DNA of 64,000 nucleotides from Streptomyces antarcticus (GTDB lineage Bacteria; Actinomycetota; Actinomycetes; Streptomycetales; Streptomycetaceae). The stretch lies in NCBI RefSeq assembly GCF_026627255.1, contig NZ_JAPNLM010000010.1, forward strand, positions 1 through 64,000, written 5' to 3'. This document shows, piece after piece, positions 1 through 64,000 of the stretch. Every line of letters starts with the position of its first letter. The first letter of the stretch is position 1. Made by a program: the position numbers and the translations under genes. Under the pieces are notes generated by a model. It saw only the letters and a program-made list of their open reading frames with translations. It was not told the origin of the DNA and ran no database searches.

Positions 1-145
1 CCGACCCGCCCGACCCGCCGGAACCCGACGGGCTTCCGGAGCCGTACGAGCCGCCGTACGAGCCGCCGTAGGAGCCGCCGGAAGAACCCGAACCGCCACT
101 GCGGCCCCGGGAAGAACGGTCATTGGTACGAATGGTGCGGTTCAT
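1..145 (-). CDS. DEAD/DEAH-box RNA helicase, N-terminal tail (runs off left edge)
   Basis: Only the first 48 codons are inside the window. They begin MNRTIRTNDRSSRGRSGGSG and continue as a Gly/Ser/Tyr-rich low-complexity tail with repeated SYGG units. No helicase motif is visible. The assignment rests on my recollection that the gene just downstream of a cold-shock gene at this Streptomyces locus encodes a DEAD-box helicase with this kind of start. The ATG at 145 is preceded by a good GAGGAAGG site. It lies downstream of cspA on the same strand, separated from it by a strong terminator, so it may have its own promoter or depend on read-through. Confidence 0.6.
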   Translation of the reverse strand, partial: MNRTIRTNDRSSRGRSGGSGSSGGSYGGSYGGSYGSGSPSGSGGSGGS

Positions 146-458
146 GCAGAACCTTCCTCGATGCGGCACGTATCGAGGAATCCCGGAAGGGAGATTCGCG
201 AGAACGAGCCGAATGAAATTCGGGGCAGAGCCGTGCCGCGAAGAACGGGCCGGTCTGCGTGGTGTGCGTGCCGCGCTGCGCACCGCGATGCCGGGTGACC
301 GGCGGACGGTGCGCGGGGCAGGGGGGCCGGGGCGGCGCGTGGTGAACGCTGCCCCTCGGCCGGACGTAGAAGCGGGCCGGCTGCCGGGGGCACGCCGTCA
401 CCCGCCGCCCATGCGGGCCGGTGGGAACCGGCGGGGCATGGGGAGGGGAAATGCAACG
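146..458. other. Intergenic leader between cspA and the helicase gene
   Basis: About 310 bases without a convincing gene. Reading frames are open here only because of the high GC content. It probably holds the promoter and long 5' leader of the helicase gene, bounded on the right by the cspA terminator. Confidence 0.4.
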
Positions 459-494
459 AGCTGGGGCCCGCACCCCAAGGTGCGGGCCCCAGCT
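459..494 (-). terminator. Rho-independent-type hairpin after cspA
   Basis: A perfect 16-base inverted repeat (459-474 and 479-494) encloses a 4-base loop, starting 17 bases beyond the cspA stop codon. There is no long U-tract, as is usual for Streptomyces terminators. It probably ends cspA transcription ahead of the helicase gene. Confidence 0.85.
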
Positions 495-511
495 GCGTGT
501 ACGCGTCAGCG

Positions 512-715
512 TCAGGCGGGAACGATGTTCTCGGCCTGCGGGCCCTTCTGGCCCTGCGTGACGTCGAAGGTAACCTTCTGGCCTTCCTGAAGCTCACGGA
601 AGCCAGAGGAGGCGATGTTCGAGTAGTGAGCGAAGACGTCAGCGCCGCCGCCCTCCTGCTCGATGAAGCCGAAGCCCTTTTCCGCGTTGAACCACTTCAC
701 GGTGCCAGATGCCAT
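512..715 (-). CDS. cspA: Cold-shock protein, CspA family
   Basis: A 67-residue single cold-shock domain, the standard length for the family. It begins [20 protein letters not shown]; the RNP-1-like K-GFGFI is at about residues 13-18 and the RNP-2-like DVFAHYS at 26-32. These proteins bind single-stranded RNA and DNA and act as RNA chaperones in the cytoplasm. The ATG at 715 sits behind an AAAGGAG ribosome site. It has a roughly 300-base 5' region before the MerR-like gene and a strong terminator behind it, so it is probably monocistronic. The next gene on the strand is a helicase, a usual functional partner. Confidence 0.97.
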
Positions 716-813
716 ATGAATTCTCCTTTGGGGCAATTCCCGGAACCGCACTGTGCGATTGCCGGAGTCGCCGCGATGATTGCCCCGACCGGAAGTAACA
801 CCGGCTAAATAAA

Positions 814-849
814 AAGTGCGCCCGCCGGAAAAATCCGGTGAGAGCACTT
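814..849 (-). promoter_or_regulatory. Inverted repeat in the cspA 5' region
   Basis: Nested complementary arms (814-819 with 844-849, and 825-829 with 834-838) lie about 100 bases upstream of the cspA start. Cold-shock genes often carry structured leaders, so this may be part of the untranslated leader. It could also be a weak terminator for the upstream minus-strand gene. The role is inferred only from position. Confidence 0.35.
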
Positions 850-1031
850 GTAAGTTTTTGGGAACCACAACTGCAACTGAGATCACAGTAGCACAGGGGG
901 GTCGGGTGGGCGGGGAGGATTTCACCTCCCCGCCCGGCCGGGCGGGGAATATTCCGCGGGCTCCTTCGAAATTCTGTATCTGCAAGAACAGATATCCGTG
1001 CCCCGAAGTCATATGAACGGCGCCGCCGGAC

Positions 1032-1358
1032 TCAGGAAACCCCGGGGCGCCGGTGCATCCGCTCGTTCAGCCGGAGGGCCTCCTCGAGCTGGTCCTCCAG
1101 CACGATGATCCGGCAGGCCGCGTCCACGGGCGTGCCGCCGTCGACCAGCTCCCGGGCCCGGGCCGCGATGCGCAACTGGTAGCGGGAGTAACGGCGGTGG
1201 CCGCCGGAGGAGCGGAGCGGGGTGATGAGGCGGGCCTCGCCGATGGAGCGGAGGAAGGCGGGGGTGGTGCCGAGCATCTCCGCCGCCCGGCCCATCGTGT
1301 AGGCGGGGTAGTCGTCGTCGTCCAGGCTGTCGGCGATCGGGGACTTCTCAGAGGTCAC
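1032..1358 (-). CDS. Small MerR-like helix-turn-helix regulator
   Basis: A 108-residue protein made almost entirely of a winged MerR-type DNA-binding domain. [13 protein letters not shown] (about residues 19-31) is the helix-turn-helix and [12 protein letters not shown] the wing. A short C-terminal helix ([18 protein letters not shown]) replaces the long dimerisation coil and sensor domain of full MerR proteins. No metal-binding cysteines follow, so it is not a metal sensor of the classical kind. It is the nearest upstream gene to cspA on the same strand; small MerR-like genes next to cold-shock genes are common in Streptomyces. No target is evident. Confidence 0.85.
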
Positions 1359-1605
1359 ACAAGAGACGCTAACGCCGATGAGCAGGCATGTCTACTCTGA
1401 CCATCACAGCTTTTCTCCTGGACGGGCATCCGGAGTTCTTGCCCGGCTGGATTGCTTTTCTCCGGCGTGTCTTCCTGAATTGACGCTCCGGGCGGCCGGT
1501 TCGGGACGCGCGGTGAGGTGACGGATCCGGTGGAGCCGATTGCGGCCGTCCGTTCGAGGGGTGTGTACTCCCGGAGGAACGACGGGCGATCGTGGGGGAT
1601 ACGAC

Positions 1606-1923
1606 ATGCGTGTGGTGCTCGCCGAGGACCAGTTCCTGCTGCGCGAGGGGCTGACCCGGCTCCTGGAGCCGCACGGGTTCGAGGTCGTCGCCGCGGTCGG
1701 CACCGGCCCCGAGCTCATCGAGGCGCTCGCCGTGCACGATCCGGACGTCGCCCTGGTCGACATCCGGATGCCGCCCACCCGACGAGGGGCTGCGGGCCGT
1801 CCTCGACGCCCGGCGCCGCCGCCCCGGGCAGCCGTCGGTGCTGCTCTCGCAGTACGTCGAGCAGCTCTACGCGCAGGAACTCCTGGCCGACGGGGCGGGA
1901 GGGGTCGGCTACCTGCTGAAGTC
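1606..1923 (+). pseudogene. Response-regulator receiver domain, frameshifted and truncated
   Basis: The ATG at 1606 opens a typical NarL-type receiver: MRVVLAEDQFLLREGLTRLL with acidic-pocket residues, then VALVDIRMPPT including the phospho-acceptor Asp. At about 1780 the frame shifts; the remainder of the receiver (DEGLRAVLDARRRRPG..., GVGYLLKS) continues in another frame to about 1923. The LuxR-type DNA-binding half is missing. Beyond the break the sequence is an unrelated gene on the opposite strand. It is almost certainly non-functional and is the partner of the broken sensor kinase that meets it head-on. Confidence 0.8.
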
Positions 1924-2330
1924 GGCCGCCGCGGGAAGCAGCGCCGGCAGCGGTCCGACCAGCGGGTTGACCAGGATCCAGAGCAGGTCCCGCCAGGTGG
2001 CGGCGTCCCCGAGCATCCGGTGGCCCGCTTCCAGACCGGGCCCGGGTCGCCCGCCGGCCCGGCGGCGTACGAGGACTCGACGCTGACCCCGGACCAGCGC
2101 CCGGCCAGGGCGCGCTGGGTCCGGGCCTGTCGGCGGACCGCGTTCAACGCGCCCGGCAGGAGCGGGAGTCCGACTCCGACGCAGGAGAGGCAGACGGCGA
2201 GGGACAGCCACAGGAGCAGCAGCGCCTCGTAGAGCGCCAGTCCCGTCAGGGCCACGCCCCGCAGCACCATGGCCGCCGGTCCGCCGAGTTCCCGGCGTGG
2301 TGTGTCGATCCCGTTCGCGTGCTCACTCAT
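1924..2330 (-). pseudogene. Sensor histidine kinase N-terminus, frameshifted and truncated
   Basis: From the ATG at 2330 the product begins MSEHANGIDTPRRELGG and runs into a hydrophobic sensor region (ALYEALLLLWLSLAVCLS, VGLPLLPGALNAVRRQAR), typical of the membrane 'sensor' domain of Streptomyces kinases. A frameshift lies near 2025-2045; the next segment (TWRDLLWILVNPLVGPLPALLP) is in another frame. No H-box or ATPase domain remains. It ends where the broken response regulator, reading the other way, also ends. Confidence 0.75.
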
Positions 2331-2418
2331 GTCCCGCCCCGTTCCGTGCCGACCGCTGTTCCGGTGTGGTTCCAGCAGGGCGAGCGGAGCGGGGGATCGC
2401 AGGGGTGCCAGTACCCCT

Positions 2419-3912
2419 CTATGGGCCGCGCGTGGGGGTCGGGGCGGGCGTGGGGGCGGGGCCGGTGGGGAGGGAGAGGCCCGCGTAGATCTGGTTCAGG
2501 ACGGTGGGCAGCAGGGCCTGGGCGGTGGTCCGCCCGTCGGGCGAGAGGGTCAGGTTCGTCCAGATGACGAGCGTGACGTCGTTGTCCGGGTCGTGGCCGA
2601 TGAACGAGTTGAAGCCGGGGAGTTCGCCGCCGTGGTAGTACATCGCGGCGTCGGGGGTGAAGCGCTGGTAGGCGATGCCGTACCCGTACTTCTGTCCGTC
2701 GGGCGCGGCCGGGTTCTCGGCCTGCGGGCTGTCGAGCCACTGCTTCTGGGATCCCGCGTCCAGGACCTCGCCCCTCACCAGGGCCCGGATCCACGCGGCC
2801 ATGTCGTCGGCGGTGGAGACGGCGTTGCCGGCGCCGAAGGCGTAGGAGGGGTTCTGGCGGGTGTAGTCCACGGGCGCGAGCTGCCCCGACCGGGCCTGGG
2901 CCGTCATCGTGGCGGGGTAGGGCTGGTCGACCAGGGCGTAGGACGTCGTGCCGTACATGTAGCCGTGGGAGTACGGGGCGGGCAGGGACAGTTCGTCGGC
3001 GGCGGGCAGCGAGGTCCCCTTTAGTGCGAGTGGGGCGAACAGCCGGTCCTGGAACTGGCGGGCCAGGGAGCTGCCGCCGGCCTTCTCGGCGATCAGGCCC
3101 AGCAGCACGTAGTTGGTGTTGCTGTACTCGTAGGAGGTGCCGGGCGCGAAGTCCGGCGGGTGCCGGAACGCGATGTCCAGCATCTGGCGCGGTGTCACGG
3201 CCTTCCCGGGATCGGCGTCCAACGCATCCGCGAGTTCGGGGGCGTTGGTGTAGTTGTAGAGCCCGCTGCGCATCTTCAGCAGCTGGGCGACGGTGATCCG
3301 GTCGCCGTCCGGCACCCCGTCGACGTACGCGGACACCGGGTCGCCCATCCGGAGCCTGCCGTCCTGGGCGAGCAGGGTGACGAGCGCCGCCGTCATGGTC
3401 TTGGTGTTGGAGGCGACCCGGAAGTGGTCAGCGGTGGTGGGCCGTTGGGACGTGCCGCGCTCGGTGGTGCCGACGATCGCCCGAGAGGTTCCCTGCGGCG
3501 TACGGAGCAGGACCACCGCGCCGGGAACCATGAGCTGCTCCGCCGCCTTCTCCATGGTGGACTGGAAGGCGGCCGGATCGATCGGCCTGAGGGCCGACGG
3601 GACGGGGGACGGCGGGACGGGGGACGGCGGGGTGGGGGCGGGTGCGGAGGTGCCCGCCGTCGCCGCGGGCGCGGCCGGCGCGTCGGAGAGTGCCGCGGCG
3701 CTCGCCCCGGGGGGCAGGGCGCAGAGCGCGACCAGCAGCGCCGCGCACGGTGCCACCAGGGCGGTGCGGGGGGTGGTGCGCGGGGTCCGGGTGCGGGTGC
3801 CCGTACGCGGCGTGCGGTCAAGGTTTGGGGCCGGGTCCGGGTCCGGGTCCGGGTCTAGGGCGTCCTCCGCCAGGGGGACCTTGCTGTGCGCATCGGCTCG
3901 GGGAGCTCTCAT
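2419..3912 (-). CDS. Secreted serine hydrolase / D-Ala-D-Ala carboxypeptidase-like (class C beta-lactamase fold)
   Basis: A 497-residue protein with a hydrophobic export segment at about residues 50-73 and a Pro/Ala-rich linker to residue 110. The penicillin-binding fold follows. S-x-x-K is SNTK at about 168-171, Y-x-N is YSN at about 263-265 and the third motif is HGG near the C-terminus. This fits peptidase family S12 (DD-carboxypeptidases, esterases, AmpC-like enzymes). Acting outside the membrane on cell-wall peptides is likely, but the substrate is unknown. The first 45 residues contain a DPDPDPDP run coded by a (CCGGGT)n repeat, so translation may really begin further downstream. Confidence 0.85.
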   Translation of the reverse strand: MRAPRADAHSKVPLAEDALDPDPDPDPAPNLDRTPRTGTRTRTPRTTPRTALVAPCAALLVALCALPPGASAAALSDAPAAPAATAGTSAPAPTPPSPVPPSPVPSALRPIDPAAFQSTMEKAAEQLMVPGAVVLLRTPQGTSRAIVGTTERGTSQRPTTADHFRVASNTKTMTAALVTLLAQDGRLRMGDPVSAYVDGVPDGDRITVAQLLKMRSGLYNYTNAPELADALDADPGKAVTPRQMLDIAFRHPPDFAPGTSYEYSNTNYVLLGLIAEKAGGSSLARQFQDRLFAPLALKGTSLPAADELSLPAPYSHGYMYGTTSYALVDQPYPATMTAQARSGQLAPVDYTRQNPSYAFGAGNAVSTADDMAAWIRALVRGEVLDAGSQKQWLDSPQAENPAAPDGQKYGYGIAYQRFTPDAAMYYHGGELPGFNSFIGHDPDNDVTLVIWTNLTLSPDGRTTAQALLPTVLNQIYAGLSLPTGPAPTPAPTPTRGP

Positions 3913-4026
3913 ACCCGCATCACAGCCTCGTGCCTCGCGCTCGGCGGTCCGGCACCGCGGCCGGGGGTCGAGCGGCGGGCCGGAGCTTCCTCCACGGACA
4001 ATCCAGCCTATTTCACATCATTCGAT

Positions 4027-4061
4027 CCGGCGAGGGGCCGGTGCCGGCGGCCCCTCGCCGG
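4027..4061 (-). terminator. Terminator after the VOC/AraC/DUF1801 operon
   Basis: Perfect 14-base arms (4027-4040 and 4048-4061) with a 7-base loop, immediately beyond the DUF1801 stop codon. Confidence 0.8.
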
Positions 4062-4063
4062 AC

Positions 4064-4540
4064 TCAGCCCACCGCTTTCGCGATGAGCGCGCCGATCCGC
4101 GCCTCGTCGGCGGCGGTGAGTTCCGTGAGGGCGTAGGAGGTCGGCCACAGGGTGCCCTCGTCGAGCCGCGCCAGGTCGCTGAAGCCGAGGGTGGCGTACC
4201 TCGTCTTGAACTTCTGCGCGCTCTGGAAGAAGCAGACGACCTTGCCCTGGTCGGCGTACGCGGGCATGCCGTACCAGAGCTTCGGCGCGAGGCCGGGCGC
4301 GCTCGCCTTGACGAGGGCGTGGAGCCGCTCGGCGAGGACGCGGTCCGCCTCCGGCATCTCGGCGATCTTCGCGAGGACCTCGCCCTCCGGGTCGGCCTTG
4401 GCCGCGCGCGGGCCGCGGCGCGCGCCCGCCTTCAGCTCCTTGGCGCGCTCCTTCATCGCGTCGCGCTCCTCCTCGGTGAAGCCGTCGTACTGTTCGCCGG
4501 CCGCGCCGGTGCGCTCGGCGGACGCCTTCCTGTTCGTCAT
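4064..4540 (-). CDS. DUF1801 family protein
   Basis: 158 residues. The N-terminal third is charged ([21 protein letters not shown]). The C-terminal domain has the DUF1801/YdhG-like pattern ([20 protein letters not shown] and [12 protein letters not shown]). These small cytoplasmic proteins have no established reaction. The ATG at 4540 has an AAAGGAAG site and overlaps the stop of the upstream AraC-type gene by 4 bases, so the two are translationally coupled. A strong terminator follows at once. Confidence 0.85.
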
Positions 4541-5046
4541 CGCGGGCTTCCTTTCGGAACGGGGGTGGGGGTCGGTCCGTGCGCGGGCGGGGGCGGGTCC
4601 GTCGCCGGTGCCTCGCGGTTCCTGACCGGTCGGGTCACCTGCTTCGCCACGCACGAGGGCATTCCCTCCACCGCGTCCGCGGCCCGGCTCCGGTAGACGC
4701 TGGGCGGCATGCCGACGAGCTCGCTGAAGCGGGTGCTGAACGTGCCCAGGGACGAGCAGCCGACCGCGAAACAGACCTCGGTGACGCTGAGGTCGCCGCG
4801 GCGCAGCAGCGCCATCGCGCGCTCGATGCGCCGCGTCATGAGGTAGGAGTACGGGGACTCGCCGTAGGCCTGCCGGAACTGCCGGCTGAGGTGTCCGGCC
4901 GACATGTTCGCGCCCCGGGCGAGGGCTTCGACGTCCAGTGGCTGCGCGTACTCCCGGTCGATCCGGTCGCGTACGCGGCGCAGCCGCGCGAGGTCGCTCA
5001 GGCGCTGCGCCGCGGTCAGTGCGCTCATCCACGCAGGATGGCACAT
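4537..5046 (-). CDS. AraC-family transcriptional regulator (DNA-binding domain only)
   Basis: 169 residues. The double helix-turn-helix of AraC proteins occupies about residues 20-125 ([20 protein letters not shown] and [20 protein letters not shown]). There is no N-terminal effector-binding domain, and the C-terminal tail is Pro-rich. I chose the ATG at 5046 because GGAGGAG lies 7 bases upstream; the internal ATG at 5028 has no such site. It sits between a VOC protein gene (44-base gap) and DUF1801 (4-base overlap), so all three form one operon whose regulator is probably this protein. Confidence 0.9.
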
Positions 5047-5090
5047 GGGGGAACTCCTCCGGTGGTGTTCGGCGGCGGCTGCCGGACGGC

Positions 5091-5510
5091 TCAGCGGAGC
5101 TCTTGGATGCGGATCAGGTTGCCCGCCGGGTCACGGAAGGCGCAGTCGCGGATGCCGTACGGCTGCTCGGTCGGCTCCTGGACCACCTCGGCGTCCGCCG
5201 CCTGCACCTTCTCGAAGGTGGCGTCGAGGTCCGGGGTGGCCAGCAGGATCCAGCCGTAGGTGCCCTTGGCCATCATCTCGGTGATGGTCCGGCGCTCGTC
5301 GTCCGTGATCCCGGGGTCGGCGGCGGGCGGCGCCAGCAGGATCGACGTGCCGGGCTGCCCGGCGGGGCCGACGGTGATCCAGCGCATCGTGCCCTGTCCG
5401 ACGTCCTTGCGGACTTCGAAGCCGAGGGCGTCGCGGTAGAACGCCAGGGCGGCCTCCGGGTCGTCGTGCGGGAGGAAGGTCGCGTGAATGGTGAGGTCCA
5501 TGGCCGTCAC
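5091..5510 (-). CDS. VOC superfamily (glyoxalase/bleomycin-resistance fold) protein
   Basis: 139 residues with the paired beta-alpha-beta-beta-beta modules of the VOC fold ([15 protein letters not shown] at the start, [16 protein letters not shown] at the end). His near the N-terminus and Glu near the C-terminus are possible metal ligands. Family members include glyoxalases, dioxygenases and antibiotic-binding proteins; nothing identifies the substrate here. The start is GTG at 5510 or ATG at 5501. It is the first gene of the VOC/AraC/DUF1801 operon. Confidence 0.88.
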
Positions 5511-5555
5511 GCTAGTCCCGCCCGGTGCGGGCCGCTTCTCGATTCCTGACCGGTC

Positions 5556-6182
5556 TCAGGCCGGGGGCGCGGGGCGCTCGGCGGTGGTGAAGAGACGGTC
5601 CAGGTGGTGCCGGAGGACGGCGACGGCCGACTCCGGTCCCCGCTGGCCCACCAGGATTCCGGTGCCCATGGTCGCCGCCATGGCGAGCAGGCTGATCGCC
5701 TCGATCCGGGCGTCGGCGCCGGGGTCGGCCAGGCCCGCCGCCTGGGCGCTTTCGAGCAGGCCGGTCAGGGCGTTCTCGGCGGCGTCCGGGTTGTCGATGA
5801 AGGGCTGGGCGGCGAGTGCCCCGTCGGTCACGGACAGGATCGCGTAGGAGCTGTAGAGCAGGTGGAAGGTGCGGCTCTCCTCGTCGGTCGGCAGGGAGGC
5901 CAGCAGCAGCGCCTCGATCGTCGCGCGCGGGCCCGGGTCCGGACCGGCGGCGGCGAGGCGGGCGCCCACCCGCGCGGTGAAGCGGTCGGTCAGGTGCTGG
6001 AGTCCGTAGAAGAGCAGCTTCTCCTTGCTCTGGAAGTAGTACTGCACGAGGCGCAGCGACACCCCGGCCTCGGCCGCGACGTCGCGCATGCCGACGGCGT
6101 GCAGTCCGCGCCGTCCGGCGACCCGGATGAGCGCCTCGGCGATCTGGGCGCGCCGTTCCTCGTGGTCCACGCGCTTGGGCAT
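5556..6182 (-). CDS. TetR-family repressor
   Basis: 208 residues. The helix-turn-helix is at about residues 25-55 (MRDVAAEAGVSLRLVQYYFQ with SKEKLLFYGL following), and an all-helical ligand-binding domain follows. I start it at the ATG at 6182 because GGAG stands 9 bases upstream; an in-frame start at 6266 would place coding sequence over the operator region. It is divergent from an alpha/beta hydrolase gene, with two related 15-base sites between them. It most likely represses that gene and itself, responding to an unknown small lipophilic ligand. Confidence 0.92.
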   Translation of the reverse strand: MPKRVDHEERRAQIAEALIRVAGRRGLHAVGMRDVAAEAGVSLRLVQYYFQSKEKLLFYGLQHLTDRFTARVGARLAAAGPDPGPRATIEALLLASLPTDEESRTFHLLYSSYAILSVTDGALAAQPFIDNPDAAENALTGLLESAQAAGLADPGADARIEAISLLAMAATMGTGILVGQRGPESAVAVLRHHLDRLFTTAERPAPPA

Positions 6183-6247
6183 CCGTGGGTCTCCGGTGGT
6201 GGGTGGGGTCGTGGGGGCATCGCCCGGTTCGGTCCGGACCTCTTCAT

Positions 6248-6284
6248 GGTACCGCCGTATCAACACCGTGGTACGGTCGTATCA
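6248..6284. promoter_or_regulatory. Double TetR-type operator in the divergent promoter region
   Basis: Two 15-base direct copies (6248-6262 and 6270-6284) differ at two positions and are spaced 22 bases apart, about two helical turns. Each contains an imperfect palindrome of the form GTACSGYCGTAT. They end 30 bases before the hydrolase GTG, so a bound repressor would cover its promoter. Confidence 0.65.
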
Positions 6285-6313
6285 CGAAAGACGGATCTTC
6301 CCGGAGGTGACTC

Positions 6314-7264
6314 GTGACCGAGAACACGACCCGAGCGCGACGCGACATCGGCCGCTACGTCAACGACACCCTGCGCGACCGCTACTTCGCCGCCTGCGAC
6401 GCGCTCTACGCGATGGGCGCGCCCGTACGTTCCGAGACGGACGTCGAGACCGGCTTCGGCACCACGCACGTCTACCGGTACGGCCCCGCCGACCCGGCCG
6501 CCGAGTCCCGCACACCGGTCGTCCTGATCCACGGCTCCGGCGGCTGCTCCGCCCAGTGGTACCCCAACACCCGCGCGCTCAGCGCCGAACGCCCCGTCTA
6601 CGCCATCGACACCCCCGGCGACCCCGGGCGCAGCGTGCAGCGCGAGCCGATGTGGCAGCCCGAGCGCGCCGCCCAGTGGCTCGACGAGGTCCTCGACGCC
6701 CTCGGCCTCGACCGGGTCCACCTCGTCGGCTCCTCCTACGGCGGCTGGCTCGTCATCAACCAGGTGCACCGCCGCCCCGGCCGACTGGCCTCCGTCACGG
6801 CGCTGGACCCCGGCGGGCTGGAGAAGGTGGGCCTGCGCTTCTTCGTGTGGATCTTCGCCAGCCTGTTCGCGACCTACGCCCCCAAGTCGCTGCGCCCGCG
6901 CCTCGCCGCGTGGCTGGAACAGCCGGTCCTCGTCGTCCCCGAACTGCGTACGTGGATCCAGGCGGGCGTCCGCGCCTTCCGGATCCGGCGGCCGGCCCCG
7001 CTGCCGCTGTCCGACGCGGAACTGGGCTCCATCCGGACGCCGTTCTGCCTGATCATGGGCAAGCGCAGTCTGCTCGTGCACCCGAAGCGGCAGCTGGAGC
7101 GCGTACCGCGGCTGATCCCCGGAGCGCGCGCCGAGATCGTCGCGGCGACCGGCCACGGCCCGCAGATCGACCACCCGGACCTCGTCAACGCGCGGATGCT
7201 GAGCTTCATGGAGGACATCGACACCCTCGACCCGGCCGCGGCCGGCGGCGCCGTCGGCGCGTGA
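6314..7264 (+). CDS. Alpha/beta hydrolase under TetR control
   Basis: 316 residues. The fold's oxyanion loop is HGSGG at about residues 73-77, the nucleophile elbow G-S-S-Y-G places Ser at about 141, and the base is the His in ATGHGPQ near residue 281. Substrates of this superfamily include esters, lactones and epoxides; this one is unknown. The GTG at 6314 has GGAGG 6 bases upstream. The TetR gene is divergent, so expression is probably induced by a compound that is also the substrate. A string of short tandem repeats lies just downstream. Confidence 0.9.
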   Translation: MTENTTRARRDIGRYVNDTLRDRYFAACDALYAMGAPVRSETDVETGFGTTHVYRYGPADPAAESRTPVVLIHGSGGCSAQWYPNTRALSAERPVYAIDTPGDPGRSVQREPMWQPERAAQWLDEVLDALGLDRVHLVGSSYGGWLVINQVHRRPGRLASVTALDPGGLEKVGLRFFVWIFASLFATYAPKSLRPRLAAWLEQPVLVVPELRTWIQAGVRAFRIRRPAPLPLSDAELGSIRTPFCLIMGKRSLLVHPKRQLERVPRLIPGARAEIVAATGHGPQIDHPDLVNARMLSFMEDIDTLDPAAAGGAVGA

Positions 7265-7280
7265 CGCCCGGGCCGGCACG

Positions 7281-7389
7281 GGCTCGTACGGGCTCGTACG
7301 GACTCGTACGGACTCATGCGGGCGCGACTCCGGCGCCGGTCAGGGGGGCGAAGGGGGCGTCCCGGGAGGGGCGAAGGGGGCGTCCCGGG
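7281..7389. repeat. Two short tandem repeats downstream of the hydrolase
   Basis: 7281-7320 is four copies of a 10-base unit (GGCTCGTACG and variants). 7345-7389 is two nearly perfect copies of a 23-base unit. They lie between the hydrolase stop and the promoter of the next operon, in non-coding sequence. No function is evident; replication slippage would explain both. Confidence 0.75.
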
Positions 7390-7696
7390 CGTTTCGGATC
7401 GGGCCGGTCGCGCGCCGGACAGACCGCGACCGGCCGGATTTCGGAGTCCGGGCCATCGGGCCGCCCGATTGGCCGAAACTCCGCTACTGGCTGGTACGCC
7501 GGTCTGCGGTTTTGTGAACGGAGTGTCTCGCCGGGGCCGCCAAGTTGGCCGGAACAGCGCGGCAAGACTTGCCTTCGCGGCGCTCGGGCGCGGCTGGTCT
7601 CCCGGCCGGCGGATTCCTTGAGCGGGCCTGGAGATCATGGGCCCGACGCAGGTCAGAGCCGGTTCGAGGGCTGAATCCCGGCCGTTTGTAAAGCTA
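7390..7696. other. Gene-free stretch before the biosynthetic operon
   Basis: About 300 bases with no credible coding frame and somewhat lower GC toward its right end. It presumably holds upstream control sequences of the operon. I see no riboswitch or tRNA that I can defend. Confidence 0.4.
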
Positions 7697-7725
7697 TTGA
7701 CAGTCCCCGATCCCCTTGCGATGTT
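7697..7725 (+). promoter_or_regulatory. Vegetative-type promoter of the ATP-grasp/radical SAM operon
   Basis: A perfect -35 hexamer TTGACA (7697-7702), a 17-base spacer, then GATGTT (7720-7725) as the -10. The predicted transcription start near 7732 would leave about 45 bases of leader before the GTG at 7779. The match to the HrdB consensus is good, but it is only a sequence match. Confidence 0.6.
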
Positions 7726-7778
7726 TTGCTCGCCGCGCCGCTCGATCGAGCCGTCGGCGAGGGGGCCGGGGAGGCGAA

Positions 7779-9017
7779 GTGGGCGCAGTGGGGGCTGTTG
7801 ACGGACCGCGAGAGGACCGCCTGCGGGAGGACCGCCCGCGGGGTACGGACAGCACGACGACCCTCGTGGTCGTCGGTGCCAATCCGACCGTCGCCTGGGA
7901 GGCCGCGACCCTGCCCGGCGAGGTGGTCCACGTACAGCTGCCCGGCGCGCCCGCGCTCGGCCCCGAGGACCGGGTCCTCACCGCCGACTTCCTGGACCCT
8001 TCCGCCTTCCGCTCGTTCACCGACGAGGTCCTGCGGCCCCTGGCCCCCACCGCCGTCGTCTCCCTCACCGAACTCGGCCTGGAGCCGGCCGCGCTGGCCG
8101 CCCGCCGGCTCGGCGCCGCCGGCGTCGACCCCGCGGTCGTACGGGCCACCCGCGACAAGCTGGAGATGCGGCGCGTCCTGGAGCGCCGGGCCCCGCACCT
8201 GAACCCGGCCTTCGCGGCGGGCGACGACCCGGAGGCGGTGGCGCGGCTGTTCGCCGCCTACGGGCGGGCGGTGGCCAAGCCCGTCGACGGCGTCGGCAGT
8301 ACCGCCATCGCCCTGGTGGAGGGCGCGGACGCACTCACCGCCGACCGCCGCACGGCGGCCACCCTGCTCGAACAGTTCGCCGAGGGGATCGAGTTCAGCG
8401 TCGAGGCGCTCTCGGCGGGCGGTCGCCACACGGTCCTCGGCATCGCCGAGAAGGGCACCACGGACGGGTTCGTCGAGGTCAGCCACATGATGCCGCCACC
8501 CTCCCTGGACCCGCGCCGGCAGGAGCTGGTGGCCCGGGCGGTCGGCGAGCTGCTCGACGCCCTCGGCCTGACCGACGGGCCCAGCCACACCGAGGTCATG
8601 GTCGACGGCGACAAGATCGTCGTCATCGAGACCCACACCCGGCTCGGCGGCGACGGCATCGCCGACCTGGTCCGGCTCACCACCGGGGTCGAGTGGCGGC
8701 GCGCCGCCCTCGGCTGGGCGGTCGGCGCGGGGATCACCAAGGGCCCCGCCGCCGCGGCCGCGGCCGCCACCGTCTTCCTCACCGCCCCGCCGGGACGCGT
8801 CACGGCCGTCGCGCCGCCGCCCCGCCTCGCGCACGGGGACGTACACGCCTGGGACCTCTCGGTCCTCCCCGGTGATGCGGTCCACCCGCTGCGCTCCTCC
8901 TCGGACCGCCTCGGCATGGCCGTCCTGACCGCTGCGGGCACCGACGCCTGCGCGGCGGCCGTCGCGGAACTGATCGCCCATCCGGTGGTCACCACCGCCC
9001 CCGGCCCGGCCCTCTGA
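7779..9017 (+). CDS. ATP-grasp ligase, L-amino-acid-ligase type
   Basis: 412 residues. An N-terminal alpha/beta domain (LVVVGANPTVAWEAA) is followed by the ATP-grasp fold. The nucleotide-binding Lys is in AVAKPVDGVGST and the metal-binding end motif is VVIETHTRLGGDGIADLV. The C-terminal part (WDLSVLPGDAVHPL...DRLGMAVLTAAG) resembles the LAL_C2 domain of dipeptide ligases such as BacD. Such enzymes join a carboxylate to an amine with ATP hydrolysis through an acyl phosphate. I start at the GTG at 7779, which has GGGGAGG 5 bases upstream; a more upstream ATG at 7716 lacks a site and overlaps the promoter. It is the first gene of a six-gene operon. Confidence 0.88.
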   Translation: MGAVGAVDGPREDRLREDRPRGTDSTTTLVVVGANPTVAWEAATLPGEVVHVQLPGAPALGPEDRVLTADFLDPSAFRSFTDEVLRPLAPTAVVSLTELGLEPAALAARRLGAAGVDPAVVRATRDKLEMRRVLERRAPHLNPAFAAGDDPEAVARLFAAYGRAVAKPVDGVGSTAIALVEGADALTADRRTAATLLEQFAEGIEFSVEALSAGGRHTVLGIAEKGTTDGFVEVSHMMPPPSLDPRRQELVARAVGELLDALGLTDGPSHTEVMVDGDKIVVIETHTRLGGDGIADLVRLTTGVEWRRAALGWAVGAGITKGPAAAAAAATVFLTAPPGRVTAVAPPPRLAHGDVHAWDLSVLPGDAVHPLRSSSDRLGMAVLTAAGTDACAAAVAELIAHPVVTTAPGPAL

Positions 9018-9074
9018 CGGCCCCGGGCACCGGCCCGCACCGGCCCGGCCCGCTCCGCTCCGCCTCCGGCCGTC

Positions 9075-9180
9075 CGCACCGCACAGCACGACACGGCACC
9101 GCACCGCACGGCACTGCACAGCACGACACGGCACCGCACGACACGACACGGCACGTCCCGCTCTCGCTCTCGCTCTCTTG
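9075..9180. repeat. Low-complexity CACGG/CTCTCG repeats between operon genes
   Basis: The spacer before the radical SAM gene is a run of GCACGACACGGCACC-like units, including a 20-base segment present twice (9084-9103 and 9120-9139), then several CTCTCG units. One strand is nearly free of stable self-pairing. It is non-coding and may act only as a spacer, or as an mRNA processing or regulatory site within the operon. Confidence 0.6.
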
Positions 9181-9226
9181 GACCTCTCCGCTCTCTTCGA
9201 CGCCACCTTCACCACACGGGGGACAC

Positions 9227-10480
9227 ATGTCTGTCCAGAACGATCCTATTTCCTACGATTTCCACGGTGATGCGCCGTTCTCGATGCCCTTCAAGGACAT
9301 CAAGCCCGAGGAGATCCACATCTACCTCGACCTCGACACCAAGGTCGGGAAGAACACCTGCGGCCAGAAGTGCACCCACTGTTGGTTCGTCAACTACGAG
9401 AAGGTCTACGACAAGTCCTTCGCCATGGAGGAAGGCCCGAAGATCCTCGAGGGCCTCCAGTCGCACGGCTACCACGTCTACCCCCGCTACGTGGACAGCT
9501 TCGCCTACGACGGCGAGTTCATGCGGATCTACGGACCGGCCAACAACCGCGAGTTCCGGCAGGAGTCCGACCACAAGCCCACCGAGACGATGGAGAAGGG
9601 CGACGCCTGGACCAGCGGCCGCCCGCTGCTCGCCGACAACTGGACCGAGCTGCTCGACCTGGCCGCGAAGAACGGCTACGGCACCATCTCCATCACCTAT
9701 CACGGCGTGATCGACGAGAACCTCGAGGTCACCGACCACAAGACGTACCCCATCAAGGGCGTCTTCTCCGGCGCGGACACCGAGGAGGTCCTGCGCCGCA
9801 TCGCCGAGTACAACGAGGGCGTCGACCCCGAGGACGCCTTCCGCGTCAACATCGGTGTCACCGTCGGCCGCCACAACCACGGCCGCACCTCGCTGGAGCG
9901 CTACGCCCACTACTTCAACAAGCTGGGCGTGGCCACCGTCCGGTTCAACAACTTCACCGACCACGGTGGCCGCCACCCCGAACTGCGTCTCTCCCGCGAG
10001 GAGATCGAGCAGGCGTACCGCGACTTCAAGTGGATCCACGAGTCGGTCCCGCTCGGCTTCCAGCTCGGCGTCAGCGAGGACTTCGGCACCTTCGGCATCA
10101 AGGCCATGGGGTTCCCGGGTCACGTCGGCTGGTGCCGGGCCGGCCGCCAGCTGTTCGCCGCCATCCCGGCGGGGGAGGAGGTCCTGTCCGACGGCCCCGA
10201 GGGCCGCCGCGAGAAGATCGGCGACGTCGTCGGCTGCGTCAACACCTTCGAACCGCACCTGGGGATCCTGGTCCGCACGGTCACCGCGGACGGGACGGGC
10301 GAGCGCCACACCTACGACGTGGAGTTCGACCACGACGAGATCGAGGCGTTCACCGCCAAGCGGCTCGCCGGCACCTACAAGGACGGCTGCTTCGCCACCG
10401 AGCTGTCCGAGGAGCTCGGCCTGATCTCCCGCGTCCCCGAGCGGCGCCGCCTGCCGCTCCTCGTCAACTCCCCGTCCTGA
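9227..10480 (+). CDS. Radical SAM enzyme
   Basis: 417 residues. The canonical C-x3-C-x2-C iron-sulfur motif is TCGQKCTHCW with Cys at about 45, 49 and 52, preceded by a beta strand (EIHIYLDLDTK). Cys in GWCRAGRQ, VVGCVNTF and KDGCFATE in the last third could bind an auxiliary cluster, as in twitch or SPASM domains, but the spacing is not canonical. The enzyme should cleave S-adenosylmethionine and generate a 5'-deoxyadenosyl radical. The ATG at 9227 follows GGGGGA. It sits between two ATP-grasp ligases, so its product is probably an unusual amino acid that they couple. I do not recognise a characterised homologue. Confidence 0.92.
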   Translation: MSVQNDPISYDFHGDAPFSMPFKDIKPEEIHIYLDLDTKVGKNTCGQKCTHCWFVNYEKVYDKSFAMEEGPKILEGLQSHGYHVYPRYVDSFAYDGEFMRIYGPANNREFRQESDHKPTETMEKGDAWTSGRPLLADNWTELLDLAAKNGYGTISITYHGVIDENLEVTDHKTYPIKGVFSGADTEEVLRRIAEYNEGVDPEDAFRVNIGVTVGRHNHGRTSLERYAHYFNKLGVATVRFNNFTDHGGRHPELRLSREEIEQAYRDFKWIHESVPLGFQLGVSEDFGTFGIKAMGFPGHVGWCRAGRQLFAAIPAGEEVLSDGPEGRREKIGDVVGCVNTFEPHLGILVRTVTADGTGERHTYDVEFDHDEIEAFTAKRLAGTYKDGCFATELSEELGLISRVPERRRLPLLVNSPS

Positions 10481-10502
10481 CCCCGAGAGGAACCCAGCCG
10501 CG

Positions 10503-11759
10503 ATGCGCCACGTACTCGTCTTCGCCAAGACGCCCTACGCCAAGACCCCGTACGACCAGTGGCTGGCCGGCTCGGGGACCGTCCCGGTCATCGTGACCCC
10601 CGCCGAGTACGCGGCGGGCTACTCCCACCTCCCGCACGTGCACGCCTTCCCCGCCTACGACACGAACCAGCTGGTCGAGAAGACCGCGCTGCGCCTGGCC
10701 CGCGAGTTCGCGGTCGAGGCGGTCTTCGCCCGCGCCGAGGCCGACATCGTGCGGGCCGCCCAGCTGCGCGAGCTGCTCGGCCTGCCGGGCCAGCACACCG
10801 CGAGCGCGGTCGCCTTCCGCGACAAGGTGGTCATGAAGGACCACCTCGCGGGCGGCCCCGTCGACGTACCCGCCTACCGGCGGCTCGACTCGGCGTACAC
10901 GGCGCTCGCCTTCGTCGCCGAACACGGCTATCCGGTCGTGGTCAAGCCGGTGTCGGAGTCGGGCTCGCTGGGCGCGGCGGTCATCCGCGACGAGGCGGAC
11001 CTGGACGCGTACCTGGCCGGCCCGTGGCGGGGGACCAGCGAGATCGAGGCGTTCGTACCCGGTCAGATGTACCACGTGGACGGGCTGGTGGCGGGCGGCG
11101 AGGTCGTCTTCGTCCACCCCTTCCGCTACCTCAACGACTGCCTGTCCTTCCGGGACGACGACTGGGTGGCCAACCTCCCGCTCACCCCGCAGGACCCCTC
11201 GTACGACCGGCTGGTCAAGGCGGCGCGGGCGGTGCTCGCCGAGCTGCCGACGCCGCCGCAGACCGCCTTCCACGCCGAGTTCTGGATCACGCCCGACGAC
11301 CGGCTGGTGTTCTGCGAGATCGCCAGCCGCACCGGCGGCGGCATGATCAGCGCGATGGTCCGGCACGCGTTCGGGATCGACCTGGACAAGGAGTGGCTGT
11401 ACGCGGAGTGCGGCCTGCCCTCCACCCTCGGCGCCCTTTCGTACCGGCCGGCCGGGGCCCTGTGCATCCCGCCGCGGAGCGGGGTGCTGGAGCGGCTGCC
11501 GGCGGGCGGGGACGGGACGGGTGCGCGGGACGAGGCCGAGGACAGTGCCGAACTGCCGTCCTGCGTACGGGAGGTGACGCTGACCGGGGTGGCCGGCCAG
11601 GAGTTCCACGGCGGCGTCAAGTCCGGCCTGTTCCTGGCCGGCTACGTGGTCGACGGGGACACGGAGGAGGATGTGGCAGCCAATCTCGAACGCGTGGCGG
11701 GCTGGTTCTCCGACAACACCCGGTGGCGGCCCGCCGATTCCTCCGGAGGTACCGCATGA
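10503..11759 (+). CDS. Second ATP-grasp ligase
   Basis: 418 residues, same architecture as the first ligase of the operon but diverged. The N-terminal Rossmann-like segment is MRHVLVFAKTPYAKTPYDQW, the ATP-binding loop VVVKPVSESGSLGAAVI, and the metal-binding motif FCEIASRTGGGMI. Two ATP-grasp enzymes in one operon suggest two successive amide bonds or two acceptor amines. The start ATG at 10503 follows GAGAGGAA. Its stop overlaps the sulfurtransferase start by 4 bases. Confidence 0.9.
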   Translation: MRHVLVFAKTPYAKTPYDQWLAGSGTVPVIVTPAEYAAGYSHLPHVHAFPAYDTNQLVEKTALRLAREFAVEAVFARAEADIVRAAQLRELLGLPGQHTASAVAFRDKVVMKDHLAGGPVDVPAYRRLDSAYTALAFVAEHGYPVVVKPVSESGSLGAAVIRDEADLDAYLAGPWRGTSEIEAFVPGQMYHVDGLVAGGEVVFVHPFRYLNDCLSFRDDDWVANLPLTPQDPSYDRLVKAARAVLAELPTPPQTAFHAEFWITPDDRLVFCEIASRTGGGMISAMVRHAFGIDLDKEWLYAECGLPSTLGALSYRPAGALCIPPRSGVLERLPAGGDGTGARDEAEDSAELPSCVREVTLTGVAGQEFHGGVKSGLFLAGYVVDGDTEEDVAANLERVAGWFSDNTRWRPADSSGGTA

Positions 11760-12691
11760 GCGCGACGACACCCCCCGACACCACTGCCACCGAGGGCCCG
11801 GCCGGCGCGCTCGTCGGGGCCGGCCGGCTGGCCGAACGGCTCGGGGAGGGCGTGGTCCTCTTCGACGCCTCCGTCGGCGCCCACCGCGGCGCCGCCGCGC
11901 GGATCCCCGGGGCCCGGCCCTTCGACCTCGACGGGCAGCTGTCGGACCACACCTCGGCCGTGCCGCACACCATGCCCGGCGCCGGGGCGTTCACCGAGGC
12001 CCTGCGGGCGCTCGGCCTGCACGACACCGACACGGTCGTCGTCTACGACGCGCAGGGCGTCTACTCCAGCGCCCGCGCCTGGTGGATGCTGCGCGCCATG
12101 GGCTTCGACCGGGTCGCCGTCCTCGACGGCGGCCTGCCCGCCTGGACCGCCGCCGGCCATCCGGTCGAAGCGGTGCCCGCCGCGTACGACGGCCCGCGCG
12201 GCACGTTCACCGCCCGGCCCCGGCCGGGCCTGGTCGTGGACGCCGACACCGTCGCCGCCGCCCTCGCCGACCCGGCCGCCGCCGTCCTCGACGCGCGGAC
12301 CGGCGGGCGGTACGCGGGCACCGCGCCCGAGCCGCGCGAGGGCCTGCGCGGCGGCCACATGCCCGGCGCCGCCAGCCTCCCGTTCGGGGACCTCCAGCGC
12401 GACGGCGGCCTGATGCGGCCCGTGCCGGAGCTGCGTACGGCGTTCGAGGCGGCGGCCGGGGAGCGCGAGCGGCTGTACTTCAGCTGCGGCTCCGGGGTCA
12501 CCGCCTGCGTCCTCGCGCTCGGGGCGACGCTGGCCGGCTACCGCGACCTCGCCGTGTACGACGGCTCGTGGAGCGAGTGGGGCCTGCCCTCGGACCGCCC
12601 GGTGGTCACCGGCGTGGCCGTCGGCGGGACCCCCGTCGCGCCGGGCGGTGGTGCGGCCGGCGGGGCCGCGGGTGGGGGCGGCTCGCCGTGA
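11756..12691 (+). CDS. Sulfurtransferase, 3-mercaptopyruvate type (tandem rhodanese)
   Basis: 311 residues with two rhodanese domains. The second carries the active-site loop CGSGVTAC with the catalytic Cys at about 244. That loop is the signature of 3-mercaptopyruvate sulfurtransferases such as E. coli SseA, as opposed to the CRKGVT-type loop of thiosulfate enzymes. It moves sulfane sulfur from a donor to a thiol or protein. The ATG at 11756 has a CCGGAGG site and overlaps the previous stop. Its position between ligases and a PLP C-S lyase suggests it handles sulfur for the cluster's product. The tail after residue 285 is Gly/Ala-rich linker. Confidence 0.9.
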   Translation: MSATTPPDTTATEGPAGALVGAGRLAERLGEGVVLFDASVGAHRGAAARIPGARPFDLDGQLSDHTSAVPHTMPGAGAFTEALRALGLHDTDTVVVYDAQGVYSSARAWWMLRAMGFDRVAVLDGGLPAWTAAGHPVEAVPAAYDGPRGTFTARPRPGLVVDADTVAAALADPAAAVLDARTGGRYAGTAPEPREGLRGGHMPGAASLPFGDLQRDGGLMRPVPELRTAFEAAAGERERLYFSCGSGVTACVLALGATLAGYRDLAVYDGSWSEWGLPSDRPVVTGVAVGGTPVAPGGGAAGGAAGGGGSP

Positions 12692-13983
12692 CCGCGGGAC
12701 GGCACGGTGCCGGACTCACCGCGAAGTGGCGGATCTTCACCGGGCTGCCCGCCGGCCTCAAGGCCCTGATCGGCCTGTCCTTCGTCGTGGCCCTCGGCAG
12801 CTACATGGTCACCCCGTTCATCGGGGTGCTCATGGTCGAGGCCGTCGGCATGGACATCCGGGTGGCCGGGGTGCTGGTGGCCGTGGCCACCTTCATCCAG
12901 TTCGGCGGCAGCATTCTCGGCGGCGCGGTCGTGGACCGGCTCGGGCTCAAGCGGACCATGGTGGGCGCGCTGGCCCTGCGCACGGCGGGGCTGGTCCTCC
13001 TCGGGGTGGCCGTGAAAGTGCCCTGGGTCGCGTACCCGGCCGTCGTCCTCGTCGCGGCCGGACCGGCGCTGTACCTCCCGGCGAACAAGGCGTACATCGT
13101 CACCAGCGTCTCCGACGAACTGCGCCCGCTCTTCCTCGGGGTGAGCAGCGCCGCCCTCAACGCCGGCATGGGGCTGGGCCCGCTGCTTGCCGCGCTGCTG
13201 ATCGACGCGGATCCGGTCGTGCTGCTCATCGGCCTCGCCGCCCTGTTCGCGCTGATCACCGCGGCCCACCAGGCCACCTTGAAACCGGTCGCGCGCCGGC
13301 CGGCGGCCCCGGTGGCCGGCCCGGGGACGGCGGCGGCCGGCGCCGGGGCGCCGACCGGGAAGCGGGCGGCGCTGCGCGGCGCGCTGCGCCCGGTCCTCTT
13401 CACCGGTCTCGCCTTCTACCTGTACTTCTTCTTCCAGAGCTTCATGGGCCTGTACGCGGTCGGGGTGTCCGACATCCGGCTCCTCGGCTGGGTGATGCTG
13501 CTCAACTGCGCCATGGTCGTGGTGCTGCAGCCGGTGCTCGCCGACCGCATCGCGCGCGCCGGCTACCGCCGGCTGGTGGTCGTCTCGTTCGCCCTGATGG
13601 CGCTCGGCACGGCGGCCATGGCCCTCGGCGGCACCCCGGCCCTGCTGGGCGGCACGGCCCTCTTCACGCTCGGCGAGGTCTTCCTCTTCCTGCGCTGCGA
13701 CCTGGAACTCGTCGACCGCGTGCCGGACAGTCCCGCCTTCGCCTTCGGCGTGCAGCGGCTGACCGCCGGTATCGGCGGACTCCTCGCGGGCGTCGTCGGC
13801 GGATTCGTCTTCGCCCACTACGAGGCCGCCGGCGACCTGGGCGGGTTCTGGCTGGTGGTGGCGGCGCAGTGCGCGGGCGCGGCCCTGCTCGCCCTGCTGC
13901 TGGGCGGCCGCCGCCGGGCCGCCGCCGCCCCCGGACCGCCGTTGCCCGAGGCGTCGTCGGCCGAACCGGCGGTGGCCCGGTGA
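12688..13983 (+). CDS. MFS transporter, probable product exporter
   Basis: 431 residues with about twelve hydrophobic segments in two halves separated by a Pro/Ala-rich cytoplasmic loop (about residues 195-230). The MFS motif-A region is GGAVVDRLGLKRTM. The start is GTG at 12688 and overlaps the sulfurtransferase stop (GTGA). Membership in the operon implies export of, and self-protection from, its small-molecule product. There are no close substrate clues. Confidence 0.9.
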   Translation: MTAGRHGAGLTAKWRIFTGLPAGLKALIGLSFVVALGSYMVTPFIGVLMVEAVGMDIRVAGVLVAVATFIQFGGSILGGAVVDRLGLKRTMVGALALRTAGLVLLGVAVKVPWVAYPAVVLVAAGPALYLPANKAYIVTSVSDELRPLFLGVSSAALNAGMGLGPLLAALLIDADPVVLLIGLAALFALITAAHQATLKPVARRPAAPVAGPGTAAAGAGAPTGKRAALRGALRPVLFTGLAFYLYFFFQSFMGLYAVGVSDIRLLGWVMLLNCAMVVVLQPVLADRIARAGYRRLVVVSFALMALGTAAMALGGTPALLGGTALFTLGEVFLFLRCDLELVDRVPDSPAFAFGVQRLTAGIGGLLAGVVGGFVFAHYEAAGDLGGFWLVVAAQCAGAALLALLLGGRRRAAAAPGPPLPEASSAEPAVAR

Positions 13984-15278
13984 ACGAGCCCGACCCGTCG
14001 CGGGAGGCGGTGCCCGGGCCGGCCCCGTCGCGGGAGGAGGTGCCCGGGCCGGCCCCGTCGCGGGAGGAGGTGCCCGACTCCGCCCCCTCGCGGGAGACGC
14101 GGTTCGTGCACGCCGCCTCCGATCCGCGCCGGCAGGGCGGTTACGTCAACCCGCCCGTGCACCGCGCCTCCACCGTCCTCTACCAGGACACCGCCGAGAT
14201 GGACGCCTCCCAGGCGGACCCGCTCAAGCGCGGCCCCCAGGTCTACGGCCGCTTCGGCACCCCCACCGGCCGCGCCTTCGAGGAGGCGCTGACCGAGCTG
14301 GAGGGCGGCCACGCGGCGGTGGCCACCTGCTCCGGTCTCGCGGCGATCACCACGGTGATCCTCGCGTACGTCCGGGCCGGCGACCACATCCTGGTCAGCG
14401 ACTCCGTCTACCTGCCGACCCGGAAGTTCTGCGACTCGCTCGCCGTGCTGGGCGTGGAGACCGAGTACTACGACCCGGCCGCGGGCGGCGCCGCGATCGA
14501 GGAGCTGATCCGCCCCACGACCAGGCTGCTCTACCTGGAGTCCCCGGGCTCCACCACCTTCGAGGTACAGGACGTCCCGGCGCTCACAGCCGTCTGCCGG
14601 GCCCGCGGCGTGGCCACCGTCGCGGACAACACCTGGGCCACGCCCGCCTTCTGCCGCCCGATGGCACTGGGCGCGGGTGTGGACGCGGTGGTGCACTCCG
14701 CGACGAAGTACCTGACGGGCCACGCGGACAGCATCCTCGGCGCGATCGTCTGCACGCGGGAGAGCTACCCGGTCATCCGCGGCGCGGCGATCCGGCTCGG
14801 CCAGTGCGCGAGCGCCGACGACGTCTACCTCGGCCTGCGCGGGCTGCGCACCCTGGGCGTACGGATGAGCTGGCACCAGGACCAGGGGCTGGAGCTGGCG
14901 CGCTGGACCGCCAAGCAGGAGGGCGTGGCGGCCGTACTGCACCCGGGACTGCCCGAGGACCCCGGCCACGGCCTGTGGCGGCGGGACTTCACCGGCGCGG
15001 CGGGGCTGTTCGGGGTGGAACTGGAGCCGCGCTTCGGCAAGCCGGACGTGGACGCGATGCTCGACCGGCTGCGGGTCTTCGGCCTGGGCCACAGTTACGG
15101 CGGCTACGAGAGCCTGGTCGTCCCGGCCGACCCGGTTTCCCACCGCCTGCCGGGCACCTGGGCGGGGCGCGGTCCGCTGATCCGGGTGCACGTCGGCTTC
15201 GAGGGCCTGGACGACCTGAAGCAGGACCTGACGGCGGGCTTCGAAACCCTGCTGGACGGCGGCGGCCCGACGCCGTGA
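13980..15278 (+). CDS. Cys/Met-metabolism PLP enzyme, cystathionine beta-lyase-like
   Basis: 432 residues of the gamma-family (fold type I) PLP enzymes. The PLP Lys lies in SATKYLTGH (about K243), the phosphate and ring contacts in CSGLAA and VADNTWATPAF. The MetC-like opening is VNPPVHRASTVLYQDTAEMD. It should catalyse beta- or gamma-elimination or replacement at a sulfur-containing amino acid. The start GTG at 13980 overlaps the MFS stop. The first 40 residues are an unusual repeat of PSREEVPGPA units coded by a 30-base DNA repeat (about 13994-14098), which should be a flexible tail. It is the last gene of the operon. Confidence 0.9.
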   Translation: MNEPDPSREAVPGPAPSREEVPGPAPSREEVPDSAPSRETRFVHAASDPRRQGGYVNPPVHRASTVLYQDTAEMDASQADPLKRGPQVYGRFGTPTGRAFEEALTELEGGHAAVATCSGLAAITTVILAYVRAGDHILVSDSVYLPTRKFCDSLAVLGVETEYYDPAAGGAAIEELIRPTTRLLYLESPGSTTFEVQDVPALTAVCRARGVATVADNTWATPAFCRPMALGAGVDAVVHSATKYLTGHADSILGAIVCTRESYPVIRGAAIRLGQCASADDVYLGLRGLRTLGVRMSWHQDQGLELARWTAKQEGVAAVLHPGLPEDPGHGLWRRDFTGAAGLFGVELEPRFGKPDVDAMLDRLRVFGLGHSYGGYESLVVPADPVSHRLPGTWAGRGPLIRVHVGFEGLDDLKQDLTAGFETLLDGGGPTP

Positions 15279-15372
15279 CGCGCCCGGCCGCCACGACGCC
15301 GTGACACCGTCACGCGCCCGGCCGCCAAGAGGCCGTCACGTGCCCGGCCCAACGCGACGAGCCGGCCCGGCG

Positions 15373-16287
15373 TCAGTCGACCGGCCGCAGGGACCGTTCG
15401 GAGCGCAGGCCCGCCCAGGCCGCCGTGGCGGCCACGGCGGCGGCGGCGGCGAGGGCGAGGCCGCCGGTCAGGGGTGCGGGATCGGGCGGGGCCTGATTCC
15501 AGAGGTAGAGCTGGTACTGGGCCTCGGGGGGCAGGTTCAGCAGGTCGGCGATCCAGCGGTGCGGCAGGAACGGCGCCGCCGGAAGCAGTACGAGGGGCGC
15601 GGTCACCAGCAGGGGACCGATGCCGAGCGCGAGGGTCCCGATGACGCTGCGCAGCAGGGCCGCCGCGAGGGCGGCCAGGGAGACGAAGAGGAGCTGGACG
15701 AGGAGGGCGGCGGCGATGGCGCCCGCGGCCTGGCCCCAGGTCGCGGACTCGACGGGCAGGGGATCGACGGGCAGGGGAGGGGGTGTGGGGGCGGCCCCGC
15801 CGGCGAACCCGGGGGCCACCGCGCGCGGCCGTACCGGCCACAGCCGGGCGAGCGCCGAGGTGGCCAGCCACAGCAGTACGCCGGTGACGATCTGGCCGGC
15901 GAGTGACAGGGCGAGGGCGGCGCCGGCCTTGCGGGCCCACAGCACCCCGACCCGGTTCTCGAACAGGCGCAGGGCGCTCCAGGTGCCGCCTTCCAGGGTC
16001 TGGCCGAGCCCGGTGGCGACGACCACTCCCGTGAGGACGAGACCCAGCAGGGTCGCGAACTGCCATGCCGCCGCTCGCAGCGCCGACGGGAGCGAGGTGA
16101 GCGCCGACACCGAGGGGTCGAGCACTCCGTACGAGGCTCCCGACATCCAGAGCCGGACGGCGAGCGCCAGGGCCAGCAGCACCACGGCCGCGGCCGCTCC
16201 CCATACGGGAGCGGTCCACAGGGCGCGCAGCTCGCCGGCCCAGGCGGTCCACTCCCCGCGGGCCGGCCGCCGCCGGGTACCGGCCAT
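15373..16287 (-). CDS. ABC transporter permease (ABC-2 type)
   Basis: 304 residues with about six hydrophobic segments. A proline-rich extracellular loop (about 170-185) is followed by long hydrophobic spans (AIAAALLVQLLFVSLAALAA, IGTLALGIGPLLVTAPLVLL). The ATG at 16287 overlaps the stop of the upstream permease gene. With that permease and the ATPase it forms a heterodimeric exporter whose substrate is unknown. It converges with the biosynthetic operon, separated by about 95 bases of CG-rich repeats. Confidence 0.85.
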   Translation of the reverse strand: MAGTRRRPARGEWTAWAGELRALWTAPVWGAAAAVVLLALALAVRLWMSGASYGVLDPSVSALTSLPSALRAAAWQFATLLGLVLTGVVVATGLGQTLEGGTWSALRLFENRVGVLWARKAGAALALSLAGQIVTGVLLWLATSALARLWPVRPRAVAPGFAGGAAPTPPPLPVDPLPVESATWGQAAGAIAAALLVQLLFVSLAALAAALLRSVIGTLALGIGPLLVTAPLVLLPAAPFLPHRWIADLLNLPPEAQYQLYLWNQAPPDPAPLTGGLALAAAAAVAATAAWAGLRSERSLRPVD

Positions 16288-17240
16288 CAGGCGCGGTCCC
16301 GGGTCCGGTTGAAGCGGTCCAGCCCGAGCCAGAGCAGACCGATGAGGGCCAGGGTCGGCAGGACGCGGAGCAGGACGGGGGCCGTGGAGGGGTCGGTGGA
16401 GATCCAGAAGTGGTCCCAGACCCCGTCCACCGCACCGAAGCCGACGAGGTCGGCCAGCGCGCCGCCGGGGAGCCAGGCGCCCAGCCCCGGGGCGGCGGAG
16501 GTGCGGACCACCAGGACGAGCAGCAGCATCCCGGCGAGGAAGGTGCGCATCGGCTGGCGCAGCAGTGCGCCGAGGGCGACCGCGACGGCTGCGGCCCCGG
16601 CCAGCACGGCCGCCCCGGCCAGTACGCCGAGTGCGGTGTCGGCGAGGACGGTGCCGAGGGCGCCGGGCGAAGGCAGCGGGTAGGCGCCGCGGCCGTAGAG
16701 CAGGCCGAACGCGGCTGTGGCGGCGGCCGACACGCACAGCAGCACCAGGCTCCACGCCCAGACGGCCAGGGCCTTGGCGGCGAGCAGCCTGCCGAGGCGG
16801 GACTCGTAGAGGAGGATCGGCACGATGCTGCCCCGGCTCCACTCGCCGGCGACGGAGAAGGCCGCCACCATGACGAGCAGCACGAGCCCCGGGACGGACG
16901 TCAGCAGCCGTACGGTCCACAGCAGCGAGCCCACCGGGTGCTGGGCCTGCGCGGCACGGACTCCTTCGGCGGTGAACCGGTCCTGGATCCGCTCCAGCCC
17001 GACGGCCTGCAGGGGCACTTCGGCGAGGCACCCGGCCTTCTGCTCCGGGGTGTTGCGCGGGGAATCGCACGACTCGGGGAGGAAGTCGAGGTTGGCCTGC
17101 ACCTGCGTGATGTTGTACGAGGCCATGCTCTGGCTCACCCAGGCGCAGTAGAGGGAGCCGAGGACGAACAGCGCGGCGAGGGTGAGGCCGAGCGGGTGCC
17201 GCAGCAGCCGCCGGGTTTCGGCCCGGACGAGGCGGTTCAC
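16287..17240 (-). CDS. ABC transporter permease (ABC-2 type)
   Basis: 317 residues. The first transmembrane helix is PLGLTLAALFVLGSLYCAWV. A large extracytoplasmic loop with Cys in PESCDSPRN and AGCLAE, a possible disulfide, is followed by five more helices. SVAGEWSRGSIVPILL is the typical ABC-2 coupling region. The GTG at 17240 overlaps the ATPase stop by 4 bases; its own stop overlaps the next permease start. Confidence 0.85.
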   Translation of the reverse strand: MNRLVRAETRRLLRHPLGLTLAALFVLGSLYCAWVSQSMASYNITQVQANLDFLPESCDSPRNTPEQKAGCLAEVPLQAVGLERIQDRFTAEGVRAAQAQHPVGSLLWTVRLLTSVPGLVLLVMVAAFSVAGEWSRGSIVPILLYESRLGRLLAAKALAVWAWSLVLLCVSAAATAAFGLLYGRGAYPLPSPGALGTVLADTALGVLAGAAVLAGAAAVAVALGALLRQPMRTFLAGMLLLVLVVRTSAAPGLGAWLPGGALADLVGFGAVDGVWDHFWISTDPSTAPVLLRVLPTLALIGLLWLGLDRFNRTRDRA

Positions 17241-17965
17241 GGGCGGGCCCCGTTCCCGACGAGTCCGAAGAACCAGTCCTCGAAGGCGGCCGGACCGCTT
17301 TCGGGGTCGTAGCCGAGCGCGTCGAGGGTGCCGGCGGCGACCACCCGGCCCTGGGCGAGCATGATCACGCGGTGGCAGATGCGCTGGATCTCGTCGAGCT
17401 GGTGGCTGGAGACGAGGACGGCGGCCCCGCGCGCGGCCTCCTCGGCCACGATCCGCCGCACCATGCGCAGTCCCTCGGGGTCGAGCCCGTTGGTGGGCTC
17501 GTCGAGGATCAGCAGGTCCGGCTGCTTGAGCAGCGCGGAGGCGATGGCCAGGCGCTGCCGCATGCCCTGCGAGTACGTCCCCAGCCGCCGGTCGGCGGCG
17601 CCGGTCAGCCCGACGCGTTCGAGCGTACGGGCGATGCGGCCGCCGTCGGGAAGTCCGGCGGTGTCGAGGAGGGTGCGCAGCATGGCGCGGCCGGTGGACC
17701 ACCGGTGGAAGGCGGGCGCGTCGAGCGCGGCTCCGAGCCGGTCGAGCTGCCGGGGGCGCATGGGCAGGGCCTCGCCGAACAGCCGCACCTCACCGGAATC
17801 GGGGGTGGACAGCCCGGTGATCACCCGCATCAGGGTGGTCTTGCCGGCGCCGTTGAGCCCGAGGAGGCCGACGATCTCGCCGGCCTCCAGGCTGAGATGG
17901 ACCCCTTCCAGCACGGAGTGCTTCCGGAAGCCCTTGGTCACTTCGTGACAGGAAAGGACGCTCAT
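17237..17965 (-). CDS. ABC transporter ATP-binding protein
   Basis: About 242 residues from the ATG at 17965. Walker A GLNGAGKTT, signature YSQGMRQRLAI, Walker B LLILDEPTNGLDPEG and the switch His in VSSHQLDEI are all intact. The type matches drug and lantibiotic exporters. An in-frame GTG at 18034 would add 23 residues, but they do not look like the family and no ribosome site favours it. It is the first gene of a three-gene operon with two permeases. Confidence 0.92.
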   Translation of the reverse strand: MSVLSCHEVTKGFRKHSVLEGVHLSLEAGEIVGLLGLNGAGKTTLMRVITGLSTPDSGEVRLFGEALPMRPRQLDRLGAALDAPAFHRWSTGRAMLRTLLDTAGLPDGGRIARTLERVGLTGAADRRLGTYSQGMRQRLAIASALLKQPDLLILDEPTNGLDPEGLRMVRRIVAEEAARGAAVLVSSHQLDEIQRICHRVIMLAQGRVVAAGTLDALGYDPESGPAAFEDWFFGLVGNGARP

Positions 17966-18167
17966 CTTCGGGGGGCAAGCGTTGGCGCCGAGTTCGTGCG
18001 AGCACGCATGGGTGTGGTGTTCCCTCCCGATCACCCCACCGTCCCGGTGGAGTTCGTGCGCCGCGTGCCGTCGTCGGCACGCGGCGGAAAGTGATCTTCA
18101 TCCTTTCTGCTTCTTTGGTCAAATGACGGCACGATCCAGCCGAACGCCGTACAGCGCGCCGGGTGGG

Positions 18168-19043
18168 TCAGGGGCGGCGGGCGGTCCACGCGGTGCGTTC
18201 GGTGCGGACCGCGAGGTCGTCGCGGCGCAGGAGGCTGCCGGGGCCGCCGGTGTCGAGCAGCCGGTCCAGCGAGGCGAGGTCCTCGGCCGCCAGGACGGGA
18301 GCGGCGCTGTCGCGCAGGCGCTTCAGGCCGCTGAGGGCGTAGCGGCCGACCGCCTCGACGCGGGAGCCGTCGACGTTCACGGTGATCGTGCGCCGGCCCT
18401 CGACGGTGAACCCGGCGGCGACCAGCCCGGGCCCCCAGTCGGCGCCGCGGTGCGGTACGTGCTCGGCGTGGTGGCGGGCGAGGGCGGCGTGGCAGCGCTC
18501 CTCGAGGCCGGGCCGGTCCTCCGGGGCGTCGCCGGGCAGGAAGCGCGGGAAGCCGGCCAGCTCGACGACGGCGAACAGGCCGCCGGGCGCGAGCAGTTCA
18601 CGGACCGTGCGCAGGGTGCGGCCGGGGTCCGCCATGTGGTGCAGCGAGGCCGACGCCCAGACGAGGTCGGGCCGGCCGAGGTCGGGCCAGTCCGCGTCGA
18701 GATCGGCCTGTACGGTGCGCACCCGGTCGGCGAGGCCGAGCTCCAGGGCCCGCTCCCGCAGCCGGCGCAGATGGACGGCGGACGCGTCGACGGCGGTCAC
18801 CTCCGCTTCGGGGAAGCGGGCGAGCAGGGCGAAGGTGCCGGCGCCGGTCCCGCACCCGAGGTCCACGATGTGGCGCGGTCCCCCGGCCGCGACGGGGAGC
18901 CATGCGGTGAGGGAGGCGGTGTGCTCGGCGAGTACGTCCGCGTCCAGGTCGAGGATCTCCGCCTGGTCGTCGGAGCCGGGGGTGTGCCGGGGGGCGGGGT
19001 GGTGCGCGCCGCCGTGGGCCGCGTGGGGAGAGGCGTGGGTCAT
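18168..19043 (-). CDS. Class I SAM-dependent methyltransferase
   Basis: 291 residues. Motif I is VDLGCGTGAGTF at about 60-71, the acidic ribose-binding residue is in AEVTAVDAS, and the post-motif is LVWASASLHHM. The N-terminal 25 residues are His/Pro-rich. The acceptor is unknown. It stands alone, about 265 bases downstream of the XRE-cupin regulator on the same strand. Being co-regulated with that gene is plausible. Confidence 0.9.
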   Translation of the reverse strand: MTHASPHAAHGGAHHPAPRHTPGSDDQAEILDLDADVLAEHTASLTAWLPVAAGGPRHIVDLGCGTGAGTFALLARFPEAEVTAVDASAVHLRRLRERALELGLADRVRTVQADLDADWPDLGRPDLVWASASLHHMADPGRTLRTVRELLAPGGLFAVVELAGFPRFLPGDAPEDRPGLEERCHAALARHHAEHVPHRGADWGPGLVAAGFTVEGRRTITVNVDGSRVEAVGRYALSGLKRLRDSAAPVLAAEDLASLDRLLDTGGPGSLLRRDDLAVRTERTAWTARRP

Positions 19044-19308
19044 GCCGCCACGCTAGGAGCGCCGTGCCGTCGCGGCACCATGGTTCCCCAGGCGCGCAAG
19101 ACGAAGGCCCGCCGCGCTGCCGTACGCGCAAGACCGGTCCCCCGGAGACGGCGGGCGCGGCCCCGAATGCGGCGGCCGCCGGCCCGGCGGCGGTAGTCGG
19201 CCCCTGGTCGCGGGCCTTGGCCGCGCCGGCGGGGCAGGCGCCCGCCATCGCTCGGGGTGCCGGGCCCGGCCACCGCCCGGGGCGTCGGGCTCCGCCGCCG
19301 CTCGGGGG

Positions 19309-19935
19309 TCAGGCGCCGTCGGCGTTCTGGTGGCCGCGGCGGGCGTCGCGGTCGAAGACGCCCAGGATCTCGCAGGGCCCGCCCTCGGCGCCGATCGCGT
19401 GCGGCAGCATCGTCGGGAACTCCACCGCCTGGTTCGTCTCCACGCGCAGGCGCCGGTTCCCCAGCAGCAGGACCGCGGTGCCGGACAGGACGACGAGCCA
19501 TTCGCGGCCCGGGTGGGCCCGCATGCGCGCGGGGTTGTCGGGCGGCGGGTTCGTCATCCGCTGGCGCACGACGCTCATGCCGGGTTCCGCCTTCATGGAC
19601 CAGCGCATCAGCCCGTGAGCCGCGTCGATCACCGGGTTGGTGACGACGTCGTCGGCGGCGGTCTCGACGAGCTGGTCCAGGGAGGTGTCCAGGGCCCGGG
19701 CGAGTACGACGAGCTGGTCCAGGGCCAGGCGGCGCTGGCCGTTCTCGATGCGGCTGAGCGTGGACTGGCTGAGGTGGGCGCGGGAGGCGAGTTCCGCCAG
19801 GGACCAGCCCTGCGCCACGCGCAGGGCCCGGATCCGCTTCCGGACCAGCCCGTCCAGCCCGTCCAGTCCGTCCAGTCCGCCCAGCCCGTCCAGCCCGCCC
19901 GGTCCGTCGTTGTCTTGCGTCACGGGCAAAAGCAT
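19309..19935 (-). CDS. XRE-family regulator with C-terminal cupin
   Basis: 208 residues. The helix-turn-helix is at about residues 33-90 (LAELASRAHLSQSTLSRIEN). The cupin domain is at about 125-200 (HPGREWLVVLSGTAVLLLGN), with ligand-type residues only partly conserved. Such proteins sense small metabolites and repress neighbouring genes. The N-terminus contains GLDGLDGLDGL, coded by 9-base repeats at about 19850-19905, which is a slippage-prone leader rather than a domain. The target may be the downstream methyltransferase. Confidence 0.88.
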   Translation of the reverse strand: MLLPVTQDNDGPGGLDGLGGLDGLDGLDGLVRKRIRALRVAQGWSLAELASRAHLSQSTLSRIENGQRRLALDQLVVLARALDTSLDQLVETAADDVVTNPVIDAAHGLMRWSMKAEPGMSVVRQRMTNPPPDNPARMRAHPGREWLVVLSGTAVLLLGNRRLRVETNQAVEFPTMLPHAIGAEGGPCEILGVFDRDARRGHQNADGA

Positions 19936-19941
19936 ATGCCG

Positions 19942-21348
19942 TCACCGCACGGCGTCGACCGGCGCCGGCGCCCCCGCGCCGCGCGCCGCGGCCCGCCGCC
20001 GGAGCCAGGCCGCCACCAGGACGAGGGCGGCCGCGGCTCCGTACGCGAGGGTGCCGGGCGCCGCCCCGTGGCCGACGGCCGGCCCGAGGACGTAGACGGC
20101 GGCGCCGGCCAGGGCCACGCCGAGCCATTCCCAGCGTCCGTCCAGGGCCACGAGCGCGATCAGCAGCAGGGCGTACCAGGAGTAGCCGGGCGTCAGAAGG
20201 ACGAAGGCCCAGCCGGTGACCAGGAGGGCGCCGCTCCACGGGCGCCGCGGGTCCCCGCGCCACATCACGTACAGGCACACGCCCGCGACGACGGCGACCA
20301 GCACGGGAAACGCCCAGGCGTCGGGGAGGACCAGGCGCAGGAGCGAGTAGCGCGACCCGGCCGAGGCGTCGTCGTAGCCCTCCTCCTCCACGTACCCGCC
20401 GAGGTAGCCGAAGACCGAGCCCCGCGAGAGCAGGACGTACGGGAGGTAGGCCAGTACGGCGAAGGCCGCGGCGGGCAGCAGCACGGCCGCCGCGTCGCGG
20501 ACGCGGCGGACTCCGGACAGGGCGCCGGGGAGGACGACGGCGGGCATCAGTTTCGTGGCGACGGCGGCGCCGATCAGCAGGCCGCCCGCCGCCCGCCGGC
20601 TGAGGGCCCGGGAGGCCACGAGGCCGAGTCCGATGACCGTCAGGAGCACGCCCAGGACGTCGACGTGCGCGTTGTTGACGGCCTCGACGGCGACGGCCGG
20701 GCACCACGCCCAGTACGCGGCCTTGCGCGGGTCGTCGCCCCGCCGCCGCAGGATCAGCAGGAGCGATCCGGTCACGCCGAGGGACACCAGGCCGGCCGCG
20801 GCCTGGAGCGGCTTGTGCCGGGCGCCGGCGGGGGACAGCCGGTCGACGGCCAGGAAGTACGCCTCGGCGACGGGCGGGTAGATGGTGGGGACGGCGGGCC
20901 TGTTGATGCGGGTGCAGTCGGGTGCGCCGCCGGTGCCCGGGACGGGCGCGAGGTCCGGTCCGGCGCAGACGGCGCCCGTGGGGAACAGCCAGGTGTCGCG
21001 CAGCCGTGCCACCGCCGGGTCCTGCGGTGCGTGGTCGTACGGGGAGACGCCCGCGGACTGGACCCGGCCGTCCCAGGCGTAGCGGTAGGAGTCGGTGCTG
21101 GTCCGCGGCGGCGCCACCAGCCCGGTCACCGTGACGGCGACGGCCCCGGCCACGACCAGCGGCGTGACGTACCGCGCCGGGACCCGGCGCAGTGCCGCCA
21201 AGGCCGCCGCGAACAGCGCCCAGCACACCGCGTACCACCGGAACAGGCCGCCGGGATCGGTGAAGAGGCCGTCGTACCGGATGGTGAGGACGAGGGCGGC
21301 CGTGAGGGCGGCGAGGACGGCGGAGGCGAGGACGGTGCGCGGGTTCAC
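19942..21348 (-). CDS. Membrane glycosyltransferase, GT87/DUF2029 family
   Basis: 468 residues from the GTG at 21348, with about ten to twelve hydrophobic helices. The pattern is that of polyprenyl-phosphate-mannose-dependent (GT-C) transferases: an early acidic loop TSTDSYRYAWDGRVQ and a periplasmic loop with RINRPAVPTIYPPVAEAYF. These enzymes add sugars to lipids or wall glycans outside the membrane. A longer frame to 21474 would overlap the divergent promoter region, so I prefer the shorter start. The neighbours (GT2, DUF2064, epimerase) indicate a glycoconjugate pathway. Confidence 0.85.
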   Translation of the reverse strand: MNPRTVLASAVLAALTAALVLTIRYDGLFTDPGGLFRWYAVCWALFAAALAALRRVPARYVTPLVVAGAVAVTVTGLVAPPRTSTDSYRYAWDGRVQSAGVSPYDHAPQDPAVARLRDTWLFPTGAVCAGPDLAPVPGTGGAPDCTRINRPAVPTIYPPVAEAYFLAVDRLSPAGARHKPLQAAAGLVSLGVTGSLLLILRRRGDDPRKAAYWAWCPAVAVEAVNNAHVDVLGVLLTVIGLGLVASRALSRRAAGGLLIGAAVATKLMPAVVLPGALSGVRRVRDAAAVLLPAAAFAVLAYLPYVLLSRGSVFGYLGGYVEEEGYDDASAGSRYSLLRLVLPDAWAFPVLVAVVAGVCLYVMWRGDPRRPWSGALLVTGWAFVLLTPGYSWYALLLIALVALDGRWEWLGVALAGAAVYVLGPAVGHGAAPGTLAYGAAAALVLVAAWLRRRAAARGAGAPAPVDAVR

Positions 21349-21461
21349 CTGCGGAAGCGTTCCAGCAAGGGGCGCCCCCGAGGGGCCCGACGCCCGGGCC
21401 GTCCGCGTTTCGTAAGGTGTCGCGGACCCCCTCGGACACTGGTCGGGGGTGTGATGGAGGC

Positions 21462-22604
21462 ATGCGCCTCCCACTGCCCCCCGGCCCGCCGGTCACCTTC
21501 ACCGCGCGGCTGCACGACGCCCGCACCGCGACCGCGATCGGCCGCTGGCTGGGGCTCGCCTTCGCCGTCTGCTTCGCGACCGGTGTGCTGAGCCACTTCC
21601 TCCAGCATCCGCCGGGATGGCTGGCGGACCGGCTGCCGAGCCGTCCGTACTGGGGCTACCGGCTGACCCAGGGGCTGCACGTGGCCTCCGGGATCGCGGC
21701 GGTCCCGCTGCTGCTCGCGAAGCTGTGGGCGGTCTACCCGCGGCTGTTCGCCTGGCCCCCGGTGCGCTCGGCGACGCACGCGCTGGAGCGGCTGTCGGTG
21801 GCGGTGCTGGTCGCGGCTGCGCTGTTCCAGCTGTTCACCGGCCTGCTGAACACCTTCCAGTGGTACCCGTGGCCCTTCAGCTTCGTACCGGTGCACTACG
21901 CGGTCGCCTGGGTCGTGACGGGAGCCCTGCTGCTGCACGTCGCCGTCCAGTGGCCGAAGATCCGGGACCACTTCACCCTGGAGTCCCCCGGAACCCTGGC
22001 GCTGCCCGGGGCAGACGGCCCGAACCGGCGCCAGCTCCTCTTCGGCGTCGCCGCCGCGGTGGGAGCGGTCACGCTGACGACCGTCGGACAGTCGGTGACC
22101 GCGCTCGGCCGCCTGGACCTGTTCGCCCCGCGCAGCCCCGCCCACGGCGTGCAGGGCCTGCCCGTGAACCGCACGGCCGCCGCGGCGCGCGTGACCCGGG
22201 CCTCGCTGGCCGGCTGGCGGCTGACCGTGGACGGGCCCCGGCCGTACGCCCTGACGCTGGACGAACTGCGTGCCATGCCGCAGCACGAGGTGACGCTGCC
22301 CATCGCGTGCGTCGAGGGCTGGAGCAAGTCCGCCCGGTGGACCGGGGTACGGGTACGGGACCTGCTGGAGCGGGCGGGCGGCGGCCCGGGCGCCCGGGCC
22401 CGGGTGGTCGCCCTCGAAGCGGCCGGCGCCTACCGGGTGATGGACATGGGCCGCCTGTACGCGCAGGACCCGCTCACGCTCCTGGCGCTGCGCCTCAACG
22501 GCGAGGCGCTGTCCCTGGACCACGGCTACCCGGCGCGGATCATCGCCCCGAACCGGCCGGGCGTGCTTCAGACCAAGTGGGTCGGCCGGCTGGAGGTCGT
22601 GTGA
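21462..22604 (+). CDS. Molybdopterin-dependent oxidoreductase fused to a membrane domain
   Basis: 380 residues. The N-terminal half has four or five membrane helices with His residues positioned as in cytochrome-b-like anchors (TQGLHVASGIAAVPLLLAK, FVPVHYAVAWVVTGALLLHV). The C-terminal half is the sulfite-oxidase-type molybdopterin fold: IACVEGWS contains the expected Mo-ligating Cys, with GVRVRDLLERAG, then PARIIAPNRPGVLQTKWV at the end. The likely role is reduction or oxidation of a small molecule or methionine sulfoxide outside the membrane. The ATG at 21462 follows GATGGAGG. It is coupled to the next gene. Confidence 0.88.
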   Translation: MRLPLPPGPPVTFTARLHDARTATAIGRWLGLAFAVCFATGVLSHFLQHPPGWLADRLPSRPYWGYRLTQGLHVASGIAAVPLLLAKLWAVYPRLFAWPPVRSATHALERLSVAVLVAAALFQLFTGLLNTFQWYPWPFSFVPVHYAVAWVVTGALLLHVAVQWPKIRDHFTLESPGTLALPGADGPNRRQLLFGVAAAVGAVTLTTVGQSVTALGRLDLFAPRSPAHGVQGLPVNRTAAAARVTRASLAGWRLTVDGPRPYALTLDELRAMPQHEVTLPIACVEGWSKSARWTGVRVRDLLERAGGGPGARARVVALEAAGAYRVMDMGRLYAQDPLTLLALRLNGEALSLDHGYPARIIAPNRPGVLQTKWVGRLEVV

Positions 22605-23044
22605 TGACGTTCCGACGCGCGGCGGGCGCCTGCGGGCTGCTCCTCATGGTCTGGGGGGCATGGCTGCTGGTCCGGCAGCCGGAACCGTGGCGGATCGCCC
22701 TCTGGCTCGCGGGCGCGGTCGCCGTGCACGACGGACTCGTCGCACCCCTCGTGTTCGCGGTCGGGTCCCTGGCCGCGGCGGCGGGCCTGCGCCTGCGCGG
22801 GATCCCGCGGGCGGCACTGATCGTCGCGGGATCCCTGACCGCCATCGCCCTGCCCCCGCTGCTGCGCCCCGGCGCCGCCGCCAACCCGACCGCGCTGCCG
22901 CTGGACTACCTGCGCAACTGGCTGCTGACGATGGCGGCCATCGCCGTCCTGACGCTCCTGTACCTGGGAGCGCGGACCGTGCGGCGCCGGGCCGGGAGGT
23001 CAGCGCCGCAGGTGGACGAAGTGCCGCCCCGCCGCCTGCCATGA
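22604..23044 (+). CDS. Small integral membrane protein
   Basis: 146 residues with about four hydrophobic segments (GLLLMVWGAWLLV, LVAPLVFAVGSLAAAAG, AALIVAGSLTAIALPPLL, NWLLTMAAIAVLTLLYLG). I recognise no domain. The ATG at 22604 uses the GGAGG at 22592-22596 and overlaps the previous stop. It may be a partner of the molybdoenzyme. Its last 45 bases overlap the end of a methyltransferase gene on the opposite strand. Confidence 0.75.
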   Translation: MTFRRAAGACGLLLMVWGAWLLVRQPEPWRIALWLAGAVAVHDGLVAPLVFAVGSLAAAAGLRLRGIPRAALIVAGSLTAIALPPLLRPGAAANPTALPLDYLRNWLLTMAAIAVLTLLYLGARTVRRRAGRSAPQVDEVPPRRLP

Positions 23045-23659
23045 CCCGTACGGGGCCCAGCCCGCGTCCGCCGCCGCGACGGACAGGGCCCGGGCCCCGA
23101 GCCGGGACCACCAGAAGGACTCCCCGTAGCCGCCGTTGCCGTCGTCGACGTACACCTCGACGCGCTCGTCGACGTCGGCCTCGGCCACCTCGACGAGCAG
23201 GGAGCCGCCGGGGGCGGTGAGCTCCGAGGTACGGCGCAGCAGTGCGCCGGGGTCGCCGCCGATGCCGATGTTGCCGTCGATGAGCAGGACCGTGCCCCAG
23301 CGGCCCTCCCGCGGCAGCGGGTCGAACACCGACCGGCACAGCGCGCTGCCGCCCGCCCGCACGGTCCGGGCCACCGCCTCGGGGGTGACGTCCACGCCGA
23401 GGGCCTTGTGCCCGAGCCCGGCCAGGGCGGCGACCAGCCGGCCCGGCCCGCAGCCGATGTCGAGGACCGGGCCGGCGCAGCGGCTCAGGACGGTGCCGTC
23501 CGCCGCGTCGGGTGCGGCGCACCACCGCTCGACCTCCAGCGGCAGCAGCCAGCCGTCGCGGCGGCGCAGGTACAGGGGCCCCCGCCCGGTGCGCAGGGCG
23601 TCGGCGTACGGGTCGGCCTGCCAGGTCCGGGTGACCGGACCGGCGAGCCGGGCCGTCAC
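23000..23659 (-). CDS. Class I SAM-dependent methyltransferase
   Basis: 219 residues. Motif I VLDIGCGPGRLVAAL, acidic loop ALGVDVTPEAV, motif II LLIDGNIGIGGDPGALLRR. The start is GTG at 23659, overlapping the DUF2064 stop by 4 bases. It is the third gene of a GT2/DUF2064/methyltransferase operon. The substrate is unknown, but the company suggests methylation of a glycolipid or glycan precursor. Confidence 0.88.
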   Translation of the reverse strand: MTARLAGPVTRTWQADPYADALRTGRGPLYLRRRDGWLLPLEVERWCAAPDAADGTVLSRCAGPVLDIGCGPGRLVAALAGLGHKALGVDVTPEAVARTVRAGGSALCRSVFDPLPREGRWGTVLLIDGNIGIGGDPGALLRRTSELTAPGGSLLVEVAEADVDERVEVYVDDGNGGYGESFWWSRLGARALSVAAADAGWAPYGSWQAAGRHFVHLRR

Positions 23660-24276
23660 CGGGTCACCGCGCACAGGCCGGAGTGCAGGGCGGCGAAGCG
23701 GGTCCGCGGGGCCGCGGCGGCGACCCGTTCCGCGTCGGCCGGGGTGTCCACGTCGCACAGCTCGGGCAGGTCGCGCACCACCAGCCCCGCGTCCAGCAGC
23801 CGCGCCCGCTGCACCGCGCCCGTCTCCGGTACGGACATCGGGACGCCCAGCAGCAGCGCCGGGTCGGGGGCGGCGAGGCCCAGGGCCCAGAACCCGCCGT
23901 CGTCGGCGGGCCCGAACCAGGCGTCCGCCCCGGTGAAGTCGAGCCCGGGCGCGAGGAGCCCGGGCGTGACCTGCGGGGTGTCCATGCCGATCAGCAGGGC
24001 CGGTCCCTCCGCCAGGGCGAAGGCCGCCGCCAGCCGGACGTCCAGACCGCCCGCGCACTGCGGGACGACCTCGATGCCGTCCGGGACCCACGGCCCCGGC
24101 CGCCCCTCCAGGACCAGGACACGGCGCCGGGCCGGGGTGGCCAGGACCGCCGCGAGGGTGTCCTCCAGCGCGGCACGGGCCAGACCGGCGGCCTGCCGCG
24201 GGGTGAACACCGTGGTCAGGCGGGTTTTGACGCGGCCCGGCACGGGGGCCTTGGCGATGACGAGGAGGGTGCTCAC
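23656..24276 (-). CDS. DUF2064 / TIGR04282 family glycosyltransferase
   Basis: 206 residues with a GT-A-like fold. The opening is VSTLLVIAKAPVPGRVKTRL, a MobA/CofC-like nucleotide loop. GMDTPQVTP replaces the DxD region and GPADDGGFWALGL is the family signature. The start is GTG at 24276. Members are commonly paired with GT2 enzymes as here. The actual donor and acceptor are not established. Confidence 0.85.
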   Translation of the reverse strand: MSTLLVIAKAPVPGRVKTRLTTVFTPRQAAGLARAALEDTLAAVLATPARRRVLVLEGRPGPWVPDGIEVVPQCAGGLDVRLAAAFALAEGPALLIGMDTPQVTPGLLAPGLDFTGADAWFGPADDGGFWALGLAAPDPALLLGVPMSVPETGAVQRARLLDAGLVVRDLPELCDVDTPADAERVAAAAPRTRFAALHSGLCAVTR

Positions 24277-24989
24277 GCGGAAGCCCTCCCGGCCGGCGCG
24301 ACGGGGGCGCCCGGCGGTTCGGCCAGGACGCGGCGCATGTCCCGTACGGCGTGCCAGGTGCCCCGCCAGGTCCCGGTGACCTTGGACTTCCCGGAGCGGG
24401 GCAGGTAGGGGACGTCCGTCTCGGCGACCCGCCAGCCCGCGTCGGCGGCCCGTACGACCATTTCGAGCGGATAGCCGCTGCGCCGGTCGGTCAGCTCCAG
24501 GCCGAGCAGCGCCTCGCGGCGCGCGACCCGCATCGGACCGAGGTCGTGCAGCCGCAGCCCGGTCCGGTGCCGCAGCATGCGCGCCAGGGCGAGGTTCCCG
24601 GCCCGGGCGTGCACGGGCCACGCGCCCCGCCCTCGCGGGCGGCGCCGGCCGAGGAGCAGGTCCGCCTCCCCGGCCGCGACCCGCTCGGCCATCGGGGCGA
24701 GCAGACCGGGGTCCATGGAGGCGTCGCAGTCGCAGAAGCAGACCAGCTCGGCGCGCGCGGCGAGCAGCCCGGCGTGGCAGGCGGCCCCGAAACCGCGCCG
24801 GGACTCGTGCACCACGGTGGCACCGAGGCGGCGGGCGATGTCCGCCGAGCCGTCGGTGGAGCCGTTGTCGACGACGATGGCCCGCCAGGTGGCCGGCACC
24901 CGCGCCAGCACCCAGGGGAGGGCCTCGGCCTCGTCGAGGCACGGCAGTACGAGGTCCGCGCGGGGCGGACGACAAGCAGAAGAGGTCAC
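24273..24989 (-). CDS. Family 2 glycosyltransferase
   Basis: 238 residues. A GT-A fold opens with LVLPCLDEAEALPWVLARVP; the nucleotide-binding VVDNGSTDGS and metal-binding CDCDASMDP (DxD-like) follow, and SGYPLEMVVRAADAGWRVAE resembles the acceptor region of dolichyl-phosphate-type transferases. There are no membrane helices at the C-terminus. GTG at 24989 has a GGAGGG site. It is the first gene of the three-gene operon with DUF2064 and the methyltransferase. Confidence 0.9.
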   Translation of the reverse strand: MTSSACRPPRADLVLPCLDEAEALPWVLARVPATWRAIVVDNGSTDGSADIARRLGATVVHESRRGFGAACHAGLLAARAELVCFCDCDASMDPGLLAPMAERVAAGEADLLLGRRRPRGRGAWPVHARAGNLALARMLRHRTGLRLHDLGPMRVARREALLGLELTDRRSGYPLEMVVRAADAGWRVAETDVPYLPRSGKSKVTGTWRGTWHAVRDMRRVLAEPPGAPVAPAGRASA

Positions 24990-25236
24990 CCTCCACACCG
25001 TAGGAACCGGAGGGCGGGGAAAGGGGCTCGGAGACCTTACGAAACGCGGACGCTGTCGGACGCCGCCGCAGGGGACCGGGCGAGAACGGCGGGAATCCGC
25101 GGGACCGATGAGTTTCCAGGTGATCCAAAGTCGGAGAACATGACGGGGGCGCGGCACCGCTCGCGGGCCCCGTCCGCGCACCGTCCGCGCACCGACCGAT
25201 CGCCGGGACACAGGCACGAGACACCGAGGAACCACG

Positions 25237-25809
25237 ATGCGTACCCTGATCAGCACCGCCTTCATCTCCCTCGACGGCGTCATGGAGGCCCCGGGCGGCG
25301 AGCCCGGCTACCGGAACTCCGGGTGGACCTTCAAGGACGTCGAGTTCCTCCCCGAGGCGTTCGACATCAAGGGCCGGGAGCAGAGCGAGGCCACCGCGAT
25401 GCTGCTGGGCCGGACCAGCTACGAGGCGTTCAGCCCCGTGTGGCCGGACATGGCGGACTTCGCCGACTACAAGGCGATGCCGAAGTACGTCGTCTCCACG
25501 ACGCTCACCGAGGGCGAACTCGTACCGGGCTGGGGCGAGACCACGATCCTGCGCTCGCTCGACGACGTCGCCGCGCTGAAGGAGACCGAGGGCGGCCCGA
25601 TCATCGTCCACGGCAGCGCCGCCCTGAACCGGAACCTCTCGGACGCCGGCCTGATCGACCGGTACCACCTGCTCGTCTTCCCGCTCCTGCTCGGCGCGGG
25701 CAAGCGCCTGTTCAGCGCCACCGACAAGGACACCCAGAAGCTGCGGCTCGTCGAGCACGAGGCGTACGCCAACGGCCTGCAGAAGAACGTCTTCGACGTC
25801 GTCCGCTGA
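25237..25809 (+). CDS. Dihydrofolate reductase-like (RibD C-terminal) family protein
   Basis: 190 residues: MRTLISTAFISLDGVMEAPG opening, TAMLLGRTSYEAF, then GPIIVHGSAALNRNLSDAGL and YHLLVFPLLLGAGKRLF. This is the NADPH-binding dihydrofolate-reductase fold of the YyaP/YwjB group; true antifolate-sensitive DHFR activity is not implied. It lies alone on its strand, between divergent GT2 and convergent epimerase genes, with a strong terminator behind it. Confidence 0.9.
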   Translation: MRTLISTAFISLDGVMEAPGGEPGYRNSGWTFKDVEFLPEAFDIKGREQSEATAMLLGRTSYEAFSPVWPDMADFADYKAMPKYVVSTTLTEGELVPGWGETTILRSLDDVAALKETEGGPIIVHGSAALNRNLSDAGLIDRYHLLVFPLLLGAGKRLFSATDKDTQKLRLVEHEAYANGLQKNVFDVVR

Positions 25810-25817
25810 CCGGGGGC

Positions 25818-25848
25818 GTCCCCCGGCCCGGCCACCGGGCCGGGGGAC
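25818..25848. terminator. Bidirectional terminator between convergent genes
   Basis: Perfect 14-base arms (25818-25831 and 25835-25848) with a 3-base loop, between the ends of the DHFR-like and epimerase genes. It can serve both strands. Confidence 0.8.
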
Positions 25849-25899
25849 CGCCCGGTGCTGTCCGGTGCTGTTGTCCGGTGCTCTCCGGCGCTGCCCGGC

Positions 25900-26964
25900 T
25901 CAGCCCGCGGCGCCCGCCGACGTGCGCTGGGCGGCCCGCGCGAACCCGGCCATCCCCTCACCGAACCCCACCTCCGGACGCCAGCCCAGCTCGCGGCGCA
26001 GCCGGGCGGAGTCGGCGGTGACGTGCCGTACGTCGCCGAGGCGGAACTCGCCCGTGACCACCGGGGCCGGCCCGCCGTACGCCGCCGCCAGCGCGGCCGC
26101 CATCTCGCCTACCGTGTGCGGATCCCCGCTGCCCGTGTTGAACGCGGTCAGCGCCCCGGGGGCCAGGCCGCCGACGGCCTCCAGGGCCACCGTGTTCGCC
26201 GCGGCCACGTCGCCGACGTGGACGAAGTCCCGCCGCTGCGCGCCGTCCTCGAAGACCCGCGGCGCCTCGCCCCGGGCCAGTGCGGACCGGAAGTAGGAGG
26301 CCACCCCGGCGTACGGGGTGTCGCGCGGCATGCCCGGCCCGTACACGTTGTGGTAGCGCAGCGACACCGCGCGACCCTCCACGCAGCGGGCCCAGGACGC
26401 GGCGAGGTGCTCCTGGGCCAGCTTCGTCGTCGCGTACACGTTCCGCGGATCCGTCGGCGCGTCCTCGCCGACCAGGCCCGGCGCGAGCGCGGCCCCGCAG
26501 TCGGGACAGCGGGGCTCGAACCGGCCCGCCGCGAGGTCCTCGGTCCGGCGCGGCCCGGGGCGCACCGTCCCGTGCCGCCCGCACGTGTACCGGCCCTCCC
26601 CGTAGACCACCATCGACCCGGCGAGCACCAGCTCCCCCACCCCGGCGGCCGCCATCTCCGCCAGCAGCACCGCGGTCCCGAGGTCGTTGCACCCGACGTA
26701 CGCGGGGGCGTCCGCGAAGTCCTTCCCCAGGCCGACCATGGCCGCCTGGTGGCACACCGCGTCCACCCCGCGCAGCGCGGACCGGACGGCGCCGGCGTCC
26801 CGTACGTCCGCGCGCAGGAACTCCGCGTCCGGCGGGTCCGGCGTGTCCGGGTGGGCGGCGGGCAGCAGGGCGTCGAGGACGACGGGCTCGTGCCCGCGTG
26901 CCGAGAGGGCGTGGACGATGTGGGAGCCGATGAACCCGGCTCCTCCGGTGACGAGTACGCGCAT
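25900..26964 (-). CDS. NAD-dependent sugar-nucleotide epimerase/dehydratase with zinc-type insert
   Basis: 354 residues of the extended SDR fold. VTGGAGFIGSH is the NAD loop and YATTK the catalytic Y-x3-K. An insert at about 125-160 carries YTCGRH and RCPDCGAAL, a likely structural zinc site. That insert is seen in proteins annotated as dTDP-L-rhamnose 4-epimerases, so this is the best guess. The ATG at 26964 begins MRVLVTGG. It belongs to the surrounding glycosylation neighbourhood, providing an activated sugar. Confidence 0.88.
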   Translation of the reverse strand: MRVLVTGGAGFIGSHIVHALSARGHEPVVLDALLPAAHPDTPDPPDAEFLRADVRDAGAVRSALRGVDAVCHQAAMVGLGKDFADAPAYVGCNDLGTAVLLAEMAAAGVGELVLAGSMVVYGEGRYTCGRHGTVRPGPRRTEDLAAGRFEPRCPDCGAALAPGLVGEDAPTDPRNVYATTKLAQEHLAASWARCVEGRAVSLRYHNVYGPGMPRDTPYAGVASYFRSALARGEAPRVFEDGAQRRDFVHVGDVAAANTVALEAVGGLAPGALTAFNTGSGDPHTVGEMAAALAAAYGGPAPVVTGEFRLGDVRHVTADSARLRRELGWRPEVGFGEGMAGFARAAQRTSAGAAG

Positions 26965-27165
26965 GCCGGGGACGGTACGCACGGCACCCGTGCGAGGGCG
27001 GTTCCCACGCGCGGACGTAAGACTTCCGTCAGGAGGCCGCTCAACCGTGCGCCGTACAAGGCCCTTTACCGGCGGCGGCCGGTGGGTGAGGCTGACCCGG
27101 CGTTGGAACGATGAGCGACACGGTAGGGGCCGGTCGGTCCGGGTCCGTAGGGGGAGGCCGCCGAG

Positions 27166-27687
27166 GTGCGCGTAGAACTGCTGGGACCCATTCAGGCGTA
27201 CGCCAATGACGCGACGCCGGTGGAGGTGGGTGGCGTCCGGCTGCGGACGCTCCTCGCCCGGCTCGCCCTCGAAGGGGGCCGGACGGTGTCCGTCGACGCG
27301 CTCGTCGACGGCCTGTGGGGAGAGGACCCGCCCGCCGCCGCGACGAACGCCCTGCAGGCGCTGGTGTTCCAGCTGCGCCGGGCGCTGCGCGGGCCGGCGG
27401 CGGTGGAGTCCGCGTCCGGCGGCTACCGGCTCGCGGTGCGGGCCGAGGACGTGGACGTTCACCGTTTCGAGGACCTGACCGCCCGGGGCTGCCGACCAGC
27501 TGACAGCGCCCCCGGCCGGCTGTCAGCCCGTGTCAACGTGTGGGCCGACGGCCCTGGGCGGGTGGAGGCACCGCCCCCGGCGGGCCCCCGGCAGCGCCCG
27601 GTCAGCCCGGTCAGCCCGGTCAGCCCGGTCCGTCCTCGGTCCACGGACGGAGCTTCTCCGGGTTGCGGACCGCCCAGATGCGGGTGA
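27166..27687 (+). pseudogene. SARP/AfsR-type regulator, truncated after the DNA-binding domain
   Basis: The GTG at 27166 begins VRVELLGPIQAYANDATPVE, followed by the OmpR-type winged helix of SARP regulators (LRTLLARLALEGGRTVSVDA, TNALQALVFQLRRALR, GGYRLAVRAEDVDVHRFEDL). Homology stops at about 27486, where the bacterial transcriptional activation domain should start. The remaining frame to 27687 is antisense to the sigma-factor gene end. So only about 107 of the usual 250 or more residues exist. It could still make a bare DNA-binding domain, but is more likely a relic of a deletion. Confidence 0.75.
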
Positions 27688-28573
27688 TGCGGCCGCCGTT
27701 GAGGCTGAACGCCGCCACGGTCACGGTGACGCCGGAGTGCTGGGCGACCAGGCCGGGCCGGCCGTTGACCGTCCGTTCCAGGAGGGTCAGCCCGGGTGCC
27801 TTGTCGGCGATGTGGACCAGGTACCGCGCGATGGCCTCGCCGCCTTCGACCGGCCGCAGGACGGTGCCGACCAGGCCGCCGCCGTCGGCGGTCATCGTGG
27901 CCCCGGGGTCGAGGAGGCCGACGAGTGCCTTGATGTCCTTGGCCTCCCACGCCTCCTTGAAGTCCCGTACGACACCGGCCTGTCCGGCCGACGGAACCAC
28001 CGGGGTGTGCGCGGCGCGCACGCGGCGGCGGGCCGAGGACGCCAGTTGCCGGCAGGCCGCGGGGGTCCGGCCGACGATCCGTGCGATGTCGGCGAAGGGG
28101 TAGCGGAAGACGTCGTGCAGGACGAACGCCACGCGTTCGGCCGGTGTCATCGACTCCAGCACGACGAGGAAGGCCATGTTCACCGACTCGTCCAGGGTGA
28201 TCCGGTCGGCGGGGTCCGTCGATGCGGCCGCGCCGCCGCCGGCCCGTCCGCTGATCCACTCCGTGCGGTCGGGCAGCGGCTCGGGTATCCACGCGCCGAC
28301 GTACCGCTCCCGCCGGGCCCGTGCCGAGCCGAGCACGTCCAGGCAGATGCGGCCGGCCACCGTCGTCAGCCAGGCGCCGGGCGACTCGACGGCCTCCCGC
28401 CGCTGCCGCGACATCGCGTACCAGCGGGTATAGGTCTCCTGCACGGCGTCCTCGGCCTCGGCCAGTGAACCGAGCAGCCGGTAGGCGAGATTGATCAGCT
28501 GGCGCCGCTCGTCGACGATCGTGCTCAGGCCCGGTTCGAACCGGTCGTGCCCTGCCTCGGATGGGGTGCTCAT
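27620..28573 (-). CDS. ECF41-type sigma factor with SnoaL-like C-terminal domain
   Basis: 317 residues. Sigma region 2 is INLAYRLLGSLAEAEDAVQETYTRW, region 4 MTPAERVAFVLHDVFRYPFADIAR. The hallmarks of the ECF41 group follow: WIPEPLPD in the linker and, in the NTF2/SnoaL-like C-terminal extension, DGGGLVGT and NPEKLR. That extension regulates the sigma factor in cis. The ATG at 28573 follows GGGAG at longer spacing. A CTCACC-N16-CGTC motif upstream, mirrored for the divergent gene, suggests autoregulation. A degraded copy of its 3' half lies at about 45.9 kb. Confidence 0.92.
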   Translation of the reverse strand: MSTPSEAGHDRFEPGLSTIVDERRQLINLAYRLLGSLAEAEDAVQETYTRWYAMSRQRREAVESPGAWLTTVAGRICLDVLGSARARRERYVGAWIPEPLPDRTEWISGRAGGGAAASTDPADRITLDESVNMAFLVVLESMTPAERVAFVLHDVFRYPFADIARIVGRTPAACRQLASSARRRVRAAHTPVVPSAGQAGVVRDFKEAWEAKDIKALVGLLDPGATMTADGGGLVGTVLRPVEGGEAIARYLVHIADKAPGLTLLERTVNGRPGLVAQHSGVTVTVAAFSLNGGRITRIWAVRNPEKLRPWTEDGPG

Positions 28574-28624
28574 GGTGGCGACCGCTCCCTGGTTCTTCTC
28601 GTCCGCTTCGTCTCTCGGTACTCC

Positions 28625-28650
28625 GACGAAACACCTCACCGGATGGTGAG
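28625..28650 (-). promoter_or_regulatory. Candidate ECF promoter of the sigma gene
   Basis: On the minus strand, CTCACC (28650-28645) is followed after exactly 16 bases by CGTC (28628-28625), about 50 bases before the ATG. It has the same architecture as the divergent promoter at 28664, which argues for use by the same sigma factor. Confidence 0.5.
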
Positions 28651-28663
28651 GTCCACGCGGCGC

Positions 28664-28689
28664 CTCACATTTTGCGGGCCCACGTCGTC
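28664..28689 (+). promoter_or_regulatory. Candidate ECF promoter of the divergent membrane protein gene
   Basis: CTCACA (28664-28669), 16 bases, CGTC (28686-28689), about 70 bases before the ATG. The pair matches the general ECF41 pattern of a TCACA-like -35 and a CGTC -10. Confidence 0.5.
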
Positions 28690-28757
28690 GGACCGGCGAG
28701 ACAGTGACGATGCACAGTGACGAACCACCGCCGCGAGGCAGAACAGGGGGCCGCGCC

Positions 28758-29162
28758 ATGGCCACGCAGACGACGGCAGCACCGGGCCGGCTCACGTTCC
28801 TCCAGGTCGCGATAGTCCTTCAGACCGCGTCCCTCTTCTTCCAGGCGGCCACCGCCGGACTGCTGCTGTCCTCGTCGTACGGCGCGACCCTGCACGACGT
28901 CGGCTCGCGCGTGATGTACGGCGCCTCGATGCTGTACCTACTCGTCGCGGTCCTGGCGTGGCGGCCGGGCGGCGGCTCGCCCCGACCCGTCCTCTACGCG
29001 TCCGGCTTCCTCGTCCTGGCTTCGGCGCAGGTGGTGCTGGGCATCGCGCACGTACCGTCGCTCCATGTCCCCCTGGGCATCCTGATGTTCGGCCTGAGCG
29101 TGCTGGATCTGGGCCGGGTGCTGTCCACCCGCTCGACGGGGCGCGCCGCGGCCCGGCCGTGA
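28758..29162 (+). CDS. Four-helix integral membrane protein
   Basis: 134 residues, four hydrophobic spans (AIVLQTASLFFQAATAGLLL, VMYGASMLYLLVAVLAW, VLYASGFLVLASAQVVLGIA, GILMFGLSVLDLGRVL). No catalytic motif. The ATG at 28758 has AGGGGG upstream. It is divergent from the ECF41 sigma gene with a matching promoter, so it is probably a member of that regulon. Two degraded copies of its 3' end occur in the island, at about 35.4 kb and 46.3 kb. Confidence 0.82.
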   Translation: MATQTTAAPGRLTFLQVAIVLQTASLFFQAATAGLLLSSSYGATLHDVGSRVMYGASMLYLLVAVLAWRPGGGSPRPVLYASGFLVLASAQVVLGIAHVPSLHVPLGILMFGLSVLDLGRVLSTRSTGRAAARP

Positions 29163-29226
29163 CCGCCGGTGCCGCGCTCGCGAACGCCCGGCGACGGCCG
29201 TGGCCCGGCCGAACGGGCCGGCGAGG

Positions 29227-30483
29227 TCAGGGCGTCGGCGCGGCCGGCGCCTCCGCCCGTACGGGACTCGGCGCCTCCGGCCGTACGGGATTCGGCGCCT
29301 CCGGCCGTACGACACGCCGGCGCCGGGACGGCATGCCCACGGTCGGGTGGGCGACGCCCCAGGCGGCGCCCTTGCAGATCAGCTCCTTGTAGAGGGCGGC
29401 CACACGGCCCGTCAGGGCCCGGTCGACCGCGCGGTCGTCGGCGGTGACGAACTGGATCAGCCCCTCCTTGCGGCCGAGGGAGACGCACTGCTGGGCGTAG
29501 CGGATGGAGACCCGGGGCACCTCGGTCCCGGCGAGCCGGGCGGCGAGGGCGTCGGCGGCCTGCCAGGCCATGGGGACGCCCGAGGCGCAGGACATGCGCA
29601 GGGGCCCGCCGCCCGGACCGATCGCCATCGCCGCGTCGCCGACGGCGTACACGTCCGGGTGGGAGACCGAGCGCATCGTGGTGTCGACGACGATGCGGCC
29701 GCGGTCGGTGGTCTCCAGACCGGTGGCCCGGGCGATCGGGTGGACGGCGAAGCCGGTGGTCCAGACCGTGACCTCGGCGGGGACGGTCCGGCCGTCGGCT
29801 GTCGTCACGCCGTCCGCCGCGACGGCGGTGACCGCGGTGTGCTCGTGGACCGTGATGCCGAGCGTGTCCACCACCCTCCGCAGGTGGGCCCGGCCCTTCG
29901 CCGAGAGCCAGTCGCCGAGAGCGCCCCGGGCGGCCAGGGCGACGTCGAGGTCCGGGCGGGCCTCCGCGATCTCGGTCGCGGCCTCCAGGCCGGTGAGGCC
30001 CCCGCCGACCACGACCACGGGCCTGCCGGAGTCCAGGGCGGCCAGGCGCTCGCGGAGACGGAGGGCGCCGGGTCGGCCGGAGACCTCGTACGCGTGCGCG
30101 GCGGCGCCGGGGACACCCCCGTCGTCCCAGCCGCTGCCGAGGGCGTAGACCAGCGTGTCGTACCGAACCTCCTCGAGCGCCCCGAGCTTTCCCGTCCGGG
30201 GGCCGTTCGTGACGCTGACCGTCACCGTCTTGCGGTCCACGTCCACGGCGGTGACCGCTCCGAGCTTCAGTTCCACGCCCGTGCCGGCGAACATCTCGCC
30301 GAACGGCCGGGGCCTGAGGTCTCCGCCGGCCGCGAGCTGGTGGAGCCGGACGCGCTCGACGAAGTCGGGCTCGGCGTTGACGAGGGTGAGGGCGATGTCC
30401 TCGCGGCGCAGCCGCCTGGCGAGGCGGCCGGCGACGATGGCGCCGGTGTAGCCGGCTCCGAGGACGACGATGCGGTGCTGCAT
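29227..30483 (-). CDS. NAD(P)/FAD-dependent oxidoreductase, type II NADH dehydrogenase-like
   Basis: 418 residues. The FAD-binding VVLGAGYTGAIVAGRLARR is at the N-terminus, the NAD-binding VVVVGGGLTGLEAATEIAE at about 155-173, and the second FAD motif VYAVGDAAMAIG at about 290. The tail is a repeat of RPEAP/VRAEAP units (last 25 residues) coded by a tandem DNA repeat. There are no redox-active Cys pairs. ECF41 sigma genes are typically next to an oxidoreductase, carboxymuconolactone decarboxylase or epimerase gene, and this fits: the second ECF41 gene lies immediately upstream on the same strand. Confidence 0.9.
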   Translation of the reverse strand: MQHRIVVLGAGYTGAIVAGRLARRLRREDIALTLVNAEPDFVERVRLHQLAAGGDLRPRPFGEMFAGTGVELKLGAVTAVDVDRKTVTVSVTNGPRTGKLGALEEVRYDTLVYALGSGWDDGGVPGAAAHAYEVSGRPGALRLRERLAALDSGRPVVVVGGGLTGLEAATEIAEARPDLDVALAARGALGDWLSAKGRAHLRRVVDTLGITVHEHTAVTAVAADGVTTADGRTVPAEVTVWTTGFAVHPIARATGLETTDRGRIVVDTTMRSVSHPDVYAVGDAAMAIGPGGGPLRMSCASGVPMAWQAADALAARLAGTEVPRVSIRYAQQCVSLGRKEGLIQFVTADDRAVDRALTGRVAALYKELICKGAAWGVAHPTVGMPSRRRRVVRPEAPNPVRPEAPSPVRAEAPAAPTP

Positions 30484-30600
30484 GTCCGTGCTCCTGTCTG
30501 GGCGGGGGCCGCCGTGGTCCGGCGAGGTTCCGCCCCTTGAACCGGACAGCCCCCCGTTCCCTGACAGACGAAGTCCGTGACCTGCGTCACACGTCCTCCC

Positions 30601-31548
30601 TCAGAGGGTGTGGAGCGGTGCCTCCCCGCGGTCCGCGGCGGCCCAGTGCCCGGTCGCGCGGACGAGCTTGTCGGGGTTGACCTGGCTGCGGACCGCGGCG
30701 ACGCCCTCCGCCGTGACCTCCAGGCAGACGACCGCGACGACCCGGCCGTCCACGACCGCCACGATGGCGGGCCCGCCGTTGGCGGTGGCGGCGTAGACCT
30801 CGGCCGCGCCGCCCACATGGGCCCGCTTGGCGGCACTGGGCTTGAACATGCCGCGCAGGAACGTGGCGACCGCGAGCGCGCCCTCGAACGCCTTCGCGCG
30901 GGCCGGCACCTTCCCGCCGCCGTCGCCCACCGCGAGGGCGTCCTGGGTGAGCAGCCGCAGGAGGGGTTCGGTCCGGCCACTGGTCGCGGCGGCCAGGAAC
31001 TCCTCGACGATCCTCCGGGCGGCGCCCTCGTCGACCTCGGTGCGTGCCCTGCCGTCCGCGATGTGCTTCCTGGCCCGGTGGTAGGTCTGCTGACTTGCGG
31101 CCTCGGTGATCTCCAGGACCTCGGCGATCTCCCGGTGGGGGTAGTCGAAGGCCTCGCGCAGCACGTACACCGCCCGCTCGCCCGGCGTCAGGCGCTCCAG
31201 CAGGACGAGGACGGCGTACGACACCGAGTCGCGCTGCTCGGCGGTGTCGGCCGGTCCGAGCATCGGGTCTCCGGCGAGCAGCGGCTCCGGCAGCCACTTC
31301 CCCACGTACGTCTCACGCCGGGCGCGCGCCGAAGTGAGCACGTTGAGGCACCAGTTGGTGAGAACCTTCGTCAGCCAGGCCTCGGGCACCCCGATCCGTC
31401 CGACGTCGGCGGCCTGCCAGCGCAGGAACGTCTCCTGCACGGCGTCCTCCGCCTCGCTCGCGGAGCCGAGCAGCCGGTAGGCGATGGCCTCCAGCCGGGG
31501 CCTGGCCGCCTCGAACCGGTCGACGTCACTCATGATCAGGGCCATACC
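30601..31548 (-). CDS. ECF41-type sigma factor (second copy)
   Basis: 315 residues. Region 2 is EAIAYRLLGSASEAEDAVQE, region 4 LTPGERAVYVLREAFDYPHR. ECF41 hallmarks: KWLPEPLL, DGGGKVPAR and NPDKLVRA in the SnoaL-like extension. ATG at 31548 or 31536; neither has a strong ribosome site. It lies just upstream of the flavoprotein gene on the same strand, the classical ECF41 arrangement. Sequence divergence from the first copy is large, so this is an old paralogue, not a recent duplication. Confidence 0.92.
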   Translation of the reverse strand, partial: GMALIMSDVDRFEAARPRLEAIAYRLLGSASEAEDAVQETFLRWQAADVGRIGVPEAWLTKVLTNWCLNVLTSARARRETYVGKWLPEPLLAGDPMLGPADTAEQRDSVSYAVLVLLERLTPGERAVYVLREAFDYPHREIAEVLEITEAASQQTYHRARKHIADGRARTEVDEGAARRIVEEFLAAATSGRTEPLLRLLTQDALAVGDGGGKVPARAKAFEGALAVATFLRGMFKPSAAKRAHVGGAAEVYAATANGGPAIVAVVDGRVVAVVCLEVTAEGVAAVRSQVNPDKLVRATGHWAAADRGEAPLHTL

Positions 31549-31684
31549 CGCGATCCTAGGCGCCCCGGGGCGGAACGTCAGGGAGCGCGGAAGCGGTACG
31601 ACTCCCACCCCGCAACGGACGGACACCGCGCCGTGAACGCTGCACGGAACCGAACCGAACCGAACCAGACGAACAGGTACCCGT

Positions 31685-32134
31685 ATGACGACGATCGAAC
31701 GCCTGTGGAAGGACCTTCAACTCCCCGCCAGGGACGCACTCCACTTCGCCGGCGGACACTCCTGTGCCGTCGACCTCGACTGCGACGCGCCGACCGGCGT
31801 GCGGGTGGGCGCCCCGTTCGACCTGGAGGACATGCTCCAGCGCGACCCGTCGTGGGTGTCCTCGGTCGACGGACTGACCGCGGTGGACCTGGGCGGCAGC
31901 GGGCTGCTGTGGGGCGGCGAGGGTTCGCACGGGTCGGAGGGCTTCATCGCACGGCTGACCGCGGACCATGCCCTCGTCTGGGCGATGTTCTTCACGGAGT
32001 CCAACCCGTTCGACCACATCCGGCTGTCCCGGAACACCGCCACCTTCACCTCAACTTCGGGGCACGAAGTCACAGTCGACGCAGACGACCCACGCACCCC
32101 GATCCCCGCCCCCGCATCTCACTCACCGACCTGA
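31685..32134 (+). CDS. Conserved hypothetical protein
   Basis: 149 residues: MTTIERLWKDLQLPARDALH at the start, then a mixed beta-rich domain with ALVWAMFFTESNPFDHI in the middle. I do not recognise a named family. Codon use is typical of the chromosome. It is the last gene before the first tRNA-Gly fragment, so it marks the left border of the island. Confidence 0.65.
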   Translation: MTTIERLWKDLQLPARDALHFAGGHSCAVDLDCDAPTGVRVGAPFDLEDMLQRDPSWVSSVDGLTAVDLGGSGLLWGGEGSHGSEGFIARLTADHALVWAMFFTESNPFDHIRLSRNTATFTSTSGHEVTVDADDPRTPIPAPASHSPT

Positions 32135-32260
32135 GCACCACCGGGAGCACGAGCCCGCCCCCCGACCACACGGAGACGCCGACCACCAAGGCGCCAACGC
32201 GATGCGTCTCCTCCCCGCACTACGGCAACCGCCGCGACCAACGCGTGTGCCGGTCACAAC

Positions 32261-32339
32261 GAAAAAGGCCCAGGTCGCTGACCTGGGCCTCTCTCAAGAG
32301 CGGATGACGGGAATCGAACCCGCGCTATCAGCCTGGGCA
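32261..32339 (-). repeat. tRNA-Gly 3'-end fragment A (outermost att site) with terminator hairpin
   Basis: Terminator stem AAGGCCCAGGTC/GACCTGGGCCT, then the last 30 bases of the tRNA-Gly without change (32299-32328) and a decayed continuation to 32339. It is on the same strand as the intact tRNA at 57505. In serial integration the copy farthest from the tRNA is the original chromosomal 3' end, so this marks the oldest junction. Confidence 0.88.
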
Positions 32340-32400
32340 TCTACTGCCCGCGGGGTATCTGTAAGGCGCCTGGCCTGCGAAAACGGGCCACCGGACGGGC

Positions 32401-32480
32401 TGTCGCGAGGGTTCGCCCGTACCTGTATTGACCGCTGCTCACCGCTCCGAAGGGCACGGATAGGGCACGGATAGGGCACG
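32401..32480. repeat. Arm-type repeat flanking att copy A
   Basis: Contains CCTGTATTGACCGCTGCTCA followed by three GGGCACG units at 11-base spacing. The same segment, at the same distance from the tRNA fragment, occurs next to copies C (41536-41602) and E (51531-51600). The arrangement resembles integrase arm-binding sites of tyrosine-recombinase elements. The remaining sequence to 32729 shows no convincing gene. Confidence 0.6.
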
Positions 32481-32729
32481 CGCCGGGTCCCGGTTCCCAG
32501 TCGACGGTGATCAGCCCTTCGCCCCGCCGGGGAGGTGCGGAGGGCGGCCGGGTCCTGTTCCGGTACGTGGAGGTCGCGCTGTAGCCGTGCTCCGGTGATG
32601 CCGAGGAGGCGGTTGCCCCCGTTCCCGCCCCTCCGAAGCACCTCCCGGATGCGATCCACCAAGCCGTCGAGCCCGGCAGCGCCACCGCACCCGCAGACGG
32701 TGACGCCCCGGCAGTCCGATCCTGAAGCC

Positions 32730-33494
32730 TCAGCGCCCGAGGAACCGCTCGACCGCTGCCGCGACAGTCTCCGGGGACTCCTCCGGTGCATAGTGCCCCG
32801 TGTGCGGGAGCACCTCGAGCTCGGCGTTCGGATACCACTGCATCCAGGTGCCCCGCATGGCCTCGGCTCCCAGCACCGGGTCGTTCGCACCGGCGAGGAG
32901 GAGTACGGGGGCCGGGTTGTCCTTCACCCGCTCGTGGAAGTCGACCCGCGCCCATGAGTCCAGATAGGCGCGGAAGGCCGTGGCCGAGGAACGCTCCACC
33001 GAGCGGCCGACCATGGCGTCGAGCCAGGTGTCGTCGCGCTGCCCGCCGGTGGTGTTGTCGATGATCGCCCTGCGGTTGCCCGGATTCTTCGCGGCGCTGG
33101 CGAACAGCTCCCACATCTCCCCTTCGAGGGGGAAGCCGGAGGCGGGCACCGGCGAGATTCCGATGACGGAGCGGACGCGTGACGGGGCGTCCAGCAGCAT
33201 CAGCTGGGCCGCCTTGCCGCCCATGGAGTGGCCGATGACCGTGTAGGTCTCCCAGCCGAGGTGGTCGGCCACGGCGAGGGCGTCCTCGGCGACCTCTTCC
33301 ATGGTGAAAGCGCCGTCCGCGTCGATCGCCTTCCCGTACCCGCGGCAGTCCAGGAACGCGTAGCTGAACACATCCCCGTTCAGGTGCTCGCGCATCGGGT
33401 CGAAGCTCGACCGGTCGCCGAACCAGTTGTGGAGCAGCAGGGCTCGTTCGGAACCGCTGCCCAATACGTCGTGCGGAAGGACCTGTCCTGTCAC
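32730..33494 (-). CDS. Alpha/beta hydrolase
   Basis: 254 residues from the GTG at 33494, which has AGGGGAT upstream. Nucleophile elbow GHSMGG, acid in AGANDPVLG, catalytic His in LPHTGHYAPEE. HNWFGDRSSFDPM forms the oxyanion loop region. Related to haloperoxidase/BioH-type esterases; the substrate is unknown. It lies in island module A-B with a divergent flavoprotein gene. A short degraded stretch resembling residues around LDAMVGRSVERSSATAFR occurs again near 41.85 kb. Confidence 0.88.
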   Translation of the reverse strand: MTGQVLPHDVLGSGSERALLLHNWFGDRSSFDPMREHLNGDVFSYAFLDCRGYGKAIDADGAFTMEEVAEDALAVADHLGWETYTVIGHSMGGKAAQLMLLDAPSRVRSVIGISPVPASGFPLEGEMWELFASAAKNPGNRRAIIDNTTGGQRDDTWLDAMVGRSVERSSATAFRAYLDSWARVDFHERVKDNPAPVLLLAGANDPVLGAEAMRGTWMQWYPNAELEVLPHTGHYAPEESPETVAAAVERFLGR

Positions 33495-33900
33495 AACATC
33501 CCCTGCCTGTGAGGTGGCCGTGTACGGATGCCGGACGTCACCGGCGATCAAGTCTGGCGATCTCTGCCAGGCGAGGGCAACGCGACACCCCGCGCCGCAG
33601 GCGTCTACTCCCGAGGTCTCCAGGGGGCCCGGCACCAACTTGGGCAACCCCGGGCGGGCGGCGTCCCGGAAGCCGTTTCCGTGTCCACCGGGGGCACGGG
33701 GCTTGTAGGGGCTGGACTCAGGGCTTCACGGATCTCGAGTTGAGGCCTCGCGGCATCGGCGTAGCGTAAGAGAGGACCCGGTGCAGTGATAGGGCGTGCA
33801 GCGGGGTGTGACATCCCACAGAGAGCCCAGGTGCCCGCTTCTGTAGGCGTCGCGCCTTCCTGGCAGAGCCGGCGGGGTACAGGCACGAGGAGCGATTGCT
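33495..33900. other. Divergent promoter region in module A-B
   Basis: About 400 bases between the hydrolase and flavoprotein genes. No gene that I can support. It must contain both promoters; I see no clear operator palindrome. Confidence 0.4.
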
Positions 33901-35271
33901 ATGGGCAAGCTCTCGATCGAGCAGTTGCGTGAACGTGTACGCGGGGCGGTCGCCACCCCTGACGACGATGCCTACGACGAGGCGCGCAAGGTCTACAACG
34001 CCATGATCGACAGGAGGCCGACTGTCGTCGTGCGCTGCGTCAACGCGGGCGATGTCATGGCCGCGGTCGACTTCGCACGGGAGAACGAGCTCGATCTGGC
34101 AGTGCGTGGTGGCGGCCACAGCGTGCCCGGCTTCGGTACCTGTGACGGCGGCGTCGTGGCCGATCTGTCCGGGATGCGTGGCGTGCGTGTCGACCCCATA
34201 CGGCAGACGGCACGTGCCGAAGGCGGCGCGACTTGGGGTGACTTCGACGCGGCGACGCACGCCTTCGGTCTGGCGACGACCGGGGGAATCGTGTCGACCA
34301 CGGGTGTCGGCGGGCTCACCCTCGGTGGCGGCATCGGCTATCTCTCCCGCGGACTCGGGCTGAGCTGCGACAACCTGATCTCCGCCGACGTGGTGACCGC
34401 GGACGGCCGACTGCTCATCGCGAGCGAAGAGGAGCACGACGACCTCTTCTGGGCCCTTCGCGGCGGCGGTGGCAACTTCGGCGCGGTAACCTCCTTCGAG
34501 TTCCGGCTCAGCCCCCTCAAGGACGTCTACGGCGGGCCGATGCTCTACGAACTGGAAGACGCCGCCACCGTGCTGCGCTCCTTCAGCGGCTACATCGCCG
34601 ATGCGCCTGAGGAACTCGGCGGCTTCCCGGCCTTCCAGCTGGCCCCGCCGCTCCCGTTCATCCCGGAGAACCGGCACGGCGATCCCTTCGTCCTGATCGT
34701 GGCGTGCTGGGCGGGGCCGTTGGATGAGGGGCAGCGCGCTCTCCAGGCCTTCCACGACTTCGCGCCGGTAGTCGCCGAGCACGTCGGGCCCATGCCGTAT
34801 CCCGCACTCAACAGCGCCTTCGACGCGCTGGTACCGCCCGGCCTCCAGCATTACTGGAAGGCCAACTTCGTGACCGAGCTCAGCGACGCCGCGATCGCAG
34901 CGCACGTACAGCACGGGCCAGGGCTGCCGGCCCTGAACTCGACGGTACACATCTACCCGATCAACGGTGCCTGCCACCGAGTCGCACCGGAGGCAACGGC
35001 CTTCGCCTACCGGGATGCCTCGTTCGCCACCGTCATCGCCGGTATGTGGCCCGACCCATCCGCCAACGAGGCCAACATCGCGTGGGTGCGCGACTACTAC
35101 GAAGCGACCGCGCCGCTCTCGGAGGAAGGCGGATACATCAACTTCATGGCTGACGACGACCAGAACCGGATCAGGGCCAATTACAAGACCAACTACGACC
35201 GCCTCGTTGAGGTCAAGCGGAAGTACGACGCAGGAAACCTGTTCCACCTGAACCAGAACATCAAGCCTTAG
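33901..35271 (+). CDS. FAD-linked oxidase with bicovalently bound flavin (BBE-like)
   Basis: 456 residues: FAD_binding_4 (PCMH) domain at about 35-205 and a BBE C-terminal motif (YDAGNLFHLNQNIKP). His in VRGGGHSVPGFG (about 73) and Cys in GLGLSCDNLI (about 156) are at the positions that anchor FAD twice in glucooligosaccharide oxidase and berberine-bridge-enzyme relatives. It should oxidise a sugar or secondary metabolite using O2. No signal peptide is present, so it acts inside the cell unless co-exported. It is single and divergent from the hydrolase. The next feature downstream is att copy B. Confidence 0.92.
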   Translation: MGKLSIEQLRERVRGAVATPDDDAYDEARKVYNAMIDRRPTVVVRCVNAGDVMAAVDFARENELDLAVRGGGHSVPGFGTCDGGVVADLSGMRGVRVDPIRQTARAEGGATWGDFDAATHAFGLATTGGIVSTTGVGGLTLGGGIGYLSRGLGLSCDNLISADVVTADGRLLIASEEEHDDLFWALRGGGGNFGAVTSFEFRLSPLKDVYGGPMLYELEDAATVLRSFSGYIADAPEELGGFPAFQLAPPLPFIPENRHGDPFVLIVACWAGPLDEGQRALQAFHDFAPVVAEHVGPMPYPALNSAFDALVPPGLQHYWKANFVTELSDAAIAAHVQHGPGLPALNSTVHIYPINGACHRVAPEATAFAYRDASFATVIAGMWPDPSANEANIAWVRDYYEATAPLSEEGGYINFMADDDQNRIRANYKTNYDRLVEVKRKYDAGNLFHLNQNIKP

Positions 35272-35340
35272 TGCTCCGTGATGCCGTGCCCCTCCGCCGC
35301 GTTCCTGATCTCGGTGAGGGTGTCCCTCAGCGGCAGATCT

Positions 35341-35427
35341 GGACAACGAAGAAGGCCCAGGTCGTTGACCTGGGCCTTCTTGCAAGAGCGGATGACGAAA
35401 ATCGAACCCGCGCCATGAGCTTGGGAA
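35341..35427 (-). repeat. tRNA-Gly 3'-end fragment B with terminator hairpin
   Basis: Terminator arms 35352-35363 and 35367-35378 (12 bases, loop GTT), then 41 bases matching the tRNA 3' part (35387-35427) with a few substitutions, up to the GGGAA of the anticodon loop. The flank TCTATGGCGCG after the core is shared with copies C and E. It lacks the arm-type repeat on its right side; a duplicated block begins about 20 bases later instead. Confidence 0.9.
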
Positions 35428-35445
35428 TCTATGGCGCGTGAACGC

Positions 35446-35575
35446 CTCCAGGTGGCGCTGGGCATCGCACACATGTCATCGCCACATGTCCCCCTGGCCG
35501 TCCTGATGTTCGGCCTGAGCATGCTGGCACTTGGCCAGGTACTGCTCATCCACATGTCGAAGCGCTCAGGCACCC
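35446..35575 (+). pseudogene. 3' fragment of a four-helix membrane protein gene
   Basis: Encodes LQVALGIAHMSSPHVPLAVL...GLSMLALGQVLLIHMSKRSGT, closely matching the C-terminal third of the membrane protein at 28758-29162, without a start. An almost identical but slightly longer copy lies at 46270-46467. It is a remnant carried with the downstream cassette, not a gene. Confidence 0.8.
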
Positions 35576-35664
35576 GGTCGTGTGCGCAGGCCATGCGATG
35601 CCCACTCAGCCTGGCAGTCGCCTGCCATCCCGTGACGGGTGGCGAAGCCGGCATCCTCCCAACG

Positions 35665-36357
35665 TCAGCGCGTGGACGGGCTGGTGAGGTCGTCGTGTCC
35701 CCGGTCCGGCGCGTTGTTCACCAGGAGTCCGCTGCGCTCGGCCGCCAGGGCAGCCTGTACCCGGTTGGTCGCCCTGAGCTTGGCCAGGATGGCACTGACA
35801 TGTTCCTTCACGGTGCTGAGACTCGTGTACGTCTTGACGGCTATGGCGGTGTTGGTCAGCCCCTCGGCGAGCAGCCCTAGGACTTCGTGCTCGCGCTCTG
35901 TCAGCTGCGGCCGGGGTCCGCCCGACGGCAGGCGTCCATGCAGGGCGAGATGGCCGTCGATGACTGTGTTCCCCGGCCGGGGCGAGAGAGCGACACCGCC
36001 GGAGGCGATGAAGCGCACCATCGGTGCCAGGTGTTCGGGGTCGGTGTCCTTGAGCAGGAAGCCCGCCGCACCGGCCTGGAGGGCGCTGGTGAGGTGCTCG
36101 TCGGTGTCGAAGGTGGTCAGCATGCACACAGCCGGCGGATCCGGGAGTTCCCGGATCCGCCGCAACACCGTGAGCCCGTCGACGTCCGGCATCCGGATGT
36201 CGAGGAGTACCGCGTCGGGCGCCCGTTCGGCGATGGCCTCGATAGCACCTGCTCCGCTGGTCAGAGCGATGACATCGATATCACTCTCCGTCGAGAGGAT
36301 GCGTTGGAACCCGGTCCGGATGAGTGCTTCGTCGTCCACGATTACGACCTTGATCAC
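35665..36357 (-). CDS. NarL/LuxR-type response regulator of the peptide cassette
   Basis: 230 residues. The receiver has VVIVDDEALIRTGFQRIL with the acidic pair, phospho-acceptor Asp in AVLLDIRMPDVDG, and Lys in GFLLKDTDP. The LuxR helix-turn-helix is LTEREHEVLGLLAEGLTNTA followed by TVKEHVSAILAKL. The start is GTG at 36357. It is the last gene on the minus strand of a cassette that begins with the sensor kinase at 41031, and is the obvious partner of that kinase. Its 3' end is present again, nearly identical, at 46552-46737. Confidence 0.93.
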   Translation of the reverse strand: MIKVVIVDDEALIRTGFQRILSTESDIDVIALTSGAGAIEAIAERAPDAVLLDIRMPDVDGLTVLRRIRELPDPPAVCMLTTFDTDEHLTSALQAGAAGFLLKDTDPEHLAPMVRFIASGGVALSPRPGNTVIDGHLALHGRLPSGGPRPQLTEREHEVLGLLAEGLTNTAIAVKTYTSLSTVKEHVSAILAKLRATNRVQAALAAERSGLLVNNAPDRGHDDLTSPSTR

Positions 36358-36448
36358 CAGGCACTCCGCTCACATACCAGCACGGTGTCACCGGCGGCCC
36401 GGCCTGATGACGCCAGAGATCATACTGGCGGCCCGGGTGCCCGAAGCG

Positions 36449-37288
36449 TCACTGGCCCGAGCGGCGGGAGGCCGCGAGGGCCTGGCCGCCCAGACGGTCC
36501 GTGTCGGTGGGGGATCCGCCGAGCCGGTGAAGGAGTACCCATCGCCCGTCGGGGAGCGTTGCCGCGAAGACGGACGCTCCGTCAGTGGCACCGTTGTGCC
36601 AGGTCACGGCGCCGGTCTTCTGCCAGGTCGGGGCGGGCGGCCCGAGGAGTCTGTCGACGAGCAGCCCGGTCAGCAGTTGGGCGGCCGCCCGGGGAGTGGC
36701 CCAGAGGCCACCCGCGGGCAGGATGGCGCCATCCATGGTCCACGGCGTCCGGGGGCGGTTCAGCAGGCGGGTCGTCGCGAGCAGCCGCTGCTCGGCCGGG
36801 GGATGTGCCGTCATCTCGTCGATGCCCAGGGGCTCCAGGACGTAGGTGCGTACCACCTCCTCATACGGGACCCCGGCCGCCACGGACAGGGCTGAACCGA
36901 GCAGCGCGTAACCGAGGTTGGAGTACTCCTCGGACGCGCTGGGCGGAGCCGTGGCCATCTCGCCGAGACCGCCGAGCAGCGCGTCCAGGGCGGCCTGGTC
37001 GAAGCCGCCGTACGGGTTCCTGCGCGGCAGGCCCGGGGGCAGGCGGGGCAGCCCGGACGTGTGGTCCGCCAGGTGCCGCAGGGTGATGCCGCTGCCGGGC
37101 GGTGTGTCGAGCCAGCGTTCGATGGGATCGTCCACGCCGAGGACGTCGGCCTCGGCCATGCGCATCAACGCGGTGCCGGTGACGACCTTGGTCAGCGATC
37201 CGATCTGGACGTAGCCGGAGATGCTGTGGCCGTGGGTGACACGGGGTTCGATTCCACTGCCGAGAAGGCAGCTGGGTGTCCGGAACAC
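36449..37288 (-). CDS. Serine hydrolase, class C beta-lactamase fold
   Basis: 279 residues from the GTG at 37288. Motifs: SLTK near residue 30, YSN in SEEYSNLGYALLG, and a third motif HNGAT near 240. No signal peptide, and the fold starts very close to the SxxK, so the protein is about 50-80 residues shorter at the N-terminus than usual for the family. It may be cytoplasmic or N-truncated. It lies 13 bases after the SdpB-like gene in the same direction, so it is co-transcribed and may process or detoxify the product. Confidence 0.85.
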   Translation of the reverse strand: MFRTPSCLLGSGIEPRVTHGHSISGYVQIGSLTKVVTGTALMRMAEADVLGVDDPIERWLDTPPGSGITLRHLADHTSGLPRLPPGLPRRNPYGGFDQAALDALLGGLGEMATAPPSASEEYSNLGYALLGSALSVAAGVPYEEVVRTYVLEPLGIDEMTAHPPAEQRLLATTRLLNRPRTPWTMDGAILPAGGLWATPRAAAQLLTGLLVDRLLGPPAPTWQKTGAVTWHNGATDGASVFAATLPDGRWVLLHRLGGSPTDTDRLGGQALAASRRSGQ

Positions 37289-37301
37289 GGAGGGTCCCCT
37301 T

Positions 37302-38633
37302 TCACGAGCGGGTGCTGGGGCCGGGCAGGGCGCAGGCTTCCGAACTGCCCGGCATACGGTGCCTATTGTTCGCCACCCCGCGGTAACCGATAGCCGCGCA
37401 AGCCCTGATGCCGGGCGTGCGCAGCAGGGCCGCTGCCAGCCGGTATCCGCGTACGGGCGAGTCCCGTACGAATTCCGCCAGCGCCTGCGCCCCGCCGGCC
37501 AGGACACGCCCGTCCAGGAGGAGTAGTACCTCCCGGTCCAGTCGCTCCACATGTGGGTCGGTGACCTCGTCCGGGAGTGACTGCCAGGGCACGGCACGCA
37601 CCGTGGTCCGAGCGCCGGCGGTGATCCGACTCACGGCGGCCTGACAGAAGCCGCAGTCCCCGTCGAACGCCAGGACGGCGTCGGCCGGGACGGGCTCGCG
37701 GCGGCGCTGGGCCGCGCGGGCCCGGTCCAGGGCGGTCTCCAGCGCCCCGCTCAGGAACACGAGGTCGCACGCCACCATCGTGAGGGCGAAGCCGGTCAGG
37801 CCCATGACGGCGCCGATGGACACATGGAAACCGATGGAGACGACGGCAGCCCAGGGCCGCAGCCGCGGCACGAGGATGCCCATGGGGAAGTACACCAGGA
37901 ACAGCGTGGTGGAGTACGTCCCGATGAAGACGAGATAGTCGTTGCCGAACACCAGCTCGGACACGCCGGGGAGGTTGAACTCGGACACGCGCAGGACGTA
38001 GAACAGCGCCGTTCCGTCCTGCCACATGGGGCCCTGCACCTTGTACAGCCCGCTGACGACGTAGACCAGGCACATCTGGACGGCGATGGCGAGTACACCA
38101 AGATTGTGCAGCGGTGTGGACAGCGACCGCAGCACTGGGGGAACGCGCCGGGCGAGCGCGCGGGCGAGACCGGTGGGGTAGGAGAGGCGGTCGTAGCAGC
38201 GCGTCAGCAGGAGCATCGGGATGACGAGATAGGCGAGGTTGTCCCCGCCGTCCAGCAGTACGGGCTGACGCTGGTAGACGGACCACAGGAGGGCCCAGTG
38301 AACGGCGAGGCCGAGCCGGCCGCCGACACCGCAGGTGACCGCCAGCGCGGCCAGCATCCCCGCGTGGAAGACGATTTCGAACCACAGCGTGGAGTCGCTC
38401 AAGGTGTAGAGGCTGAAGGTGCCGTTCTCGTGGATCTGGGCGGTGAAGTCCGCCCAGGGCAGCACCCCGGCCGGACCGAAGAGGAACCGCCGGTCGCCGT
38501 ACTGGCTCGCGTAGTACATGAAGCCGACGAAGCCGAGCAGCATGCGGGTTCCGCTCACCCCCAGCACGCTGAGGGGTCGGCTGCCGACCGCGTCCAGCCG
38601 CTCGAGGAGCCGGTTCGTACGGGTACGGCTCAC
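37302..38633 (-). CDS. SdpB-like HTTM membrane protein with C-terminal DCC thiol-oxidoreductase domain
   Basis: 443 residues. The first 300 are an HTTM (vitamin-K-carboxylase-like) membrane domain: MLLGFVGFMYYASQYGDRRF, WALLWSVYQRQPVLLDGGDN, LVYVVSGLYKVQGPMWQDGT. The last 120 form a DCC1/DUF393 thiol-disulfide oxidoreductase domain with LAFDGDCGFCQAAV (C-x2-C). B. subtilis SdpB, needed to mature the SDP killing peptide, is an HTTM protein; the fused DCC domain is an addition. The start is GTG at 38633, overlapping the DUF5819 stop by 4 bases. Function is inferred from architecture and order. Confidence 0.82.
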   Translation of the reverse strand: MSRTRTNRLLERLDAVGSRPLSVLGVSGTRMLLGFVGFMYYASQYGDRRFLFGPAGVLPWADFTAQIHENGTFSLYTLSDSTLWFEIVFHAGMLAALAVTCGVGGRLGLAVHWALLWSVYQRQPVLLDGGDNLAYLVIPMLLLTRCYDRLSYPTGLARALARRVPPVLRSLSTPLHNLGVLAIAVQMCLVYVVSGLYKVQGPMWQDGTALFYVLRVSEFNLPGVSELVFGNDYLVFIGTYSTTLFLVYFPMGILVPRLRPWAAVVSIGFHVSIGAVMGLTGFALTMVACDLVFLSGALETALDRARAAQRRREPVPADAVLAFDGDCGFCQAAVSRITAGARTTVRAVPWQSLPDEVTDPHVERLDREVLLLLDGRVLAGGAQALAEFVRDSPVRGYRLAAALLRTPGIRACAAIGYRGVANNRHRMPGSSEACALPGPSTRS

Positions 38634-39277
38634 AGGAGATCCCCGGCCTTCATCCATTCCATGTCGTAGGCGTCGACCTGGCCTTCCGCAGCGGGATCGT
38701 GCCGCTCCGACCACGGGGGGAGCTTCTGGATGTACATGCGGACCTGCACCTGCTCGGGAGGGGCGCCGTCGCCGCACGTATTGGCCGGCAACTGCGTCAG
38801 GGAGTAGCGGGAAACGAAGCGCAGGGCTTCCTGCTGGGAGGTCTTCTCGTGGGGCATGAGGGGCAGTTCGGTCTTGTTCTTCGCCCGCTCGGACTCCCGC
38901 AGCCGGGCCAGCACGGCGTCCGAACCGCTCAGCTGCTGCATGTTCCCGGTCACCAGCCGAGACATGCGCGAGGGGAAGAACCTGCTGCTCTGCGCCGCTG
39001 CTATGTACTTCGCCGTCACGTCGTAGAAGGAGGTGACCGAGCCGTCCCGGCATTGCGCCCGGGCCAGGATTCCCCTGTTCTCCGACAGCGGGTCGGGTGC
39101 GAAGAGCATCCAGTTCTGGGCGGAGTACGGCTCCAGATAGGTGGCGACCTTGTTGTAGTACCGGATCTTCATCGGTGTGAGGGGCATCTGGGAGAAGGCT
39201 GCGGCGGCGAAGTGAAGGCCCAGGAGGGCGGCACCGATGAGCAGTGCCGCCCTCCTGGTCAAGTGGTGATCTCTCAC
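38630..39277 (-). CDS. SdpA-like / DUF5819 protein, membrane-anchored
   Basis: 215 residues. One N-terminal transmembrane or signal-anchor segment (AALLIGAALLGLHFAAAAF), then an extracytoplasmic domain with MKIRYYNKVATYLEPYSAQN and WMLFAPDPLSENRG, and a charged middle. Proteins of this type (DUF5819, SdpA family) accompany HTTM proteins in peptide-toxin operons. Overlaps both neighbours by 4 bases, so the peptide, SdpA-like and SdpB-like genes are translationally coupled. Its 5' third is duplicated at 46728-46967. Confidence 0.8.
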   Translation of the reverse strand: MRDHHLTRRAALLIGAALLGLHFAAAAFSQMPLTPMKIRYYNKVATYLEPYSAQNWMLFAPDPLSENRGILARAQCRDGSVTSFYDVTAKYIAAAQSSRFFPSRMSRLVTGNMQQLSGSDAVLARLRESERAKNKTELPLMPHEKTSQQEALRFVSRYSLTQLPANTCGDGAPPEQVQVRMYIQKLPPWSERHDPAAEGQVDAYDMEWMKAGDLL

Positions 39278-39588
39278 TTGTCGAAGACCGTCTCGACGGA
39301 CGTGCCCTCGGGGATGTCGGCCGGGCTGACGCCGCCGGTGAACTGTCCGGCGGCATCGGCCACCGACGGGCAGGCGGCCTTGGCGTGCACCCAGGCCTTG
39401 CCGGCGAACTTGCCGGCAGCCTTGCCGACGAAGGAACCGAAGCCCATCGGGCCGTTCTGGGGTCCGTCGACGGAAGCGACCGTGGCAGGAACCTCCTGCG
39501 CAGTGGCGGCCTGCGCGGACCCCTGGGTGGTGACGACCAGGGCCGCACCGCCGAGGGCTACACCGATGCCTGCCAGTACCTTCTTCAT
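39274..39588 (-). CDS. Small secreted peptide, putative SdpC-like pre-toxin
   Basis: 104 residues from the ATG at 39588, preceded by GAGGAA. A clear Sec signal (MKKVLAGIGVALGGAALVVT, cleavage likely after AQA) leaves about 77 residues. The mature part holds a Gly/Ala/Phe/Lys amphipathic stretch (MGFGSFVGKAAGKFAGKAW), one Cys in AACPSVADA, and an acidic tail. I know no family for it. A short signal-bearing peptide directly ahead of SdpA- and SdpB-like genes is the logic of sdpABC, where the third product becomes a membrane-active killing peptide. Length is about half that of SdpC. An alternative is a signalling peptide. Confidence 0.75.
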   Translation of the reverse strand: MKKVLAGIGVALGGAALVVTTQGSAQAATAQEVPATVASVDGPQNGPMGFGSFVGKAAGKFAGKAWVHAKAACPSVADAAGQFTGGVSPADIPEGTSVETVFDK

Positions 39589-39813
39589 TTCCTCAACTGC
39601 CTCTCTCGTGGATCTCTGCCCGCCCGGTTCGAAGTTGGGTTCGCCGCGCGGACAACTTCGGGTGAGCGGCGTGCGGGAGCACGCCGGCGCCACTCGACGA
39701 TCATGATTTCGGCACCGTCTGGCCGTTCGGTACCGGCCACTTGGCCGGACGAACCCGCCAGCTGGCTTCAGCGGGCGCGGAGATGCGCGGGAGGGGCCGG
39801 GGGGCAGGCCGAC

Positions 39814-41031
39814 TCAGGGGGACGTGGCCTGTGCGGGGTGCCGGGTCGGGAAGGAGGCGGTCACGAGATGCCCGCCGTCGTCGGTGGGGCGGGCCTCGAA
39901 GGTACCGCCGACGAGGTGGGCGCGTTCCGCCAGCCCGATGAGGCCGTAGCCGCCGGAGGGCAGGTCCGGGTCGGGGTGCGGGTCCGGGTCCGGGTCGGGG
40001 TGCGGGTCGGGGAGGCCGGGCGGGCCGTTGTGAATCCGGAGGCACAGGTGTCCGTCCGACTCGTGGAGCCGCACGCTGACGACGGCCCCCGGCGCGTGCT
40101 TGCGGATGTTGGTCAGAGCTTCCTGGACCGTGCGGTACACCGCGTGCTGGACCAAGGTGGGCCACCGGCTCGGGGAGCCGGTGGCAGGCTGAAGGAGGCG
40201 CGGGTCGATCCGCGCCTCGACCTCGAGCTGGCACTCGCGGATGAGCTGTGGAAGGTCGGCGAGCCGGGGCTGGGGCGCACCGGTGTCAGCGCGGTTGCCG
40301 CCGTCCCGCAGGACCCCCACCACCTGGCGCAGCTCGTCCAAAGTGCGGGCGGCCATGGTGCGCACGGCGCAGGCGGAATCCCGCACCGCGGGGTCGGACG
40401 TGGTCATCTGCAGCGCGGCGGCCTCGACGCTGATCAGGCTCACCTGATGGGCCACGACGTCGTGCATCTCACGGGCCAGGCGGGTGCGCTCGGCCACCAG
40501 CAGCCGCTCCGCCGACAGTGCGTCCTCGCGCGAGCGTGCCGCGGCGAGGTCGGCGACGCGTGCGGTGAGTTCCGCGCGGCTGCTGACGAGCAGGCCCAGC
40601 GCGACCGGCAGGATGGCCTGGGCAAAGGCGTCCATCAGGATGAAGTAGTCGGTGGGGTTGTCCCACGTGGCTTCCTCGGGGTTCAGCGTGTAGCCGCTCC
40701 AGAGGAGGAACACGACGGTGCACACGGTGACCACTTGGCGACGGGTGGTCATGAGCGCCACCGTGTACAGCGCGATCATGCTGGGGATGCAACTGTCCAG
40801 GTACATCCCGGGCAGGGTCGTCAGGAACGTGGCGATCGGCCAGCGACGCCGGGCCAGCACGACCACGGGCAGCGCGCACAGGGCCACCGTCGCGCAGAAC
40901 AGCTTCCGGGAGTCGTTCGTGTCGGCGTACGCCCATTCCAACTGGACGGCGATGTCGACGGTGGCGGCGCACGCCGGGAGCAGCAGCCACAGGGCCTGGG
41001 GTGCCCTCACCTGCCGACTTGCTCCGAACAC
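39814..41031 (-). CDS. Sensor histidine kinase of the peptide cassette
   Basis: 405 residues. About five N-terminal membrane helices (to residue 155), then the HisKA_3 H-box LAREMHDVVAHQVSLISVEA, and an HATPase domain with TVQEALTNIRKHAPG (N-box) and GGYGLIGLAERAHLVGG. Between them the ATP lid carries PDPHPDPDPDPHPDPD, coded by a GGGTCC-rich repeat at 39963-40015. GTG at 41031 with AAGGGG upstream. First gene of the cassette on the minus strand, about 225 bases before the peptide gene. Its partner regulator is at the other end. The short membrane loops suggest it senses the membrane or the peptide itself. Confidence 0.92.
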   Translation of the reverse strand: MFGASRQVRAPQALWLLLPACAATVDIAVQLEWAYADTNDSRKLFCATVALCALPVVVLARRRWPIATFLTTLPGMYLDSCIPSMIALYTVALMTTRRQVVTVCTVVFLLWSGYTLNPEEATWDNPTDYFILMDAFAQAILPVALGLLVSSRAELTARVADLAAARSREDALSAERLLVAERTRLAREMHDVVAHQVSLISVEAAALQMTTSDPAVRDSACAVRTMAARTLDELRQVVGVLRDGGNRADTGAPQPRLADLPQLIRECQLEVEARIDPRLLQPATGSPSRWPTLVQHAVYRTVQEALTNIRKHAPGAVVSVRLHESDGHLCLRIHNGPPGLPDPHPDPDPDPHPDPDLPSGGYGLIGLAERAHLVGGTFEARPTDDGGHLVTASFPTRHPAQATSP

Positions 41032-41340
41032 CCGTTTGCCCCTTCGAAGTTACTCGTTGGTCACTTTGCGACTATAGGGCCAGCCGCCTGGGGGTCCTCC
41101 CGGCGGTTTCGCGCTCCCCTGCCAGGTGCATCGAGGACGACTGCCGGAGTGCGCTGGAGGCAGAGGTGTGGCGCCGGCTGGGCGGCGATGGCAGCGAGCG
41201 CCGACATGCTCCCGGAGGCTGACGGTGCTCTGGCGGCAGGACGCGTCTGGTGAGGTGAGCGCTGTCCTGTCGTGGCAGCCGCTGTGGCGGGACTCAGATG
41301 ACAGCGGAAGGCGTGCGACGCCCAACCCGACGCTCCAATG

Positions 41341-41471
41341 GGTCACTTATCGCACGCGAATGGCACGCCGGGCGGGAGAGGTCTGGACAACGAAGAAGGC
41401 CCAGGTCTGTGACCTGGGCCTTCTTGCAAGAGCGGATGACGGGAATCGAACCCGCGCCATGAGCTTGGGAA
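41341..41471 (-). repeat. tRNA-Gly 3'-end fragment C with terminator and right-end arm
   Basis: 41341-41395 holds the arm-type sequence CGCACGCGAATGGCACG...GAGAGGTCTGGACAA, shared with copy D. The terminator arms are 41396-41407 and 41411-41422, and the tRNA 3' part is 41431-41471, complete to GGGAA. The shared flank TCTATGGCGCG follows. It ends the peptide-cassette module. Confidence 0.92.
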
Positions 41472-41535
41472 TCTATGGCGCGCGGGGTGTCGACAAGGCG
41501 CCTGAGCTGCAGAAACGAGCTGGTCGAGAAGTTGT

Positions 41536-41602
41536 CACGCGAGGGCGTCCGCACCCGTATTGACCGCTGTTCACCGCCTCGAAGGGCACGGATGGGGCAC
41601 GA
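41536..41602. repeat. Left-end arm-type repeat at att copy C
   Basis: GTATTGACCGCTGTTCACCG followed by two GGGCACG-type units. Aligns over about 110 bases with the flanks of copies A and E. Confidence 0.6.
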
Positions 41603-41799
41603 CAGCGGCGGCCGGCCGGTAGGTCGATGAGGTTCGCGTTTGGGCGCAGAGCCCAGCACTCCCCAGGCGGTGGAGCTGCCGCGCCCGGAGGCACTCACCC
41701 CGCCTGTCTTTCGAAGTTGATTCCAAGGGTTCCGGGCCGTCCTCTGCCGACCGGCGTTTACCGCCCTGACCGGCACGTAATGGCGCGCGCCGCTCAGAG

Positions 41800-41905
41800 T
41801 GCTTGGCCGGCCTGATCTGCGAGGTACGAGCGCAGGGCCGCGTGCGAGGAGCGTTCCGAGCCGCTCGCCCTGGCGTCCAGCCATGCATCGTCGTGCCGAC
41901 TGCCG
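41800..41905 (-). pseudogene. Relic of an alpha/beta hydrolase
   Basis: In one minus-strand frame the sequence reads DDAWLDARASGSERSSHAAL followed by RSYLADQ, which resembles the stretch DDTWLDAMVGRSVERSSATA of the hydrolase at 32730-33494. No start, active site or end is preserved. Confidence 0.5.
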
Positions 41906-42218
41906 GACGGTCAGGCTGTGTCGATGGCCACGAGCAGACCTGCCAGCGCCGGCCGTGCACCATGTGCAAGTCTGTTGGCGCAGGTCAGCCCAATATTCTT
42001 GGGTGTTCACCTGGGCTCATGAGCGTTCCCGCACCTCCGCCCGTCTGCAGCGTGGACGGTGCTGAACGCTGCTGCACCGACCTGAATGAGACGGGATTGA
42101 AGCAGGTCCAGAAGCAGGGCCAGACGGCGGCCTCGCGCCGCCGCGAAGACGGCCTGCTGCGTGAAGAGGACCCGCGACGACGAGACCCTTTGGCCGGAGA
42201 ACCACTCGCCCTTACGCA

Positions 42219-42238
42219 CAGAGCCCGGCCGGGCTCTG
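42219..42238. terminator. Perfect 20-base palindrome, terminator-like
   Basis: CAGAGCCCGGCCGGGCTCTG. It has no adjacent gene end that I recognise, so it may be the terminator of a gene that has decayed. Confidence 0.4.
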
Positions 42239-42560
42239 CCATGTCCCGCCCGACGCGACCTCGAAGCTCGCAGGGACGGGGGAGACGGCCCCGTCTCCGA
42301 GGCGGCTTCCTGACGTTATGTCACTCACATAGACCATTTTTTCTGATTTGTGGGCAATTGCATTGGAATATGCGTGACTGTTCCCGTGTAACGGCATATC
42401 ACTACCTCGGGCAGGGAGCCGCTCTCGCAGTCCTCGCTCAGGGGGAGCCTGCGCGCCCGGCGCAGGTTGGGGCTTGCGGCCCCGCGTAGCCATCGTCGCG
42501 GTCGCTCGGGAACCTCCTCCGGGAGGACCTGAGACCCGAAGCAACAAGAAAGGTCCTGCT

Positions 42561-43793
42561 GTGGCATTGGATGTCATCCGGTCGGGTCCACCCGACAGAA
42601 GGCCTCGACGCAATCTGTTCAAACGGGGAGCTCTTGTCCTGCTCCCCGCAGCGATCCTGGCGGCGGCAACCCTGGTCCCGAACCTCGCTCACGCCCTGGA
42701 AGCTCCCGTCGGGCTGGGGACCGCCACCAATTACGCGGTCCTGGCCGGTTCAACGGTCACCAACACGGGCCCCTCCGTCATCAACGGAGATCTGGGGCTC
42801 CATCCGGGCACATCGGTAACCGGCTTTCCGCCCGGCATCGTCAACGGAACGCAGCACATCACCGACGCCGCCGCCGCTCAGGCGAAGTCCGACCTCGTCG
42901 TCGCCTACAACGACGCGGCAAGCCGGGGACCCGGCACCGCCACTTCGGCCGATATCGGCGGACAAACGCTGGCGCCCGGCGTCTACACGGCCTCGTCGAC
43001 ACTGAACATCACCGGAACGGTCACTCTCGACGGCCAGAACAACCCCGATGCCGTCTTCATCTTCCAGATCCCCTCGACCCTGATCACGGCTCCGGCGAGT
43101 GTCGTGGCCTTCATCAACGGGGCAAATGCCTGCAACGTGTTCTGGCAGGTGGGCAGCTCCGCCACCATCGACACGACCTCCCAGTTCAAGGGCAACATCC
43201 TGGCCCTGACGTCCATCACGCTGAACACGGGCGCCGTGCTCGAAGGCCGTGCCCTGGCGCGTAATGGCGCTGTCACGCTGGACACCAACACCATCACGCG
43301 GGCGGCCTGCGCCGTTGGCCCGCCTGGCCCGCCTGGGCCTCCCGGGCCGACCGGCAGCCCTGGCCCGACGGGCCCGACCGGCGCCCCCGGCCCGACGGGT
43401 GCTCCCGGCCCTGACGGCAGCCCTGGCGCCCCCGGCCCGACGGGTGCTCCCGGCCCTGACGGCAGCCCTGGCGCCCCCGGCCCGACCGGCGCCCCCGGCC
43501 CCGTCGGCGCCCCCGGACCTGCCGGACCTGCCGGACCTGCCGGACCTGCCGGACCTGCTGGACCTGCTGGACCTGCCGGACCCGCCGGACCCAAGGGGCC
43601 TCGCGGCGACAAGGGCGAAAAGGGTGACGCGGGCGATCACGACCACGGTCACGACGACGAGGGCGAGCACGGTCACGACCACGGCGAGCACGGTCACGAC
43701 CACGGCAAGCCCGGTCACGACCACGGCAAGCCCGGCCACGACCACGGCAAGCCCGGGCACGGCCACGACGGCTCCGACCAGGGCAAGCCCTAG
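42561..43793 (+). CDS. Secreted DUF3494 (ice-binding-like) protein with collagen-like and His/Asp-rich tail
   Basis: 410 residues from the GTG at 42561 (AAAGG upstream). Signal peptide: [20 protein letters not shown] up to about LAHA. Residues 48-250 are the DUF3494 beta-helix domain ([36 protein letters not shown]). Then about 90 residues of Gly-Pro-X triplets ([17 protein letters not shown]..., [10 protein letters not shown]), a short charged [14 protein letters not shown], and a tail of [14 protein letters not shown] repeats that could bind metal ions. No LPxTG sorting signal in this frame. It is probably a surface adhesin or matrix protein. DNA repeats make it prone to length change. Confidence 0.9.
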
Positions 43794-44159
43794 TCGGCCG
43801 ACTTCCTACCAGGCGGCTTCCACGATGCTCTGGGCCACGTAGGTCCCGGGCACACCGCCAAGAACGTCAACTTCACCCCTGTAAGCGCCGCCACCGGCCT
43901 GCGGTCGAAGGAGACGACGCCAGGCCCTCACCGCGACCGACTTGAGCAGCGAGGTCAGCATCATGGCCGCCACTGCAGCCGCGCCGGCATTCGTCGGAGG
44001 CTCGGCCGTCTTCGCCATGAGGCGGACCCGGCGAGGTGGAGCAACCCGACAGGACTAGCCCTTCGTAGAAAGGCTGACGCTCGATCAACCACATAGGCAG
44101 TTCGGTCCGCCGTTCGGCAGCTGAGCCCCTGGAGACACCGTCCGGGGGTTCAGTGGCGC
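43794..44159. other. Gap after the collagen-like gene, possible decayed surface-protein tail
   Basis: In a plus-strand frame ending at the TAG at 44056-44058 one reads AATAAAPAFVGGSAVFAMRR TRRGG, the pattern of a membrane-spanning C-terminal tail of Streptomyces surface proteins. It is not in frame with the collagen-like gene and no complete gene surrounds it. It may be a frameshifted original C-terminus. Confidence 0.3.
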
Positions 44160-45083
44160 TCACGGGCTCGGCAGGGACAGCGCGCGGGCATCCCGGCACG
44201 ATTCTGGGTCGGCGTACGCCCTGATGGTTTCCTTGATGAAATGCCGGGTGCCTTCCGGGCTCAGCGCCTGGGCCTGCAAGTGCGCATGCATGCCGCTGTA
44301 GCGTCCCACGTCGGATCGTTTCTCCAGATAGAGGTCGCTGGTGAACCTCTCCAGATACACCACGCACACATCGGTGGTGTCGGCGAACTCGAGCAGTGAG
44401 AACTGCCCCGAGACGCCTGGGTGCGCACCTGCATCGTGAGGGAGAACCTGCATGGTGACGTGCGGCTGGGCGCTGAGGTGGGCCAGATGCTTCAGCTGCT
44501 CGCGCATGACCTCGCGGCTGCCCACGACGCGCCACAGCACCGATTCGTCCAGCACGGCCCATAGGCGCAGTGGGTTGCCCGGGGCGCGAAGCCGGTCCTG
44601 GCGCCGCATCCGCACCTGGAGGCGGGTGGCGGCCTGCTCGGCAGTGGCGTGAGGGATCGTTCCTGCGATGACCGCTCGTGCGTAGGCGGGGGTCTGCAGC
44701 AGGCCGGGGACCACCAGGGGCTCGTAGAACCGGATCGCGGCCGCTTCGGCCTCCAGGCCGATGTAGGCGCCGTACGGGATGTCGTCGTAGGCGTTCCACC
44801 AGCCCGGCTGACCCGATTCGCCGGCCATTTGCATCAGATCGTCGACGCGCCGCTGATCCCGGACTCCGTACAGCCCGCAGAGATCTCGCACATCGCGCGG
44901 CTTGATGGGTCGGCGGCCGTTCTCCAGCAGGCTGATCTTGGGCTGGGAGATCAGCAGGCGCGCCGCCACCTGCTGCGTCGTCATACCGCTGACCTCCCGG
45001 AGCCGACGCAGCTCCGCCCCCAGTCGGCGCCTGCCGATGGTGGGATTGGCAGTGACACCCACGGGGCGCGTACCTCCGTTCAA
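44160..45083 (-). CDS. XRE-family regulator with DUF5753 domain
   Basis: 307 residues. N-terminal XRE helix-turn-helix (TTQQVAARLLISQPKISLLE) at about 34-53, followed by the DUF5753 region (IRFYEPLVVPGLLQTPAYAR, HVTMQVLPHDAGAHPGVSGQ, FSLLEFAD, VVYLERFTSDLYLE). Streptomyces carry dozens of such genes, usually followed by a small DUF397 gene; that partner is missing here. Probably a developmental or toxin-antitoxin-like regulator. ATG at 45083 lacks a strong ribosome site. Confidence 0.92.
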   Translation of the reverse strand: MNGGTRPVGVTANPTIGRRRLGAELRRLREVSGMTTQQVAARLLISQPKISLLENGRRPIKPRDVRDLCGLYGVRDQRRVDDLMQMAGESGQPGWWNAYDDIPYGAYIGLEAEAAAIRFYEPLVVPGLLQTPAYARAVIAGTIPHATAEQAATRLQVRMRRQDRLRAPGNPLRLWAVLDESVLWRVVGSREVMREQLKHLAHLSAQPHVTMQVLPHDAGAHPGVSGQFSLLEFADTTDVCVVYLERFTSDLYLEKRSDVGRYSGMHAHLQAQALSPEGTRHFIKETIRAYADPESCRDARALSLPSP

Positions 45084-45185
45084 GAACCTTGCACCGGCGA
45101 GCAGATTGCCACGGCCAGAGCAACTGGATTCGCTTTGGCCCCCGTGTCGTACAGGGTAATTCGATAATTACAACCAGAGAACGCA

Positions 45186-45220
45186 GAAGGCCCCCGGCCG
45201 GTTTCCCGGTAGGGGCCTTC
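45186..45220. terminator. Terminator-like hairpin upstream of the XRE gene
   Basis: Arms GAAGGCCCC (45186-45194) and GGGGCCTTC (45212-45220), perfect over 9 bases, loop 17 bases with internal GC pairing. Confidence 0.55.
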
Positions 45221-45314
45221 AAGTGCCCAGTGAGGCACGGGCGGAGGCGTCGTGAATTCATGGGTTGCTTCCGGGACTTGGGTTCGTTGATGTGATATCG
45301 GTCGTTTCGATGAG

Positions 45315-45470
45315 TTGATCAGTCCGTTGCGGGCGAAGTTTGAGGCGGTGACTCCGCATCTCAACGAGCGGCAGTGCCGTCTGCTGTATGCGGCGGAAGC
45401 GCGGCAGCTCGGACATGGCGGGATCGCGGCTGTCGCCAGGGCCGCGGGAGTCTCGAAGGAGGTGACGCCC
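45315..45470 (+). mobile_element. Transposase N-terminal fragment, ISAzo13-like
   Basis: The plus strand reads PLRAKFEAVTPHLNERQCRL and LLYAAEARQLGHGGIAAVAR AAGVSKE, the N-terminal domain of ISAzo13-family transposases. Homology stops at about 45465 after about 50 residues. No catalytic domain, no proper start codon and no terminal inverted repeats remain. It is a relic of an insertion at or near att copy D. Confidence 0.75.
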
Positions 45471-45540
45471 CCAGCCTGTGACGCAGGCACCCCATCGCGG
45501 GGCGTGACGGACCAACGCTCAATCTGACGCCCCGTGAAGG

Positions 45541-45664
45541 GACTTATGGCACGCGAATGGCACGCGGGCTCTGAGAGGTCTGGACAACGAAGAAGCCCCA
45601 GGTCGCTGACCTGGGGCTGTCGTATGGAGCGGATGACGGGAATCGAACCCGCGCTATAAGCTTG
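45541..45664 (-). repeat. tRNA-Gly 3'-end fragment D with covarying terminator and right-end arm
   Basis: Arm sequence GGCACGCGAATGGCACGCGG at 45547-45566, terminator arms AGCCCCAGGTC (45594-45604) and GACCTGGGGCT (45608-45618), tRNA 3' part 45628-45664. The hairpin differs from the other copies by a base change on each side that keeps pairing. The core is shorter than in B, C and E, ending at GCTTG, and no left-end arm follows. Confidence 0.9.
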
Positions 45665-45870
45665 TTCCGCGGCCAGCTGCCCGTACGACCAGGCACCACG
45701 CCCGCGGCCCGTGCGGTGGCGGTCGACGCCTTGTGCGCAGAGGCCCCCAGCCAGCACGGCGACCCAGAGACCACCGCGGGCCGCCACGGGAACCGGCAAC
45801 AGACCCACGGCCGCGAGGACGGCACCGGCGGCAAGCACCCTGCCGATCGCGGATGGTGCGCCCGCTCTCC

Positions 45871-46240
45871 TCAAAGGCCCGTCGCTCCTTGCCGGAGCTT
45901 TTCCGGGTTGCGGACCGCCCAGATACGAGTGATGCGGCCGCCAGTGACGCTGAACGCCGCCACGGTCACGGCGACGCCGGCGTGCTGGGCGACCAGGCCG
46001 GGCCGGCGGTTGACCGTCCGCTCGAGAAGCGTCAGCCCAGGGGCTTTGCCGGCGATGTGGATCAGGTACTGGGCGGTGCTCCTGGCGCCTTCGACCAACC
46101 GGGCGCAGAACGGTTCCGACCTGGCCGCCGCCGTCGGCGGTCATCGTGGCGTCGGGGGGCGAGGAGGTCTACGAGGGCATCGATGTCCCTGGCCTCCCAC
46201 GCCTCCTTGAAATGCCGCACCAGACCGGCCTGCCAGGCCG
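45871..46240 (-). pseudogene. ECF41 sigma factor, C-terminal fragment
   Basis: Reads WQAGLVRHFKEAWEARDIDA LVDLLAP, then after a frameshift near 46090 LIHIAGKAPGLTLLERTVNR and GGRITRIWAVRNPEKLRQ. These match the SnoaL-like C-terminal domain of the sigma factor at 27620-28573 at roughly 80% identity by eye. The sigma domains are absent. Confidence 0.85.
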
Positions 46241-46269
46241 ACGACCTCGGCGACCTCGGCGACCTCGGC

Positions 46270-46467
46270 GAAGCCTGGCGGCGGCTCGCCCGCCCCATCC
46301 TGTACGCGTCCGGATTCCTCGTACTCGCTTCACTGCAGGTGGCGCTGGGCATCGCACACATGTCATCGCCACATGTCCCCCTGGACATCCTGATGTTCGG
46401 CCTGAGCATGCTGGCACTTGGCCAGGTACTGCTCATCCACATGTCGAAGCGCTCAGGCACCCGGTCG
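46270..46467 (+). pseudogene. Four-helix membrane protein, 3' fragment
   Basis: Plus-strand frame AWRRLARPILYASGFLVLAS, ...ILMFGLSMLALGQVLLIHMS. Same order and orientation relative to the sigma fragment as the intact pair at 27620-29162, but the start regions and promoters of both have been deleted. From 46332 on the DNA is almost identical to 35450 onward. Confidence 0.85.
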
Positions 46468-46551
46468 TGTGCGCAGGCCATGCGATGCCCACTCAGCCTG
46501 GCAGTCGCCTGCCATCCCGTGACGGGTGGCGAAGCCGGCATCCTCCCAACG

Positions 46552-46737
46552 TCAGCGCGTGGACGGGCTGGTGAGGTCGTCGTGTCCCCGGTCCGGCACG
46601 TTGTTCACCAGGAGTCCGCTGCGCTCGGCCGCCAGGGCAGCCTGTACCCGGTTGGTCGCCCTGAGCTTGGCCAGGATGGCACTGACATGTTCCTTCACGG
46701 TGCTGAGACTCGTGTACGTCTTGACGGCTATGGCGGT
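46552..46737 (-). pseudogene. Response regulator, C-terminal fragment (duplicate)
   Basis: Encodes TAIAVKTYTSLSTVKEHVSA to the stop, as in the regulator at 35665-36357 with one residue changed near the end (NNAPD to NNVPD). The receiver domain is deleted; at 46737 the sequence jumps to the SdpA-like gene. Confidence 0.9.
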
Positions 46738-46967
46738 GTGACCGAGCCGTCCCGGCATTGCGCCCGGGCCAGGATTCCCCTGTTCTCCGACAGCGGGTCG
46801 GGTGCGAAGAGCATCCAGTTCTGGGCGGAGCACGGCTCCAGATAGGTGGCGACCTTGTTGTAGTACCGGATCTTCATCGGTGTGAGGGGCATCTGGGAAA
46901 AGGCTGCGGCGGCGAAGTGAAGGCCCAGGAGGGCGGCACCGATGAGCAGTGCCGCCCTCCTGGTCAA
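46728..46967 (-). pseudogene. SdpA-like gene, N-terminal fragment (duplicate)
   Basis: Begins MTRRAALLIGAALLGLHFAA and runs through SENRGILARAQCRDGSVT before joining the response regulator fragment. Nearly identical to codons 7-82 of the gene at 38630-39277 (one change, EPYSAQN to EPCSAQN). Upstream of codon 7 homology ends, so the peptide gene is not duplicated. Confidence 0.9.
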
Positions 46968-47169
46968 GCGGGTGGCTGCGGGTCGGCGGGTCGGCTCGGC
47001 CTGGACGCACCTACCAGAACCTGGTCCGTGCCAGTGCCCGTCATCCGTGGTCGGTCGTCATCCGCACTGTCAACTGCCCGTCATTACCCCTGAGGTAATC
47101 GTTTTCTCTGGCGCCCCCGAAGAAGCTTGATCCATCGAAGCGATCAAGCGATCACGAACGGGGAACGAC

Positions 47170-48201
47170 ATGAACATGCGGCGGTACACGCGCACCGGAG
47201 TGTTCGCGGCGGCCACTCTCCTCGCAGGCCTCACCATCGGTGCCGCGCCGGCCACCGCCACCGCCGAGGGCGGCGAGTGCGCCGAGGTCCGCGAGAAGGT
47301 AGACCGGCTCGAAGGGCGGATCACCCCGAACGCTTGCGCCTTCATGAAGCGGCAGATCGTCTTCGGCGAGGCCCCCAGCCTCCAGACCTACCTGGACATC
47401 TTCGACGAGGAGGCCAGCCTCTGGGAGGCCGGCGGCAAGCCCCAGCGCGGTCACGAAGTGATCGGCGCCTCGATCAGCAACTCGCTCCGCCTTGTGCCGG
47501 ACCTCCGCTATCGCGGCACGAACGTGGTCGCCGACGGCGCCGTAATGATGTTCGGTCAGCAGAACACGGTCACCCTCAAGGGCCACAAGGTCAGCTACCC
47601 GCAGATCGCCCGCAACGTCCTCGGCGATGATGGCAAGACCATCCAGGCCCGCCGCTACTACGACCGCTACGAGCTGTTCCAGGTCTTGCCCGAGTCTCAG
47701 CGGCCCCGCCCCCTCTTCGCCGGCATCGCCGACCCGGCCGGCCCCGGCCCGCGCGGAGCGGCCCCCGACCGGTTCCACGCCCAGGAAATCCCCGCCCGCC
47801 TCGCCGCCTGGAACAGCGGGGACGCTGCCGCGCTGGCCGTCCGTACCGGCAACGCCAAGCTGGCCGGGCCCGGCCTGGACCGGTCGCTGACCACCCAGGA
47901 GGGCAAGACCGCTTACCTGCAGCGGCTGTTCGAGAACGCCGACGTCGAGTTCAAGGCGGGCCAGGTTGCCTTCGGCCGCACCACCACTTACATCGAGTGG
48001 CATGGCACGATGACCGACCCCAACGGCACCGACCCCAACGGTACCGACCCCAACGGCACCGACCGCAAGGGCACCGACATCCCCTTCGGGATCGTCGAGC
48101 GCATTGGCCCGAAGGGCGAGTGGGAGCTCTACTTCGACACCCTGCCGGTGATCGCGGACGAGGACGAGATCCGCGGCCTGTTCAAGGTGCTCGCGAGCTA
48201 G
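47170..48201 (+). CDS. Secreted protein with two SnoaL/NTF2-like domains
   Basis: 343 residues. Signal peptide in the first 32 (TGVFAAATLLAGLTIGAAPA). Two NTF2-like halves: about 50-165 (TYLDIFDEEASLWEAGGKPQ, RRYYDRYELFQV) and 195-330 (EIPARLAAWNSGDAAALAVR, WELYFDTLPVIADEDEIRGL). A TDPNGTDPNGTDPNGTD insert (about 283-298) comes from a 15-base tandem repeat at 48012-48062. No catalytic residues can be pinned down; polyketide-cyclase or scaffold roles are possible. It stands alone in the island with no close partners. Confidence 0.85.
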   Translation: MNMRRYTRTGVFAAATLLAGLTIGAAPATATAEGGECAEVREKVDRLEGRITPNACAFMKRQIVFGEAPSLQTYLDIFDEEASLWEAGGKPQRGHEVIGASISNSLRLVPDLRYRGTNVVADGAVMMFGQQNTVTLKGHKVSYPQIARNVLGDDGKTIQARRYYDRYELFQVLPESQRPRPLFAGIADPAGPGPRGAAPDRFHAQEIPARLAAWNSGDAAALAVRTGNAKLAGPGLDRSLTTQEGKTAYLQRLFENADVEFKAGQVAFGRTTTYIEWHGTMTDPNGTDPNGTDPNGTDRKGTDIPFGIVERIGPKGEWELYFDTLPVIADEDEIRGLFKVLAS

Positions 48202-48537
48202 TGCGGTCGTGCACCGGCCGCTCCCTGAGCTGGCCTCCGGCCCGCCGGAACAATTGCGGTTCAGTGTGAACGAAGGACGCCGGTGGTGGGTCATGACGAA
48301 CACCGGGGAGTGCACCGGCGGCTCATCACCCCACCAGCCCTGCCACTCGTAGTCCTGCCAGGGCCCGCACTGAGGCCCGAACTTGCTGCGTCACAGCGAC
48401 TGTGGCGCAGGCACGTGGGGAATCGAACCTGCGCGTTTACCTCCCTGACCGGCACGTACGGGCACGCACCGTCCAGACGAATGCGGCCAGAACTGGAACC
48501 AGGGGACACGGCTTGGGTCGGCCTGGTGTCCGGCTGT
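48202..48537. other. Gap with a possible second-type att relic
   Basis: No gene. 48418-48432 (GTGGGGAATCGAACCTGC on the plus strand) looks like the T-arm end of a tRNA, followed by GACCGGCACGTACGGGCACG, which resembles arm repeats. A related piece without the tRNA part is at about 41735-41775. May be debris from another integration. Confidence 0.35.
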
Positions 48538-49959
48538 TCAGATTCCGCGCCATGCGCTGAGCAATTCTTCCGGCCCGTACGTGGCCTGGAGCCCGGCGCA
48601 GTTGACGCCACTGCGGGAAACCGCGATCAGTGGCACGGGATCATCGGTGACTGCTGCCCGGTGTTTGTGCAGTGCGGCGAGGTCGTGGCTATCGAAGGCC
48701 GAGTTCTCCAGCCATTTGACGGATCCGAGGAAGAGCAGCTGTTTGGCCACCGGCTGGCGGTCTGCGCCAACCAGGTCGATCTCGACGTCGTTGCTGCGGG
48801 TCCAGTATCCGCCGATGGCGGGGGCGGCGGGCAGGTCGTCGTCGGGCAGGAGGCGGGCAAGCGATTCGCGTACGAGCGGCTCGACGGCGCGGCCTCGCCA
48901 GCTTGTCCATTGTTCCTTGATCCGGCTCAGGGTCAGGTCGCCGCGCATGCGCTCGATCTCCGCCATGTGGGGATCGAGAAACGCAAGCCAGAAGCGCAGG
49001 TACGGGTCGGCCACCCGATAGCGGCGCTCCTTGGACGGCCTGATCGAGACCGGCAGTTCGGCTGCGACCACGCGCTTCTCCGTCAGGACGTCCGTGGCCC
49101 GGGTGAGGGTCGTATGGGCGATTCCGCCAGCCGCCCGGGCGATGTTGGTGAACGTGCGCTCGCCGCTCCCGATCGCCCGCAGCACTTCCCGGCTCATCGC
49201 CTGGGGCGGGAACTCGGCGGCCAGTGATCGTTCGGCGGAGACCAGGAGCGCGGAGATGGGATTGTCGAGCGAGCTGCGGAGGAACTCCCACAGCGAGGCC
49301 CCCTGCTGCCACTCGGCGCAGATGAGAGGCAGTCCGCCGGTAACCAGTGCCGCATCGAACGAGGCCGCCGGTTCCAGGCCGAGCATGTCGCCGATGTCAG
49401 CGGGATTGAGCGGCCCGAGGACCATCTCACGACCGCGCTGGTGGAAGGGCCGGTCGTAGCTGTTCACGGCCTCCATCATCGACAGATCGGAGCCGACCAG
49501 CAGCAGTAGTACCGGCTTGCGGCTGAGCAGTCGGTCCCACGCCCGCTGCAGCATGCCCTCGAAGGCGTCGATCCGGTCCATGAGGTACGGGACTTCGTCG
49601 ATCACGACCACGCTCGGGCTGTCGTCGGGCAGGATCTCCGCCAGCAGTCGGAATGCTGCGTTCCATTGCGTCGGGGCCTCCTCGGCGAATAGAGACCGCT
49701 CCGGCAAGGTGGAGGAAGCGACGGCGTCGAGCAGTTCCGTCAGCTCGTCCTCAGCTGTTCCCCCCGCTGCAGTGAAGAAGAGATATGGGGCCTCGGCCCG
49801 GCTGAGGAACTCCTCGACCAGGCTCGACTTGCCGACTCGCCGTCTCCCGCGCAGCAGGATGCACTGGCCGGGCTTGTGAGAACCCCCCGCCTCGCGGACC
49901 GTCTCGAAGGCAGCACCCAGAACCCGCAGCTCCTGCTCTCGCCCGATGAATCGACGCAC
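48538..49959 (-). CDS. AAA-type ATPase with DUF234 domain
   Basis: 473 residues from the GTG at 49959 (VRRFIGREQELRVL). Walker A LLRGRRRVGKSSLVEE, Walker B SVVVIDEVPYL, sensor LLLVGSDLSMM: the archaeal-ATPase (PF01637) fold of STAND-like P-loop proteins. A winged helix (FTNIARAAGGIAHTTLTRAT) and a DUF234 domain (YRVADPYLRFWLAFLDPH, IDLVGADRQPV) complete it; the latter resembles a restriction-endonuclease-like fold. The role is unknown; such genes are frequent in mobile DNA and defence neighbourhoods. It is divergent from nothing close and forms no operon. Confidence 0.88.
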   Translation of the reverse strand: MRRFIGREQELRVLGAAFETVREAGGSHKPGQCILLRGRRRVGKSSLVEEFLSRAEAPYLFFTAAGGTAEDELTELLDAVASSTLPERSLFAEEAPTQWNAAFRLLAEILPDDSPSVVVIDEVPYLMDRIDAFEGMLQRAWDRLLSRKPVLLLLVGSDLSMMEAVNSYDRPFHQRGREMVLGPLNPADIGDMLGLEPAASFDAALVTGGLPLICAEWQQGASLWEFLRSSLDNPISALLVSAERSLAAEFPPQAMSREVLRAIGSGERTFTNIARAAGGIAHTTLTRATDVLTEKRVVAAELPVSIRPSKERRYRVADPYLRFWLAFLDPHMAEIERMRGDLTLSRIKEQWTSWRGRAVEPLVRESLARLLPDDDLPAAPAIGGYWTRSNDVEIDLVGADRQPVAKQLLFLGSVKWLENSAFDSHDLAALHKHRAAVTDDPVPLIAVSRSGVNCAGLQATYGPEELLSAWRGI

Positions 49960-50137
49960 GCCAGAGGCTCCCCTCAGAGATAGTATCGCCAGCAATACTA
50001 TCGCGCGTGGCAGTATCTGGCCGGATGCCCCGCCCGTCGGGTGCCCGGTGCGTCGTCGGCCGCCGCGAAGTCGATCGTGCATGCTGCCTGAACTCGGGGC
50101 GGCGGCCCCCGGCGGGTCACTGGACGCCGGAGGCCGA

Positions 50138-50371
50138 TCAGCTACCCGTCTCCCGCTGCGTGGCGCGCCGGACCAGGCGGTCGACGGTGGAGACGACCTC
50201 GGTGGCGAAGGCCGCGTCGTCCCTGACCGTGAGGTAGGTGACGTCCGCGACGGTGTGCAGGCCGTGGACGAGGCCCCGGGGTTCGCTGAGGTGGGCGTTG
50301 TAGACGTGGTAGCCCTCCCTCTCCAGTTCCTCGAGGAGCGTCTCGAAGTGGTCCCGCGCCTTGGTGCCCAT
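50138..50371 (-). CDS. Small protein of unknown family
   Basis: 77 residues from the ATG at 50371 (MGTKARDHFETLLEELEREG), with YHVYNAHLSEPRG and VADVTYLTVRDDAAFATEVV. The alternating alpha/beta pattern and codon use look real. I cannot name the family. It may be the C-terminal part of a longer protein, as upstream residues in the same frame (PFKGLVDAAGA) fit less well. No neighbours support a role. Confidence 0.5.
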   Translation of the reverse strand: MGTKARDHFETLLEELEREGYHVYNAHLSEPRGLVHGLHTVADVTYLTVRDDAAFATEVVSTVDRLVRRATQRETGS

Positions 50372-50663
50372 GGCGCCAGCTGCGTCCACGAGGCCCTTGA
50401 ATGGGCGGCATGGGAGCAGGCCAGGAGGGTGGTGCTTGTCGGAAGACGGGTGCCTCACCTTTCCCACTTCCCACGTGATCGACCGGACAGGGCCTGGAAG
50501 TGTGCGGGTCGGCCTCGGGCAGGGGCGCCTCTCCCCCGTACGGGGGAGACGGTCAGGACCGGGGACGGACGCCGGGCTGCGGAAGGGCGCCGGAGGATGG
50601 GAGGCGGCAGCAACTCCCGGGCCTTTCCGGCTCTCGGGGTGTCCCCGGCTAAGGAAGACGACG

Positions 50664-51236
50664 ATGAGCGTGACCGAGACTCTGACCAAGGCGGGTGCCA
50701 CGGCCGGCGCGGACGCCGGAGCGCGCGTGCCGCAGGTGTCCCGCGCCATCATGTGGGCGGCGCACGCGATCCCGCTCTGCGCACTGCCGTCGGGGCTGTG
50801 GCGCATCGCTCTCGTCTCGGGATGGCCCGACTGGTACGCGGGCCACGAATGGCTGCCGGGCGAGCGCCCGTACGTCGTTTCGCTCTCGCTGATCGCGGAA
50901 TGCCTGGCGCTGCTCACGCTCGGGCTTGTCAAGCCGTGGGGCGAACGGCTGCCCGACTGGGTCCCGTTCGCCGGCGGACGCGTGCTGTCGGTGCGCGCCG
51001 TTGTCGTGCCCGCCTCGGTGGGCGCCTTCCTCGCCACGGCGCTGTCCGCCTACGCCACGCTCAACTACTTCTTCCACTTCGTCCCGCCGCTGAACGACAA
51101 CGGCGAGGCGTTCCCCACGAGCGGACCGGGCGCCTGGGCGCTGTGGGCCTGCTACATCCCGATCCTGGCGTGGGGCCCGCTGCTCGCCGTGGTCACCCGC
51201 GCCTACTACCTGCGCCGGACCCGCGGAACGCGGTAG
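50664..51236 (+). CDS. Integral membrane protein
   Basis: 190 residues. Four hydrophobic spans (IMWAAHAIPLCALPSGLWRI, VVSLSLIAECLALLTLGL, VVVPASVGAFLATALSAYAT, LWACYIPILAWGPLLAVVTR). AAGGAAG precedes the ATG at 50664. Aromatic motif NYFFHFVPPLND lies in an external loop. I know no function; such proteins are common in Streptomyces. Confidence 0.8.
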   Translation: MSVTETLTKAGATAGADAGARVPQVSRAIMWAAHAIPLCALPSGLWRIALVSGWPDWYAGHEWLPGERPYVVSLSLIAECLALLTLGLVKPWGERLPDWVPFAGGRVLSVRAVVVPASVGAFLATALSAYATLNYFFHFVPPLNDNGEAFPTSGPGAWALWACYIPILAWGPLLAVVTRAYYLRRTRGTR

Positions 51237-51335
51237 CCACGGACACTCCGAACGGCAGCTGGTCTCGCGATACGGGATGCCTCTGGGGCCAAGCGGTGCA
51301 AGCGGTGTGCGAAAGGCCTTCAGGGCAAGGCATTC

Positions 51336-51468
51336 CTACGAGTTGGGGCACGCGGAGGGCACGGCATGGCCTGAGAGGCCTGGACAATAAAGAAGGCCCA
51401 GGTCGTTGACCTGGGCCTTCTTGGAAGAGCGGATGACGGGAATCGAACCCGCGCTATAAGCTTGGGAA
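51336..51468 (-). repeat. tRNA-Gly 3'-end fragment E with terminator and right-end arm
   Basis: 51336-51390 has ACGAGTTGGGGCACGCGGAG...GGCACGG, almost the same as the flank of the intact tRNA (57411-57468). Terminator arms 51393-51404 and 51408-51419, tRNA 3' part 51428-51468 complete to GGGAA and identical to the intact tRNA over that length. The flank TCTATGGCACGC follows. Confidence 0.93.
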
Positions 51469-51530
51469 TCTATGGCACGCAGGGCATTCATATAGCATCT
51501 GGCCTGCGGAAACAGTTAACCAAGCGGTCT

Positions 51531-51600
51531 GTTGCGAGTGCCCGCCCCGACCCATATTGACCGCTGTTCACCGCTCCGAAGGGCACGGGTAGGGCACGGT
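51531..51600. repeat. Left-end arm-type repeat at att copy E
   Basis: CATATTGACCGCTGTTCACC and then GGGCACGGGTAGGGCACGG. Same spacing from the tRNA fragment as at copies A and C. The region from here to 52067 has no supportable gene. Confidence 0.65.
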
Positions 51601-52067
51601 GCCGTGAAGAGGTCACGCAGCGGTCGGTACGGAGCTTCGAGGTCGTCGTCACTCCGCCGGACTGCCCCCTGCAAGGGAGCGCCGTTGCGAGCGCAAGTGC
51701 AGGGTCGGCGCTGCCGAAAGCACCCCGACGTGTGCGGGGAGTCCGTCAACGGGGCTCCAGGTACGCGCGTGCCGCGGGAGCAGGCGCCTCCGGTCGGGCC
51801 GGCCTCCAGCCGGCCCGCGAACAGGTCCGGCGCGTGACCTGTCGCGCCCATGACGATCCCACTCGGGCTGGACGTCGTCGGGCGGGCAGGCTGACCAGGA
51901 TGCCCTTCCCCGGGCTTCTGTACCGACCGTGCTCTGGCGGGCCCCGAAGTCGAGCCAGGTCTAGCGTGGAAGGGGGGAAACCTCATCGCGACGACGGGTG
52001 GGCCCGACTCCTGGGCGACCGGACAGGAGCCGGGAGGGCGGTGCCGACCCGATGGGCAGGTGTGGCC

Positions 52068-53315
52068 ATGGCCAGTACAGCCAGCGCGACTGGCACCGAC
52101 ACCGGCACCCGTGACCACGACGTGATCGTCGTCGGTGGACGCTGCGCAGGAGCACCGACCGCCATGCTTCTCGCCCGCCTCGGGCACAAGGTCCTCCTGG
52201 TCGACCGGGCGACGTTTCCGAGTGACACGATCTCCACCCATCTGATCCACCCGCCGGGCCTCGCCGCGCTGGAGCGTTGGGGATTGCTGGATCGGGTGGT
52301 CGAGACCGGTTGCCCGCCCATCGACACCTACGCGTTCGACCTCGGCCCCTTCACCATCGTGGGTTCGCCGGCCGGAGAGGGCTTCGACGCCTCGTACGCA
52401 CCACGACGTACCGTCCTGGACGAGATCCTCATCGACGCTGCGGCGGAGTCCGGTGCCGAGGTGCGCCAGGGGTTCACCGTCGAGGAGATCTTGGCCGAGG
52501 GGGACACAGTGACCGGTATCAAGGGCCACGGCAAGGACGGGAGGACCGTCACCGAGTACGCCCGGTTCGTCGTGGGCGCGGACGGACTCCACTCGTCGGT
52601 CGCGAAGGCGGTGGGCGCCGTCGGCTACGCGGAGAAACCGAAGATCAACGCCTACTACTACACCTACTGGTCCGGGCTGCCGATGTGCGGGACGTTCGAG
52701 GCGTACGACCGCGGGGACCGGGCCTTCGCCGCCTGGCCCACCAACGACGATCTGACACTTCTCATCTGCGCCTGGCCGATGCGAGACTTCGAGGCCAACC
52801 GCGCGGACGTCGAGGGCAATTACCGTGCGACGGTGGCCCTGGCACCTGCCTTCGCCGATCGGGTCTCGGCCGCCACCCGGGCCGAGCGGTTCTTGGGCAT
52901 GGCCATCCCCAATTACTTCCGCAAGCCCTACGGCCCGGGCTGGGCGCTGGTCGGCGATGCCGGATACCTGAAGGACCCCATTACCGCCCAGGGCATCCAG
53001 GACGCCTTCCGGGACGCGGAGCGGTGCGCCCGGGCACTGGGCGACACGCTCGACGGACGGCAGCCCTTCGACGAAGCCATGCGGGCGGCCCAGGAGGCGA
53101 GGGATGCCCAGGTCATGGGCATGTACGAATTTACGGCGGAGTTCGCAACGTTGGAGCCTCCGCCTCCCGAGATGGAACAGCTGCTCCTTGCGGTGTCCCA
53201 GAGCCCTTCGGCGCAGGACGAGTTCGCCAGGGTGACGGCTGGAGTGACGCCGCCCGAGGTGTTCTTCGGACAGATGGAGGAACGGATGAGCGGCCCTACG
53301 GGGAACGCGGCCTGA
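52068..53315 (+). CDS. FAD-dependent monooxygenase-type oxidoreductase
   Basis: 415 residues from the ATG at 52068. FAD-binding VIVVGGRCAGAPTAMLLARL at about 18-37 (GxGxxG variant GGRCAG), the ADP motif, and WALVGDAGYLKDPITAQGIQ at about 300, the GD(G/A) motif of the PHBH/geranylgeranyl-reductase group. Aromatic-rich centre (KINAYYYTYWSGLPM) suggests a hydrophobic substrate. Upstream frame codons are not protein-like. It heads module E-F; the rest of the module reads on other strands. Confidence 0.9.
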   Translation: MASTASATGTDTGTRDHDVIVVGGRCAGAPTAMLLARLGHKVLLVDRATFPSDTISTHLIHPPGLAALERWGLLDRVVETGCPPIDTYAFDLGPFTIVGSPAGEGFDASYAPRRTVLDEILIDAAAESGAEVRQGFTVEEILAEGDTVTGIKGHGKDGRTVTEYARFVVGADGLHSSVAKAVGAVGYAEKPKINAYYYTYWSGLPMCGTFEAYDRGDRAFAAWPTNDDLTLLICAWPMRDFEANRADVEGNYRATVALAPAFADRVSAATRAERFLGMAIPNYFRKPYGPGWALVGDAGYLKDPITAQGIQDAFRDAERCARALGDTLDGRQPFDEAMRAAQEARDAQVMGMYEFTAEFATLEPPPPEMEQLLLAVSQSPSAQDEFARVTAGVTPPEVFFGQMEERMSGPTGNAA

Positions 53316-53435
53316 GCGCCTTGACCGGCGCAGTGGCACGCGCCCCGGCGTAGCGCGTCGTCACCGGGAGGTTGCGGCGACGCTGGCAGGTGCCCCGGCG
53401 CCTCGCGTGCCTGGGGAACCTCAACGGTGTGGTGG

Positions 53436-54710
53436 TCAGGTACGCGTACGGGGATGCGTTTCGTACATGCGTACCGCCACCAGGAGGCCAGAAGCGGCGG
53501 TGAGGGCGGCGATGGCGTAGATGGCGGTGGTCAGGCCGTAGGCGTCGGCGAGGATGCCTGCGAGGAGTGCGCCGATGGCGAAGCCGCCGTCTCGCCAGAG
53601 GCGGTAGACGCCGACGGCGCGGGCGCGCCAGGCGGGGTGGGCGACGTCGCCGATGACGGCGAGCAGGGTGGGGTAGACCAGGGCGGTGCCGATGCCCAGC
53701 AGGATTTGCGCGGCGGCCCAGACGCCGAAGGTGGTGCCGGCGGCGACGAGGGCGATGGCGGCGGCCTGGAGCAGCATGCCTGCGGTGATGAGGTGCTTGC
53801 GGCCGATGTGGTCGGACCACCAGCCGGTCAGCATCTGGCCGGCGCCCCAGACGGCGGGGTAGAGGGCGGCGAGGATGCCGATCTGGGCGATGGACAGGCC
53901 GTGGGCGGCGAAGAGCAGGGGGAAGATGCCCCAGGCGAGGGCGTCGTTGAGGTTGTTGACGAGCCCGGCCTGGCTGGCGGCCGAGAGAGCCTTGTCGTGG
54001 AGGCTGGTCAGACGGACGATCTGGCCGGTGGTCAGTCCCCCGTCGTGCCCGTTGCCTGAAGCGATGGTGTGACGGGCCGCTTCGAGGCGGGCGTGGTCGC
54101 GGGTCTCGCGTACGGCGAGGGTGGACAGGCCCAGAGCCAGGACGACGTAGGCGGCCCCGAGGAGGAACGGGGCGGGGCGCAGTCCGGCGTGCTCGGCGAT
54201 GGCGCCGGTGGCCATGGCGGTCGCGGCGACGGCGCCGTATCCGGCGGCTTCGTTGAAGCCCATGGCGAGTCCCCGGCATTCGGGGCCGGCGAGGTCGATC
54301 TTCATGATGACGGTGGTGGACCAGGTCAGGCCCTGGTTGATGCCGAGCAGGATGTTCGCGGCGATGATCCAGCCCCAGGACGGGCCCCAGGCGAGCATTG
54401 CGGGGACGGGCAGGGCGATCAGCCATCCGGCGATCAGGACCGGTTTGCGGCCGAAGCGGTCCGACCAGGTGCCGGCGAAGAAGTTGGTGACGGCCTTCGT
54501 CGCGCCGAACGCCACGATGTAGGTGAGGGCGGCGGTGTAGGCGGACAGGTGGAAGACGTCGTCGGCGAGCAGCGGCAGGATGGTTCGTTCCTGGCCGAGC
54601 ATCCCGCCGACGAGCGCGTTGACCGCGACGAGCAGGGCGAACTGGGGGAGGTTGGCCCGCAGGCCGAGCTGTATGCCGGAACGGGTATCGCTGCCTGCGT
54701 GGATGCTCAC
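53436..54710 (-). CDS. MFS transporter, coupled to the persulfide enzyme
   Basis: 424 residues, about twelve helices. Motif A GTWSDRFGRKPVLIAGW in the first half and GWWSDHIGRKHLITAG in the second confirm the MFS. GTG at 54710 with GGAGGGGG directly upstream overlaps the MBL-rhodanese stop by 4 bases, so the two are translationally coupled. It may export a sulfur species or a toxic compound that triggers the system; the substrate is not evident. Confidence 0.9.
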   Translation of the reverse strand: MSIHAGSDTRSGIQLGLRANLPQFALLVAVNALVGGMLGQERTILPLLADDVFHLSAYTAALTYIVAFGATKAVTNFFAGTWSDRFGRKPVLIAGWLIALPVPAMLAWGPSWGWIIAANILLGINQGLTWSTTVIMKIDLAGPECRGLAMGFNEAAGYGAVAATAMATGAIAEHAGLRPAPFLLGAAYVVLALGLSTLAVRETRDHARLEAARHTIASGNGHDGGLTTGQIVRLTSLHDKALSAASQAGLVNNLNDALAWGIFPLLFAAHGLSIAQIGILAALYPAVWGAGQMLTGWWSDHIGRKHLITAGMLLQAAAIALVAAGTTFGVWAAAQILLGIGTALVYPTLLAVIGDVAHPAWRARAVGVYRLWRDGGFAIGALLAGILADAYGLTTAIYAIAALTAASGLLVAVRMYETHPRTRT

Positions 54711-56071
54711 ACCCCCTCCTGGAGGGGGCGGCCGGTCGCCTTGGCCCAATCGCCCGGGCCGCCGTCGAGGACGGCGAGATCACGCTGGCCGGCGCGCTGC
54801 AGGAGGCTGGCAGCCGTCATGGCGCGCTCGCCGTGACCGCAGGCCACCACGGCATCGGCCGGAGCCTCGCCGGAGCGGGCGGCGAGATCGCCAAGTTCGA
54901 TGTGGACCGCGTCGGCGATGTGCCCCGCCATGTGTTCCGCCCGCTGGCGGATGTCAAGGACGGGCCGGCTCCCCATACGGTCGGCGGTGAGCAGTTCGAT
55001 GCTCTGGCGCTCTCCCCCGATGGCGGTCCAGGCATCCATGCCGCCGTCGAGGTGCCCGGCCAGCCGCTCATATCCGATCTTCAGGGCCTGCCAGGTGATC
55101 TCTGCGAGGTCCTGGCCGGGTGAGGCGACGAACACGAGCGGGCTGTCGTCGGGCAGCAGCCAGCCCAGCCAGGTGGCGAACTGCCCGCGCAGCGGGATCG
55201 AGATCGCGCCCGGTAGGTGGCCCGCGGCGAAATCGGCGACAGATCGGACGTCGACGAGCTGAGCACCCTGGCCGAGGAGGCCTCGGACCTCTGCCACCGT
55301 GAGTGGGGTGAGGGTGGGTGCGGACCCGAGGACCGCAGGGCCGCGCCGGTTCACCTCACCCAGCTGGTCGAAGTACGCCGGGTAGGAACCGAGGCTCCCC
55401 AGCAGCTGCCGCACGAAGGCGTCCTCGTCCGGTGCCGCGAGCAGCGGGTTGGCCCGTCGCTGGTCACCGATGGTGCTGATCCGCTCGGTGCCGGGAGGGG
55501 CGGAGCAGAACGAGCCCGCGCCGTGGGTGGGCCAGACGGCCGTGCTGTCCGGCAGCTCGGCGAGGCGTCCCAGCGAGCGGTACTGGGCACGGGCCAGCTC
55601 CTCGGCTCGGTCGGCGCCGAGGAGGTCGGTGCGCGCGGCCGACCCGACGATCAGCGAACCACCGGTGAAGACACCCAGCTCGCGGGTGCCGTCCAGCAGG
55701 AGGAACGAGAGGTGCTCGTCGGTGTGGCCTGGGGTGGCCAGCGCCCGCAGGGTCAGCCCGCCGAGCTCGGTCTCGTCGCCGTCGGCGAGGGGCGTATGCG
55801 GGAAGGCGCGGTGGCCGGCTGCCGAGGCCAGCACCGTCGCATCGTCGTCGTGCGCGAGCTGGACGGCGCCGGAGAGGAAATCGGCGTGCAGGTGGGTGTC
55901 GGCCGCGTACGCCACCCGCAGCCGCCGCCGTCCGACAGCAGCCCGCAGCGCGCGCAGGTCCCGGCTCGCATCCACCGCGAGGGCGCGTCCGTCGCCGAGG
56001 TCGACGAGGTAGGCGCTATTGCCCAGTCCCTCATCCACCAGCGGTATCAAGTGATCGTCGGCGAAGCCCAT
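54707..56071 (-). CDS. Metallo-beta-lactamase-fold / rhodanese fusion, persulfide dioxygenase-like
   Basis: 454 residues. N-terminal MBL domain of the ETHE1 type: THLHADFLSGAVQLAH (HxHxD), TPGHTDEHLSFLL, WPTHGAGSFC. Two rhodanese domains follow: the first (about 265-360) has FVASPGQDLAE where the Cys should be, so it is inactive; the second has VVACGHGERAMTA with the active Cys. The order matches CstB/ETHE1-rhodanese enzymes that oxidise glutathione-, bacillithiol- or mycothiol-persulfide to sulfite or thiosulfate. ATG at 56071 with GGAGGACC upstream. It is divergent from the ArsR-rhodanese gene with an operator between. Confidence 0.9.
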   Translation of the reverse strand: MGFADDHLIPLVDEGLGNSAYLVDLGDGRALAVDASRDLRALRAAVGRRRLRVAYAADTHLHADFLSGAVQLAHDDDATVLASAAGHRAFPHTPLADGDETELGGLTLRALATPGHTDEHLSFLLLDGTRELGVFTGGSLIVGSAARTDLLGADRAEELARAQYRSLGRLAELPDSTAVWPTHGAGSFCSAPPGTERISTIGDQRRANPLLAAPDEDAFVRQLLGSLGSYPAYFDQLGEVNRRGPAVLGSAPTLTPLTVAEVRGLLGQGAQLVDVRSVADFAAGHLPGAISIPLRGQFATWLGWLLPDDSPLVFVASPGQDLAEITWQALKIGYERLAGHLDGGMDAWTAIGGERQSIELLTADRMGSRPVLDIRQRAEHMAGHIADAVHIELGDLAARSGEAPADAVVACGHGERAMTAASLLQRAGQRDLAVLDGGPGDWAKATGRPLQEGV

Positions 56072-56118
56072 CAGGTCCTCCAGATGACACGGTAGGGGCT
56101 CGGTGGTCCCAGCGCCCA

Positions 56119-56150
56119 TCCATAGATACAATATTCCATGGATCTATGGA
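56119..56150. promoter_or_regulatory. ArsR-type operator between divergent sulfur genes
   Basis: Perfect 9-base inverted repeat TCCATAGAT (56119-56127) and ATCTATGGA (56142-56150), 14-base spacer, AT-rich against this background. The right arm overlaps the ribosome site of the ArsR-rhodanese gene. Binding would shut off both directions. Confidence 0.8.
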
Positions 56151-56157
56151 GGATGCC

Positions 56158-56823
56158 ATGGGAGACGCCGCACGGAAGTCGGCCTTGTACGACGCTTTCG
56201 CCCTCACGGGCAAGGCACTGAGCAGCGGGAAGCGCTTGGAACTGCTCGACCTGCTGGCGCAGGGCGAACGCACGGTCGACGCGCTCGCCAAGGCGGCCGG
56301 ACTGAACCTGACCACCGCCTCGGCGCACCTGCAAACCCTCAAGCAGGCCGGACTCGTCGCCACCCGTCGCGAGGGCGTGCGGATCCACTACCGCCTCGCC
56401 GGTGACGACGTCGCCGCCCTCTACGCCCTCCTGCGCCAGGTCGCCCGGACCCACCAAGCCGCCGTCGAACCGGCGCGCACCGCATACCTCGGCACGGACG
56501 CGGCGCAAGAGGTCGACCGTGAGGAACTGCTGACCCGCGCGCAAGCGGGCGAAGTCGTCGTCCTCGACGTCCGCCCGGGTGAGGAGTACGCCGCGGGCCA
56601 TATCCCCGGCGCGATCTCCATTCCGGTCGAGGAACTCGCCGAGCGCATCGCCGAACTACCGGACGACGTCGAAGTCGTCGCGTACTGCCGCGGCGCCTAC
56701 TGCGTCCTCGCTCACGACGCCGTACGCCTGCTCCATCAGCACGGCCGCAAAGCCCTGCGACTCACCGACGGCATGCTGGAGTGGCGTCTGGCCGACCTGC
56801 CCGTCGAGGCGGAAGCTGCCTGA
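56158..56823 (+). CDS. ArsR-family regulator fused to rhodanese, persulfide sensor-like
   Basis: 221 residues from the ATG at 56158 (GGAGG 9 bases upstream; an in-frame ATG at 56146 is less likely). Winged helix at about 20-85 (TVDALAKAAGLNLTTASAHL), with no metal-binding Cys. C-terminal rhodanese at about 118-215 with CRGAYC (Cys 177 and 182). ArsR-rhodanese fusions are known next to sulfur-oxidation genes and probably respond to persulfides at the rhodanese Cys. Divergent MBL-rhodanese and MFS genes plus the palindrome make it the local repressor. Confidence 0.92.
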   Translation: MGDAARKSALYDAFALTGKALSSGKRLELLDLLAQGERTVDALAKAAGLNLTTASAHLQTLKQAGLVATRREGVRIHYRLAGDDVAALYALLRQVARTHQAAVEPARTAYLGTDAAQEVDREELLTRAQAGEVVVLDVRPGEEYAAGHIPGAISIPVEELAERIAELPDDVEVVAYCRGAYCVLAHDAVRLLHQHGRKALRLTDGMLEWRLADLPVEAEAA

Positions 56824-56869
56824 ATACGCGTCCTCTGTGCCCTCGCGCGTCTGAGGCGTATGGAGCTCG

Positions 56870-57211
56870 TCAGCCGGTGACGCGGGCAGCCCGCTCGCGG
56901 AGTTCCTGGGCTTCCGGGACGCCGTTGTACCGCCGCAGGCGGACGCGCATGTCCTGGAGGGCGGCCTGGACCTTGACCGAGCGGATGCCGTCGGCGCAGT
57001 CGAGGAAGTCGCGCCAGGTGGCCATGGCGCCGTCCACATCGCCTTGGCGCAGGCGTACGCCGCCGAGGTCGGCGAGGACGATGGCGCGGGTGCGGCGGCG
57101 GTCGAGGCCGTGGATGTCCAGCGCGAGGTGGAGGATCGCACTTCCCCCCACACCGTCAAGGAGCACGAGCGAGCCTGCCTGCGCTTCGGTAGGGAGCGCC
57201 TTGGGTGGCAT
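56870..57211 (-). pseudogene. C-terminal fragment of a TPR-type regulator
   Basis: Tail of a helical repeat protein: LHLALDIHGLDRRRTRAIVL, LADLGGVRLRQGDVDGAMAT, VQAALQDMRVRLRRYNGVPE. This is the end of XRE/TPR proteins common in Streptomyces. The DNA-binding domain and most repeats are missing; an ATG at 57211 opens this frame but upstream residues are not homologous. Probably a truncated relic at the inner end of the island. Confidence 0.65.
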
Positions 57212-57410
57212 TCGGAGGCGTAGGAGGAGTGTCGCGCTGCCGCCAACTCGGCTGCGTAGGCGGGGTGATTGGGCGGCTGCGTTCAGGGTTGCGAACGGGC
57301 GAATTCGAGCGCCCCTGTGGTGCGGGTCACATGGAATATGCCTCGCGATTCGAGACGACTGCGCTCCGTCGTGGGGCAAGTGGCGCACCAGGGGCCTCCG
57401 AGTAGGACGC

Positions 57411-57468
57411 TTCTGCGAGTTGGGGCACGCGGAGGGCACGGCGGGGGCAGAGAGGTCTAGACGACGAA
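57411..57468. repeat. Right-end arm-type repeat next to the intact tRNA
   Basis: GCGAGTTGGGGCACGCGGAG then GGGCACGGCGGGGGC and AGAGGTCTAGACGACGAAG. Nearly the same as the flank of copy E. This is the right end of the innermost, presumably youngest, module. Confidence 0.65.
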
Positions 57469-57469
57469 G

Positions 57470-57496
57470 AAGGCCCAGGTCGTTGACCTGGGCCTT
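57470..57496 (-). terminator. Terminator of tRNA-Gly
   Basis: Perfect 12-base arms AAGGCCCAGGTC and GACCTGGGCCTT with loop GTT, beginning 9 bases beyond the tRNA 3' end. The same hairpin accompanies all five tRNA fragments in the island, in copy D with paired base changes. Confidence 0.9.
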
Positions 57497-57504
57497 CTTG
57501 GAAG

Positions 57505-57575
57505 AGCGGATGACGGGAATCGAACCCGCGCTATAAGCTTGGGAAGCTCATGTTCTACCATTAAACTACATCCGC
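57505..57575 (-). tRNA. tRNA-Gly (anticodon CCC)
   Basis: 71 bases, complete cloverleaf on the minus strand. Acceptor GCGGATG/CATCCGC, D-arm GTTT-AATGGTA-GAAC, anticodon stem TGAGC/GCTTA with loop TTCCCAA (anticodon CCC), T-arm GCGGG-TTCGATT-CCCGT. CCA is not encoded. It serves as the attachment site: the 3' half is repeated in five places to its left. It lies just upstream of the dcd region. Confidence 0.97.
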
Positions 57576-57806
57576 TTAGCGGCCCAGTTGCCTGGATCCG
57601 TCTCTTTCGTCACTCTACCCCATCGTCGACCCCCGGTGAATTTGCCGCGGGGTCGCTGTCGTGTGTGGCGTGCACGGGGGCGTGTGGGGGCGGGAGTTGG
57701 GGCGTACCGTGTGGGGGCGGAGCGGCGGCTGGAGTGGGTCGCGAACATCCCCTAATGTGGCGATTCGTCGCAGTGCGCAGCACGGCTCGTTGGGGAAAGG
57801 GACTCG

Positions 57807-57977
57807 ATGGAGCACACCGTCGTCCGTTGTGCCGAAGGGCACGTTTTCAGTACCGCCTCGTTTCCGCTGCAGCACCTCGGTGCCGGCCGGATCGGGCCGG
57901 GGCGGCTGCTGCGGTGTCCGCGCTGTGCGCGGCTGAGGCAGTCCGTGCCCGTGGGTGGCGGCGCCGCCAAGCGGTAG
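57807..57977 (+). CDS. Small zinc-ribbon-like protein
   Basis: 56 residues: MEHTVVRCAEGHVFSTASFP, CPRCARLRQSVPVGGG. Cys in RCAEGH and CPRC with His make a plausible Zn site of C-x(n)-C-x2-C type. GGGGAAAGGG stands before the ATG at 57807. I remember a small protein like this beside dcd in other Streptomyces genomes. Function unknown. Confidence 0.75.
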   Translation: MEHTVVRCAEGHVFSTASFPLQHLGAGRIGPGRLLRCPRCARLRQSVPVGGGAAKR

Positions 57978-58055
57978 GCGTACGGGACGTACGGCCGGGC
58001 GCGCGGGTGCCGCTCCGATTGGGGGTGGCCCGCGCGCTCTGCGTATCCTCGGGAC

Positions 58056-58643
58056 GTGCTTCTCTCTGACAAAGACATCCGGGCCGAGATCGACAGCGGA
58101 CGGGTCCGCATCGACCCGTTCGACGAGTCGATGGTGCAGCCCTCCAGCATCGATGTACGGCTCGACCGGTTCTTCCGGGTCTTCGAGAACCACCGGTACG
58201 CCCACATCGACCCCGCCGTCGAGCAGGCGGACCTGACGCGGCTGGTCGAGCCCGAGGGCGACGAGGCGTTCATCCTGCACCCGGGCGAGTTCGTCCTCGC
58301 CTCCACGTACGAGGTCATCTCGCTGCCCGACGACATCGCCTCCCGCCTGGAGGGAAAGTCCAGCCTGGGCCGCCTCGGTCTGGTGACGCACTCGACCGCC
58401 GGGTTCATCGACCCGGGCTTCTCGGGGCACGTGACCCTGGAGCTGTCGAACCTCGCCACCCTGCCGATCAAGCTCTGGCCGGGCATGAAGATCGGGCAGC
58501 TGTGCCTGTTCCAGCTCAGCTCGCCCGCGGAGTTCCCGTACGGCAGCGACCGGTACGGGTCCAGGTACCAGGGGCAGCGCGGGCCGACCGCCTCGCGTTC
58601 CTTCCAGAACTTCCACCGCACCCAGGTGAGGCACGAGGCATGA
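58056..58643 (+). CDS. dcd: dCTP deaminase
   Basis: 195 residues, full length, GTG start at 58056 ([17 protein letters not shown]). Conserved [32 protein letters not shown] and the catalytic Glu in [10 protein letters not shown]-terminal [12 protein letters not shown] closes the active site. It converts dCTP to dUTP in pyrimidine deoxynucleotide synthesis. Actinobacterial enzymes may also hydrolyse dUTP to dUMP; from sequence alone I cannot choose. It overlaps the phosphoribosyltransferase start by 4 bases. Confidence 0.97.
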
Positions 58644-59137
58644 GCGAAGTACGCGAGAACCTCAACTACGAGGGGTTCGGGCGCGCCGTCCGCGAGCTGG
58701 CGCAGACCATCGCCGACGACGGCTACGAGCCCGACATCATCCTGAGCATCGCCCGCGGCGGGGTGTTCGTCGCCGGCGGGCTGGCGTACGCGCTCGACTG
58801 CAAGAACATCCACCTCGTGAACGTGGAGTTCTACACCGGCGTCGGGACCACCCTGGAGATGCCGGTCATGCTGGCGCCCGTGCCCGAGGCGATCGACTTC
58901 ACGAACAAGAAGGTCCTGATCGCCGACGACGTCGCCGACACCGGCAAGACGCTCAAGCTGGTGCACGACTTCTGCCTGGGGCACGTCGCCGAGGTGCGCT
59001 CCGCAGTCGTCTACGAGAAGTCCCACTCCCTCGTGAAGTGCGAGTACGTGTGGAAGAAGACCGACGAGTGGATCAACTTCCCCTGGTCGGTCGAGCCGCC
59101 CGTGGTCAAGCGCGAGGGCCAGGTCCTCGACGCCTGA
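58640..59137 (+). CDS. Phosphoribosyltransferase family protein
   Basis: 165 residues from the ATG at 58640. The PRPP loop is [17 protein letters not shown], the pyrophosphate loop [17 protein letters not shown], and [17 protein letters not shown] the C-terminal hood. Similar to hypoxanthine/xanthine-type enzymes. Coupled to dcd, so it probably works in nucleotide salvage. Confidence 0.9.
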
Positions 59138-59183
59138 TCCGGACCCGCACCTGCGTCGTGTTCGGCGGGGTGGTGGGCGGCCG

Positions 59184-60095
59184 TTACAGCGTGCCGAGCT
59201 TGATGATCGACAGCAGTGCGATGAGCTGGATCGCGGACGCGCCCAGCGCCTTCGGCCACGGCAGGTCGTGGGACTTGCTGATCAGCGACGTGAACAGGGC
59301 GCCGGCCGCGACCCAGGTGGCCCAGCCGAGGACCTGCACCACCATGTTGTCGCCGCCGAGGAACACGGCGAACAGCAGGCGCGGCGCGTCCGTGATGGAC
59401 ATGACCAGCATCGACAGGCCCACCGTGGGCTGCCAGGAGCCGTCGCCGCCCATCTGGCGGGCCAGGGTGTGCGTCACCGCGCCCAGGATCAGCCCGCAGA
59501 TGACGAAGGCCACGCCGGTGCTGAGGACGATCGGGATGGCCGCGCCGAGGGGCGCCTTGATGGCGTCCTCGCGGGCCTTGTCGAAGCCGAACACCGCGAG
59601 CATCCCGTAGAGGAAGGTCATGGTCAGCGCCGGGCCCCAGACGGCGAAGTCGCGCATCTGGAGGAAGGTCTGCCCGGGGCGGGTCACGATGCCGCGGAGC
59701 AGTTCCTTCCACGGCAGCCGCGGGCCGGACGGCGCCGCCGCGGCCGAGCCGGCCTGGTAGGTCGCGCCCTGGCCGTACGGGTCCTCGCCGATGGAGAACG
59801 CACGGGTGTGCCCCGGGTTGTCGTTCCCGTAAGCCGGCCCGGGCGCGGGGGCGCCGGGTGAGCCGGGGGCTCCGTGGCCGTACGGGGGCCGCCCCTGCGG
59901 CTGCTGACCGTACGGGTCGAAGTACTCGGGCTCGCCTTGGTCTCCCGGGGCCTGCGAGGGCCACTGCTGTTGCGGGGGGTAGGGCTGCTGGCCGTACGGC
60001 GGCGGCGGTTGCTGCTGACCGTACGGCTGCTGCTGCGGGGGTTGTTGCGGGGTGCGGTTGTTGTCCCGGCCGCGTCCGATCCTGAATCCAGCCAC
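59184..60095 (-). CDS. Yip1-domain membrane protein with Q/P/G-rich N-terminus
   Basis: 303 residues. The first 125 are a disordered Gln/Pro/Tyr/Gly tail (PPYGQQPYPPQQQ and similar). Then about five membrane helices of the Yip1 fold (GIVTRPGQTFLQMRDFAVWG, IPIVLSTGVAFVICGLILGA, SAIQLIALLSIIKLGTL). No enzymatic motif. Convergent with the dcd operon. Confidence 0.85.
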   Translation of the reverse strand: MAGFRIGRGRDNNRTPQQPPQQQPYGQQQPPPPYGQQPYPPQQQWPSQAPGDQGEPEYFDPYGQQPQGRPPYGHGAPGSPGAPAPGPAYGNDNPGHTRAFSIGEDPYGQGATYQAGSAAAAPSGPRLPWKELLRGIVTRPGQTFLQMRDFAVWGPALTMTFLYGMLAVFGFDKAREDAIKAPLGAAIPIVLSTGVAFVICGLILGAVTHTLARQMGGDGSWQPTVGLSMLVMSITDAPRLLFAVFLGGDNMVVQVLGWATWVAAGALFTSLISKSHDLPWPKALGASAIQLIALLSIIKLGTL

Positions 60096-60257
60096 GTGAT
60101 CGAACGTACCTGGTCCCGTGGGTCCCGGTGGCCGGGCGGCCGGAACACGCGGCCTTTGCGGCTGACCTGTGACATCCCCTAGGGGAACCCCGGGGGGTTG
60201 TCCACACCCCGGCGTGACGTCCGGTGTGGAGTGAAATGGCCGTACCGCGGAACGCGC

Positions 60258-60291
60258 GACGGCCGGTCCCCCGGGTGGGGGACCGGCCGTC
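60258..60291 (-). terminator. Terminator of the Fe-S oxidoreductase gene
   Basis: Perfect 15-base arms (60258-60272, 60277-60291), loop GGGT, 22 bases beyond the stop. Confidence 0.85.
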
Positions 60292-60312
60292 GCGGTGGTC
60301 GGCTGCGGGCGG

Positions 60313-63018
60313 TTACTTGCCGCTCTCCGCCGTCTGGGGCTTGCCTTCCGCCTCGGGCTCGGCCTCGGATTCCTTGGCCTCGGGCTCGGCCTCGGATTCC
60401 TCGGCCTCGGATTCCTTGGCCTCGGGCTCCTTGGCCGTGGCCTCCTTGGCCGTGGCCTCCGGCTTCGACTCGGCCTCGGCGGCGGGTGCCGCTTCGGCCT
60501 TCGGCGCGGCCTTCGGCGCGGCCTTCGGCGCGGCCTTCGGCGCGGCCTCGGCGGGAGCCGGGGTGGGCTCCGCCTTCGGCGCGGTCTCGGTGGCCACCGG
60601 CTCCGCGGGAGCCACCGGCTCCGCCTTGGCCACCGGGGCCGGCTCCGCAGCCGGCTCCGCCTTCGGCGCGGCCTTGACGGCAGCCGTCGTAGCCGTAGCC
60701 GTAGCCGCAGGTGCCTCCGCCTTCGCGGCGGGGGCCGGCTCGGCCGCGGTCGCGGCCGGCTCCACCACCGGCTCGGGCTCGACCATCGGCTCCGGCTCCA
60801 CCACCGGCTCCGGGGTCCTCACCGACTCCAGCAGCAGCTGCGCCACGTCCACGACCTGCACGGACTCCTTGGCCTGGCCGTCGTTCTTCTTGCCGTTGAC
60901 CGAGTCCGTCAGCATCACCAGGCAGAACGGGCACGCGGTGGAGACGATGTCCGGGTTCAGGGACAGGGCCTCGTCGACGCGCTCGTTGTTGATGCGCTTG
61001 CCGATCCGCTCCTCCATCCACATCCGCGCGCCACCGGCGCCGCAGCAGAAGCCCCGCTCCTTGTGGCGGTGCATCTCCTGCTGGCGCAGGCCCGGTACGG
61101 CCGACATGATCTCGCGCGGCGGCGTGTAGATCTTGTTGTGCCGGCCCAGGTAGCACGGGTCGTGGTACGTGATCAGGCCCTCGACCGGCGTCACCGGCGT
61201 CAGCCGGCCCTCGTCGATCAGGTGCTGGAGCAGCTGCGTGTGGTGAATGACCTCGTACTCGCCGCCCAGCTGCGGGTACTCGTTCGCGATGGTGTTGAAG
61301 CAGTGCGGGCAGGTCGAGACGATCCGCTTCGCCGACTTCGGCTTCTTCGTCGTCGGGTCCTCGTCGTCCTCGCCGAAGGCCATGTTCAGCATGGCCACGT
61401 TCTCCTGGCCCAGCTGCTGGAACAGCGGCTCGTTGCCCAGGCGGCGCGGCGAGTCGCCGGTGCACTTCTCGTCGCCGCCCATGATCGCGAACTTGACGCC
61501 CGCGATGTTCAGCAGCTCCGCGAAGGCCTTCGTCGTCTTCTTGGCCCGGTCCTCGAGAGCGCCCGCGCAGCCGACCCAGTACAGGTAGTCGAACTCCGAG
61601 AGGTCCTCCGCGTCCTTCCCGATGATCGGGACCTCGAAGTCGACCTCCTTCGTCCACTCGACGCGCTGCTTCTTGGCCAGGCCCCAGGGGTTGCCCTTCT
61701 TCTCCAGGTTCTTGAGCATCGTGCCCGCCTCCGACGGGAACGCGCTCTCGATCATCACCTGGTAGCGCCGCATGTCGACGATGTGGTCGATGTGCTCGAT
61801 GTCGACCGGGCACTGCTCCACGCACGCGCCGCAGGTCGTGCAGGACCACAGCACGTCCGGGTCGATGACGCCGTTCTCCTCGGCCGTCCCGATCAGCGGG
61901 CGCTCGGCCTCGGCGAGGGCGGCCGCGGGGACGTCCTTCAGCTGCTCCGCCGTGGCCTTCTCGTTGCCCTCCATGTCCTTGCCGCCGCCCGCGAGCAGGT
62001 ACGGGGCCTTGGCGTGCGCGTGGTCGCGCAGCGACATGATCAGGAGCTTCGGGGACAGCGGCTTGCCGGTGTTCCAGGCGGGGCACTGCGACTGGCAGCG
62101 GCCGCACTCGGTGCAGGTGGAGAAGTCGAGGATGCCCTTCCAGGAGAACTGCTCGACCTGGGAGACGCCGAAGACGTCGTCCTCGCCCGGGTCCTCGAAG
62201 TCGATCTCCTTGCCGCCGCTCGTCATCGGCTTGAGCTCGCCGAGCGCGACCGCGCCGTCGGCGTTCCGCTTGAACCAGATGTTCGGGAAGCCGAGGAAGC
62301 GGTGCCAGGCGACACCCATGTTGGTGTTGAGCGAGACGACGATCATCCAGACCAGCGACGTGCCGATCTTGATCATCGCGGTGAAGTAGATGGCGTTCTG
62401 CAGGGTGCCGAGCGAGAGTCCCTCGAAGGCCAGCACCAGCGGGTACGACACGAAGTACGCCGGGTCGTACGAGTCCACGTGGTGGATCGCGCCCTCGAGG
62501 CCGCGCAGGGCCAGGATCGCCAGGCCGATCGTCAGGATGATGTACTCGACGAAGTACGCCTGCCAGGCCTTCGAGCCGGTGAAGCGCGACTTGCGGCCGG
62601 CCCGCGACGGCAGGTTCAGCAGCCGGATCGCGATCAGGACGACGATGCCCACGACCGTCATCAGGCCGATGAACTCGATGTACATCTCGAACGGCAGGAA
62701 GCCGCCGATGACCGGCAGCGTCCAGTCGGCCTGGAAGAGCTGGCCGTACGCCTGGGCCAGCGTCGGCGGCAGCGTCAGGAAGCCGATCGCGACGAACCAG
62801 TGCGCGAAGCCGACGATGCCCCAGCGGTTCATCCGGCTGTGGCCGAGGAACTCCCGGGCCAGGGTGAGCGTTCGTGCCTTCGGGTCGTCCGTTCGGCTGC
62901 CCGCGGGGACGGGCTGGCCGATCTTCACGAACCGGTAGATCTGCGCCACGGCTCGTGCGAGCAGCGCGACGCCGACCACGGTCAGGACCAGCGACACGAT
63001 GATCGCGGCGAGTTGCAT
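60313..63018 (-). CDS. Membrane Fe-S oxidoreductase, heterodisulfide-reductase-like (CCG domains)
   Basis: 901 residues from the ATG at 63018 (GAGGAGC upstream). About six helices in the first 250, then two [4Fe-4S] motifs, CTECGRCQSQCPAWNTG and CTTCGACVEQCPVD, and two CCG domains, with CPHCFN, HDPCYLGRHNKIY, GFCCGAGGARMW and ACPFCLVM. Family: FadF/HdrD-like electron carriers, possibly accepting electrons from acyl-CoA dehydrogenase flavoproteins into the membrane. After residue 700 comes a 190-residue Ala/Pro/Glu/Lys-rich tail with KAAPKAAPKAAPK and EAKESEAE repeats, absent in most relatives. Confidence 0.92.
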   Translation of the reverse strand: MQLAAIIVSLVLTVVGVALLARAVAQIYRFVKIGQPVPAGSRTDDPKARTLTLAREFLGHSRMNRWGIVGFAHWFVAIGFLTLPPTLAQAYGQLFQADWTLPVIGGFLPFEMYIEFIGLMTVVGIVVLIAIRLLNLPSRAGRKSRFTGSKAWQAYFVEYIILTIGLAILALRGLEGAIHHVDSYDPAYFVSYPLVLAFEGLSLGTLQNAIYFTAMIKIGTSLVWMIVVSLNTNMGVAWHRFLGFPNIWFKRNADGAVALGELKPMTSGGKEIDFEDPGEDDVFGVSQVEQFSWKGILDFSTCTECGRCQSQCPAWNTGKPLSPKLLIMSLRDHAHAKAPYLLAGGGKDMEGNEKATAEQLKDVPAAALAEAERPLIGTAEENGVIDPDVLWSCTTCGACVEQCPVDIEHIDHIVDMRRYQVMIESAFPSEAGTMLKNLEKKGNPWGLAKKQRVEWTKEVDFEVPIIGKDAEDLSEFDYLYWVGCAGALEDRAKKTTKAFAELLNIAGVKFAIMGGDEKCTGDSPRRLGNEPLFQQLGQENVAMLNMAFGEDDEDPTTKKPKSAKRIVSTCPHCFNTIANEYPQLGGEYEVIHHTQLLQHLIDEGRLTPVTPVEGLITYHDPCYLGRHNKIYTPPREIMSAVPGLRQQEMHRHKERGFCCGAGGARMWMEERIGKRINNERVDEALSLNPDIVSTACPFCLVMLTDSVNGKKNDGQAKESVQVVDVAQLLLESVRTPEPVVEPEPMVEPEPVVEPAATAAEPAPAAKAEAPAATATATTAAVKAAPKAEPAAEPAPVAKAEPVAPAEPVATETAPKAEPTPAPAEAAPKAAPKAAPKAAPKAEAAPAAEAESKPEATAKEATAKEPEAKESEAEESEAEPEAKESEAEPEAEGKPQTAESGK

Positions 63019-63129
63019 GGAAGGGCTCCTCGGGCGGGGACTTACTAAGCGGTAACTTATTGAGTCAAGGCTTGAGGTTACCCATTCTCCGCGCCGCAAT
63101 GTAGGCGAGCGTGCGGTGATCTGTGTCGC

Positions 63130-63660
63130 TCAGGCATACCTGTGTCGGTAGGCCGCGCGAGGGGTCTGAGCGAGGATCGCGAGATCCATCCCCAGCCAAT
63201 GGCTCTCCACATAGTGCCGGTCGAGCAGGGCCATCTCCTCCCAGGGCAGGTCAGAGCGTGCGCTCACCTGCCACAATCCGGTCATTCCGGGGCGAACGAG
63301 CAGTCGGTCGGGCCGGTCCGTACGCGGCTCGGGGCGCGGGCCGACCAGAGACATCTCACCGCGGAACACGTTGAGCAGCTGCGGGAGCCCGTCGAGGGCG
63401 CACCGCTCGACCGCCGCCCCGGCCCGGCCCGCGCCGTCCGTGCGCAGCCGGTACGTCAGGAACGGGCGCCCGGCGAGCCCCGCGGCGGGCTCCCGTACGA
63501 GGACCCGCCGGCCGTGCGCGGTCGCGAGCACGGCGGCGGCCAGCGCGACCGGCACCGCGCACAGGGCCAGCAGGATCGCGGCCCCGATGAGGTCGAGCAC
63601 CCGTTTCGCCGGCGGCCGGACCGGCCGCGGGAGGGGGAGGGCAGCGAGCGTCAGAGGCAT
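63130..63660 (-). CDS. Bacterial sugar transferase (WcaJ/WbaP-like), short form
   Basis: 176 residues from the ATG at 63660; 63771 is an alternative start. One N-terminal hydrophobic segment (LDLIGAAILLALCAVPVALA) and the catalytic core with EMSLVGPRPEP and RPGMTGLWQVSARSDLPWEE, the standard motifs of polyprenyl-phosphate sugar-1-phosphate transferases. It should start a lipid-linked glycan. No ribosome site clearly decides the start. No other exopolysaccharide genes are near. Confidence 0.88.
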   Translation of the reverse strand: MPLTLAALPLPRPVRPPAKRVLDLIGAAILLALCAVPVALAAAVLATAHGRRVLVREPAAGLAGRPFLTYRLRTDGAGRAGAAVERCALDGLPQLLNVFRGEMSLVGPRPEPRTDRPDRLLVRPGMTGLWQVSARSDLPWEEMALLDRHYVESHWLGMDLAILAQTPRAAYRHRYA

Positions 63661-63968
63661 GCCGAAACGGTCCCGCACGGCGGTGGCGCGCCCGGCGCGC
63701 CGCGCGGCGGAAGAGGGCCGGACGGGTGCCCGCGCTGGGCCGTTCGGGTGGAACCGCGTCTCCGGCGGCATCCCGCGAGTGCCCCCGGGGCGTCTGCGGG
63801 GTGTGCCCGGGGGCCTGCCCAGTGCCCCCGGAAGCCCGCCAGGAAGCCCGCCCGGAAGCCCGCTCGTTCGCGCCTCCCGAGCCCCGGGAGCCCGCCGCCG
63901 GCCCCGCGCCGCGCGCTTCGGCAGGAGCGGGCCGGGCCGGGTAGTTGCGCGTAAGGAAGGCCTAAAGA

Positions 63969-63987
63969 TTGAGTCGGCTCGACTCAG
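63969..63987 (+). promoter_or_regulatory. HAIR element (HspR operator), likely in front of dnaK
   Basis: TTGAGT (63969-63974), 7 bases, ACTCA (63982-63986), then G. The HspR consensus is CTTGAGT-N7-ACTCAAG; this matches at 11 of 14 positions. It lies in the last 32 bases with a TTGACG at 63993-63998 that could be a -35. In Streptomyces, HspR controls dnaK, clpB and lon; dnaK lying beyond the edge is expected from dcd synteny. From 63661 to here I see no gene. Confidence 0.7.
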
Positions 63988-64000
63988 CTCTGTTGACGCA

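Follow-up and report, generated by a model that had tools for sequence, protein, structure and literature searches.

A CIME is an integrase-less element flanked by att sites, without a recombinase or transfer genes of its own, and an integron cassette array is built from an IntI integrase and attC-type recombination sites. Elements that stand in a row at one site are the subject of two papers: one reports the accretion and decay of AICEs and DAICEs in Streptomyces (PMC9513070), and the other reports that tandem AICEs of Actinobacteria form arrays sharing a site, which are unstable and prone to recombination and loss (PMC3218068). Open-access searches found no title naming a tRNA-Gly(CCC) array, which is not a claim that such an array is absent from print.

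We analysed a window, meaning the whole stretch of 64,000 nucleotides from Streptomyces antarcticus, in which an earlier note had described a deleted duplicate of a peptide-cassette module. This duplicate (copy 2) is very probably the defunct remainder of a second cassette copy, standing in a decaying tandem array at a tRNA-Gly(CCC) gene; the cassette with open frames is called copy 1. The process is best read as tandem accretion with deletional decay of integrase-less modules, a process already in print for other sites in Streptomyces. Other genomes of the genus are given by our own handles (G199 and so on).

Repeats at the tRNA-Gly(CCC) gene

The window holds six direct repeats, all in one direction, starting at 32245, 35330, 41371, 45564, 51364 and 57441 (nhmmer). 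Each consists of the 3' half of tRNA-Gly and a terminator hairpin. Only plus-strand matches were kept after orienting, the minus-strand matches in the window being the repeats' own hairpin. The repeats around the two copies, and the tRNA gene, are as follows.

35330-35457, plus strand: att-like repeat left of copy 1 (nhmmer, 129 bits)
41371-41499, plus strand: att-like repeat right of copy 1 (nhmmer, 129 bits)
45564-45697, plus strand: att-like repeat left of copy 2 (blastn and nhmmer)
51364-51497, plus strand: next att-like repeat to the right of copy 2 (nhmmer, 136 bits)
57504-57575, minus strand: tRNA-Gly (CCC), the presumed integration site (ARAGORN)

The blastn homology of the repeat left of copy 2 to the other repeats stops at 45664, within the tRNA half, and the DNA that follows it, 45665-45892, gave only weak, scattered translated matches. 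Tandem accretion is marked by successive modules bounded by tRNA 3'-end repeats with an intact tRNA at one end, and this is what we found in the window. The rightmost repeat lay in the tRNA-Gly(CCC) gene in all 15 array pieces in which a tRNA was found, the window included; these pieces came from genomes chosen for repeat or module matches, and four pieces without a tRNA gene were excluded. Among 121 sampled genomes of the genus, that of the window counted with them, 96 had at least one repeat match at an E value of 1e-8 and 30 had at least three, with the tRNA gene counted as one, matches taken genome-wide and at most seven candidates scored per genome. After three of the repeats in the window comes a common stretch of about 125 bp (32341-32470, 41482-41601 and 51476-51599, lying within aligned blocks that are 80-81% identical), which is perhaps a conserved end of integrative elements.

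Members of one tyrosine integrase family, 55-96% identical to each other pairwise, occur at full length in the arrays of G199, G257 and G012, and G209, G187 and G046 have C-terminal parts, which adjoin a repeat or share a contig with repeats; a seventh relative, G167, had no integrase match on the contig bearing its repeats. From their position, we infer that the repeats are the att sites of this integrase family. No member of the family stands in the window, where a search with an E limit of 1 gave only four matches, of 19-33 residues. The genome itself has 25 matches to the family, all outside the window, and the integrase may be supplied in trans from elsewhere in the genome. The nearest relative of the array integrase in the same genome is broken and 50% identical (C22:229980-230719), the integrases elsewhere in it being more distant. 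This broken gene (G000:C22:229713-230719) adjoins a short tRNA-like repeat match.

A Pfam scan of 24 window proteins, encoded between 27.6 and 57.2 kb, found no integrase, transposase or transfer domain; two short predicted frames, 42983-43228 and 46728-46877, were left out of it. A transposon or insertion sequence as the agent was rejected because none of the 24 proteins has a transposase domain.

The cassette with open frames and its deleted copy

Copy 1 and the fragment to its left comprise the following features.

35449-35604, plus strand: truncated fragment of a small membrane protein gene, left of copy 1 and joined to the cassette at about 35582-35604
35605-41370, minus strand: copy 1 cassette, frames open (Pfam; 97.3% identical to G199 over 35605-41482)
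35665-36357, minus strand: LuxR-type response regulator (Pfam)
36449-37288, minus strand: serine hydrolase, PF00144 (Pfam)
37302-38633, minus strand: HTTM/DCC1-like membrane protein (Pfam)
38630-39277, minus strand: DUF5819 protein (Pfam)
39274-39588, minus strand: 104-residue peptide, signal-like at its start (judged by eye; without a family match)
39814-41031, minus strand: histidine kinase (Pfam)

The earlier note had called the DUF5819 gene SdpA-like. SdpABC is a peptide-toxin operon of Bacillus subtilis, and the likeness consists of three neighbouring products: a small peptide that starts like a signal sequence, a membrane protein of the HTTM/SdpB type and a short accessory protein. The name is nonetheless weak: the accessory protein is a DUF5819 protein without an NCBIfam match, its HTTM/DCC1-like neighbour scores 59.2 bits against the SdpB model TIGR04033 (cut-off 178.4), and the cassette includes a two-component system and a serine hydrolase. 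The pairing of an SdpB-family with an SdpA-family protein that marks the operon was thus not found in the cassette. Relatives of the cassette core (HTTM protein, serine hydrolase, DUF5819 protein and hypothetical peptide) occur on Streptomyces plasmids: with 35605-41482 as the query, NZ_CP108617.1 matched at 72% over 46% of the query and NZ_CP135078.1 at 67% over 46%. Of 67 named plasmid records with a match, 51 are from Streptomyces.

Copy 2 and its surroundings are made up of fragments, which are listed from left to right.

45893-46243, minus strand: C-terminal part of a SigJ-type sigma factor gene (86% identical to 27648-27993, 88% to G239)
46244-46272, no strand: join within the sigma-factor/membrane-protein pair (three tandem GACCTCGGC copies; about 970 bp absent relative to 27993-28964)
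46273-46468, plus strand: C-terminal part of a small membrane protein gene (84% identical to 28964-29123)
46469-46491, no strand: join of the membrane-protein fragment to the cassette (also in copy 1 at 35582-35604, absent from G199)
46492-46739, minus strand: C-terminal fragment of the response regulator with downstream DNA (keeps residues 169-230 of 230)
46738-46739, no strand: deletion join of copy 2 (2-bp overlap GT; equivalent of 35853-39032 gone)
46738-46971, minus strand: N-terminal fragment of the DUF5819 gene (from codon 6; start codon lost; stop two codons past the join)
46972-48403, plus strand: SnoaL-domain protein module fused to copy 2 (gene 47170-48201; Pfam PF12680; 97-98% identical to G012, G046 and G257)

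The main deletion was evident from blastn within the window. Positions 46333-46739 match 35446-35852 without gaps at 403 of 407 positions (E 0), and 46738-46968 match 39033-39263 at 229 of 231 (E 4e-119); extending the right match to 46971/39266 adds one more mismatch. The jump at 46738 omits the equivalent of 35853-39032, a stretch of 3,180 bp (about 3.2 kb). These matches agree with the earlier note, which had seen 46332-46736 nearly repeat 35450-35850 and then jump to the equivalent of 39033-39255, and they support its account of a second cassette copy without the interval from the DNA-binding end of the regulator to the N-terminal region of the DUF5819 protein. That only a few substitutions separate the copies was also borne out: there are seven differences in total, and six in about 636 bp without the edge position. 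The difference at 35448/46335 probably lies just outside copy 1, because the orthologues have the base of copy 2 there. The GTG-type microhomology that had been proposed at the jump exists as an overlap, but one of 2 bp (GT) and not the full GTG, and it gives no firm indication of a repair pathway. Nor does the copy reach the start of the DUF5819 gene, as had been thought; it ends 11 bp before the start codon, so that codons 1-5 are lost or changed.

The repeated DNA also starts further left than the earlier note had it. Stretches 45893-46243 and 46273-46431 match 27648-27993 (86%) and 28964-29123 (84%), respectively, in blastn within the window, and 45893-46431 is an internally deleted sigma-factor/membrane-protein gene pair that had gone unnoticed. 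The intact sigma-factor paralogue, 27620-28573, scores above the cut-off for NF007214 SigJ (NCBIfam), and ECF41 is another name for sigma factors of this type. The small membrane protein has no Pfam or NCBIfam match, and its label "DoxX-like" was given by eye; alignment of its copy 2 fragment with G187 and G385 runs to 46466-46468. The older join at about 46468-46492 is common to both copies. In G199, the cassette starts beside a truncated repeat and the sigma-factor/membrane-protein pair ends 2.2 kb further left. Because the join of the membrane-protein fragment to the cassette is shared by copies 1 and 2 and absent from G199, both copies appear to descend from one already fused unit. The single jump of the earlier note is therefore present but is not alone: there are at least four joins, at 45664, 46243/46273, 46738 and 46971, in addition to the older shared one.

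To the right, the cassette homology ends at 46971, and the match to the SnoaL module starts at 46978/46984 (G012, 97.8%; G046, 97.6%). In G046 and G257 this module is enclosed by two att repeats, and in G012 it lies immediately to the left of one. The DNA after the copy, which had been described as unrelated, is indeed not cassette DNA, but it is a module that in relatives is found between or beside att repeats. The cassette and the SnoaL module would each be expected to have a repeat of its own between 45697 and 51364, but nhmmer found none in that interval. The SnoaL-domain gene has a short direct repeat at 48013-48078, which encodes a repeated NGTDP-type stretch.

Copy 2 would yield no cassette product, because the regulator is truncated, the DUF5819 gene has lost its start codon and meets an early stop, and the two frames are not fused. 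The DUF5819 match in copy 2 contains one TGA and one TAG. An in-frame fusion protein across 46738 was rejected, as the regulator and DUF5819 frames do not join. A 152-codon frame (46552-47010) does stay open across the join, and the regulator fragment keeps part of the helix-turn-helix domain (residues 169-230), so one could imagine that either the fragment or this frame acts on copy 1 as a decoy regulator or a source of antisense RNA. We regard this as highly improbable: the first 18 residues of the GerE domain, which spans regulator residues 151-205 (Pfam), are absent from the fragment, the 152-codon frame is mostly out-of-frame DUF5819 DNA, and the form was unseen among the matches listed in 391 other genomes and in 60 further ones. 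The reading of copy 2 as a dead remnant is the one we follow below.

Age and origin of the second copy

In the 391 other genomes, neither the 46738 join nor the membrane-protein/cassette join was spanned among the matches listed, with two candidates per genome, and neither was seen in 60 further genomes, 36 of which were genomes of the same genus again. The 46738 join also gave no match in a separate genome-contig collection, which may leave these genomes out, since a control stretch of DUF5819 DNA that is present in the window, common to both copies and, by alignment, to G199, gave no match there either. A relative of the DUF5819 protein at 1e-20 was found in 26 of 392 genomes of the genus (that of the window included), and only G199 had a close one (98%; the next was 64%). 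No genome of the 392 had two close DUF5819 copies, except the window with its remnant. Strains with a full second cassette, which the earlier note had proposed looking for, were not found among the 392 (at most seven candidates scored each). Twelve loci fetched from the 24 other DUF5819 genomes had no repeat within the 8-20 kb taken, which indicates that tRNA-Gly(CCC) is not the site of this cassette family in general; of the 14 DUF5819 loci examined, only those of the window and of G199 lie there.

G199 has the whole cassette (L037 11713-17566) between a truncated and a full repeat, 97.3% identical over 5,879 aligned columns, and it served as an outgroup for the two copies. The derived base is that of copy 1 at 35711 and 39264 and that of copy 2 at 46831 and 46899; that is, G199 has the base of copy 2 at 46598 and 46969 and that of copy 1 at 39126 and 39194. 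Comparison with membrane-protein orthologues makes the copy 1 base at 35500 a derived one, and polarity is undecided at 35498/46385, where three states occur. Both copies have therefore changed.

These bases also bear on whether copy 2 is a misassembly, a chimeric contig made from collapsed or mis-joined repeats, which was the earlier note's own refuter. The genome is a draft of 89 contigs, and the joins of copy 2 were unseen in the other genomes searched, as an artefact would have it. Nevertheless, G199 shares bases with each copy where the other differs, which an error would hardly reproduce; there are six substitutions in about 636 bp, with the G199 bases at 46598 and 46969 in copy 2 and not in copy 1, and both flanks of copy 2 are matched elsewhere (the SnoaL side in G046, G012 and G257, the sigma-factor side in G239 and others). 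Misassembly is thus very unlikely.

Copy 2 differs from copy 1 by 0.9% (6 of about 636), whereas the window differs from G199 by 2.7% over the whole cassette, by 5.6-6% in the 248-bp regulator part (14 or 15 of 248) and by 8.6% in the core DNA beside the tRNA. The earlier suggestion of a recent duplication or acquisition holds relative to the species split (0.9% against 2.7% and 8.6%), and only in that sense. The six cassette genes have a synonymous divergence (dS) from G199 of 0.004-0.064, and three core genes adjoining the tRNA have one of 0.19-0.27. Cassette dS lies far under that of the core genes, so the cassette passed between lineages after the species had separated. A similar contrast holds for the SnoaL gene, with a dS of 0.05-0.06 against 0.25-0.40 for core genes (G046, G012 and G257). 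Compared with silent changes, those that alter an amino acid are not rare between the window's cassette and that of G199, and for the hydrolase and the peptide dN was at or above dS, with few changes. These values give no sign of selective constraint on copy 1.

Taken together, these data suggest the following course of events. Elements with one integrase specificity would have entered the tRNA gene successively. In an ancestor with a G199-like layout, a deletion would have removed the repeat between the sigma-factor/membrane-protein module and the cassette, fusing both, and the fused unit would then have become two, either because repeats exchanged unequally or because it integrated again. 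Copy 1 would have retained the cassette and lost most of its fused neighbour. In copy 2, end joining at short homology would have removed the middle (46738). Part of the sigma-factor/membrane-protein pair would also have gone (46243/46273), as would the right end of the copy together with the next repeat (46971), a loss that would have fused the remnant to the SnoaL module.

A variant of the doubling step is that copy 2 was not duplicated in this lineage but acquired as a separate element from another strain. A second acquisition would fit the fact that both the cassette and the SnoaL module have passed from species to species, that such arrays grow as one element enters after another, and that private substitutions are about equally many in the two copies. 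The shared membrane-protein/cassette join, unspanned in the 391 other genomes among the matches listed, favours one local origin, while the donor of a fused unit may be unsampled. We consider a second acquisition quite conceivable, at somewhat less than an even chance. By either route, the reading of copy 2 as a dead remnant is kept.

Shared modules and comparison with known systems

Other modules of the window also recur in arrays of other species. G209 has a match to the ice-binding module (41708-45163) at 90-94%, with a repeat on either side, and 51928-56820 matches G012 at 94.1% over 4.9 kb. For the cassette and the SnoaL module, identity to the arrays of other species exceeds that of the core genes adjoining the tRNA. 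Core DNA was compared in 105 genome pairs; a segment of 600 bp or more is common to both genomes in 65 of them, and 40 pairs have no such segment. The best shared segment was more than 3 points above the core in 29 of the 65 pairs and below this in 36, the choice of the best segment favouring the result. Ends of shared segments fell within 300 bp of repeats in 106 of 544 cases, against a random mean of 52 and a maximum of 74 (1000 trials); this test is weak, as the repeats are mutually homologous and the segments are not independent.

One could go further and regard the tRNA-Gly(CCC) arrays as a genus-wide pool of small integrase-less modules (the peptide cassette, the ice-binding protein, the SnoaL protein, an AbiE-like pair and a redox/transport operon) that are exchanged as units between species with an integrase from another array member. 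The array would then be an integron-like repository of tRNA half-repeats, and the deleted duplicate a by-product of repeated capture of one cassette. If array segments were exchanged by homologous recombination, the pattern of sharing would look no different from that of self-moving modules, and we hold this wider reading to be doubtful.

Some observations extend beyond the copies themselves. Far left of the repeats, 15368-17966 and 5578-7251 match inter-repeat module DNA of G054 (94.1% and 84.2%, respectively), and 5578-7251 also matches G038 (84.0%); because of these matches to inter-repeat DNA elsewhere, the accretion region may once have covered much of the window. A module of G012 (L069 16745-18434) encodes an AbiEi-like regulator together with another protein, which has no Pfam match and is AbiEii-like by eye, and the AbiEi-like module recurs beside or between repeats in G012, G025, G039, G074, G083 and G257.

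On our preferred reading, that of a dead remnant in a decaying array, copy 2 is a base-level record of a captured cassette that was doubled and then destroyed at a tRNA gene. The shared join would date the doubling after one deletion, and the later joins point to repeats lost and modules merged, so that counts of modules based on repeats would underestimate past captures. Of more interest than the remnant is its setting, in which small modules are shared between arrays. Because synonymous divergence of the shared modules is several-fold under that of adjacent core genes, an exchange of modules at tRNA-Gly(CCC) is open to direct test.

When the locus is set beside known systems, copy 1 has the layout of a CIME, lying between the repeats 35330-35457 and 41371-41499 without recombinase or transfer genes, and copy 2 lacks it, having lost its right repeat. 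The array is not an integron, as its repeats are tRNA-Gly 3' halves and the integrase of the relatives scores 26.2 bits against a cut-off of 220 bits for NF040815 (Xer/integron). An AICE is marked by an integrase, a replication initiator and TraB, and no domain of these was found among the 24 proteins scanned. The window resembles the AICEs of PMC3218068 in tandem integration in one tRNA gene; those elements have rep, tra and int genes, and none was found among the 24 proteins scanned. The likeness to the elements of PMC9513070 is one of layout: several elements and a remnant stand in a row at one tRNA gene with direct repeats between them, and the integrase has been lost, leaving cargo genes and truncated integrases between repeats. 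There, accretion took place at tRNA-Arg and decay in a glycosyltransferase gene, whereas the site here is tRNA-Gly(CCC). Unlike those elements, the window has no transfer gene among the proteins scanned, and it carries a broken duplicate of a nearby module.
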